Part shown: positions 1 to 35,743 of the stretch, one piece after another
How the letters are laid out: each line of letters begins with the position of its first letter
Numbering within the stretch: the first letter of the stretch is position 1
NCBI GenBank assembly: GCA_017415455.1
Contig: JAFQGS010000025.1
Span: 1 to 35,743 of the forward strand
Length of the DNA stretch: 35,743 nucleotides
Direction: 5' to 3'
Origin: Prevotella sp.
GTDB lineage: Bacteria; Bacteroidota; Bacteroidia; Bacteroidales; Bacteroidaceae
The notes under the pieces: model-generated
The model's database searches: none
What the model was told of the DNA's origin: nothing
Seen by the model: the letters and a program-made list of their open reading frames with translations, nothing else
Program-made: the position numbers and the translations under genes

Positions 1-2
1 TA

Positions 3-176
3 ATGGAAGCACCACAGCAAAGATGGATTTATGCAGGATATGCAAGTGGTAAAGCTGCTGCAATGTATTTAGGTGCCAAATTGGCAAATAGTATAAGCAA
101 GGACAAAACTGTATACGTAAAAATAGTTCCTCGAGCAAATGGAAAAGGTTGGGATGTCTATTATAGATGTGAATGA
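3..176 (+). CDS. C-terminal end or small hypothetical protein, 57 aa visible
   Basis: An open frame runs from the left edge to a TGA at 174-176. An ATG at 3 allows a complete 57-residue protein, but the frame is still open at the edge, so it may be the tail of a longer gene. The visible part is soluble, with an Ala/Gly-rich helix (AGYASGKAAAMYLGAKLA) and a strand-like end (VYVKIVPRANGKGWDVYY). I do not recognise the family. A small GTGCGT/ACGCAC hairpin at 184-204 follows it and may end its transcript. Confidence 0.45.
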   Translation: MEAPQQRWIYAGYASGKAAAMYLGAKLANSISKDKTVYVKIVPRANGKGWDVYYRCE

Positions 177-342
177 TATTATGGTGCGTGAATAAATTAC
201 GCACTATAATAATTAAACGGTCTTCATTTATACATAGAAAGGATATGTCATACAAGTCAAACATTAATTCTCAGAAACCACGTTCGTGATGCAATAAAAC
301 ATTACGCTTGTAGTTATCAAATAAATTGATGAAAGGTTAAAA

Positions 343-606
343 ATGGGTAGAAAGAAAATACTAACGCTTATCATCGGCTTTTGCGAGACTGCTTTGATGT
401 TGAGTGAGATTTTTGTCGGATTGGTATTCAACGGAGATAAAGAAGTGAATTTTGTTTTGAGTCTGCTGTGGATACCAGTAACATTGATTGATGTATGCTT
501 TAGGTTGTGCCTGCTGAGAGACCAGAAGTGGTATGTACGTATGCTGTTGCCAATAGCTGCCGTGCTGTTTGCTATTGTGAAGTATCAAATATATGTTAAT
601 CAATAA
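343..606 (+). CDS. Small hypothetical membrane protein, 87 aa
   Basis: The 87-residue protein has about three hydrophobic segments (roughly residues 6-28, 36-57 and 67-83) separated by short charged loops, which fits a small inner-membrane protein. The ATG at 343 is the first in frame and follows an A-rich stretch typical of Bacteroidetes starts. No family motif is recognised. It has no partner at operon distance: the next gene starts more than 200 bases downstream. A frame on the opposite strand over the same bases is most likely a shadow, because it has low-complexity composition and no membrane or domain logic. Function unknown. Confidence 0.5.
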   Translation: MGRKKILTLIIGFCETALMLSEIFVGLVFNGDKEVNFVLSLLWIPVTLIDVCFRLCLLRDQKWYVRMLLPIAAVLFAIVKYQIYVNQ

Positions 607-710
607 GTGCGTATGTTAAAAAGACGTTGTTAGCGGCGTGTTTTATAAAAATATTCATAAACATGATTTTAGTTAACACGGATTATTAAAAACATATCCG
701 ATTGTTTATA

Positions 711-718
711 TACATTTG
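711..718 (+). promoter_or_regulatory. Possible -7 box (TACATTTG)
   Basis: TACATTTG matches the Bacteroidetes -7 consensus TAnnTTTG, 107 bases upstream of the beta-barrel-like gene at 825. A clear -33 TTTG was not found at the usual distance, so the call is weak. Confidence 0.3.
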
Positions 719-824
719 CACTGTTCTTAGACGTCACGGCATGATAAGTGTAAGGCGGAGAAGATAATATGAAAGGGAAGAGATATTAACATATTATTTT
801 TATAACAAACAAAAAACCAAAATT

Positions 825-1367
825 ATGAAAAAGATTATCATTACATCAATGATGGTGCTGTTCGGCGTTATGGGCGCAATGTCACAGAACGACAGCAGTA
901 GCTTTTACGAAAAGTCACTCGGTGAAAGATTCTTCATGGATATCAAGATGAAGGCTGCCAGTAAGGACAACAGCACAAACATGGTTGGTGTAGGTGCGGA
1001 GCTGGGCTTTGAGATTACACCGCGCTTGTTCGCAACTGCCAACTATGAAGGTGTATGGAATATGAAAGAGGCTGGCGGCGCACGCACATGGTGGCAGACA
1101 AACAACATTGGTGGAGGATTGGGATATAAGTTCTACCTCGCTAAGAATGACAAGTCGCTGTTGCAGTCTGCTGCACTGAAAGCCTCGCTGCTTACAAGCA
1201 TCGGCGGTGTGGACTGGAAACAGACGGTGTATGAGGTAGGAGCCGAACTGGAAGGCAAGGGTAAGTACAAGCCTGTAATCGGATTTGGTTATCGTCACAC
1301 CAACTCACGCACAACAGGTCTGCCAGACCATAATGGCTTCTATATGTCAATAGGTCTGAGATTTTAG
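825..1367 (+). CDS. Small outer-membrane beta-barrel-like protein, 180 aa
   Basis: The protein begins with a signal peptide (residues 1 to about 20, MKKIIITSMMVLFGVMGAMS then QND). The rest alternates polar and hydrophobic residues in short strands with Gly and aromatic residues (for example MVGVGAELGFEI, NIGGGLGYKFYL, KPVIGFGYRHTN) and ends FYMSIGLRF. A final strand ending in Phe is typical of outer-membrane barrels assembled by BAM. About eight strands would fit this length. A porin-family or OmpA-barrel-like role in the outer membrane is inferred, but the ligand is unknown. The ATG at 825 directly precedes the signal peptide. A small membrane gene follows 39 bases downstream and may be co-transcribed. 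Confidence 0.65.
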   Translation: MKKIIITSMMVLFGVMGAMSQNDSSSFYEKSLGERFFMDIKMKAASKDNSTNMVGVGAELGFEITPRLFATANYEGVWNMKEAGGARTWWQTNNIGGGLGYKFYLAKNDKSLLQSAALKASLLTSIGGVDWKQTVYEVGAELEGKGKYKPVIGFGYRHTNSRTTGLPDHNGFYMSIGLRF

Positions 1368-1406
1368 AATATACTTGTAAACGCAACGATACACCCATAG
1401 ACAATA

Positions 1407-1643
1407 ATGGCGATGAACAAGAGAATAAATAAGGTGGTGATAGCTGTAGTATTAGCAATAGATCTAATCTTGGCTGTGGTGTTAGGCCTTGCCGTAAGTT
1501 GGATGATGGCAATACCATTTGCAATATGCGGGCTGGCAACGGTTGTCGCACTGCTTGGCAAGAAGGCTGAAACATGGTTTTACGTCACAATATTTGTTGT
1601 GACAATACTATTTTTGCTGTGGTGTATTATAGATATGTTATAA
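1407..1643 (+). CDS. Small hypothetical membrane protein, 78 aa
   Basis: A 78-residue protein with three hydrophobic segments (about residues 9-28, 30-48 and 56-76) and a basic N-terminus (MAMNKRINK), consistent with an inner-membrane protein with its N-terminus inside. A second ATG two codons downstream (1413) is an alternative start. It lies 39 bases after the barrel-like gene and before a long-loop hairpin at 1663-1713, so it is probably the last gene of a two-gene unit. No known family is recognised. Confidence 0.5.
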   Translation: MAMNKRINKVVIAVVLAIDLILAVVLGLAVSWMMAIPFAICGLATVVALLGKKAETWFYVTIFVVTILFLLWCIIDML

Positions 1644-1662
1644 AGTAAGAACTTGATATAAC

Positions 1663-1713
1663 CTTCGGGCGTGTGTCCTCTTGACTTTTGTTACAATAGG
1701 CGCACGCCCGAAG
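1663..1713. terminator. Long-loop hairpin, possible bidirectional terminator
   Basis: CTTCGGGCGTG (1663-1673) pairs perfectly with CACGCCCGAAG (1703-1713) around a 29-base loop. It sits between the plus-strand gene ending at 1643 and the mntP 3' fragment that reads the other way, so in the pre-island arrangement it would have lain between convergent genes. No long T-run follows either arm, which lowers confidence. Confidence 0.4.
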
Positions 1714-1715
1714 TG

Positions 1716-1794
1716 TATCATGCCAATAGGTGCTCTATGAGAATCTTTATACCGATGACAATAAGTATCACGCCGCCAATGCACTCGGCAGTCT
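1716..1794 (-). repeat. Left 79-bp direct repeat, copy of mntP 3' end
   Basis: This stretch matches 7765-7843 at 78 of 79 positions; the single difference is at 1754 versus 7803. It contains the mntP stop codon and about the last 25 codons, in the same orientation as the intact gene. With the right copy it flanks about 6 kb of accessory DNA. Confidence 0.9.
1718..1794 (-). pseudogene. mntP 3' remnant
   Basis: Read on the minus strand, this is the last part of the manganese exporter MntP, ending at its stop codon (complement of 1718-1720). Upstream of 1794 the similarity stops abruptly, so no start codon or first five membrane helices are present. It most likely marks the original end of mntP, displaced when the island entered, while the intact gene at 7767-8324 now uses the other copy. 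Confidence 0.8.
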
Positions 1795-1824
1795 GCCCGT
1801 ATTAGTTTCTTGACACAAAACAAC

Positions 1825-1842
1825 TTTCGTTCAACGCTCAAC
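1825..1842 (+). repeat. Left imperfect inverted repeat of the island
   Basis: TTTCGTTCAACGCTCAAC matches the reverse complement of 7704-7721 at 17 of 18 positions. It lies 31 bases inside the left direct repeat, facing the right-hand copy. Confidence 0.6.
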
Positions 1843-1865
1843 ATTCATTCTGATTTGTATTAAAA

Positions 1866-1978
1866 TCTTGGAAAAACGGCAAAAAATACGGGAAAAGTCT
1901 TGGAAAAACGGCATAAATACCTTATTTTTGTATTGGAAAAGTGGAAGTTTTCTCCATTTTAAGCTTGGAAAAGTGGAA
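1866..1978 (+). repeat. Four related TTGGAAAA repeats around the ATPase promoter
   Basis: Two copies of TCTTGGAAAAACGGCA lie at 1866-1881 and 1898-1913, and two copies of TTGGAAAAGTGGAA at 1933-1946 and 1965-1978. A partial GGAAAAG lies at 1891-1897. The -33 element falls in the second copy and the last two copies lie downstream of the -7 box. The layout resembles a set of operator sites for a repressor or autoregulator; this is inference. Confidence 0.6.
1900..1930 (+). promoter_or_regulatory. Promoter of the AAA ATPase gene
   Basis: TTG at 1900-1902 and TATTTTTG at 1923-1930 match the Bacteroidetes -33/-7 pattern with a 20-base spacer. Transcription would start near 1937, about 70 bases before the ATG at 2007. 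Confidence 0.55.
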
Positions 1979-2006
1979 AAACTTATAAATAACAGAGGAG
2001 AACAAT

Positions 2007-3353
2007 ATGCTAAAACGAAAGATTGACAACTATATTTGCAACTATTATAAGACTTCTCGCAACGCCCTTCTTGTCACTGGAGCGCGCCAGATAGGCAAGA
2101 CATACTCCATACGACAATTCGGCAAGTCGTTTAAAAGTTTTATAGAGATAAACTTTATTGAAAATCCTGAAGCCATAAAGATATTCAATGGAGCCAACAG
2201 CAGCGAAGACATTATTCTCCGCCTTTCTGCCATTACCCAAAAAACATTGATTAAAGGTGAAACACTTATATTTTTTGATGAGGTACAAAAATGTCCAGAG
2301 GCAGTTACCGCTATAAAATTTTTAGTTGACGAAGGTTCATACCGCTATATCCTTAGTGGGTCGCTATTGGGCGTAGAGTTGAAAGACCTGCGCTCAGAAC
2401 CCGTTGGCTATATGGGAATAAAAGAAATGTACCCTCTCGACTTCGAAGAATTTATAGGTTGCGTTGGTGTCAACGAAATTGTCATGCAGTCATTGCGCAA
2501 TGCCTGGACAAACAAAACTGCCGTTGATGAGCTTATCCACTCCAAGATAATGGAACTGTTCAGGCTATATCTTGTTGTAGGAGGAATGCCGGCTGCTGTA
2601 AGCAAATATATCCAAAGCAATAATCTTATGCAGGTCATGACCGAGCAGCATAACATACTCCAACTGTACAAACGTGACATTTCACAATACGACCCAAACA
2701 ACAAACTCTATATAGAAGACATTTTCAATCTCATTGCTCCAGAACTAAATGCCAAGAACAAGCGTTTCATATTAAAACGCCTCAACGAAAACGCCAAGTT
2801 TGAAAGATACCAAAACAGTTTTCTCTGGTTGAAAAACGCTGGTGTAGCCATACCTACATACAACATAGAAGAACCCAAGACCCCTCTGTTGCTGTCTCGC
2901 TCACGCAACCTTTTCAAATTATTCCTGAACGATATTGGTTTGCTTGCAGCCCAATACGCAGACGGCATACAGTTGCGTATCATCAACGGAGACAAAGGCA
3001 TCAACTTCGGGTCTGTCTATGAGAATGCCGTTGCACAAGAACTTGTTGCACACGGTTTTGAACCATATTATTATAACAACAAGAAACGCGGAGAACTGGA
3101 TTTTGTAATAGAGCACAATGGGAAAGTGCTGCCTATCGAAGTAAAATCAGGTAAAGACTACGAGACACATCGCGCCTTGTCAAACATCATGGATTGCGCC
3201 GAATACCACCTTCCTGAAGCAATAGTCTTCAACAATGATAACCTAAAACAGATAGGCAACATTCTTTATGCCCCAATCTATATGATTATGTTCCTTGAAA
3301 AAAACATCACAGCACCAACTTATTATAAAGTTGATTTGAGTGGGATTGGGTAA
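2007..3353 (+). CDS. AAA family ATPase with DUF4143 and nuclease-like C-terminus, 448 aa
   Basis: Residues 25-32 (GARQIGKT) form the Walker A loop and LIFFDEVQ (D91, E92) the Walker B, defining the N-terminal AAA_14-type ATPase. The C-terminal part is DUF4143-like and contains GELDFVIEH...IEVKSGKDY, with D365, E378 and K380 spaced as in PD-(D/E)XK nucleases. Length is normal for this Bacteroidetes family. The cellular role of the family is not established; the domains suggest ATP-driven action on nucleic acid. The gene lies inside the island, has its own promoter within a repeat cluster, and is followed by a separate promoter for the WYL gene. An A/G-rich AGAGGAGAA precedes the ATG and is one of the few good ribosome-binding sites here. 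Confidence 0.88.
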   Translation: MLKRKIDNYICNYYKTSRNALLVTGARQIGKTYSIRQFGKSFKSFIEINFIENPEAIKIFNGANSSEDIILRLSAITQKTLIKGETLIFFDEVQKCPEAVTAIKFLVDEGSYRYILSGSLLGVELKDLRSEPVGYMGIKEMYPLDFEEFIGCVGVNEIVMQSLRNAWTNKTAVDELIHSKIMELFRLYLVVGGMPAAVSKYIQSNNLMQVMTEQHNILQLYKRDISQYDPNNKLYIEDIFNLIAPELNAKNKRFILKRLNENAKFERYQNSFLWLKNAGVAIPTYNIEEPKTPLLLSRSRNLFKLFLNDIGLLAAQYADGIQLRIINGDKGINFGSVYENAVAQELVAHGFEPYYYNNKKRGELDFVIEHNGKVLPIEVKSGKDYETHRALSNIMDCAEYHLPEAIVFNNDNLKQIGNILYAPIYMIMFLEKNITAPTYYKVDLSGIG

Positions 3354-3453
3354 GACGATAAAAACAGAATGTAATGTGCGTCATCTGTTTATTCTATAAG
3401 TTATCGGCTGACTTTAAAATCTTTTTGTGAAACAATACATAAATATGGAATTT

Positions 3454-3483
3454 TTTGCAGTCATGCAAAAAATATTATCTTTG
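3454..3483 (+). promoter_or_regulatory. Promoter of the WYL regulator gene
   Basis: TTTGC starts at 3454 and TATCTTTG occupies 3476-3483, spacer 18 bases. The -7 box covers the GTG that would open the longest frame, so that GTG cannot be the start. The ATG at 3504 is chosen instead, leaving a short leader. Confidence 0.65.
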
Positions 3484-3503
3484 TGGCAATACAAATAACT
3501 ACG

Positions 3504-4553
3504 ATGAATAACATATTTGAAGGTAATAGTTGTAAATCACAATGTGCACGTTCTGCATATAAACTCTTGATGACTCGCCAATGGGTAAGTTACAAACTCA
3601 TTATCGAAGATTATTTGGGGAAACAAATAACATATAGTGTTTCTAAATGCAAAGAATATGGCGAACTTAAAAAAGCTGTACCTGAAGTAATTAAATTAAT
3701 TACAGATAAAATTACTCAAAGTATTGAAACAAGAGGAAATATCAGAAATCGAGAATTTAGATATGTAGGGAATGATAACGACCCATTGAAAGACCTTTTA
3801 AATTCAATAGTAATAAAAGACCTGCAAACCTATTGGCAGTTTTGTCAAAACACAGCAGGTTTTGTACCAATTGTATGGTTGGAGCATTTCTTTCGGAATA
3901 GTCATGATTTGCTTGACATTAAAAAACGCAAAAGCAAAGGAGAAGAAAGGATTAGCACCAGTTATGAATCAAAATTGAGAAACATAGAACTTTTACCAAA
4001 ACTCTACGAAGCAATAGCGAATCGTCATGTATTGGCATTGGAATATGAACAGTATTATAGCAAGACCGTTTCACTTATTTTCCATCCACACTATTTAAAG
4101 GAATATAACAATAGGTGGTTCTTATTCGGGCATGCAGAAGGACTTGAACCTCAGATTGGTTATAATGTGGCACTCGACCGTATATCCTGTGAACCAATAT
4201 TGTTGGAAAATAAAACATATATAGAATCACCATCTGGATTCTATACTGATTTATTTAAAGATATTGTTGGTGTTACCAACAAAAAAGATTCTGAAATACA
4301 GACAATACGCATAAGGGCATTTTCGCCATATATATTCAATTTGATTGAAACAAAACCTATCCATTCCTCACAGATAGTAGATTTGCCATATAATGGTAAT
4401 TATGGTGACTTTTTGCTAAGAATTAAGGTAAACAATGAATTCATAGGACGTATTCTCCAAATGGGACAAGATTTAGAGGTCATATCACCTGAAAATATTC
4501 GTCTGAAAATAAAAGAGAGAATCGAATGTATGAGTCAAAGATACCAGCTTTAG
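3504..4553 (+). CDS. WYL domain-containing regulator, 349 aa
   Basis: The middle of the protein has the WYL pattern: NRHVLALEYEQY (about residue 172), FHPHYLKEYNNRWFLFG (about 190-206) and YNVALDRI (about 220). A WCX-like C-terminal region follows and ends near IKERIE. The N-terminal 150 residues are helical and may bind DNA, but I cannot see a clear helix-turn-helix. WYL proteins sense ligands, often nucleotides or nucleic acid, and commonly repress neighbouring phage-defence operons. It lies directly upstream of the three-gene operon at 4682 and in the same direction, which fits a regulator of it. The start at ATG 3504 is preferred over GTG 3483, which lies in the promoter. Confidence 0.85.
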   Translation: MNNIFEGNSCKSQCARSAYKLLMTRQWVSYKLIIEDYLGKQITYSVSKCKEYGELKKAVPEVIKLITDKITQSIETRGNIRNREFRYVGNDNDPLKDLLNSIVIKDLQTYWQFCQNTAGFVPIVWLEHFFRNSHDLLDIKKRKSKGEERISTSYESKLRNIELLPKLYEAIANRHVLALEYEQYYSKTVSLIFHPHYLKEYNNRWFLFGHAEGLEPQIGYNVALDRISCEPILLENKTYIESPSGFYTDLFKDIVGVTNKKDSEIQTIRIRAFSPYIFNLIETKPIHSSQIVDLPYNGNYGDFLLRIKVNNEFIGRILQMGQDLEVISPENIRLKIKERIECMSQRYQL

Positions 4554-4617
4554 CCACAGAAAGATGCTCCACTGATTAGTTCCTAACAAAAAAGAACTAT
4601 TATATATATAAACTTTC

Positions 4618-4648
4618 TTGCATAGTAAGAGCAACTATACTACTTTTG
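4618..4648 (+). promoter_or_regulatory. Promoter of the three-gene island operon
   Basis: TTGC at 4618-4621 and TACTTTTG at 4641-4648 fit the Bacteroidetes promoter (20 bases between TTG and TA). Transcription would start near 4655, 27 bases before the ATG at 4682. Confidence 0.65.
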
Positions 4649-4681
4649 CAATCGAGAAAACAATTTGTTTAATTTTAAATT

Positions 4682-5809
4682 ATGATATCCATGAGTAAAA
4701 CTAACACAGAAGCAATGACAAGATTGTTAAATGATTTAGCTGCAAATATTGGTTACAGCCTTATAGCCAATCCTTTTGACACACCTTTCATTAAAGAAAG
4801 TTTGGCAAAAATTGAAATACCAGACAACAAACGCTTTATCTGGCCAGTGCCCGTATCACATCTTGAGAACGAAGTTTACAAAGAATTCCGCGAGCAATGG
4901 ATTAAATACGATGCAATAGATACTATTGCCGAATTGTCATTTGTTTGGCCATCAAGCGAAAACGACCATGTTGCCATAATACTCATGGATTTTAACCGTT
5001 ACCGTAGGGGGGCTATCAAATTTGTAGATGCAACAAATTGGGATTTGGGCGAGGACAATGACATGGCTGCAGTATGCAACATGATTGTACATGACGTTTT
5101 TCCTGGCGAATCCCATCTTGCATTTAACAACATGTACGAAGATAGCATGGATGAGGAACTTGATGATCGTTGGGACGAACAGGTTAATGTGGTAAGCTGC
5201 ATGGTACTAACATCTTCATTAAAACCGACCTCATATATATCCAAAGTATTACCCAAAGAGGGTTTTATATTCAAGGACTTGGAAATTAAAGAGGATGATT
5301 CCGATTTGGGATATTTGAGATTTATAGGAGCTGAACTTAAACTTCCATTGAAGGAACACTATGGATACGGTAAAATAAAAGGAAGAATGTTACATAGAAA
5401 CAACTTGAAATCTTCAACTTTGAATTATAGAATCAACACTAAAGATATTTCAGAGGGAGAATATGAAGGGCAATATTATAAGCTAAATGGAAAAGCTATT
5501 GTGATTTCTATGTTAGATGAATTGAATCCAACAGTAGTTGATACCGATGGAGAAACGATTTACGTTCCATTTAACAACATGGCTGTCATTACAGAGGACC
5601 TTGATTATGACTTAGAATATGTTGCATGGGAATTGAGAAAAGATTACGTAAAGAAGCAGCTTTCTTATGGCAGCGAAGGAAGACTCTTTTGGTATAATGT
5701 AAAAATAGAAATTCCTAAAAATGGAATTGAAGAACAAAAGAGAATCGTTGAAAAGGAACGCCGGGAACTTATTGAGTTTTACAAGAACGAATTGAGCGGA
5801 ATTGAATAA
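4682..5809 (+). CDS. Methylase-specificity-like protein without a methyltransferase core, 375 aa
   Basis: Residues about 70-120 (DAIDTIAELSFVW...IILMDFNRYRRGAIKFVDAT) resemble the segment after the catalytic motif in type I N6-adenine methylases. The C-terminal third (DLEYVAWELRKDYVKKQL, then IEIPKNGIEEQKRIVEKERR) resembles the end of a specificity-subunit half: a distal TRD-like region and a long helix. No NPPF/NPPY motif and no SAM-binding glycine loop are visible, so it should not methylate DNA. It may recognise DNA or act as a scaffold for its partners. It is the first gene of an operon; its stop overlaps the next start (TAATG at 5807-5811). An ATG at 4691 is an alternative start. It could be a truncated methylase, but the dedicated promoter and intact coupling argue for a functional gene. 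Similarity is judged by eye. Confidence 0.6.
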   Translation: MISMSKTNTEAMTRLLNDLAANIGYSLIANPFDTPFIKESLAKIEIPDNKRFIWPVPVSHLENEVYKEFREQWIKYDAIDTIAELSFVWPSSENDHVAIILMDFNRYRRGAIKFVDATNWDLGEDNDMAAVCNMIVHDVFPGESHLAFNNMYEDSMDEELDDRWDEQVNVVSCMVLTSSLKPTSYISKVLPKEGFIFKDLEIKEDDSDLGYLRFIGAELKLPLKEHYGYGKIKGRMLHRNNLKSSTLNYRINTKDISEGEYEGQYYKLNGKAIVISMLDELNPTVVDTDGETIYVPFNNMAVITEDLDYDLEYVAWELRKDYVKKQLSYGSEGRLFWYNVKIEIPKNGIEEQKRIVEKERRELIEFYKNELSGIE

Positions 5810-6669
5810 TGCAGGATGCTATGGAATGGATAAAAGTTCTTTGGATGAATAATGGTGACAATGCCCTACAAAAATACGTAAATCTTGGCAGGGAATACAA
5901 TATAGACATCACAACCTGTAACTGCATGAAAGATTGCCGGTGTAGACTCCACGACCCTTTGGAGAGTTGGGATGCTGTGATGCTAAATATGGAAGTCAAA
6001 ATAATAAGTTGCAATGAAAAGGCATCATCAAAAGGGTTATTAAATGCTATACAGTCTATAAAGGGGATACCTTGCTTCATTGTAACAGCAGAGAATCAGA
6101 TTGACGAGATCGCAAAATACAGTTTAGAAGCACACAACAAAGAACCATACTTTTTAAATAATGAAACAGAGGTGTTATTTGAACATATAAGAATAGAGGT
6201 GAGTAAATCTTTAGAAAGAAGATATGCTAAACTCTGTGACTTTTGCGGAGAAAAAGAATTTTTAAAAATATTGACATTAATTGATAGGGATGATATTCGG
6301 ACAGACACAAGTATTCCAAATAGATGCAGACAAATGTTGGAATGGGTGAAAGATTCAAATATATTTGAAAGCGAATTAAAAGGATTGTCCTTAAATGATT
6401 TTAGCAGATATATGGGTAATGCCATTAATTTACCAGAATATGTCAAAAGAAGTTTACACGCATGTGTCAGTATCAGCAACCAAGGTTCTCATTTTACAGA
6501 TACGACCAAAATGATATCAGGAGGAGAGGCTCCCTATCTTACAAAATCACTAATATACGATTTATTAAATATTTTAGATTGGTGCGCATCACAAAATGGC
6601 AACATATTCATACCTAAATACAAAACTGATAAAACAAATAAACATGACTGGAAGCAATTTGAGAATTAA
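5809..6669 (+). CDS. Degenerate response-regulator-like protein with helical C-terminal domain, 286 aa
   Basis: The first 120 residues follow a receiver-domain pattern: IKVLWMNNG at the first strand, WDAVMLN at the third, IPCFIVTAEN at the fourth. The acidic pair that holds magnesium is replaced by N14-N15 and the phospho-acceptor position by N60, so normal phosphorylation is unlikely. Residues about 150-280 are helical and carry a conserved-looking stretch, RSLHACVSISNQGSH then GEAPYLTKSLIYDLLNIL, seen from memory in Bacteroidetes proteins next to DNA methylases. Its start overlaps the previous stop by one base, and the next gene starts inside its end, so translation is coupled. Its role is probably signalling or assembly within the system; the biochemistry is unknown. 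Confidence 0.6.
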   Translation: MQDAMEWIKVLWMNNGDNALQKYVNLGREYNIDITTCNCMKDCRCRLHDPLESWDAVMLNMEVKIISCNEKASSKGLLNAIQSIKGIPCFIVTAENQIDEIAKYSLEAHNKEPYFLNNETEVLFEHIRIEVSKSLERRYAKLCDFCGEKEFLKILTLIDRDDIRTDTSIPNRCRQMLEWVKDSNIFESELKGLSLNDFSRYMGNAINLPEYVKRSLHACVSISNQGSHFTDTTKMISGGEAPYLTKSLIYDLLNILDWCASQNGNIFIPKYKTDKTNKHDWKQFEN

Positions 6670-7585
6670 TTCGGATGAATATTATGTTATTGGACTTTGC
6701 AATGAAGTTCTTGGAAGAGTAGCGAAGCAACAGCATAAATTTGATTTTCTTAGAGGTGATACAGGGGTAAGACTACCTGTAGATGCCTACTATGAAGATT
6801 TAAATCTTGTTGTTGAATATTGCGAAAGACAGCATACAGAACCTGTTGCATTCTTTGACAACAAGTTAACTGCAAGTGGGGTACCAAGAGGAGAGCAAAG
6901 AAAAAAATATGATGCAAGAAGAAGGGAAATTCTTCCTAAACATGGCATAACAGTAGTAAGCATTCATTACTATGATTTTGGAACATCCAAGAAACTCAAA
7001 CGCAATTACGAAAAAGACAAAAAGGTTGTAGTAAATATACTAAAACCATATATTGAAGGGCCGATTAAAACGGGAAACAATACTTATAAGAAAATCTTCT
7101 TTATATCTCTTTTATCTGTATTATTAATAATGTTTGCACTGGGACATTGCAGACCAGCTGGCAGCAATCAACAAGAGCATACTAGCATCAGTTCTGCAAA
7201 GCAGCAGTCAACAGTATCCACAAACCAAACTGCACAACAACGACCAAAAGAAACTGCGAAGCCACGCTATCATTATAAACTTAATGTTAGGACAAAACAG
7301 ACAGAAGAGCTGTATGAGGTTGAAAATGCCGGCAAATATGTAAAGGTAAAAAAACGCAAGTATGGAAACATAGGGATTCCTGATGGACATTATGAATGGG
7401 ACGCTGATGTACTACTTAAAACAGAGAAAGAGATGTATGAATATTTAAAGAAGCATTACAAAGAAATAAAAGATAATAGTTTCGATGAAATATCATACTA
7501 CGAGGACATGCGTGATGATTACCTTGACGACCCAGAAGATGAAATTCGTTTTCCACCTGAGATATTCGAAACTTTAGATGATTGA
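6644..7585 (+). CDS. Membrane-anchored PD-(D/E)XK-like nuclease, 313 aa
   Basis: Residues 1-140 look like a small restriction-type nuclease fold: E21 in the first helix, D47 in LPVDAYY, E58 in LVVEYCERQH, then SGVPRGEQRKKYDARRREILP and GITVVSIHYYDF. The lysine of the classic motif is not obvious (C60 or E61 at its place), so activity needs proof. Residues 151-168 form one membrane helix preceded by two lysines, placing the nuclease part in the cytoplasm. A low-complexity Ser/Thr/Gln linker and an acidic domain (to 313) would lie outside. The frame opens at 6596, but the ATG at 6644 is preferred: overlap with the upstream gene falls from 74 to 26 bases and the nuclease fold begins just after it. 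It is the last gene of the operon. Confidence 0.62.
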   Translation: MTGSNLRINSDEYYVIGLCNEVLGRVAKQQHKFDFLRGDTGVRLPVDAYYEDLNLVVEYCERQHTEPVAFFDNKLTASGVPRGEQRKKYDARRREILPKHGITVVSIHYYDFGTSKKLKRNYEKDKKVVVNILKPYIEGPIKTGNNTYKKIFFISLLSVLLIMFALGHCRPAGSNQQEHTSISSAKQQSTVSTNQTAQQRPKETAKPRYHYKLNVRTKQTEELYEVENAGKYVKVKKRKYGNIGIPDGHYEWDADVLLKTEKEMYEYLKKHYKEIKDNSFDEISYYEDMRDDYLDDPEDEIRFPPEIFETLDD

Positions 7586-7631
7586 AAGTTATCAGTTTGT
7601 CTTTCCTATCTTCTCAAAGCTCACCCCAACA

Positions 7632-7648
7632 CCTCTCCAAATGAGAGG
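7632..7648 (+). terminator. Weak hairpin after the island operon
   Basis: CCTCTC (7632-7637) pairs with GAGAGG (7643-7648) around CAAAT. It lies 47 bases after the operon stop, within a TCACCCCAAC...GAGAGGGG sequence of a type common between Bacteroidetes genes. There is no T-run. Confidence 0.35.
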
Positions 7649-7703
7649 GGAGAAATGGAAACTCATACAATTATAAATAATTTATGATACTGTCAAAATA
7701 AAC

Positions 7704-7721
7704 GTTGAGCGATGAACGAAA
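7704..7721 (-). repeat. Right imperfect inverted repeat of the island
   Basis: GTTGAGCGATGAACGAAA is the inverted partner of 1825-1842 (17 of 18). It lies 43 bases inside the right direct repeat. Confidence 0.6.
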
Positions 7722-7764
7722 TCTTAGCATACGTCTGCACTCCTTAAAATCAATCTATAAAGCC

Positions 7765-7843
7765 TATCATGCCAATAGGTGCTCTATGAGAATCTTTATA
7801 CCTATGACAATAAGTATCACGCCGCCAATGCACTCGGCAGTCT
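7765..7843 (-). repeat. Right 79-bp direct repeat within intact mntP
   Basis: Partner of 1716-1794 (78 of 79). It forms the 3' end of the complete mntP gene plus two bases past the stop codon. Confidence 0.9.
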
Positions 7844-8324
7844 TGCGGTATCTGTTGCCGAAAAGGTTGCCGATATAAACACCTACGGCGGAGAAGAGAA
7901 ACGTGGTGATGCCTATAACCATGGCTGAGGATAGGATGGACGCATTGAGAAACGCCAGCGATACTCCTACGGCCAGTGCGTCGATGCTTGTGGCAACAGC
8001 CAGGAGAAACATTATGCGTATGGCAAAGCCCTTGTCCTTGCTCTCCTCCTTGCTCTCAAATGCTTCCTTTATCATGTTTATACCTATATATGCCAGCAGG
8101 ATGAATGATATCCAGTGGTCCCATGCCTCCATAAATGCGGCAAACGCGCTGCCGAGCAGATAGCCGGCGACGGGCATCAGAGCCTGAAAACCTCCAAACC
8201 AAAGACCAGCGCAAAGAGCATGACGGAAGCGGACACGTGGCAATGCCAGACCCTTGCCTATTGATACGGCAAAGGCGTCCATGGACAATCCTATCGCTAT
8301 TATTATAAGTTCTGTTATTCCCAT
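7767..8324 (-). CDS. mntP: Manganese efflux pump MntP, 185 aa
   Basis: The protein has six hydrophobic helices and the two signature repeats of MntP: GLSMDAFAVSIGKGLAL near the N-terminus and ATSIDALAVGVSLAFL in the second half, each with its conserved Asp in the membrane. It exports Mn2+ across the inner membrane and protects against excess manganese. It is the last gene of the minus-strand run from rlmN, 41 bases after the flippase-like gene. No manganese riboswitch fits in that short gap, so expression is probably from the upstream promoters. Its last 25 codons are the right copy of the direct repeat flanking the island, so the gene may have been completed by DNA the island brought. Confidence 0.93.
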   Translation of the reverse strand: MGITELIIIAIGLSMDAFAVSIGKGLALPRVRFRHALCAGLWFGGFQALMPVAGYLLGSAFAAFMEAWDHWISFILLAYIGINMIKEAFESKEESKDKGFAIRIMFLLAVATSIDALAVGVSLAFLNASILSSAMVIGITTFLFSAVGVYIGNLFGNRYRKTAECIGGVILIVIGIKILIEHLLA

Positions 8325-8365
8325 TAGTATATATCTTTATTTTGCTTGTTACGGAGATGTGCTCC

Positions 8366-9346
8366 TTATGCTTTCGTCTTCATCATCAGCAGGCCGATGG
8401 CAGTCCATATCAACTCACGCAGTCTTACTATGAGCGCCACAAAGATGCCAGAACTTGCGGTCATTGCCAGACCTGTGGATGAGAGAAGGAATCCGCCTTC
8501 TCTGCCGCCTAACTGCAGTGGCATGAAGAAAAGGATGTTGGCAAGGAGACTCGTGAACGCCAATATCAGAACGCAGTGGATATAGCTGACGTCAGGTGTG
8601 AGCACAAGGAGAATGAACATAATCTCAAATGAGGACAGCAGGCGGCAAGCCAACTCAAGGGCTACAGCAGAGACAAATGTGCGGCGGTTCTGTCCGTGCA
8701 GTGCCGCTATCTGCTTGTCGATGTTGTCGAGCTCCGTCTTCCTGCTCTCTGTGAAGCGTATTGCGTGTTTGCCCACGACAGGCATCTTGCCGGCAATGCG
8801 CATTATGCTCAGCGCAATGCCCTTGCGGTAGCCCTTGATGAAAAACCATATGGCAAAGATGCATACAGAGGCTATGACGGCAAGCAGCACAGACATGAAT
8901 GTGTTAAGCGGCTCGGTGAGAACATACAGTATTGTTGCGATAAGCCAAAACCAGAAGTGACTGAAGATGTGGGTCATGACATAGAGAAGCACAGAGGATG
9001 TGGCGCGCTCAACACCTATGCGTGGTGTCAGTTCCATTATGCGATAAGGCTCACCGCCCATCAGTCCGCACGGCGTGGCATAGTTGAGTGCGAACCCGGA
9101 CACCGTTACCTTATATAGCCACCAGAAGCCTATCTCTTTCTTGTCCTTGCCTCCGCTTCTTATTATGACATACCATGCCGCAGTATTAATGATATATAGT
9201 AAGCCCCAAAGCGCTACTACGGCAGGAAACCAATAGCCGGCGCGTTGGAGCCCGTTAATGATGTCTTCATAGTTGAGCTGCGTCAGCATCAGTATGAGCA
9301 GCACAACGCCAAAGACGAAAAACATGTTCTTGTATTTCTTCTTCAT
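8366..9346 (-). CDS. Flippase-like integral membrane protein (LPG synthase TM region family), 326 aa
   Basis: The protein is mostly hydrophobic with about eight membrane helices and has features of the UPF0104/lysylphosphatidylglycerol-synthase transmembrane family: GFALNYATPCGLMGGEPYR in the first half and MPLQLGGREGGF near the end. The soluble aminoacyl-transferase domain of MprF is absent, so it would not itself make lysyl-lipids. Relatives are thought to move or anchor lipid-linked molecules in the inner membrane. It sits 31 bases after pdxA and 41 before mntP, within the same minus-strand run; this neighbourhood gives no clue to its substrate. Confidence 0.8.
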   Translation of the reverse strand: MKKKYKNMFFVFGVVLLILMLTQLNYEDIINGLQRAGYWFPAVVALWGLLYIINTAAWYVIIRSGGKDKKEIGFWWLYKVTVSGFALNYATPCGLMGGEPYRIMELTPRIGVERATSSVLLYVMTHIFSHFWFWLIATILYVLTEPLNTFMSVLLAVIASVCIFAIWFFIKGYRKGIALSIMRIAGKMPVVGKHAIRFTESRKTELDNIDKQIAALHGQNRRTFVSAVALELACRLLSSFEIMFILLVLTPDVSYIHCVLILAFTSLLANILFFMPLQLGGREGGFLLSSTGLAMTASSGIFVALIVRLRELIWTAIGLLMMKTKA

Positions 9347-9377
9347 CAGAATACCATTATGGTATTAGTCCTATTTG

Positions 9378-10478
9378 TTATTCTGCCTTGTTCTTTGGAA
9401 TGGCGAATCTAACCTTGTCGCTGTCGTCACGCTTCTCGTGATACAGTTTCTTCAAAGGGTTGGCAAATGGAAGGTCGTAATTATAGCGATTGCGGTAAAT
9501 ATCAATAGCTGTGTAAACGGCCTGTCTGAACGAACCCTCGTCGGCTGTTCCCTTTCCGGCAATCTCATATGCTGTGCCGTGGTCTGGCGAGGTGCGTATG
9601 ATAGGAAGTCCGGCCGTGTAGTTAACGCCATTGCCGGCAGCAAGACTCTTGAAAGGTGCCAGTCCCTGGTCGTGATACATTGCCAGTATGCCGTCGAAAG
9701 TGTCATAGGCGCCATGTCCGAAGAATCCGTCTGCCGCATAAGGACCGAAGGCATTGATGCCCTTCTCTGACAATTCGGCGATGGCAGGTGATATTATCTC
9801 TTCCTCCTCATTGCCAATAACGCCGTTGTCACCAGCATGCGGATTGAGAGAAAGTATTGCGATGCGAGGCTTTGAAACGCGGAAGTCGCGTTTTAAAGTG
9901 TCGGAGAATATCTCCGCCTTCTCCATGACCGCCTCTTTTGTAATGGCTGCCGCAACGTCTTTTATAGGCAGGTGTGTTGTCACCAATGCAACACGTAGCC
10001 TGTCGTTAAGCAGAATCATGAGGGCTTTAGCGTCACCTTCCATGCTTTGCTCAATATATTCTGTGTGTCCGCAGAATCTGAAGTTATCGCTTTGAATATT
10101 GTTCTTGTTGATAGGTGCCGTGACAAGGACATCGAAGAGACCATTGCGGTAGTCCTCCATGGCGCGCTCAAGAGCAAGATAAGCAGCCTTGCCCGCTTCT
10201 GCAGACGGAGCGCCCAGCTCCACTTTTACCTCCTCGTCGAATGTGGCTATGAGGTTAAGCTTGTCGGGGTGTGCCTCCTCGGCGCTGTTTATAATACTGA
10301 AGTTAGCCTGTATGTCAAGGGCATTGCGGTGATATGCTGCCACTTTTGGCGAACCATATATAATAGGTGTGCAAAGTTCAAGCATTGCAGGGTCGGCAAA
10401 GACTTTGAATATAACCTCGTAGCCAATACCATTAGTGTCTCCGTGAGTGATGGCTACCTTTATTTTTCTGTTCTCCAT
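9378..10478 (-). CDS. pdxA: 4-hydroxythreonine-4-phosphate dehydrogenase PdxA, 366 aa
   Basis: The N-terminal ITHGDTNGIGYEVIFK, central FCGHTEYIE, and C-terminal AMYHDQGLAPFK and IIRTSPDHGTAYEIAG are the PdxA signatures; their histidines bind the divalent metal. It oxidises 4-phosphohydroxy-L-threonine with NAD in the DXP-independent-of-PdxST branch of pyridoxal phosphate synthesis, in the cytoplasm. At 366 residues it is somewhat longer than the E. coli enzyme, as is usual in Bacteroidetes. It lies 109 bases after the DUF4837 gene and 31 before the flippase-like gene. Several open frames on the other strand of this gene are shadows. Confidence 0.96.
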   Translation of the reverse strand: MENRKIKVAITHGDTNGIGYEVIFKVFADPAMLELCTPIIYGSPKVAAYHRNALDIQANFSIINSAEEAHPDKLNLIATFDEEVKVELGAPSAEAGKAAYLALERAMEDYRNGLFDVLVTAPINKNNIQSDNFRFCGHTEYIEQSMEGDAKALMILLNDRLRVALVTTHLPIKDVAAAITKEAVMEKAEIFSDTLKRDFRVSKPRIAILSLNPHAGDNGVIGNEEEEIISPAIAELSEKGINAFGPYAADGFFGHGAYDTFDGILAMYHDQGLAPFKSLAAGNGVNYTAGLPIIRTSPDHGTAYEIAGKGTADEGSFRQAVYTAIDIYRNRYNYDLPFANPLKKLYHEKRDDSDKVRFAIPKNKAE

Positions 10479-10587
10479 ATCTGTTCTTGTTTATATATTC
10501 GTATTTATTTGTTACTTATTCAGCTTATGCAAGTTCCGCCTCATCTTCCTTTAACTTCCTTTGTCTTCTTGGCATGCGAAACTTTAG

Positions 10588-11634
10588 TTACTTGTTAGCA
10601 GGTTTGTTGTCCTTTAATTTGTTCAGAGTATATAGCGCTGCCTCCAGACGTCTCATCCTGTCGCGTTTTTTCTCGCCAGGGCCGTAGATGAATGCTTCTG
10701 CTGTTATTACTCTGTTGTTGGCAGAGTCAACGATAGAATGTGTTATGAACGGCCCGCCCATTGCGTCGTTCTCCATCTCCCATAGTCCTTTTACTACAAG
10801 AATGCTCTTGTTGTTGTAAACCGTTCTGCTTACCGACGACGTGTTTGGTGCTGTGGTCATATACATACCTTCACTCTGACCGGGGATATTCTCCTTCATT
10901 ATGCTGTCGCGCATCTCAATGACCTTGTCCATAGTAAGGTCTAAGCCGTCGTATGTGTATACGCAGATGTTCTTCATGCATTGTGGATTCTTGTCAGACA
11001 ACCAGATGAAGTTTTCCCCCTTCTTCTCATATTTCAGAGTTGGCGGAATGAGAATGAAACATTTCAACATTGTCTCTATATCTTCCTTCGCCTTGGTATT
11101 GTTGTTGTCTGTAAGTATCTGCACTTGTGTGCTGTTGTCTTGTGTGATTATGAGCTGCTTTATTTTTTTCATAAACTTACCAACTTCCTTTTGCAGGCTT
11201 TCAGCCGACGGGGTGTTGATTGATATGATAGTCTGAGGGTAAGCGTATGTGTTTTTTGTATATGTAAGCTCAGCCTTTTTGTATTTACTGCTATCTGCAT
11301 TTATGCTTATAATACTGCGTGAGTATTGTGTGTGCTTATTGACTTGGTTAGTTGTGATGCGCTTGACGTCAAAATAATTCTCTACTTGTGGAAGTCCCGC
11401 AACAGCCTCGTTCAAGGCCTCATACATTACGTCTCCTGTTTTTTTGTCATTGCTAATAAGCAGTACCTCATACAATTCTCCGATACTGTGCGGCTTGTGC
11501 TTCTCCCTGTGCTCATTGTTGCATGCCGTCAGCAATAATAAGAAAAGACATGCGTATAACAATGATGATATATGGCCTTTATAGGAATTGCTGTTGCTAA
11601 AGCGTTGCGTAGCTTGTGGAACCTTCTCTCTCAT
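10588..11634 (-). CDS. DUF4837 family lipoprotein, 348 aa
   Basis: The N-terminus has an unusually long polar stretch (about 26 residues) before a hydrophobic segment ending in the lipobox LLTAC, so the mature protein would be lipid-anchored at Cys38 in the envelope. The body has the DUF4837 pattern, including GELYEVLLISNDK near the start and GGPFITHSIVD with AEAFIYGPGEKKRD near the end. The function of the family is unknown. The setting rlmN - DUF4837 - pdxA recurs in Bacteroidales from memory. It is 33 bases after rlmN. A shorter signal peptide starting at a non-ATG codon nearer the hydrophobic part is possible. Confidence 0.85.
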   Translation of the reverse strand: MREKVPQATQRFSNSNSYKGHISSLLYACLFLLLLTACNNEHREKHKPHSIGELYEVLLISNDKKTGDVMYEALNEAVAGLPQVENYFDVKRITTNQVNKHTQYSRSIISINADSSKYKKAELTYTKNTYAYPQTIISINTPSAESLQKEVGKFMKKIKQLIITQDNSTQVQILTDNNNTKAKEDIETMLKCFILIPPTLKYEKKGENFIWLSDKNPQCMKNICVYTYDGLDLTMDKVIEMRDSIMKENIPGQSEGMYMTTAPNTSSVSRTVYNNKSILVVKGLWEMENDAMGGPFITHSIVDSANNRVITAEAFIYGPGEKKRDRMRRLEAALYTLNKLKDNKPANK

Positions 11635-11667
11635 AGGTGGAATTGTATGAAAAATGAGCGTTTGTTC

Positions 11668-12699
11668 TTATTGTGTCTCTTTCTTTGCAGTACTTAACAG
11701 TCCGCATGCTGCATATATGTCTTGTCCGCGGCTTGCCCTTATTGTGGTGAATACGCCATGATTGGTAAGATAGTCACGCAGAGCCTCCATCTTGGTGTCT
11801 TCCGCTCCGTGCAGCTCTGTGCCTGGGATATGATGGAATCTTATGAGGTTAATGCGACATTCAAGTCCTTCAAGAAGGCGTATTATCTCGCGGGCATGAG
11901 TAGTGGAGTCGTTGACGCCTTTAAAGACAATATACTCAAATGACAGGCGTCGTTGATGAGTGAAGTCGTAGTTCCTCATAAGGCTGATAATGTCTTTTAT
12001 GGACATCGCCTTTTCCGCAGGCATTAACATTGCCCTTTGCTCAGGAATAGGCGTGTGCATACTGATAGCGACATGGCAGTCGCTCTCGTCAAGGAAACGC
12101 TTTAGCTTGTTCTTAATGCCAACGCTGCTCACAGTTATTCTCTTAGGGCTCCAGGCGTATGTGTAGTCTGCCGTAAGAATCTGTGTGGCTTTAAGAACCT
12201 CATCAAGATTGTCCATTGGCTCTCCCTGCCCCATGAACACAATGTTTGTCAGTTTGTCTCGTTCGGGGAGGGAATATATCTGATTGAGAATATCTGTTAC
12301 TGTCAGGTTGCCTTCGAACCCCTGTTTGCCAGTCTGGCAGAAAAGGCAGTTCATTTTACATCCTACCTGGGATGATACGCATAATGTCGCACGGTCCTTG
12401 TCTGGAATATAAACAGTCTCAATATATTTCCCTGCAGCGGTAGGGAACAAGTATTTGATAGTTCCGTCCACAGAGCGCTGGCAATCAGCATAAGGTAAGC
12501 ATCCGACGGTGTATGCGTTACTTATTTTCTCTCTGTTGCTTTTTGAGATGTTTGTCATCTCGTCAATGGAACTTACATGCTGCTTGTAGATCCAGTTTGC
12601 TATTTGTCCTCCCGTAAAAGCAGGCATGCCCAATGACTTCGCCACTTCTTTAAGTTCGGGAAGCGACATGCCTAATAGAGGTTTCTTGATTGCTGACAT
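11668..12699 (-). CDS. rlmN: 23S rRNA (adenine2503-C2)-methyltransferase RlmN, 343 aa
   Basis: Radical-SAM enzyme that methylates A2503 of 23S rRNA and also A37 of some tRNAs. CKMNCLFC (C114, C118, C121) is the CxxxCxxC cluster motif. The region GEPMDNLDEV binds SAM, and SRGQDIYAACGLL near the end supplies the catalytic Cys332. Length is normal. It is the first gene of the minus-strand run leading to mntP. A TAACTTTG box on the minus strand (12725-12732) would give a leader of only about 20 bases. Confidence 0.96.
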   Translation of the reverse strand: MSAIKKPLLGMSLPELKEVAKSLGMPAFTGGQIANWIYKQHVSSIDEMTNISKSNREKISNAYTVGCLPYADCQRSVDGTIKYLFPTAAGKYIETVYIPDKDRATLCVSSQVGCKMNCLFCQTGKQGFEGNLTVTDILNQIYSLPERDKLTNIVFMGQGEPMDNLDEVLKATQILTADYTYAWSPKRITVSSVGIKNKLKRFLDESDCHVAISMHTPIPEQRAMLMPAEKAMSIKDIISLMRNYDFTHQRRLSFEYIVFKGVNDSTTHAREIIRLLEGLECRINLIRFHHIPGTELHGAEDTKMEALRDYLTNHGVFTTIRASRGQDIYAACGLLSTAKKETQ

Positions 12700-12724
12700 T
12701 TCTTAGGTCATTATATTACAGTGG

Positions 12725-12732
12725 CAAAGTTA
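12725..12732 (-). promoter_or_regulatory. -7 box for rlmN
   Basis: Reads TAACTTTG on the minus strand, matching TAnnTTTG, about 25 bases before the rlmN ATG. No clear -33 box. Confidence 0.45.
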
Positions 12733-12775
12733 AGTAAAAAATGTGATATTTTATCTAAGTCTCCTCTTTTTATGT

Positions 12776-12783
12776 TATATTTG
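12776..12783 (+). promoter_or_regulatory. -7 box for the GT2/DUF4922/SpoIID gene
   Basis: TATATTTG matches TAnnTTTG. A transcript starting near 12790 would include the 18-codon upstream frame at 12797-12853. No convincing -33 box. Confidence 0.45.
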
Positions 12784-12796
12784 CACCTAAATAGAT

Positions 12797-12853
12797 ATGA
12801 ATCGCAAGATAGGTTTACTGGCAGACAGCCCCTTTCTTCTTGCAGGTTCTTAA
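12797..12853 (+). CDS. Possible 18-codon leader peptide
   Basis: ATG at 12797 opens an 18-residue frame (MNRKIGLLADSPFLLAGS) ending at TAA 12851-12853, 18 bases before the ATG of the large gene at 12872. It begins only a few bases after the expected transcription start. It may be a translated leader or chance; nothing else supports it. Confidence 0.2.
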   Translation: MNRKIGLLADSPFLLAGS

Positions 12854-12871
12854 TAGGAAAACATATTGATT

Positions 12872-15800
12872 ATGAGAGGAAAGATAGATATTTTCTTGCC
12901 GTGCAGTGATGTGAGCACAGTCAGCCCATTGTTGTCACAGTTGAGAAATAGCCGAATAATACAGCAAATAGTATTGCTTGTTTCAGAGGATACCGCGAAT
13001 GTTGGTGAGGCTCCTGAAAATACCAGAATGGTGGCAGTGGATAATATGTTCTCTTCCAAGACAATAAGAAACGTTGCCGAGAATGTGCAGGCAGACTATG
13101 CGGTGCTGTACCTTAAAAACACACCACTCCTGTTGGGTGCTAATGGGTTGGAGAGAATGCTGTGCGTGGCAGCGGAGACCGATGCCGCTATGGTGTATGC
13201 CGACCGCTATGCTAAGGAGAACGGAGTTACGGTGAGCCATCCAGTTATAGACTATCAAGACGGAAGTGTTCGTGATGACTTTGATTTTGGCAGTCTGTTA
13301 CTTATAAAGTCAAGTCTTATTCGTGACTTTGTCTGTCAGCAGACGTCAGATTATAAATATGCCGGATTATATGAGTTGAGGCTTTTCTTGAGTCGTAACG
13401 GTTCTTTGTTCCACCTTAATGAATATCTTTACACCGAAGAGGAAGATGACACAAGGGACAGTGGGGTGAAACAATTTGATTATGTAAATCCTGCCAATAG
13501 GGATGTCCAGATAGAAATGGAACAGGCCGTGACGGCACACCTCACCGCAATAGGTGCTCTGGTGAATACCGCTTATTATAAGACTCCGGACTTCAACGAA
13601 CAGGTGTTTGAATATGAGGCATCGGTGGTGATTCCTGTGAGAAATCGTGAGAAAACGATAGCAGATGCTGTCCTGAGTGCTCTCGGGCAGAAGACAAAAT
13701 TCCCGTTCAATGTTATCGTTGTCGATAATCATTCTACTGATGACACAACGTGTATCCTTGAAGATATAAGCAAGGAGTATGCCGCAAAGAGTGCCGGCTG
13801 TCCCCAGCTGATACATATCATTCCCGACCGTAATGACTTGGGAATAGGCGGTTGCTGGAATGTGGCTGTGAACGACTCCCGATGCGGAAGGTTTGCTGTT
13901 CAGTTAGACAGCGACGATTTGTACTCATCTCCTGATACATTACAGACAATTGTTGACGCATTCTACAGCCAGAAAGCCGCAATGGTGATAGGCAGTTATC
14001 GTATGTGTGATTTCGAACTGAATACACTTCCGCCAGGACTTATAAGTCATGCCGAATGGACCGAGGACAACGGATGCAACAATGCCCTGCGTATTAATGG
14101 ACTTGGTGCGCCCCGCGCGTTCTTTACTCCGCTGTTAAGGCAGATTCAATTGCCAAATACAAGCTATGGTGAGGATTATGCTATGGGACTTGCTTTCAGC
14201 AGGAGATATAAAATAGGAAGAATATATGATGAGCTTTATCTGTGCAGGCGCTGGGGAGGTAATAGTGACTCGGCGTTAAGTGTGGAAAAGGTAAATGCGA
14301 ATAATCTTTATAAGGACAGACTTCGTACAATAGAGATTAAGGCACGTCAGCACTTATTCAGTGGTAAGGACGATGTCCTTGTTGACGACTCGCTGCATAG
14401 ATTCTTCACCCGTCAGCTTGAGACATGGGAGGATGCAAGAAAGAGATACCGTGACCTGAAGGATGTTAAGACTAAGGAACTTGTCCTTTCTGATGATTTT
14501 GGTGGGGAGCGCAAAGGTGTAGATGAACAAGACGGAGAAGACACAGCCGTTGTCTTTGATCTGAAAGCACAATATAACCCTGCACGGATTGTGTCAACAG
14601 GAGCAAGCATAGACAAGAATGTTATAGCGAAGAGACAGTGTTTCCTGTGCGAGAGCAACAGACCACAGCAACAAATAACAAAACGCCTGTGTGGAGGTTT
14701 GGAACTGTTAGTCAATCCTTTCCCGATACTCAACACTCATTTCACAATACCATCACATACTCATAAGCCACAGGCTATAAAGGACAATTATGGAAAAATG
14801 TATGACATTATTAAGTGCTATCCTGAGCTTATGGTGTTTTACAACGGTCCTCGTTGCGGAGCATCGGCTCCAGACCACATGCACTTCCAGGCAGGAGCGT
14901 CTGACGGAATACCGATGTTTGAGGGATGGCACAGGCTTTCCCGTAATCTCTCTGTTGTCTATTCGCTTAGCGAAGATGAGGACATCTCTGTGGTGAATGA
15001 CTATCCTTGTGCTGCATTTCTTATACGCAGCAAGTCAAAAGACTCTGGAGTTAAGATGTTCAATTGTATATACGAGTCGCTGACGTTGAAGAAGGATGAC
15101 ACGGAGCCAATGATGAACATTGTGACATGGATGCAGGATAATACGTATCTCTCGGTGATATTCCCAAGGGGTAAGCATCGTCCTGATTGCTATTATCATG
15201 ACACAGACCGACTGATGGTAAGTCCCGGGGCTTTGGATATGGCGGGACTTATTATCATGCCACGTGAGGAGGACTTTGAAAGAATAGATGCTTCTATTGC
15301 GCTTTCAATACTTCGTGAGGTAAGTCTGCCTTCAGCGGAGATGGAGACTGTGATTGAGAAGTTGAGGGCATTGAATGACTCGCATAATATTTGTACTTCT
15401 CAGATGCATGATGAAGAGCCCAATGTTCACGTAGGAATAGTGAGCGCGGAAAAGTTGACATTCTCATTAAACTCACCGTATATGGCTAAGGGCGAGGTGC
15501 TTACAGGAGAACAAACAGTGGAGTTCTCAGAAGGTGGCATCTTGTGGAATGGTAATAAATATCGTAATCTTAAGTTCAGTCCTAATTCAGATGATGCCTC
15601 GTTCTCGCTTCATGATGTCACCATAGGAGTTAACTTTCATTGGGAACGTAAGGAGAAACAGACTTTTGAAGGTACGTTGTTACTTATAGTAGAGGCAGAT
15701 AAGATATGTGCAATCAACTGTCTGCCTGTAGAGAGATATCTTGTAAGTGTGATATCCAGTGAGATGAGTGCGACATCCTCAATTGAGTTCCTGAAAGCCC

Positions 15801-16645
15801 ATGCCGTAATCTCTCGCAGTTGGCTGTTGGCTCAGATGAAGAAACGTTCCGAAGACAAATCGGCTTCTGGCTTCTTCTCCTTTGTTAAGAAGGATGATGA
15901 GCTTATAAAATGGTACGACCGCGATGACCATACGGTATTTGATGTGTGCGCAGATGATCATTGTCAGCGTTATCAGGGAATAACAAAGGCAGCCAATGCT
16001 CATGTCACAGAGGCGGTAAAGGCAACGAGAGGACAGATTCTTAAGCATAACGATGTTATATGTGACGCCCGCTTCAGCAAGTGCTGTGGAGGAGAGACAG
16101 AGGAGTATCAGTATTGTTGGGAAGATGAGCAGAAACCTTATCTTGTGTCTATACGTGATGCAGCGACAGAAGATGGTGTTCCTTTCTGCAACACTAAAGA
16201 TGCGAAGATTCTGAAGCAGGTGCTTAATGATTACGATCAGGAGACACACGACTTCTATCGTTGGACGGTGTCATATACAGCCAGCGAGCTTGCTCAGCTG
16301 ATACAGGAGAAACTGGGCATGGATCTTGGAGATATTATTGACCTTGTTCCTGTGGAACGAGGAAAGAGCGGTCGTATATCAAAACTAAGGATAGTGGGGT
16401 CTCTGCGCACTTTCACTATAGGTAAGGAACTGGAGATTCGCCGTGTGCTCAGCCGCACGCATCTATACAGCAGCGCTTTCAATGTGGAGAAGACTCATGA
16501 CGGATTTGTCCTTAACGGAAAGGGTTGGGGACATGGCGTAGGATTGTGTCAGATAGGTGCGGCAGTGATGGGAGAGCGTGGATACAAATATGATGACATT
16601 CTGTTGCACTATTATCGTGGTGCGGAGATTAAGAAAGCATGGTGA
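12872..16645 (+). CDS. Three-domain fusion: GT2 glycosyltransferase, DUF4922, SpoIID/LytB, 1257 aa
   Basis: Residues about 249-470 form a GT-A fold family 2 transferase (SVVIPVRNREKTIADAV, QLDSDDLY as the DxD site). Residues 1-240 are an additional GT-like region. Residues about 560-870 are DUF4922, with DHMHFQAG near 667, an HxHxQ-type motif as in GalT/HIT nucleotidyl transferases. Residues about 930 to the end are SpoIID/LytB (VERYLVSVISSEMSATSS; GKGWGHGVGLCQIGAAVMG), a domain that in SpoIID is a lytic transglycosylase. The start is the ATG at 12872; a TTG two codons earlier is rejected. No signal peptide is seen, which is odd for a wall-acting domain. The AmpG-like gene follows 21 bases downstream. 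Together they suggest handling of muropeptides or wall sugars; this is inference. Confidence 0.85.
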   Translation: MRGKIDIFLPCSDVSTVSPLLSQLRNSRIIQQIVLLVSEDTANVGEAPENTRMVAVDNMFSSKTIRNVAENVQADYAVLYLKNTPLLLGANGLERMLCVAAETDAAMVYADRYAKENGVTVSHPVIDYQDGSVRDDFDFGSLLLIKSSLIRDFVCQQTSDYKYAGLYELRLFLSRNGSLFHLNEYLYTEEEDDTRDSGVKQFDYVNPANRDVQIEMEQAVTAHLTAIGALVNTAYYKTPDFNEQVFEYEASVVIPVRNREKTIADAVLSALGQKTKFPFNVIVVDNHSTDDTTCILEDISKEYAAKSAGCPQLIHIIPDRNDLGIGGCWNVAVNDSRCGRFAVQLDSDDLYSSPDTLQTIVDAFYSQKAAMVIGSYRMCDFELNTLPPGLISHAEWTEDNGCNNALRINGLGAPRAFFTPLLRQIQLPNTSYGEDYAMGLAFSRRYKIGRIYDELYLCRRWGGNSDSALSVEKVNANNLYKDRLRTIEIKARQHLFSGKDDVLVDDSLHRFFTRQLETWEDARKRYRDLKDVKTKELVLSDDFGGERKGVDEQDGEDTAVVFDLKAQYNPARIVSTGASIDKNVIAKRQCFLCESNRPQQQITKRLCGGLELLVNPFPILNTHFTIPSHTHKPQAIKDNYGKMYDIIKCYPELMVFYNGPRCGASAPDHMHFQAGASDGIPMFEGWHRLSRNLSVVYSLSEDEDISVVNDYPCAAFLIRSKSKDSGVKMFNCIYESLTLKKDDTEPMMNIVTWMQDNTYLSVIFPRGKHRPDCYYHDTDRLMVSPGALDMAGLIIMPREEDFERIDASIALSILREVSLPSAEMETVIEKLRALNDSHNICTSQMHDEEPNVHVGIVSAEKLTFSLNSPYMAKGEVLTGEQTVEFSEGGILWNGNKYRNLKFSPNSDDASFSLHDVTIGVNFHWERKEKQTFEGTLLLIVEADKICAINCLPVERYLVSVISSEMSATSSIEFLKAHAVISRSWLLAQMKKRSEDKSASGFFSFVKKDDELIKWYDRDDHTVFDVCADDHCQRYQGITKAANAHVTEAVKATRGQILKHNDVICDARFSKCCGGETEEYQYCWEDEQKPYLVSIRDAATEDGVPFCNTKDAKILKQVLNDYDQETHDFYRWTVSYTASELAQLIQEKLGMDLGDIIDLVPVERGKSGRISKLRIVGSLRTFTIGKELEIRRVLSRTHLYSSAFNVEKTHDGFVLNGKGWGHGVGLCQIGAAVMGERGYKYDDILLHYYRGAEIKKAW

Positions 16646-16666
16646 ATTTGATTATTAGCAAATAAG

Positions 16667-17989
16667 ATGAGATTTAATGTAAAAAGTCTTTCGCGCAATC
16701 CATGGTCGTGGGTTCCGACATTATACTTCGCTGAAGGATTGCCATATGTAGCAGTAATGACCATATCTCTTGTTTTGTACAAGCAGTTAGGACTGTCCAA
16801 TGCGGATATTACATTTTATACCTCGTGGCTATACCTGCCGTGGGTGATAAAACCTCTATGGAGTCCATTTGTAGATGTGGTGAAGACAAAGCGCTGGTGG
16901 ATAGTCACTATGCAGTTGCTCATAGGAGCGGCATTCGGAGGTGTGGCGTTTACAATTCCAACAGACGTTTGGCTGCAATCAACTCTCTTTTTCTTCTGGA
17001 TAATGGCATTCAGTAGTGCTACACATGATATCGCCGCAGATGGCTTTTATATGCTCGGACTAAGTCAGCATCATCAGACGTGGTTTGTGGGTATACGCAG
17101 CACATTCTATCGTTTGGCAACACTTTTCGGTCAGGGTATCCTTGTTATGATAGCCGGCAACCTGCAGGTGCTTTTCCGTGGAAGCATTCGTTACTCGTGG
17201 AGTCTTATGTTCTATGGCGTAATGGCATTGTTCATAGCTTTTTGGCTATGGCACATGGCAGTGCTGCCTTCCCCTAAAGAGGACCAGGATTTAAGTCAAG
17301 GCAGGCTTCGTGGCATGGAACTAATGAGTGGTGTGTGGGATAGCGTTAAAACGTTTTTTACCAAGTTCCCGTTAAAAGAGACAATAATAGCATTCCTGTT
17401 CATGCTTTTCTATCGTATGCCTGAAGGCTTGCTGGTGAAAGTATCATCGTTGTTTCTCATTGACAGTTATGCAAATGGAGGACTGGGATTGTCGCCATCT
17501 GAGTACGGACTCGTACAGGGAACAGTAGGCCTTGTTGGTCTTACGCTTGGCGGAATCCTTGGCGGAATCCTTGCCAGTCGTGATGGACTGAAACGTTGGT
17601 TGTGGCCGATGGTATGTGCTATCACGTTGCCCGATGCTGTGTATATATATCTTAGCTGCGACCTTTCTGTCAGCTTTTTCATCATTAACGTCTGTGTTTT
17701 TATAGAACAGTTCGGCTATGGTTTCGGCTTTACTGCATATATGCTATACCTTATATATTATAGTAGAGGAAAACACAAGACATCTCACTACGCTCTTTGT
17801 ACAGCGCTTATGGCATTAAGCATGATGTTGCCAGGTCTTGTCTCTGGCGATCTTCAGGAGGCGGTAGGCTATCAGATGTTCTTCATCATAGTAATGATTT
17901 TCTGTGTCGTGACATTCCTTGTGGCTGCTTTGGTCAAGATAGATTCAGACTTTGGGAGGAAAACAGAACCAGTAGAGGGGAATGAGTAG
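16667..17989 (+). CDS. AmpG-like MFS permease, 440 aa
   Basis: Twelve-helix major facilitator protein. NPWSWVPTLYFAEGLPY, a long first hydrophobic region and SATHDIAADGFYM match the AmpG/acetyl-CoA-transporter branch of the MFS. AmpG proteins import anhydro-muropeptides for peptidoglycan recycling. The start lies 21 bases after the fusion gene carrying a SpoIID domain, so the pair is probably one operon with a wall-fragment role. The substrate is not proven by sequence. The stop at 17989 runs almost directly into a 32-bp tandem repeat. Confidence 0.82.
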   Translation: MRFNVKSLSRNPWSWVPTLYFAEGLPYVAVMTISLVLYKQLGLSNADITFYTSWLYLPWVIKPLWSPFVDVVKTKRWWIVTMQLLIGAAFGGVAFTIPTDVWLQSTLFFFWIMAFSSATHDIAADGFYMLGLSQHHQTWFVGIRSTFYRLATLFGQGILVMIAGNLQVLFRGSIRYSWSLMFYGVMALFIAFWLWHMAVLPSPKEDQDLSQGRLRGMELMSGVWDSVKTFFTKFPLKETIIAFLFMLFYRMPEGLLVKVSSLFLIDSYANGGLGLSPSEYGLVQGTVGLVGLTLGGILGGILASRDGLKRWLWPMVCAITLPDAVYIYLSCDLSVSFFIINVCVFIEQFGYGFGFTAYMLYLIYYSRGKHKTSHYALCTALMALSMMLPGLVSGDLQEAVGYQMFFIIVMIFCVVTFLVAALVKIDSDFGRKTEPVEGNE

Positions 17990-17990
17990 T

Positions 17991-18067
17991 TGTGAAGCTT
18001 TTTAGTAAAAGTATTAATTTGGTGTGAAGTAATTTAGTAAAGCACTAAATTGCGTGTGAAGTAACAT
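17991..18067 (+). repeat. 32-bp tandem repeat, about 2.4 copies
   Basis: Units at 17991-18022 and 18023-18054 begin TGTGAAG and share TTTAGTAAA and a following TAA(A)TT; a partial third copy runs from 18055. The first two match at most positions. It starts one base after the AmpG-like stop codon. Confidence 0.75.
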
Positions 18068-18096
18068 CAGACAGAATCACAGTCATGGTCATTTGA

Positions 18097-18165
18097 TTTG
18101 GTATACACGGCGTATACTTTTGGTATATGCCGTGTATACCAAAAGTATACGCCGTGTATACCAAA
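18097..18165. repeat. Perfect 31-bp-arm inverted repeat (long palindrome)
   Basis: The left arm 18097-18127 is the exact reverse complement of 18135-18165, with a 7-base loop (TGCCGTG). Each arm itself contains GTATAC-CGGC-GTATAC-like sub-palindromes, so a 22-bp TTTTGGTATA...TATACC unit effectively occurs three times in alternating orientation. It lies between two convergent genes and could act as a two-way terminator, a protein-binding array or a small mobile repeat. Confidence 0.9.
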
Positions 18166-18275
18166 ATGGAATGACATTGTTTTGCTTTTGAAATGGAATG
18201 AAAACATCACAAAGTTTTCGCCAGTTATCCAATATTTAGTCTTGTATGTTGTTTGAGATTTGTGACATCCATCTC

Positions 18276-19316
18276 TCAATAGTTCTTGTTGTCGATATAG
18301 GCTTCAAGTAACTTTGTTGTGCCGGCATTATTGTTTGGCGCGATATACAGGTCGGCGACGCTTGCCGGTATAAGGCAGCTGTTTCCCTGTGTGAGGCGAA
18401 TCGTCGTATCTTCCTCTGAAGGCATTACGTCATTTCCAAATCCACGGGTACTGTTTATGCGAATGGTGCAGTCGCCCTCAAGGCACATATATATGATGAA
18501 AGAGTCATATTTGTATAGTTTTCTGTGAAATGACCTGTTTACTTCCATCAGTTTTACAACAAAGAAAGGTGTTACTACCAGTGGTACGGGCTTGTTGAAC
18601 TTGCGCTCATAATGGGTGCGGTAGTCATCATACACCTTGTAGTCAATTGCGTCAACGGCCTCTTGCGTATGTAGCTGTCTTGGTTTCCCGTCAAGTCCCG
18701 GACGGTTGTAGTCAAATATGCGATAAGTTATATCGCTGCTTTGTTGAATCTCCGCAATCATCAGCCCGCTGCCAATAGCGTGAATTCTTCCCGCAGGAAT
18801 ATAGAAGACGTCGCCTTCTTTAACCTCGTGACGTTGTAGGACATCGCAGATGCTACCGTCTTCTATGCGTTTCTCGTATTCGTATTTTGATATTGGCTGG
18901 TTAAGACCAGAGTATAGAAAGCTCCCTGGTTCAGCTTTCATGACATACCACATCTCCGTCTTCCCAAAACAATTGTGACGTTCTTTGGCCAGTAAGTCAT
19001 CAGGATGCACTTGTATAGACAAGTCCTTGGCGGCATCAATGAATTTCACAAGCAGCGGGAACGTGTCTCCATACTTTTCGCTTACAGCCTCTCCAAGCAT
19101 CAGTTTGCCATATTCACTTGTCAGCGTTGCAAGATCTTTTCCAGCCAATGGACCATTCATTACAACAGACTTGCTGCTTGGTACTGCGCTTACTTCCCAA
19201 CTCTCGCCAATAGTCTCATTGTCCTGTGGTAATCCTTTCATGGGCTTCAGGCTGTTGCCGCCCCATACTATAGTATGGAAATTGTTATGAAAAAGCAATG
19301 GGTATAATGGTGTCAT
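18276..19316 (-). CDS. manA: Class I mannose-6-phosphate isomerase, 346 aa
   Basis: The cupin zinc site is visible as SIQVHPDD and KTEMWYVM, followed by GDVFYIPAGRIHAIGSG with the third metal ligand. It interconverts mannose-6-phosphate and fructose-6-phosphate, linking glycolysis to GDP-mannose and GDP-fucose synthesis in the cytoplasm. Length is typical for the short Bacteroidetes/Bacillus-type enzyme. It follows aguB by 47 bases on the minus strand and may be read through from the aguAB promoter. It converges on the AmpG-like gene across the palindrome. Confidence 0.93.
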   Translation of the reverse strand: MTPLYPLLFHNNFHTIVWGGNSLKPMKGLPQDNETIGESWEVSAVPSSKSVVMNGPLAGKDLATLTSEYGKLMLGEAVSEKYGDTFPLLVKFIDAAKDLSIQVHPDDLLAKERHNCFGKTEMWYVMKAEPGSFLYSGLNQPISKYEYEKRIEDGSICDVLQRHEVKEGDVFYIPAGRIHAIGSGLMIAEIQQSSDITYRIFDYNRPGLDGKPRQLHTQEAVDAIDYKVYDDYRTHYERKFNKPVPLVVTPFFVVKLMEVNRSFHRKLYKYDSFIIYMCLEGDCTIRINSTRGFGNDVMPSEEDTTIRLTQGNSCLIPASVADLYIAPNNNAGTTKLLEAYIDNKNY

Positions 19317-19363
19317 ATATGAATGATGTGCTTTGCTTTCTGTTAAACCTCGCTTATCTAATA

Positions 19364-20239
19364 TCAGTCAATGAACCTTCTGACTATGTCTGTGTACTTG
19401 TCAATACGGCGGTCGCGCAGGAATGGCCACCAGCGTCTTACCTGCTCGCTGTGCTCTATGTCAACATCAGTGATTCTTATCTCCTCTTCAGAGTCTGAGG
19501 CACGGTAGAGGAATTCTCCCTGTGGTCCTGCTATAAAGGTGCTTCCCCAGAACTGTATGCCATTAGTCTGTGCGGAATGGTCGGGCTCAAGGCCTACACG
19601 GTTTACCGCAACAACAGGCAGTCCGTTCGCAACAGCATGGCCGCGCTGTACTGTTGTCCAAGCCTCCCGTTGTCTTTGCTGCTCTTGCTCGGTATCGCTG
19701 CTCTCATAGCCTATCGCTGTAGGATAGATGAGAATCTCCGCACCCTGTAATGCCATCAGGCGTGCTGCCTCAGGATACCATTGGTCCCAGCATACTAATA
19801 CACCCAGTCTGCCCACACTGGTGTCTATAGGTTTGAAACCGATGTCTCCCGGTGTGAAATAGAACTTCTCATAGTACGCAGGATCGTCTGGTATGTGCAT
19901 CTTGCGGTATTTCCCAGCTATACTGCCATCGCGCTCAATCACTACGGCTGTGTTATGATATAAGCCAGGTGCGCGTTTCTCAAACAATGATGTTACAATC
20001 ACTACATTGTGTTTGCGTGCCAATGCACCGAAGAAGTCTGTTGACGGACCAGGGATGGTCTCAGCCAAGTCGAAGTTGCTGACACTCTCCACCTGACAAA
20101 AATACAAGGAATTATGAAGCTCCTGCAGTACTATCAGTTCTGCTCCGTTATTTGCAAGCTCTTCAATACCTTTTGCCAGCCTCTGCATGTTGCTGTTTAC
20201 ATCAGCCGTATTTCTTTGCTGTATGGTTCCTATTTTCAT
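19364..20239 (-). CDS. aguB: N-carbamoylputrescine amidase (nitrilase family), 291 aa
   Basis: Nitrilase-superfamily catalytic triad is visible: Glu in LIVLQELHNSLYF, Lys in GKYRKMHIPDD, Cys in LGVLVCWDQWYPEAARL. GYESSDTEQEQQRQREAW matches plant and bacterial N-carbamoylputrescine amidases. It hydrolyses N-carbamoylputrescine to putrescine, CO2 and ammonia. The frame extends 25 codons further upstream, but the family start MKIGTIQQRN at 20239 is chosen. It lies 95 bases after aguA, which makes its substrate. Confidence 0.93.
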   Translation of the reverse strand: MKIGTIQQRNTADVNSNMQRLAKGIEELANNGAELIVLQELHNSLYFCQVESVSNFDLAETIPGPSTDFFGALARKHNVVIVTSLFEKRAPGLYHNTAVVIERDGSIAGKYRKMHIPDDPAYYEKFYFTPGDIGFKPIDTSVGRLGVLVCWDQWYPEAARLMALQGAEILIYPTAIGYESSDTEQEQQRQREAWTTVQRGHAVANGLPVVAVNRVGLEPDHSAQTNGIQFWGSTFIAGPQGEFLYRASDSEEEIRITDVDIEHSEQVRRWWPFLRDRRIDKYTDIVRRFID

Positions 20240-20334
20240 GTTCTGATATATAATCTTTCTGTTTGGTATTCTTATATTCAGGCGACGGACTCGCATGAAA
20301 TTAGCTTCTCGCATGCGGTCTTATGCCATTGTTA

Positions 20335-21372
20335 CTATATTACGCCCTTGGGATATTGCATTGTGCAACAATGTAATGAGCCATGTTGCCTGACTACGGT
20401 GCTGCTGTCAATACATATTATGTCATATCCGGGGAATGCCTCTCGCATTATTTCCTCAGCCTTGCTGTCGTTCTCTGGCTGGTTGTACACCGGTAATATT
20501 ACGGCTCCATTCAGGATTATGAAGTTTGCGTATGTTGCAGGCAGGCGTTCTCCGTCTTCATACATTGCCTGAGGCATCGGTAGCTTAAGCAGTCTGTAAG
20601 GTCTGCCGTCAAGAGTCCTGAAACTCTCAAGCTGCTTTTCCATTGCTTTAAACGATTCGTAATGATTGTCGGCACTGTCATCGCATCCCACATATACAAG
20701 AGTGTCGTTAGGCGCTGTGCGCACTAAAGTGTCTATATGACCGTCGGTGTCGTCGCCTTCCAGGCTTCCGTGGTCAATCCATAATACTCTCTCGGCATGC
20801 AGCATGGTAATAAGCCGGCTGTTTATTTCCTCTCTGGAGAGCGGTTGGTTGCGATGAGGTGCCATAAGACAGCATGATGTTGTAAACACGGTGCCCTTGC
20901 CGTCACTCTCTATAGAGCCGCCTTCAAGTACGAAACTGTTGTGGTCAATATAATCGCCTTTGCATATACCGCTGTTGTAAAGGCTCCGGTTTATGCCGTT
21001 GTCAAGCTCTGCCTCAAACTTATCTCCCCAGCCGTTGAATCTGAAGTCAAGCAGTCGGGCCTCTCCGTTGTTATTAGTCAGGGTTATGAAGCCGTGGTCT
21101 CTTGCCCATGTGTCGTTGGTTGGACATTCGTGGAGAATGATGTTGTTCATCTGTCTTTCGTCAAGACAATTTTGCAACAGGTTCTCTACGGCTTGCTTGT
21201 ATGGCGTCACAACGAGCAGTTTCTGCCGGCTGCTTATGGCCTTTGCCATTTCTATGTAGGTGGCGTTTATGTCATCAAGATATTCCGCCCAGTCTGTTCC
21301 CTTATGAGGCCAGGTGAGTTGTATGGCGCTCTGCTCTGCCCATTCTGGTGGAAGTGTAAACTTTTGGCTCAT
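20335..21372 (-). CDS. aguA: Agmatine deiminase, 345 aa
   Basis: Porphyromonas-type peptidyl-arginine deiminase superfamily. It has LPPEWAEQSAIQLTWPH at the start, DTWARDHGF, NSFVLEGGSIESDG, IDHGSLEGDDTDGHIDTL and the catalytic Cys in GSLHCCTMQYP. It converts agmatine to N-carbamoylputrescine and ammonia, the step before aguB. The start at 21372 (MSQKFTLPPEW) is chosen over one 12 codons upstream because family members begin here. No secretion signal, unlike gingival PPAD. Confidence 0.94.
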   Translation of the reverse strand: MSQKFTLPPEWAEQSAIQLTWPHKGTDWAEYLDDINATYIEMAKAISSRQKLLVVTPYKQAVENLLQNCLDERQMNNIILHECPTNDTWARDHGFITLTNNNGEARLLDFRFNGWGDKFEAELDNGINRSLYNSGICKGDYIDHNSFVLEGGSIESDGKGTVFTTSCCLMAPHRNQPLSREEINSRLITMLHAERVLWIDHGSLEGDDTDGHIDTLVRTAPNDTLVYVGCDDSADNHYESFKAMEKQLESFRTLDGRPYRLLKLPMPQAMYEDGERLPATYANFIILNGAVILPVYNQPENDSKAEEIMREAFPGYDIICIDSSTVVRQHGSLHCCTMQYPKGVI

Positions 21373-21419
21373 TCTTTTTACTATGCGCTTTTTGAAATGT
21401 TGTGTCAAACTATATCATG

Positions 21420-21427
21420 CAAAGATA
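21420..21427 (-). promoter_or_regulatory. -7 box for aguA-aguB
   Basis: Reads TATCTTTG on the minus strand, 47 bases upstream of the aguA ATG. The -33 side is not clear. Confidence 0.45.
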
Positions 21428-21557
21428 TATAAAATAGGTGTAAGGAACGAATAAAAGCTGAAAAATATGAATGTGTGTATGCTCAGGATGGTATGTTGTT
21501 ACAGCTCTGACAGGATACTAATAGTGCGCTGATTTCATAAAAACATATCATTTGTTC

Positions 21558-21588
21558 TTGCGTTTCTGATGTTTAATAACTAAATTTG
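21558..21588 (+). promoter_or_regulatory. Promoter of the endonuclease gene
   Basis: TTGCG at 21558-21562 and TAAATTTG at 21581-21588, 20 bases between TTG and TA. The ATG at 21625 follows 36 bases later. Confidence 0.6.
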
Positions 21589-21624
21589 TGCCTTCAATTA
21601 TAAGAAAAGAGTAAAAGGTTTGTT

Positions 21625-22533
21625 ATGGGAAATATATTCAGACGTTTTTGTGTGTTATCGGCCGTAGCAGCTATTGTTGTGTCATGCGACCCGACAAGCG
21701 GTAAGGGCGGACTGGCAGAGAATCTTAGTGATGTGAGGCGGACAGCCGAGGATATAGAGAATGTGGCAAAGGCCGTTCATGACTTGGCCGAAAGTGTGGA
21801 TGAATATACGTCAGATAATAAGAATGATGCCTCCGAGACTCAAACAACCGAGGTGCTTCTGCCAGCACCAATGAATAAAGGAAAGGAGCAGATACTATAC
21901 CGCACAGGTTATGTTACATCGTATAACAGAGACAACCGAATACCAAATTGGGTGGCATGGAGACTGACAAAGGCACATACCTATGGTAATGTCAGCCGTG
22001 AGGATATGAAGTTTGAGGAGGATAGAGAAGTACCGTCACCTCGTGCCGCATACTGGGATTATTACAATACAGGATACGACCGCGGGCACATGTGTCCTGC
22101 TGCTGACAACAAATGGAGCCAGAAGGCTATGCAAGAGTCGTTCCTGATGACAAACATTTGTCCGCAAAACACTGTTCTTAACGCAGGTGACTGGAATGAG
22201 CTTGAGATACAATGTCGTAAATGGGCACGCCGTTATGGTAGCATAAACATAGTCTGTGGCCCTATATTATATAAAGGTGCGCATAAGCGAATAGGCAAGA
22301 GTAAGGTGGTCGTTCCAGAGGCTTTCTTCAAGGTAGTGATGAGAGAAGGTAAGAATCCTAAGGCCATTGCCTTCATCTACAAAAACCGTGAGGGTAATCG
22401 TCCGAAAGGTGATTATGTGAATAGTGTTGACCAGTTGGAGCGCATTACGGGAATGGACTTTTTCTCATCTTTGCCGGATGACGTGGAGCAGAAAATGGAG
22501 GCGGAAGCCGAACTGAGTGATTGGGGACTTTAA
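21625..22533 (+). CDS. DNA/RNA non-specific endonuclease, lipoprotein, 302 aa
   Basis: Residues 1-20 are a lipoprotein signal ending in IVVSC, so the protein is anchored in the envelope. A charged helical linker (about residues 25-75) leads to a NUC1/Serratia-type nuclease domain: YDRGHMCPAADNKWS contains the catalytic DRGH with its His, and FLMTNICPQN contains the Asn that helps hold Mg2+. The enzyme should cut DNA and RNA outside the cytoplasm, perhaps for nucleotide scavenging. It stands alone with its own promoter. Confidence 0.92.
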   Translation: MGNIFRRFCVLSAVAAIVVSCDPTSGKGGLAENLSDVRRTAEDIENVAKAVHDLAESVDEYTSDNKNDASETQTTEVLLPAPMNKGKEQILYRTGYVTSYNRDNRIPNWVAWRLTKAHTYGNVSREDMKFEEDREVPSPRAAYWDYYNTGYDRGHMCPAADNKWSQKAMQESFLMTNICPQNTVLNAGDWNELEIQCRKWARRYGSINIVCGPILYKGAHKRIGKSKVVVPEAFFKVVMREGKNPKAIAFIYKNREGNRPKGDYVNSVDQLERITGMDFFSSLPDDVEQKMEAEAELSDWGL

Positions 22534-22770
22534 TGAATCCCAGCCTGTTGTTTTTTATATAAACTGTGCTCAAAAGTGATGATATTACGTTAAATATTAT
22601 TAAATAAAGGTGCTTGGCATAATTTTACTAATATGTTTCACTATTAATGCACCTGTTTTTTATTAAAAATATGTTATTTTGTGCCAAATTATAACAAACC
22701 TCTATTTGTAAGGAGGCATATATTAGTTTTTTAGAATAATCTATATTAATATTACTAACATTATAAAAGT

Positions 22771-25500
22771 ATGAGAAAAGAAAGAAAAGTCAGTCTGCTG
22801 AAGTCTTCGTTGATGTTTTTGGCGGCTGCCACACTTGTTCCTGTTTGGGCTTTCGCACAGGACAAACCACAACACAAGGTGGACCTCAGTATCACAAATC
22901 GTGGAGACGATGAGACTCTCCAGCCAGGTTATACCGTATGGCGTGTGGCGCAGGGAAAGAGCGACAGTAAGACCATTGACGCTGTTACCTATACTCTAAG
23001 TTGTCCCACAGACGCTGAATACGAATTGCGTACAGGATGGAGCAAGACTTATATCCAGAACGCTGCCAATAAGGAAAAGGACGGACGTCTGACATTCGAC
23101 GGTATCGCACTTGACCCTACAAATACGTACTATGGACAGTTTACTCTTAAAATTGAAGGTCTGCCTGTAGGAACACATACTCTCCAGACATATCATAATA
23201 GTTGGGAGAACTCGGAGAAATGGTATCTCACACCATTTAATGTGAAGTGTAACGGAGAATTAGTTCATAAGGATGTAATGCCTACTTTCAGTCAGAATGT
23301 GGCAGCAAACGCTTGCTTGCTCACTACTACATTCACCATTGCCAATGCCGGTGACGCTGTAGAACTGGAGTTCTTTACTTCAGAAGCAAACCCAGGTGCA
23401 CCTGACGCTGGACAGGCAAACCACTACATGGTGCCTATCTGTAATGGCTTTGAGCTTAACACAGTCAGCATTACATCTCTGGCTAAAGACCCATATCCTA
23501 CTGATGGAGACATGCACGTTGATGCAGACAGCAAGAGCGTGACGCTGAAATGGTCGCCAGCGAACAAGGACGTTGCGAAGCATTTACTGTATTTTGGTAC
23601 AGACTCTGCTGCTGTTGCACAGTCAACAACTCCGTTGGTAACTCTTACAGATACCACATATCTGGTTAACAACCTGTATTCTATGAACACATACTACTGG
23701 CGTGTTGACGAAGTAGACGCATCAGGCAACGCTACTCAGGGTAATGTATGGACATTCAAACCACGTCAGTTGGCATTCGCTGGAGCTGAGGGTTACGGAC
23801 GCTTCGCACAGGGCGGACGCAACGGTGTCGTATATCATGTGACAAGCCTCAGCAACGAGAACGTTCCAGGTACTCTCTACTACGGACTCAAGAACATGGA
23901 AATGGGACCGCGCACTATCGTCTTCGACGTGTCGGGTATCATCGACTTCGGCTTTGAGGCTATCTTTATACAGCCATACGTTACTCTTGCAGGACAGACA
24001 GCACCGGGAAAAGGTATCTGTATAAAAGGATCAAATATCAACATCGGTTCTGACAACATCTGCCGTCACATGCGCTTTAAGCACGGATATGGCGATACAG
24101 GTAATGCCATGGGACTCTCTGGTTCAGACCATGCTATCGTAGACCACACCACTGCAGCATGGGGAACAGACGAGACAGTGTCAGGACGTGGCGCAAAGAA
24201 CATCAGTTTCCAGTATTCTATGATTGCCGAGGCACTTGGTATTGCCGACCACAAGAACTACGGTGAGGGTACAAACCATGGCTATGCGGCAACAATTGAT
24301 GGTAGGGCAGGCTCATGGCACCATAACCTTCTGCTACACTGTGCCGGACGTAACTGGAGTATGGGCGGCGGAATGGACGGTGAGAACAGACCTATAGGAC
24401 AGCTTGACCTATTCAATAACGTAGTATATAACTGGAACAGCCGTACTACCGACGGCAACGCACATGAGGTGAACTTCGTAGGTAACTATTACAAGATGGG
24501 ACCAGACACAAGACACAAGGTACTCATCACTCAGGACTTCGAGGGTGCCATTAATCCAGAGGGAACAAACAAGGCATACGTGAGCGGAAACATACGTGAG
24601 AACAAGGACGGAAGTCTCTCAACAGACAAACTCAACGACACATACAACCGTCGTGAAAGCAACGGAGGCTCTATTCCGACAGGATACGAGACATTCGTAA
24701 ATGAACCGCTCTTCCCTTCTTACGCTACAATACATAAGGCGGAGGACGCATTCAAGATTGTCACCAGCGAGGCTGGTGCAACAATGCCTGTGCGCGACGA
24801 CCAGCATCTGCGTGTTGTTGATGAGACTATTGACGGAACATATACATACACAGGCTCACGCTCTGGCATCAAGGGTGAGATAGACCATGAGAACGACCAA
24901 GGCGGTTGGGAGACTTATCCAGAGGAGACACGCGCGGCAGACTTTGATACAGACCAGGATGGTATGCCTAACTGGTATGAGAAGCTTGTAAACAGCAACC
25001 CTGACGTGGCAAATAACAATGAAGATTCTGACAAGGACGGTTGGACAATGCTTGAGGATTATCTTGAGTTCATGGCTAATCCTTACATTCTCGTTGCTCC
25101 AAACGCACAGGGGACATTCGATGCTGCACCTTGGTTCCGCGGTTTCAAGAACAGTTCACCTGAATATAGCATAGCAACAGACAGTGACTTGTTCACAGCA
25201 TCTGTATCCGGCTCAACCATAACCGTCAATACTAAGGGACATGGTGGCATCGGAATCGTCACAATGAAGGTTAAGGACAGTGCCGGCACAACACACGAGA
25301 AGCGCCTGAGCGTTGCCGTGACAGGTGAGACGACAGGTATCGACAGCGTATGGGATGAGAAGAATATCAACGTGGCAAAGCGTGAGTTCTTCACTCTCGA
25401 TGGCAAGCAGGTTAACACAATGAAGTCGCACGAGGTGTATGTAATGAAGATTACAGACACCGACGGTAAAGTTCATTCTGTGAAGATCATCAAGAACTAA
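22771..25500 (+). CDS. Secreted pectate-lyase-like protein with FN3-like and C-terminal sorting-like domains, 909 aa
   Basis: A signal peptide (about residues 1-30, ending AFAQ) leads to a beta-rich N-terminal domain. An FN3-like domain spans about 240-330 (SVTLKWSPANKDVAKHL...NTYYWRVDEVD). From about 335 (FAGAEGYGRFAQGGR) to 610 is a right-handed beta-helix of the PL1 pectate lyase type (IVFDVSGIID, LAGQTAPGKGICIKG, HHNLLLHCAGRN). Around 725-775, DTDQDGMPNWYE and DSDKDGWTMLEDY are calcium-binding repeats. The tail (FTLDGKQVN...EVYVMKITDTDG) resembles a type IX secretion tail. It probably cleaves pectin-type polysaccharide outside the cell. No SusC/SusD pair is next to it, so the gene is not in a visible utilisation locus. 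Confidence 0.87.
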   Translation: MRKERKVSLLKSSLMFLAAATLVPVWAFAQDKPQHKVDLSITNRGDDETLQPGYTVWRVAQGKSDSKTIDAVTYTLSCPTDAEYELRTGWSKTYIQNAANKEKDGRLTFDGIALDPTNTYYGQFTLKIEGLPVGTHTLQTYHNSWENSEKWYLTPFNVKCNGELVHKDVMPTFSQNVAANACLLTTTFTIANAGDAVELEFFTSEANPGAPDAGQANHYMVPICNGFELNTVSITSLAKDPYPTDGDMHVDADSKSVTLKWSPANKDVAKHLLYFGTDSAAVAQSTTPLVTLTDTTYLVNNLYSMNTYYWRVDEVDASGNATQGNVWTFKPRQLAFAGAEGYGRFAQGGRNGVVYHVTSLSNENVPGTLYYGLKNMEMGPRTIVFDVSGIIDFGFEAIFIQPYVTLAGQTAPGKGICIKGSNINIGSDNICRHMRFKHGYGDTGNAMGLSGSDHAIVDHTTAAWGTDETVSGRGAKNISFQYSMIAEALGIADHKNYGEGTNHGYAATIDGRAGSWHHNLLLHCAGRNWSMGGGMDGENRPIGQLDLFNNVVYNWNSRTTDGNAHEVNFVGNYYKMGPDTRHKVLITQDFEGAINPEGTNKAYVSGNIRENKDGSLSTDKLNDTYNRRESNGGSIPTGYETFVNEPLFPSYATIHKAEDAFKIVTSEAGATMPVRDDQHLRVVDETIDGTYTYTGSRSGIKGEIDHENDQGGWETYPEETRAADFDTDQDGMPNWYEKLVNSNPDVANNNEDSDKDGWTMLEDYLEFMANPYILVAPNAQGTFDAAPWFRGFKNSSPEYSIATDSDLFTASVSGSTITVNTKGHGGIGIVTMKVKDSAGTTHEKRLSVAVTGETTGIDSVWDEKNINVAKREFFTLDGKQVNTMKSHEVYVMKITDTDGKVHSVKIIKN

Positions 25501-25551
25501 AAGCACAGTCGGCATTTCTGTTGCTGAGAACAGGAATACAGAATAAGCGTA

Positions 25552-25584
25552 AGGGCAGCATCCGAATATGGTCGCTGCCCTTTT
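25552..25584 (+). terminator. Terminator after the pectate-lyase-like gene
   Basis: GGGCAGC (25553-25559) pairs with GCTGCCC (25574-25580), followed by TTTT. Confidence 0.75.
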
Positions 25585-25806
25585 GTAATGCCTTATGATG
25601 CCTCTCGTAATTCACCTGTATCTTACTCTGGTCTGACCATATATGATACCTTCAGCACTGGTATGCTGGGTTTCCCCTAACCTGTATGCTCCGTTGGTTG
25701 GGAACATCAAATCTATAAAAAGAGTTAAACTGCATGTGTAAAAACAATCAAATAAGACAAAAAGTGCTATCTTTGCAAAGAATTATACATATAAAGCTAT
25801 AGAAGC
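25585..25806 (+). promoter_or_regulatory. Intergenic leader of the Nif3-like gene
   Basis: No gene is seen. TATCTTTG at 25768-25775 matches the -7 box and would give a leader of about 25 bases before the GTG at 25807. No good -33 box is present. Confidence 0.45.
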
Positions 25807-26595
25807 GTGAAAATAAGAGAAGTGGTTGATGCCCTTGAACGATTCGCGCCTCTGCCATTGCAGGAAGGATGGGACAATGCCGGCCTGCAAGTAGGACTTA
25901 CAGAGGCGGAAGTATCAGGGGCTTTATTGTGTCTTGACGTTACGGAGAAAGTAGTGGACGAGGCAATAAGCAAGCAATGTAATCTTATAGTGTCTCATCA
26001 TCCGCTGATATTCCATCCCTTGAAGCGCATAGACGGCTCGTCGGATGTACAGAGGGCTGTGGTGAAGGCAATAAAGAATGATGTCACAGTGGTGTCAATG
26101 CATACCAATATGGATAATGCCCGTGGCGGCGTTAACTATAAGATAGCAGAGAAGATAGGGCTGTGCGATATGGACTTCTTTACGGAGATGAAGACCTTCA
26201 ACGGTGTTGACGGAGCCTCTGGAGTCATGGGGAAACTGCCGGAGCCACTAACGGCAGAGGAGTTTGTGGCACGGCTGAAGACGGTCTTTGGTGTGGACTG
26301 CGCACAATGCAACAGCATGCTGAGCCGCAAGATAGAGACAGTTGCCATTTGTGGAGGTGCCGGCTCGTTTCTTCTTAACGATGCCATAAAGGCAGGGGCC
26401 GACGCTTTTGTAACGGGAGAGATGCACTATCACGAGTATTTCGCACACGAAGATGAGATACAGATAGCCGTGATAGGCCATTATCAGAGTGAGAAATTTA
26501 CACAGGAAATATTTAAATCAATAATCATGGAGAGATGTCCGCAGGTGAGAACGTTGTTCTCAGAGGCAAACATCAATCCTATAATCTATATTTAA
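25807..26595 (+). CDS. Nif3-like dinuclear metal centre protein, 262 aa
   Basis: PLQEGWDNAGLQVG, VSHHPLIFHPLKRI, MHTNMDNARGG and GHYQSEKF are the conserved blocks that hold the two metal ions in the Nif3/YbgI family. The family forms a hexameric ring; its reaction is not settled (GTP cyclohydrolase I type 2 annotation is common but unproven). The protein has the short form, without the extra central PII-like domain found in many relatives. It starts with GTG; no ATG is available before the conserved MKIREVVDALE-like start. The zinc-ribbon gene follows 6 bases later, a pairing common in Bacteroidetes. Confidence 0.92.
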   Translation: MKIREVVDALERFAPLPLQEGWDNAGLQVGLTEAEVSGALLCLDVTEKVVDEAISKQCNLIVSHHPLIFHPLKRIDGSSDVQRAVVKAIKNDVTVVSMHTNMDNARGGVNYKIAEKIGLCDMDFFTEMKTFNGVDGASGVMGKLPEPLTAEEFVARLKTVFGVDCAQCNSMLSRKIETVAICGGAGSFLLNDAIKAGADAFVTGEMHYHEYFAHEDEIQIAVIGHYQSEKFTQEIFKSIIMERCPQVRTLFSEANINPIIYI

Positions 26596-26601
26596 AAAAG
26601 T

Positions 26602-27465
26602 ATGGCAAAGAAAGATCCAATGGAATTGTCGGTAGAGGAGAGACTGAAGGCACTCTATCAGTTACAGACAACTCTCTCGGCTATTGACGAGAAGAAAGCA
26701 TTGCGCGGTGAGCTTCCACGTGAAGTACAAGACCTTGAAGACGAGATCGCAGGTCTTAACACACGCATTGAGAAGATTGAGAATGAGATAAAGGACTTTA
26801 AGTTTGCAGTGACAAAGAAGAACTCAGAGATTCAGGAGTCACAGGCTGCGGTAGAGCGTTACAAGGGTCAGCTTAACGATGTGAAGAACAACCGTGAGTA
26901 TGACACGCTGAGCAAGGAAATAGAGTTCCAGAGTCTTGAGATTGAGCTTTGCGAGAAGAAGATTCGTGAGGCTAATGTGCGTATTGAAGAGCGTACAAAG
27001 GACCTGGCGTCAGCTCAGGCACTGCTTGACGATCGCAAGATTGCGCTTGAAGAGAAGAAGAGCGAGCTTGACGAGATTATGGCAGAGACACGTGCAGAGG
27101 AGGAGAAACTGAAGGAGAAGGCTGCAGAGTTGGAGACAAAGATTGAACCACGCTTGCTGGCCAGCTTCATGCGTATTTGCAAGAACGCACGTAATGGTCT
27201 CGGACTTGTTTACGTACAGCGTGATGCTTGTGGAGGTTGCTTCAACAAGATTCCACCACAGCGCCAGCTTGACATCAAGATGCACAAGAAGATTATCGTT
27301 TGTGAGTATTGCGGACGAATCCTTATTGATCCAGAACTCGCCGGAGTGAAGACAGAGGTGGCTAAGGAGGAGAAGCCAAAGCGCAAGAGAACAATACGCA
27401 AGCGCACAAAGACTGAGGAGCCTGCGGCTACAGAGGAAACATCGGTTCCAGAAGCTGAGGCATAA
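26602..27465 (+). CDS. Coiled-coil protein with C4-type zinc ribbon, 287 aa
   Basis: Residues about 25-185 form a long antiparallel coiled coil rich in Glu and Lys (LEDEIAGLNTRIEKIENEI). The C-terminal zinc ribbon has CGGC (about 212-215) and CEYCG (about 236-240). A basic then acidic tail (KPKRKRTIRKRTKTEEP) follows. This is the CdsZ/zf-RING_7 family, usually paired with nif3; it probably binds nucleic acid or protein, but its role is not known. It starts 6 bases after the Nif3-like gene and shares its promoter. A strong hairpin ends the operon. Confidence 0.9.
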   Translation: MAKKDPMELSVEERLKALYQLQTTLSAIDEKKALRGELPREVQDLEDEIAGLNTRIEKIENEIKDFKFAVTKKNSEIQESQAAVERYKGQLNDVKNNREYDTLSKEIEFQSLEIELCEKKIREANVRIEERTKDLASAQALLDDRKIALEEKKSELDEIMAETRAEEEKLKEKAAELETKIEPRLLASFMRICKNARNGLGLVYVQRDACGGCFNKIPPQRQLDIKMHKKIIVCEYCGRILIDPELAGVKTEVAKEEKPKRKRTIRKRTKTEEPAATEETSVPEAEA

Positions 27466-27493
27466 TAATAAATATCCAGAAGGATTAAATATG

Positions 27494-27525
27494 GTCCCTT
27501 CCCATGATGCGGGAAGGGACTTTTG
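27494..27525 (+). terminator. Terminator of the nif3-like/zinc-ribbon operon
   Basis: GTCCCTTCCC pairs with GGGAAGGGAC around a short ATGATGC loop and runs into TTTTG, a strong rho-independent pattern. A short TA microsatellite (about 27526-27541) follows. Confidence 0.88.
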
Positions 27526-27660
27526 TATATATATATATATATGTTCGATATACTCAAGTTTCGCATGTTAGGAAGATATATGGAGATAAAGGAGTAGGGC
27601 GAAAGTTGGGTTCTATGTGTTCTATCTGTTCTGATATTCTGGATTTTTATGGAGGTATGC

Positions 27661-27691
27661 TTTGTTGTTTGCTCTTTTGGCATTATCTTTG
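27661..27691 (+). promoter_or_regulatory. Promoter of the TerB-DnaJ gene
   Basis: TTTG at 27661-27664 and TATCTTTG at 27684-27691, spacer 19 bases. The predicted transcript start (about 27698) lies just before the palindrome at 27710. Confidence 0.55.
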
Positions 27692-27709
27692 CATAAGTGA
27701 GATAAGATG

Positions 27710-27736
27710 GTATATTGGCGTATGATGCCAATATAC
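27710..27736 (+). promoter_or_regulatory. Leader palindrome of the TerB-DnaJ gene
   Basis: GTATATTGGC (27710-27719) is the exact inverse of GCCAATATAC (27727-27736), loop 7 bases. It sits just downstream of the predicted transcript start and 33 bases before the ATG, so it could be an operator or a leader hairpin. Confidence 0.5.
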
Positions 27737-27769
27737 GATGATTGTGTAACATAAAAGGATATATATATA

Positions 27770-28564
27770 ATGTCGGCAGCAAAATGGATTGGCGGAATTT
27801 TAGGCTTTATAACAACAGGAACTGCGTTGGGTGCGCTTGCCGGTGCGGCGCTGGGTGCATTGTTTGACTATGCTGTGGATGGTGTCAGTAACGATGAGAC
27901 TGGTCATGGCGCACGGCAGGCTGGCGGAAGCGAGAACTACAGGAGAGGGGAACGCAACGGATTCTTGTTCTCGTTGTTAGCCCTTGCCTCGTATATAATA
28001 AGGGCCGACGGTAAGGTTATGCATTCTGAAATGGAATATGTGAGAACTTTCCTCAGAATGAACTTTGGCGATAATGCGGTGGAGCAAGGTAATGATATAC
28101 TCCTTAGGCTGTTTGACGAGCAGAAGCGCATGAATGCCACTAATCCCTATGCTTTCAGAGACATCATCAGGCAAAGTTGTATGCAGATAGCTGCCAACAT
28201 GAGTTATGCCCAGCGTCTGCAATTGCTTAACTTCCTTGTGATGATAGCACAGGCTGACGGAAAGATTACGAGTGAAGAGATAAGCGCACTGAAGGAGGTG
28301 GCGGCGTATATGCGGATGCAGGATGGCGAGGTGGACTCTATGCTAAATATGCAAGGTGATGACCTGGAGTCGGCATATAAGGTGCTTGGAGTGAGTCCGC
28401 AGGCCACTGATGACGAGGTGAGAAAGGCTTATCGTAAGCTGGTGCAGAAGAATCATCCGGACAAGGTGGCATCGCTTGGTGAGGATATAAGGCTGGCGTC
28501 GGAGAAAAAACTGAAGGAGATTAACAAAGCCAAGGACAGGATATATAAGGCACGTGGCATTTAG
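27770..28564 (+). CDS. TerB and DnaJ domain protein (DjlA-like), 264 aa
   Basis: A short Gly/Ala-rich hydrophobic N-terminus (IGGILGFITTGTALGALAGAALGAL, shown here as part of residues 6-32) may insert in the membrane. Residues about 60-185 are a TerB-like helical domain. The last 65 residues are a J domain with the HPD motif in KNHPDK, which stimulates DnaK ATP hydrolysis. The architecture is that of DjlA, a membrane-linked co-chaperone. It is a single gene with its own promoter and a leader palindrome. Confidence 0.88.
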   Translation: MSAAKWIGGILGFITTGTALGALAGAALGALFDYAVDGVSNDETGHGARQAGGSENYRRGERNGFLFSLLALASYIIRADGKVMHSEMEYVRTFLRMNFGDNAVEQGNDILLRLFDEQKRMNATNPYAFRDIIRQSCMQIAANMSYAQRLQLLNFLVMIAQADGKITSEEISALKEVAAYMRMQDGEVDSMLNMQGDDLESAYKVLGVSPQATDDEVRKAYRKLVQKNHPDKVASLGEDIRLASEKKLKEINKAKDRIYKARGI

Positions 28565-28748
28565 TGGATTGTGAATAATGCTGAAACCGTTGTGAAAAAT
28601 GCTAAACAGAAGTGTTAAGCCGATTGAAAACATGTTATCTTCTGTTTGTGTTGTGAATCAGGATGACAGCTATACCTTATTATATAATATATGGCGGACT
28701 GATGTTAATATGTATAAATTTTATCTATAACATAATAGACAAAGACTG

Positions 28749-28780
28749 TTTGCATGTATAAATATTATGTTGTATATTTG
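28749..28780 (+). promoter_or_regulatory. Promoter of the superoxide reductase-ferritin operon
   Basis: TTTGC from 28749 and TATATTTG at 28773-28780 with a 20-base spacer give one of the clearest promoters in the window. The ATG is 50 bases downstream. Confidence 0.7.
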
Positions 28781-28830
28781 CATCAGAGAAACAGAAACAA
28801 TGAAGTTTAACCTATTAAAAACAAAATATT

Positions 28831-29205
28831 ATGGCAACAAAATTTTATAAATGCTCACATTGCGGAAACGTGATAATAAAGGCTGTAGACAGTGGTGTGC
28901 GTGTAGTGTGCTGTGGAAAGCCGATGGAGGAACTGGTGGCAAACACTGTAGAGGCGAGCACAGAGAAACACTTGCCTGTTGTGACACGTGTTGATGACAA
29001 TCATATAAAGGTTGAGGTTGGGAGCATTGCTCATCCAATGATGCCTGAGCACCATATAGCATTTGTCTATGTGGAGACAGACAAGGGCTGTGTAAAGGTG
29101 GACCTTACAGACAAGCCTGAGGCTGTAGTGGCGGTGGGTGACAGTAAGGTACTGGCAGTTTATGAGTACTGCAACCTTCACGGATTATGGAAAACAGAAT
29201 TATAA
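28831..29205 (+). CDS. dfx: Desulfoferrodoxin (superoxide reductase), 124 aa
   Basis: The N-terminal rubredoxin-like site has C8, C11, C27 and C28 (CSHCG and VVCCGKPM). The active centre has E45-K46-H47, H68, H74 and, in YEYCNLHG, C114 and H117. All ligands are present, so it is a two-iron class I enzyme that reduces superoxide to peroxide without making oxygen, suited to an anaerobe. Ferritin follows 20 bases downstream, linking oxygen defence and iron storage. Confidence 0.96.
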   Translation: MATKFYKCSHCGNVIIKAVDSGVRVVCCGKPMEELVANTVEASTEKHLPVVTRVDDNHIKVEVGSIAHPMMPEHHIAFVYVETDKGCVKVDLTDKPEAVVAVGDSKVLAVYEYCNLHGLWKTEL

Positions 29206-29225
29206 ACCAATAAAAAATTACGATT

Positions 29226-29750
29226 ATGTTAAGCAAGAAATTACATGACGCTATTAACGCGCAGATAAATGCAGAGTTGTGGTCAGCGTATCTTTACCTC
29301 TCAATGGCAATGTGCGCAGAGAGTAAGGGACACAAGGGTGTGGCAAACTGGTTTAACGTGCAGTTCCAGGAGGAGCAGGACCATGCGAGAATCTTTATGA
29401 ACTATCTGCACTCAAGAGACATGAAGGTGGAGCTGATGCCTATAGCAGAGGTGGATACCTGCTGGGACTCTGTTCTGGATATGTTCAAGCAGACTTTGGA
29501 GCACGAGAAGAAAGTTACGGCAATGATAAATAATCTTGCGGCGATAGCAAAAGAGGATAATGACTTCGCATCAATCAACCGCCTTGTTTGGTTCATTGAC
29601 GAGCAGGTGGAGGAAGAGGAGTCAGCACGCGATATGATACAGGCTGTTGAGGCTGTTGAGGACAACAAGTATGGAATGTACATGCTTGACAAGGAATTGG
29701 CAGCGCGCACATATACACAGGCTTCGCCTCTTTCTGCATCGGCTGAATAA
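29226..29750 (+). CDS. ftnA: Non-haem ferritin, 174 aa
   Basis: The four-helix fold carries the ferroxidase ligands E17 (NAELWSAYLYL), E50 and H53 (QEEQDHA), E94 (LEHEK) and Q127 with E130 (DEQVEEEE). It oxidises Fe2+ and stores iron in a 24-mer cage. Length is normal. It is the second gene of the operon with superoxide reductase, and a strong terminator follows. Confidence 0.96.
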   Translation: MLSKKLHDAINAQINAELWSAYLYLSMAMCAESKGHKGVANWFNVQFQEEQDHARIFMNYLHSRDMKVELMPIAEVDTCWDSVLDMFKQTLEHEKKVTAMINNLAAIAKEDNDFASINRLVWFIDEQVEEEESARDMIQAVEAVEDNKYGMYMLDKELAARTYTQASPLSASAE

Positions 29751-29772
29751 ATATTTAGTATGGATAATCATT

Positions 29773-29803
29773 GGCAAGCCGGCATCGCCGGCTTGCCTTT
29801 TTT
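29773..29803 (+). terminator. Terminator after ferritin
   Basis: GGCAAGCCGGC and GCCGGCTTGCC pair perfectly around ATC, followed by six T. Confidence 0.93.
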
Positions 29804-30225
29804 ATATCTGTGTTAAATCCCAATCGGCCCTTTAAGCCATAGGAATGATATGAAAAAATACTTTTTGTACGTTTGCCTGTTCCTTTTGGCATATTTCTTA
29901 TGCTTCTTCTGTCGTATAGCTGATATACTCCTTCTGAATATAAAAACAAACGAGATAAACGTACTAAAGCCTACAGGTTGAATTAGGTTAAAGTGGGTCG
30001 GGAAAACTATGGTTGCGGGTGATATTTTATGTACTTTTTTTTGACAAACGTAACTTTGGAACTGGAGAAAAAGAAGGAGTAAAAGATGCCCAATCGCAAT
30101 ATTCCCGCCACCTTGTTGCAGCATTTTCTTTATGTTAACAAACTAAAAAGATGTCCAAAAGTTGTCGGGGAGCGGATTTTTTGGACTCTTTTTTACAAAT
30201 TCTGCCAGCCTGAAAACCGCTTTCC
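29804..30225. other. Non-coding gap, nothing recognised
   Basis: Open frames here are short and lack family features or membrane logic. No RNA gene or promoter with both boxes is seen. Confidence 0.4.
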
Positions 30226-30230
30226 TTTTG

Positions 30231-30320
30231 CCGTTTATAGGAAATCATGCTGCGTTTTCCTATAAATCATTCCGTCATTTATTACATATCATGCCGCCGT
30301 TTCCTATAAAACATACGGTC
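30231..30320. repeat. Intergenic TTTCCTATAAA repeat cluster
   Basis: Two direct 31-bp copies at 30246-30276 and 30290-30320 (25 of 31 identical) each contain TTTCCTATAAA. A third, inverted core (GTTTATAGGAAA, 30233-30244) lies just upstream and can pair with either. It lies between ferritin and the 3' end of the HsdR-N-like gene. Confidence 0.6.
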
Positions 30321-30508
30321 GTTTGGCAAAAAACGTGAGGTCATTGCATAGAAATGGCAGAAAATCACCTTAATGGCACGCAGATTTTATAAGTTGACGA
30401 GTTGAGATTAACGTGAACGAGAACGACAGCGTGAAACAACGAATTAGACGAATTTTATAGGTGTATAAAAGTCAATGCGATGGTGTGTGTGAAATGGGTG
30501 GATTCTTG

Positions 30509-30958
30509 TTATAGTTCCTCGTAATTTGGAATGTCATTAAGGAATGTGTAAGAATGGCTGTCGTAGTTTATATGGCAGCAGAAATGACTTATTCCGTTGG
30601 ACACGATGATGTATTCAGCGTGAAGAAGTTGGTTGTAGGTGAGTATCTGATCGAAGGTTTTCTGCGTAACCTGTACGCTCGGTGCTTTGTACTCAATGAT
30701 TATTCTTGGACTGAGATCGTGCTTGTATAAGACAGTGTCGCAGCGTAAATGCTTGTTGCCAATCCGCAGCTCGGTCTCGTTGGCGAGAAGGCCGGACGGG
30801 TATCCTTTATGCTCTATAAGAAAATGTACGAAATGTTGTCTCACCCACTCTTCGGGGGTAAGGGCGACATATTTCCTGCGCAAAACATCAAAAATGGTAT
30901 GTTTGCCATTCTTGTTGGCGATTTTTATTTCGTATTGAGGTAGGTTTAATCGGTACAT
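30509..30958 (-). CDS. Stand-alone HsdR N-terminal-like (PD-(D/E)XK) protein, 149 aa
   Basis: The core CDTVLYKHD...IIIEYKAPS has D74, E89 and K91 in the PD-(D/E)XK arrangement found at the N-terminus of type I restriction subunit HsdR. No helicase domain follows; at 149 residues this is the full protein. It would be a small soluble nuclease or nuclease-like protein. The start MYRLNLPQYE at 30958 is chosen over one 13 codons upstream because it begins the conserved part. It is divergent from holA, a neighbourhood I recall as common in Bacteroidales, which argues for a housekeeping DNA role and against a restriction system. Confidence 0.82.
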   Translation of the reverse strand: MYRLNLPQYEIKIANKNGKHTIFDVLRRKYVALTPEEWVRQHFVHFLIEHKGYPSGLLANETELRIGNKHLRCDTVLYKHDLSPRIIIEYKAPSVQVTQKTFDQILTYNQLLHAEYIIVSNGISHFCCHINYDSHSYTFLNDIPNYEEL

Positions 30959-30994
30959 TTTACTAAATTTGCAAAGCATAACTGTTTTACAGCG

Positions 30995-31002
30995 CAAAGT
31001 TA
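30995..31002 (-). promoter_or_regulatory. -7 box for the HsdR-N-like gene
   Basis: Reads TAACTTTG on the minus strand, 36 bases before the chosen start. No -33 box at proper spacing. Confidence 0.4.
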
Positions 31003-31078
31003 GTTATTATTACCAAATAATTAAAGGAAAGCGCATAGTTTTAAAGGCAATATTTGTGATATAACAAGCTATACAGAC

Positions 31079-32107
31079 ATGGCAGAGAGAAGTGCGAATA
31101 GTTTTGACAGCATAATGAGCGACCTGAAGAAAGGTAAATTCGCCCCAGTGTATATACTGATGGGAGAGGAGTCTTATTATATAGATAAGATAGCTGATTA
31201 TATTACGAATAATGTCTTGCAGCCCGAGGAACGCGATTTTAACCAGACGATAGTTTTTGGCGCGGATGTCACATCTGGACAGGTGGCGGATATGGCAAAA
31301 CGTTATCCGATGATGTCGGAAAAACAGGTGATTGTGGTTAAGGAGGCGCAAAGCCTTAAAAACTGGGACCGCATTGAGGCGTATATGGAAAAGCCGCAGC
31401 CAACGACAATACTTGTGATATGCTACAAGAACGGGACTATTGACGGAAGAAAGAAAATACTCTCTAAAGCGAAGGCTGTGGGAGTGGTTTTTGAGAGTAA
31501 GAAGAAACGAGAGTCAGAACTGCCATTGTTTATTGAGCATTATCTGAAGACTGCAGCAGGGGTTACGATAGATACAAAATCTGTACAAATCATAGCAGAG
31601 CATATCGGTGCGGATTTGAGCAGGCTGACAAGCGAGTTGGATAAACTGGTTTTGGCATTGCCGGAGACTGACAAGCGTATAACGCCTGAGGTGGTGGAGA
31701 GACAAGTGGGTATCAGCAAGGAATTTAATGCTTATGAACTGAGAAGCGCAATAGCGCAGCGTAATGTGTTGAAGGCAAACAGAATAGTAAATTACTTTGA
31801 GAAAAATCCAAAAACGGGTGGAGCTTTCGTGCTATTGCCGATGTTGTTTGGATATTTTCAGAATCTAATGCTGGCATATTATGCTCCGAACAGGACTGAC
31901 GAGAATGAGGTGGCGCGATGGCTTGACTTGAGAGCGGGATGGGCTGCGCGTGACTATATGACGGGTATGAAAAACTACTCAGGGGTGAAAGTTATGCAGA
32001 TAATTTCAAAATTAAGAGAGACTGATGCTAAATGTAAGGGATTGGATAATCCAAATACGCCAATAGGAGAGCTGATGAAAGAGCTTGTTTTCTTTATCAT
32101 GCATTAG
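31079..32107 (+). CDS. holA: DNA polymerase III subunit delta, 342 aa
   Basis: The clamp-loader delta subunit opens the sliding clamp. It begins with FAPVYILMGEESYYIDKIADYI, the family's Walker-like start without a functional P-loop, then FNQTIVFGADVT, PMMSEKQVIVVKEAQ and the C-terminal helical domain (FNAYELRSAIAQRNVLKANRIV). Length is typical. No other replication gene is adjacent; a strong hairpin at 32269 lies 161 bases after the stop. Confidence 0.94.
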   Translation: MAERSANSFDSIMSDLKKGKFAPVYILMGEESYYIDKIADYITNNVLQPEERDFNQTIVFGADVTSGQVADMAKRYPMMSEKQVIVVKEAQSLKNWDRIEAYMEKPQPTTILVICYKNGTIDGRKKILSKAKAVGVVFESKKKRESELPLFIEHYLKTAAGVTIDTKSVQIIAEHIGADLSRLTSELDKLVLALPETDKRITPEVVERQVGISKEFNAYELRSAIAQRNVLKANRIVNYFEKNPKTGGAFVLLPMLFGYFQNLMLAYYAPNRTDENEVARWLDLRAGWAARDYMTGMKNYSGVKVMQIISKLRETDAKCKGLDNPNTPIGELMKELVFFIMH

Positions 32108-32268
32108 GAGGTCTTCTATTTTGAATATTTCGCAAATGGGGGCACTGGTGGGATTTGTATGATTCCGTTGTGGAAAGATATTTTTTTGTTAATTGTGTGT
32201 TTCTTTCAAATAGTGGAATCTTGTGTCATTAGTCATAAAATATTAAGGGCTGTTTGAGTAATTTCCAT

Positions 32269-32316
32269 AAAATCAAAATGTCACTAAAATCATCTTTTTA
32301 GTGACATTTTGATTTT
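32269..32316. terminator. Perfect 21-bp-arm hairpin after holA
   Basis: The arms 32269-32289 and 32296-32316 are exact inverses around TCATCT. The T-rich right arm gives a possible terminator, but the arms are A/T-rich and 21 bp long, so it may also be a small repeat element. Confidence 0.6.
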
Positions 32317-33584
32317 TGATGATTTTGATGTAAATGGTATATTTCTTGTCATTGACAGCTATCATGTAAACTTGTTATGGTTATTGTGGATATTGTTGTT
32401 TGTGAAAATCTTTTTCCTTAAAACAGGGTCCACACTTATTGTAAGCATTGAGTATTTTGATGCCAGAGTCCGGATTGTATGCGAGCGTGTTTTTTATCTT
32501 GTTGTTAATAAGGTAGGGCAGTTCTGTGATCAATCTATAACCATCCATCTGTTGGTTGTTATGATATGGTTCGTATGTCTTTTTTGTTTATGTATTATGT
32601 AATTTAGTTTGATATATCTGTAATGATGTTTGTGGAAAAACAAGTGTGTTTTAATTATGGCAGATGTATGATTACATAAAAAATGGATGCAGAATTTGGA
32701 TGTATGCTAAGTGAGAAATCAAAACTTTTCTGTTGTTTATTATTCTAAAATAAAGCAGCTGTTTATTGTTGGTGTATTGTATGTGTATTGATTTTTATTT
32801 TAAAAGGGTGTAAAATCTGCATTTTTAATGTTTGAATTTGCCCCAAAATGCCGATCAGAAGTCTGATTTTAGGTATTAATAAGCATAAATTCTTTGTTTT
32901 TTCGCTGAATTTTATTCTAGAAACTGATTTTTCAGGAGTATCAAAAATATGTCGTAAAATACTTGTTATCAGATATTTAACTAAATTATTCCTCTTTGTG
33001 GCTTGAGTCTTTGTCTTTTTAAAGGAATTTGTCAGGAAAGCTTAATTTCTTGGCGTTTTTTGCTGTTTTTTTTGAGAAACAGATTTAGTATTAACATTCT
33101 TTTGTGATTTGATATCTTAAAATCAACAATTTAAAAATTTAAAACATTGAATATACGTAAGCGATTTTTATGTATTTAATCAGTAATTCGGCGTACTTTT
33201 ATGTTGTAAATATTTGGATTTTAGAATGTAAAACATTGATCTACGAATCAATAGCAATAATTATACAATAGCGTTAAAATTATGTAAGTTACTGAAACTC
33301 AGTACCATTATGAAAAATCTCGGAATTTTATGTTTGATATTATAGTGTTTTAAATAGGTTATTTTGTGTATATTTGGCTGTGTTTACTGTGTTTGTAAAC
33401 TATAACGTATTGAAACTCACCGCGGTACGTTTATTTTGTAAATATCTTATCAGGTTTTGTTTTTCTTGTATACATTTACATTTACAATATTAAATCATAT
33501 GTATATAAGGTTGTGTCTTTAGAGTTGTAAACTTTAAAACAATAAATGTAAAAATACATATTCTGTAAATATTCTTTACAATTG
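32317..33584. other. AT-rich non-coding gap of about 1.3 kb
   Basis: A 97-codon plus-strand frame (32309-32602) starts inside the hairpin, is composed of hydrophobic residues as AT-rich noise often is, and is not accepted as a gene. No tRNA fold or cluster of DnaA boxes is seen. The last 400 bases carry many TGTAAA/TTTACA words, listed separately, and TACTGA-AAC-TCAGTA forms a small hairpin near 33285. Confidence 0.5.
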
Positions 33585-33619
33585 TTGCGTGTTAAGAAAA
33601 AAACATTTACCTTTGTAAA
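33205..33619. repeat. TGTAAA/TTTACA motif cluster upstream of the XRE-type gene
   Basis: The hexamer or its inverse occurs at 33205, 33227, 33394, 33437, 33475, 33481, 33526, 33547, 33564, 33575 and 33614. The pair at 33564/33575 is an inverted repeat with short spacing. The last copy overlaps the -7 box. These may be operator sites. Confidence 0.55.
33585..33615 (+). promoter_or_regulatory. Promoter of the XRE-type regulator
   Basis: TTGC at 33585-33588 and TACCTTTG at 33608-33615 with a 19-base spacer. The ATG follows 54 bases downstream. Confidence 0.65.
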
Positions 33620-33669
33620 AACAAATAAAACTACAGTTTTTAGCAGTATTTTCTTATCAAGCAGTAAAA

Positions 33670-34125
33670 ATGAAAGACAGAATAAGGCAGATTATGGAAG
33701 CGCAGCATATGACCCAACAAACGTTCGCAAGTTTTATTGGGCTCTCTCCTGCTACGCTAAGTGGAATCTTTACAGAACGAACACGCCCTACTCTTGACAC
33801 CGTGATGTTGATCACGAATAAGTTGCCACATATTAATATTGAGTGGTTGCTTCAGGGTAAAGGTTCTATGTTTAATGATGAACGGAATCAAACGAATGTT
33901 GTTGATTCCAATGATGGAGTTACGTCTCAGGAGCAAGTTCTGGATTTTTCAGCTCCATCTCATTCAACTACCTCAACTGGAGATTTTAATAGACAAGCAA
34001 CTTCTAAGGGACATAATAGTATGATGATGGAAGTGAGAAATACAGTTAAACCCATTCGGCATATAACAGAGATAAGGGTCTTTTATGATGATCTGACCTA
34101 TGAAAGCTTTGTTCCTAAAAAGTAA
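33670..34125 (+). CDS. XRE-type helix-turn-helix regulator, 151 aa
   Basis: Residues 1-65 form a Cro/CI-type HTH (MTQQTFASFIGLSPATLSGI, with the recognition helix near SPATLSGIF), ending in the INIEWLLQGKGSM stretch typical of phage-like repressors and Bacteroidetes XRE proteins. A low-complexity Ser/Thr/Asn linker follows, then a conserved C-terminal block (HITEIRVFYDDLTYESFVPKK, broken here as ITEIRVFYDD and FVPKK). Its targets are unknown; the TGTAAA/TTTACA cluster upstream suggests it may control itself. The longer frame starting at 33582 is in another frame and is a shadow. Confidence 0.85.
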   Translation: MKDRIRQIMEAQHMTQQTFASFIGLSPATLSGIFTERTRPTLDTVMLITNKLPHINIEWLLQGKGSMFNDERNQTNVVDSNDGVTSQEQVLDFSAPSHSTTSTGDFNRQATSKGHNSMMMEVRNTVKPIRHITEIRVFYDDLTYESFVPKK

Positions 34126-34159
34126 ATTAAGTTTGAATATACCTTATTATATAATGATT

Positions 34160-34192
34160 AAAAAGCCTGAAGAAACTCTCTTCAGGCTTTTT
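34160..34192 (+). terminator. Terminator after the XRE-type regulator
   Basis: AAAAAGCCTGAAGA (34160-34173) pairs with TCTTCAGGCTTTTT (34179-34192) around a 5-base loop and continues into T-rich sequence. Confidence 0.92.
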
Positions 34193-34597
34193 AATTTTAA
34201 ATATTTCCACATTGACAAAATGATAGTAAAATGATTAAAAATGTGACATAATGTCAAATTGACTATTTGTAGGGTAAGACTGTTTTTTTTGTTACGACTA
34301 TGGCTGTTATTATTCTTCTTTGTATCAAATGAAGAGCATTTTTCATTGTATTGTGTATCCTGTAGTATCAAGTATTTATTTCTGAAATGTGTTTCTATTT
34401 CTTGATGCGAAATAATATTATTATATATTTTCTCTGCTTATGAGAGAAAAAATCATTAATTTTGCAATTGTGGCATATGTATGTTAATATGTTTGTTTAT
34501 GTTATAGCTTTGTTGTTGTAGCTTTATTAATGAATATGTATATAAGCATATGTTCGTATGGGTGATTTGTAATGATATTAGATAAATACGATATTAA
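34193..34597. other. AT-rich gap and leader of pyrK
   Basis: No gene is seen. TAATTTTG at 34457-34464 fits the -7 box, which would leave a leader of about 130 bases before pyrK. No -33 box is clear and no attenuator was recognised. Confidence 0.4.
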
Positions 34598-35374
34598 ATG
34601 AGGAAATATTTGTTGGATTTGAGAGTTTCTTCTGTGGAGCAGATAAATGAGCGTTATGTTCTTTTGAAGCTTACCCATGAAGACAAATTACCGGAGATGA
34701 GACCTGGTCAGTTTGTTGAAATTAAGGTTGAGAATTCTCCAAGTACATTCCTTCGTCGTCCAATTTCAATAAATATGGTTGATGAAGAAAGTAATGAATT
34801 ATGGCTTCTTGTTGCAGTTGTTGGAGATGGAACACGCATTATCTCGACCTTAAAGGAGGGAGATTTGCTTAATTGTGTTCTTCCATTAGGCAATGGATTC
34901 ACCCTTCCAGAGGATGCGAGCAAGAAGATACTACTTGTAGGAGGCGGTGTTGGTGTTGCTCCGTTGCTATATATGGGGCGTAAGATGCATCAGATGGGAT
35001 GTGAACCTACGTTCCTGTTAGGCGCGCGTACTGCTAAAGATTTGCTCTTGTTAGACGAATTTACGAAATGGGGTAGAGTGCTGATAACTACAGAGGATGG
35101 TTCTGCAGGTGAGAAGGGGTTTGTTACCAATCATTCAGTATTGTCAAATGAGGTCTTTGATAGAATATCAACATGTGGTCCCAAACCGATGATGATGGCA
35201 GTCGCAAGATATGCGAAAGCAAACAATATTGACTGTGAGGTGTCCTTGGAGAATAAGATGGCGTGTGGCGTCGGAGCGTGTCTCTGCTGCGTAGAAGGTA
35301 CCACTGAGGGACATGTTTGTGTGTGTAAGGAAGGTCCTGTGTTGAATATAAATAAGTTATTATGGCAAATTTAA
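34598..35374 (+). CDS. pyrK: Dihydroorotate dehydrogenase electron-transfer subunit, 258 aa
   Basis: FLRRPISIN is the FAD-binding motif, [13 protein letters not shown] the NAD(H)-binding loop, and [14 protein letters not shown]...CVCKEGPV carries four cysteines for the [2Fe-2S] cluster. PyrK passes electrons from PyrD to NAD+ in class 1B dihydroorotate dehydrogenase, step four of pyrimidine synthesis. Its last 13 bases overlap pyrD, so translation is coupled. Confidence 0.95.
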
Positions 35375-35743
35375 ATGTAAATATCGGTGATTTGAGGTTG
35401 AAAAATCCCGTAATGACTGCTTCTGGCACATTTGGATATGGACCGGAGTTTGCTGATTTCGTACCATTAGAAGAGATTGGAGGAATAATAGTTAAAGGTA
35501 CAACACTTAATCCAAGAGAAGGAAATGCTTATCCAAGAATGGTGGAGACGGCATCAGGTATGTTAAATTGTGTAGGACTTCAGAATAAAGGTGTGGGTTA
35601 TTTCTGTAAGAATATTTATCCAGAGATTAAGGATATAGATACTAATATAATAGTTAATGTCAGTGGCTCTACCCTTGAGGATTATGCTGAATGTGCTGCG
35701 CGTATAAACGAGTTGGAGAATATTCCGGCAATTGAATTGAATA
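35362..35743 (+). CDS. pyrD: Dihydroorotate dehydrogenase catalytic subunit, N-terminal part
   Basis: About 127 residues are visible before the window ends. The start [18 protein letters not shown] is typical of class 1B PyrD, followed by TASGTFGYG and [12 protein letters not shown], where FMN and orotate bind, and [12 protein letters not shown]. It begins inside the end of pyrK and forms the heterotetramer with it. Confidence 0.95.

Follow-up and report, generated by a model that had tools for sequence, protein, structure and literature searches.

A stretch of 35,743 nt of Prevotella sp. DNA (contig JAFQGS010000025.1; hereafter the window) carries a three-gene operon, P1–P3, behind a gene for a WYL-domain regulator, and sequence comparison makes it a strong candidate for a novel type of bacterial defence. 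We consider it rather probable that the operon is a defence system that targets DNA independently of phosphate signalling and that evolved from a two-component cassette frequently found with type I restriction genes. By the comparisons presented below, P1 combines a methylase remnant with a specificity domain, P2 is a receiver that lacks the phosphorylation residues, and P3 links a nuclease-like domain to a membrane domain; reduced operons of this kind fall into a single clade whose DNA enzyme varies. The first-pass annotation had proposed an uncharacterised defence operon, and the hallmarks of one are present: a WYL regulator, restriction ancestry, an exchangeable DNA-damaging enzyme and insertion between repeats.

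Organization of the locus

The features of the locus, in window positions, are:
1711–1807, left copy of a 97-nt direct repeat, duplicating the last 24 codons of an mntP-like gene
2007–3353, plus strand, AAA_14/DUF4143 ATPase, PADLOC candidate PDC-S01 (Pfam E 2e-27 and 3e-31; PADLOC E 6e-200)
3438–3485, imperfect inverted repeat over the WYL promoter (22-nt arms, 77% complementary)
3454–3483, plus strand, WYL-gene promoter TTTG-N18-TAnnTTTG, exact match
3483–4553, plus strand, WYL/WCX regulator, frame open from GTG, likely start ATG 3504
4641–4648, plus strand, TACTTTTG, possible -7 box for P1–P3, read from the sequence
4682–5809, plus strand, P1, type I methylase remnant (the part after motif IV) and specificity domain
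5809–6669, plus strand, P2, pseudo-receiver and conserved C-terminal part
6596–7585, plus strand, P3, a single chain comprising nuclease, membrane helix and a conserved acidic domain at the C terminus
6644–7090, plus strand, P3 nuclease domain, Vsr/homing-endonuclease-like (PHROG 559, E 7e-7; PHROG 9084, E 2e-5)
7094–7150, plus strand, P3 membrane helix, residues 167–185 (mean hydropathy 2.43)
7217–7582, plus strand, P3 C-terminal domain, homologous to a separate membrane-anchored partner of relatives
7760–7856, right copy of the 97-nt repeat, within the 3' end of the mntP-like gene (7767–8324, minus strand)

The open-reading-frame listing placed the WYL gene, P1, P2 and P3 in the order and positions claimed for them, and the overlapping stops and starts were confirmed (P1 and P2 share 1 nt, P2 and P3 share 26 or 74 nt). 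The AT-rich island is real, with a GC content of 35.6% in 1808–7759 versus 45.0% in 7857–32000. It lies between the two repeat copies, which are 92% identical, and attachment-like repeats at both ends are a mark of a mobile integrative element; no integrase was recognised between 1808 and 7759 among the ORFs read or by Pfam search of the main genes. Within the stretches fetched for five other reduced loci, no repeats of at least 25 nt bracketed the operon, and the mntP-end repeat gave one match, of 29 nt, in 79 other genomes of the genus, showing neither a recurrent nor an empty site. The AAA_14/DUF4143 gene lies inside the repeat-bounded segment and outside the conserved operon; neither it nor the repeats had been recorded in the first-pass annotation.

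Pfam and NCBIfam returned no match above cut-off for P1–P3. The best PADLOC 2.0.0 E-values were 0.001 for P1 and 0.006 for P3, with none for P2; lacking significant matches in these core genes, the operon fits no PADLOC 2.0.0 system, and the only strong matches at the locus were those of the WYL gene and of the PDC-S01 gene (2007–3353). Matches of P2 and P3 to Relaxase_M, SID-1, ArsS and YhcN (E 0.01–0.1), as well as structure-search matches to CdiI (E 0.0014) and Cas2 (E 0.0036), were put down to chance.

The WYL gene product matches PF13280 (E 2.4e-6) and the WYL protein of the parental locus L028 (E 2e-29). With the promoter's -7 box ending at 3483, translation more likely begins at ATG 3504. 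The motif TTTG-N18-TAnnTTTG, which we take to be the Bacteroidota promoter consensus, occurs four times in the window against 0.78 expected; sigma-70-like promoters were at chance level (25 versus 24.5 expected). The WYL gene has a promoter of its own, and the separate promoter claimed for P1 is less certain because only the TACTTTTG half is present. The inverted repeat at 3438–3485 is a possible operator.

P1 derives from a methylase-specificity fusion

Comparison with parental relatives bears out the description of P1 as a methylase/specificity-like protein without a catalytic core. Its hhalign match to the parental fusions (E 4.4e-30) begins after motif IV and spans residues 37–348; ATG 4691, which better fits the relatives' starts, is the likely start. 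The SAM-binding half and the kinase are absent, and the chain ends after the specificity domain. P1 therefore lacks the SAM-binding motif I and catalytic motif IV of an HsdM, and it has no N6_Mtase Pfam match. A P1 profile including nine parental crops retrieved HsdM (E 4.6e-21) and HsdS (E 5e-6) from the PDB; the reduced P1 proteins alone matched solved methylases only at E 0.02–0.1, and the reduced-only profile found no HsdS among solved structures. Relatives reveal the HsdS-type specificity domain: P1 aligns with that part of L029 (E 1e-6), which in turn matches Methylase_S (E 1.3e-4), and the specificity match of the window P1 alone reaches only E 0.001. P1 is therefore specificity-like as proposed, with a different origin, in the fused sensor of a kinase system and not in a free-standing HsdS.

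The four unfused P1 proteins are 48–64% identical in the core versus 16–29% in the specificity part, a divergence that we counted for the defence reading because it is expected if targets change. It could also reflect relaxed constraint, which counts against that reading, as does the comparison of the window with L069, where the pattern runs opposite (core 26%, specificity part 34%). The domain is present in five of the six reduced loci, and the P1 of L106 has lost most of it. No relatives of P1 or P2 were found in the viral contigs searched.

P2 is a pseudo-receiver

At the positions of the acidic pair, phospho-Asp, Thr/Ser and Lys, P2 has N, N, N, T and L, so that the acidic pair has become NN, the phospho-Asp Asn and the Lys Leu, and the receiver is not intact. 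Alignment to 21 intact receivers confirmed the earlier reading of P2 as a receiver without phosphorylation residues: the acidic pair, phospho-Asp and Lys are kept in 21/21 parental receivers versus 0/4 reduced ones. P2 matches the parental receivers with an hhalign E of 4.3e-42; without parental sequences, the reduced receivers reach no better than E 0.1 against receivers of solved structure. The receiver gene is absent from two of the six reduced loci, and receiver decay accompanies kinase loss in the reduced clade.

P2 had been proposed to relay or assemble. Since it is a decayed two-component receiver, a relay by phosphate is very unlikely, and a phosphorelay through an orphan partner is disfavoured by the retention of Thr alone among the five receiver residues. 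The operon contains no histidine kinase partner, and profile A1 (specificity plus kinase) had no match in the window's genome (91% complete) at E 1e-8. P2 had no match in plasmids and phages; weak P2 matches in 18 further genomes of the order search (E 0.003–0.1) were put down to chance.

P3 and its exchangeable enzyme

PHROG nuclease profiles and a single hydrophobic stretch at residues 167–185 agree with the view of P3 as nuclease-like with one membrane helix. The residues D63 and E74, counted from 6596, are invariant over five rows (alignment A7) and correspond to D47 and E58 of the earlier numbering, which implies the alternative start at 6644. As for a membrane-bound nuclease, the helix holds, and the membrane part proves to be a separate conserved module: the C-terminal domain is 35–41% identical to the partner proteins (E 1e-10 to 6e-18) and has the DDPED..RFPPEIF tail in common with them.

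Across the six reduced loci the third component is exchangeable, being a Vsr-like nuclease in two, a GIY-YIG-like nuclease in three and a UDG superfamily protein in one. The conserved membrane-anchored partner accompanies each enzyme type and in the window is fused to the nuclease. That the effectors all look DNA-acting counts for the defence reading; the GIY-YIG matches, below the Pfam cut-off in both reduced-system proteins tested, and the helix-flanking charges, which point to conflicting topologies for the fused and separate forms, count against it. Nuclease, GIY-YIG and membrane-partner profiles found no convincing relative among solved structures (best E 0.08–0.34).

A UDG, GIY-YIG or Vsr-like enzyme lies beside 12 of 13 strong partner matches, with at most one small gene between. 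In seven of these 12 pairs P1/P2 were not seen within the stretch fetched, so the enzyme-partner pair may act alone. The membrane partner gene of L103 is broken; together with the shortened P1 of L106, this means that parts are not strictly needed or that these copies are decaying.

Parental cassette and the reduced clade

The parent cassette, found across Bacteroidota, encodes a single protein in which a methylase remnant, a specificity domain and a histidine kinase are fused, followed by a receiver (the five lowest of 16 genomes in the search with profile A1, matched at the kinase end only, were dropped before counting). A WYL gene lies near it in 15 of 20 evaluable loci, and a type I HsdM directly follows the receiver in 11/20. 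The reduced P1 kept only the late methylase part and the specificity domain, having lost the kinase. The reduced loci form a single clade in the receiver tree (97/96, or 96/89 once the five phosphorylation columns are removed) and in the P1 tree (99/96).

The proposed co-occurrence of the three genes with WYL genes was seen in 6/299 same-genus genomes (six species, Prevotella group), a count that leaves out 14 of 26 matching genomes with weak matches (E 5e-5 or worse). Gene order is the same, and the WYL gene lies directly upstream in 6/6. A scan of genome contigs gave a sole match, in Prevotella sp. UBA4330, on the same contig as L069.

Comparison with known systems

A standard restriction-modification locus was rejected, in line with the first-pass annotation: the methylase core is absent, and no HsdR motor-nuclease was seen by eye among the ORFs in 1–12000 or those of at least 200 aa in 12000–35743. 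The operon resembles type I restriction-modification in that P1 joins a late N6-methylase part to an HsdS-type specificity domain and parental cassettes adjoin HsdM in the 11 loci above; unlike it, the operon lacks the SAM-binding half and has a small exchangeable enzyme. WYL-regulated defence operons are known, BrxR/BREX being one example. As there, a WYL gene precedes a defence-like operon and an inverted repeat covers its promoter, but the downstream genes are unrelated to BREX.

Detocs comprise a kinase, a receiver and an effector, an ATP nucleosidase in the best-described case. Like these defensive two-component systems (PMC11249213, PMC9966839), our operon would build defence from two-component parts and an effector gene, and the parental kinase-receiver cassette is similar in outline. 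Unlike Detocs, the window locus has no kinase, no phosphorylatable receiver and, by Pfam, no such effector domain, and its sensor is methylase/specificity-derived. PMC12632262 uses "aspartate-less receiver" for pseudo-receivers such as P2, without the acidic pair, Asp and Lys; unlike those it describes, P2 shows loss that coincides with loss of the partner kinase, in an operon holding a DNA enzyme. In the literature searched, with subscription papers and preprints thinly covered, we found no description of the reduced architecture or of the parental family of methylase-derived sensor kinase and receiver.

Proposed mechanism and alternatives

P1 would recognise a DNA sequence or modification state; P2, formerly switched by phosphate, may now be a fixed adaptor holding P1 to the effector; the effector would cut invading DNA, or remove bases from it, at the inner membrane; and the WYL protein would repress the operon until a cue releases it. 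Besides the effectors and the P1 divergence, we counted for the defence reading the shared gene order with its upstream WYL gene, receiver decay alongside kinase loss, the single clade, the low dN/dS given below and the HsdM genes next to parental receivers; the enzyme-partner pairs seen without P1/P2 and the L103 and L106 losses count against it.

A toxin-antitoxin-like or selfish cassette, in which the DNA enzyme is a toxin restrained by its membrane-anchored acidic partner (or by P1/P2) and defence is incidental to self-maintenance, is unlikely yet the foremost alternative. Enzyme and partner do stay together in loci where P1/P2 were not seen, the acidic tail recurs in a protein from a viral contig, and the segment is repeat-bounded as in a mobile unit. 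In the window, however, the partner is fused to the nuclease, which a separable antitoxin would not be, and one clade retains P1/P2 alongside the pair, with a specificity domain that a plain toxin-antitoxin pair would find superfluous. Enzymes of the UDG and Vsr types are known to act in repair elsewhere, and a methylase-derived domain could read host methylation; a host DNA-maintenance module, with P1/P2 reading host DNA or methylation and the enzyme acting on host damage, is nevertheless improbable given the patchy distribution, effector swapping, AT-rich inserted segment and restriction-linked parents.

Decay of a two-component cassette into a functionless remnant would account for the lost kinase, methylase half and phosphorylation residues, the broken L103 partner and the shortened L106 P1. 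We hold it to be very improbable: the reduced loci are one clade with new gene content, the window frames are intact with gene coupling kept, and dN/dS was 0.08–0.21 for those four pairs whose dS stayed below 1.5, of which one, L069–L103, covers P1/P2. That these pairs exclude the window's own genes counts against the defence reading. Other pairs were dropped because dS was saturated (infinite in two P1 pairs, 2.3 and 3.4 in two pairs with the window); four further pairs (dS 1.7–2.3, dN/dS 0.04–0.10) were left out as evidence.

The defence reading would, more tentatively, extend to a new class of immune system: a restriction-linked two-component sensor stripped of phosphate chemistry, whose dead methylase/specificity protein and dead receiver would form a fixed DNA-recognition platform into which Vsr-like, GIY-YIG and DNA glycosylase enzymes are plugged with the same membrane partner. 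Behind it may stand a wider family in which a methylase-derived DNA sensor, fused to a histidine kinase, passes its signal to a receiver encoded next to genes of type I restriction. The operon suggests how a pathway for sensing could turn into one that acts directly, with kinase and receiver chemistry lost together, the scaffold kept and new DNA enzymes attached. It makes the role of pseudo-receivers without phosphate a testable question, and it points to a larger family of sensor kinases of methylase descent, encoded near type I restriction genes and possibly controlling or supplementing restriction.

Gene content and setting of the operon

A WYL regulator and three coupled genes, P1, P2 and P3, are present in an AT-rich segment of the window, as the first-pass annotation had described: the GC content of the operon-bearing segment is 35.6%, against 45.0% in 7857-32000. 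The source assembly measures 2.5 Mb and is 91% complete. Library searches with the WYL gene, P1, P2 and P3 returned a name for the WYL gene only.

1711-1807 and 7760-7856: copies of a 97-nt direct repeat, duplicating the mntP 3' end
2007-3353: AAA_14/DUF4143 gene, PADLOC candidate PDC-S01 (E 6e-200), within 1808-7759
3483-4553: WYL regulator, open reading frame with a likely start at 3504
4682-5809, + strand: P1
5809-6669, + strand: P2
6596-7585, + strand: P3, with nuclease, membrane helix and C-terminal domain in one chain

The repeat copies, 92% identical, bracket segment 1808-7759, and the last 24 residues of the mntP-like gene product are encoded in the left copy too. No integrase was recognised within this 6-kb AT-rich segment, which looks like an insertion at the mntP 3' end; no empty or second occupied mntP site was found.

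A parent family of methylase-kinase fusions

In an order-wide search (hits in 3 of 295 genomes, one of them the window's own), P1 gave weak matches to two much longer proteins, on contigs G052:C344 and G157:C5. In both genomes a WYL gene lies just upstream of the long protein, the G157 contig holding only its C-terminal end; the genes downstream in G157 encode a receiver and a DUF7255 protein. Three domains are joined in the long protein: N6_Mtase (E 1.2e-32), Methylase_S for specificity (E 1.3e-4) and HATPase_c (E 1.6e-8). When its second half was used as a profile, 16 of 395 genomes in a phylum sample matched; eleven were fetched, and the remaining five match the kinase end only. Family members are the fetched loci L028, L029, L050-L060, L066-L068, L070, L072 and L107-L109.

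Twenty fusions, from phylum-sample loci, same-genus loci and a Myroides odoratimimus plasmid, were aligned. Since all 20 retain the H-box histidine and N-box asparagine and only two carry a canonical (D/N/S)PP(F/Y/W) methylase motif IV, the parent appears to be a sensor kinase in which a mostly inactive methylase, together with a specificity domain, forms the sensor. Its receivers retain the acidic pair (D or E, then D), phospho-Asp, Thr/Ser and Lys (21/21).

A WYL gene lies near the parental cassette in 15 of 20 loci, a count without L060, where the contig end cuts the locus; none was seen in L050, L054, L056, L058 and L059. It is divergent to the cassette in L052, L055 and L057, and separated from it by one gene in L067, L070 and L107. 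HsdM directly follows the receiver on its 3' side in 11 of 20 loci (without L028, cut by its contig), ten called by Pfam, with N6_Mtase and HsdM_N in 10/10, and one by annotation. It was not found there in L029, L053, L055, L058, L059, L060, L068, L070 and L107, as judged from gene order and BLAST, the L029 contig stopping after the next gene. L070 (2202-11068) differs in having two receivers and an additional kinase-like protein, and among the WYL proteins seen its own is nearest to that of the window (E 2e-74). The searched open-access literature, surveyed mainly by title and abstract listing, yielded no description of the parent family or the reduced operon.

Reduced, kinase-less operons

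Among same-genus genomes, a P2 search matched 6 of 60, and a profile of P1 with the first short relative matched 26 of 299. Twelve of the 26 were inspected, namely the nine with the strongest matches and three others: the full fusion is present in six, and the reduced operon in the other six, counting the window. Prevotella sp. UBA4330 is the one named relative found with the reduced operon.

Gene content of the reduced systems
Window: WYL, P1, P2, nuclease-membrane-C-domain fusion
L106: WYL, P1, P2, nuclease (55% identity to the P3 nuclease), membrane C-domain protein
L105: WYL, P1, P2, GIY-YIG-like, membrane C-domain protein
L104: WYL, P1, P2, UDG superfamily enzyme (PF03167, E 2.1e-7), membrane C-domain protein
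L069: WYL, P1 fused to P2 C-terminal part, GIY-YIG-like, membrane C-domain protein
L103: WYL, P1 fused to P2 C-terminal part, GIY-YIG-like, broken membrane C-domain gene (match limited to the first 30 residues)

On the parental fusions, the stretch aligned with P1 residues 37-348 starts past motif IV and stops where the specificity domain ends (profile-profile, E 4.4e-30), leaving P1 without the SAM-binding half and the kinase. Profiled together with nine parental crops, P1 matches HsdM structures in their C-terminal half, and HsdS structures as well. The profile of the six reduced P1 proteins alone reached solved methylases at E 0.02-0.1 only and matched no HsdS structure, so the naming of P1 rests on the parental link; as judged by such reduced-only searches, direct naming of P1 and P2 is weakened and indirect naming is not.

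P2 aligns nearly full length to the parental receivers (E 4.3e-42). In all four reduced receivers the acidic pair is NN, the lysine is lost and the threonine is retained, with N, N, S and N at the phospho-Asp position; the receiver domain is missing in L069 and L103. Kinase loss and loss of phosphorylation residues coincide in every locus examined.

Exchangeable enzymes and a membrane partner

The first domain of P3 matches phage HNH/homing-endonuclease PHROGs (E 7e-7 and 2e-5). Its D and E are invariant across five rows, a pattern that we take to be Vsr-like PD-(D/E)XK. Relatives of this nuclease occur on 12 actinobacterial plasmid records, with weak matches in two phage records, and in L030 one immediately follows an HsdS-like gene. 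That type I-like locus (11073-13580) encodes a nuclease with a longer N-terminus, and the next gene looks GIY-YIG-like by eye. The GIY-YIG assignment in the reduced systems is based on the functional residues G-x-Y, YIG, R, E and N, conserved in four rows, together with sub-threshold Pfam matches (two proteins tested, E 0.0046 and 0.032).

The membrane C-domain protein, a separate homologue of the P3 C-terminal domain, was found in 15 of 249 same-genus genomes, strongly in 13. A DNA enzyme lies beside it, with at most one small gene between, in 12 of these 13 (GIY-YIG in five, UDG type in five, Vsr-like in two; part Pfam-tested); none was found in genome G750. Five of the 13 are reduced systems. 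The fetched stretches of the other eight yielded no P1 or P2, save one chance-like P2 match in L125 (E 0.001, 50 residues), and the enzyme-partner pair thus also occurs elsewhere.

Without P1 or P2, L125, L127, L128 and L129 combine a UDG-type enzyme, a small protein that is winged-helix-like by eye (fused in L129, otherwise separate) and the membrane partner; the L125 locus adjoins AbiEii, PDDEXK_4 and SLFN_AlbA_2 genes. In L126, L130 and L131 a GIY-YIG protein precedes the partner (PF20815 E 8e-33 and 8e-31 in two tested), with a WYL gene upstream in L126. A viral contig (L157, IMGVR_UViG_3300032007_000303) encodes at 4668-5084, close to a thymidylate synthase gene, a 139-aa protein. By eye, its N-terminus is membrane-like and its acidic tail resembles that of the partner (14/24 residues identical); the protein is possibly a viral mimic or a borrowed part.

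Origin and selection

In the receiver tree all six reduced systems fall into a single clade (support 97/96), adjoining same-genus parental L066, L107 and L108 (99/97); in the P1 tree a single branch separates them from the rest (99/96). The four receiver-bearing systems still group together when the five phosphorylation columns are removed (96/89). The trees are midpoint-rooted with some rows on long branches, and for the direction of change we therefore rely on the receiver tree and the losses themselves. Ratios of dN/dS were 0.21 for the P1-P2 fusion, 0.09 for GIY-YIG, 0.14 for the partner and 0.08 for WYL (four pairs, dS <1.5), dS being near or at saturation in the remaining pairs, the window's among them. 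The sequences argue for one origin of the reduced systems and for continued selection on them.

The four unfused P1 proteins share 48-64% identity in the core and 16-29% in the specificity part, as would be expected if targets change. L106 P1 is without most of the specificity part, and the pattern is reversed between the window and L069 (core 26%, specificity part 34%).

Proposed mode of action

The operon is best read as a direct DNA attack system. P1 would recognise DNA, P2 would serve as a phosphate-free adaptor, and the enzyme would cut or excise at the membrane; WYL would control expression from its promoter, which an inverted repeat covers. Identities, losses and gene association are the observed part of this reading, from which we infer DNA recognition, assembly, cutting and defence. 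Rival readings would make the operon a toxin-antitoxin-like unit, a host DNA-maintenance module or a product of decay.

A direct DNA attack system of this kind would work like restriction systems in outline. By its defining features the operon falls outside type I R-M, which bears out the earlier statement that this is not a standard R-M locus. It likewise falls outside Detocs, and outside two-component systems, yet it descends from two-component parts. The methylase-derived sensor kinase family, often with a WYL gene and with HsdM downstream, is worth separate study.
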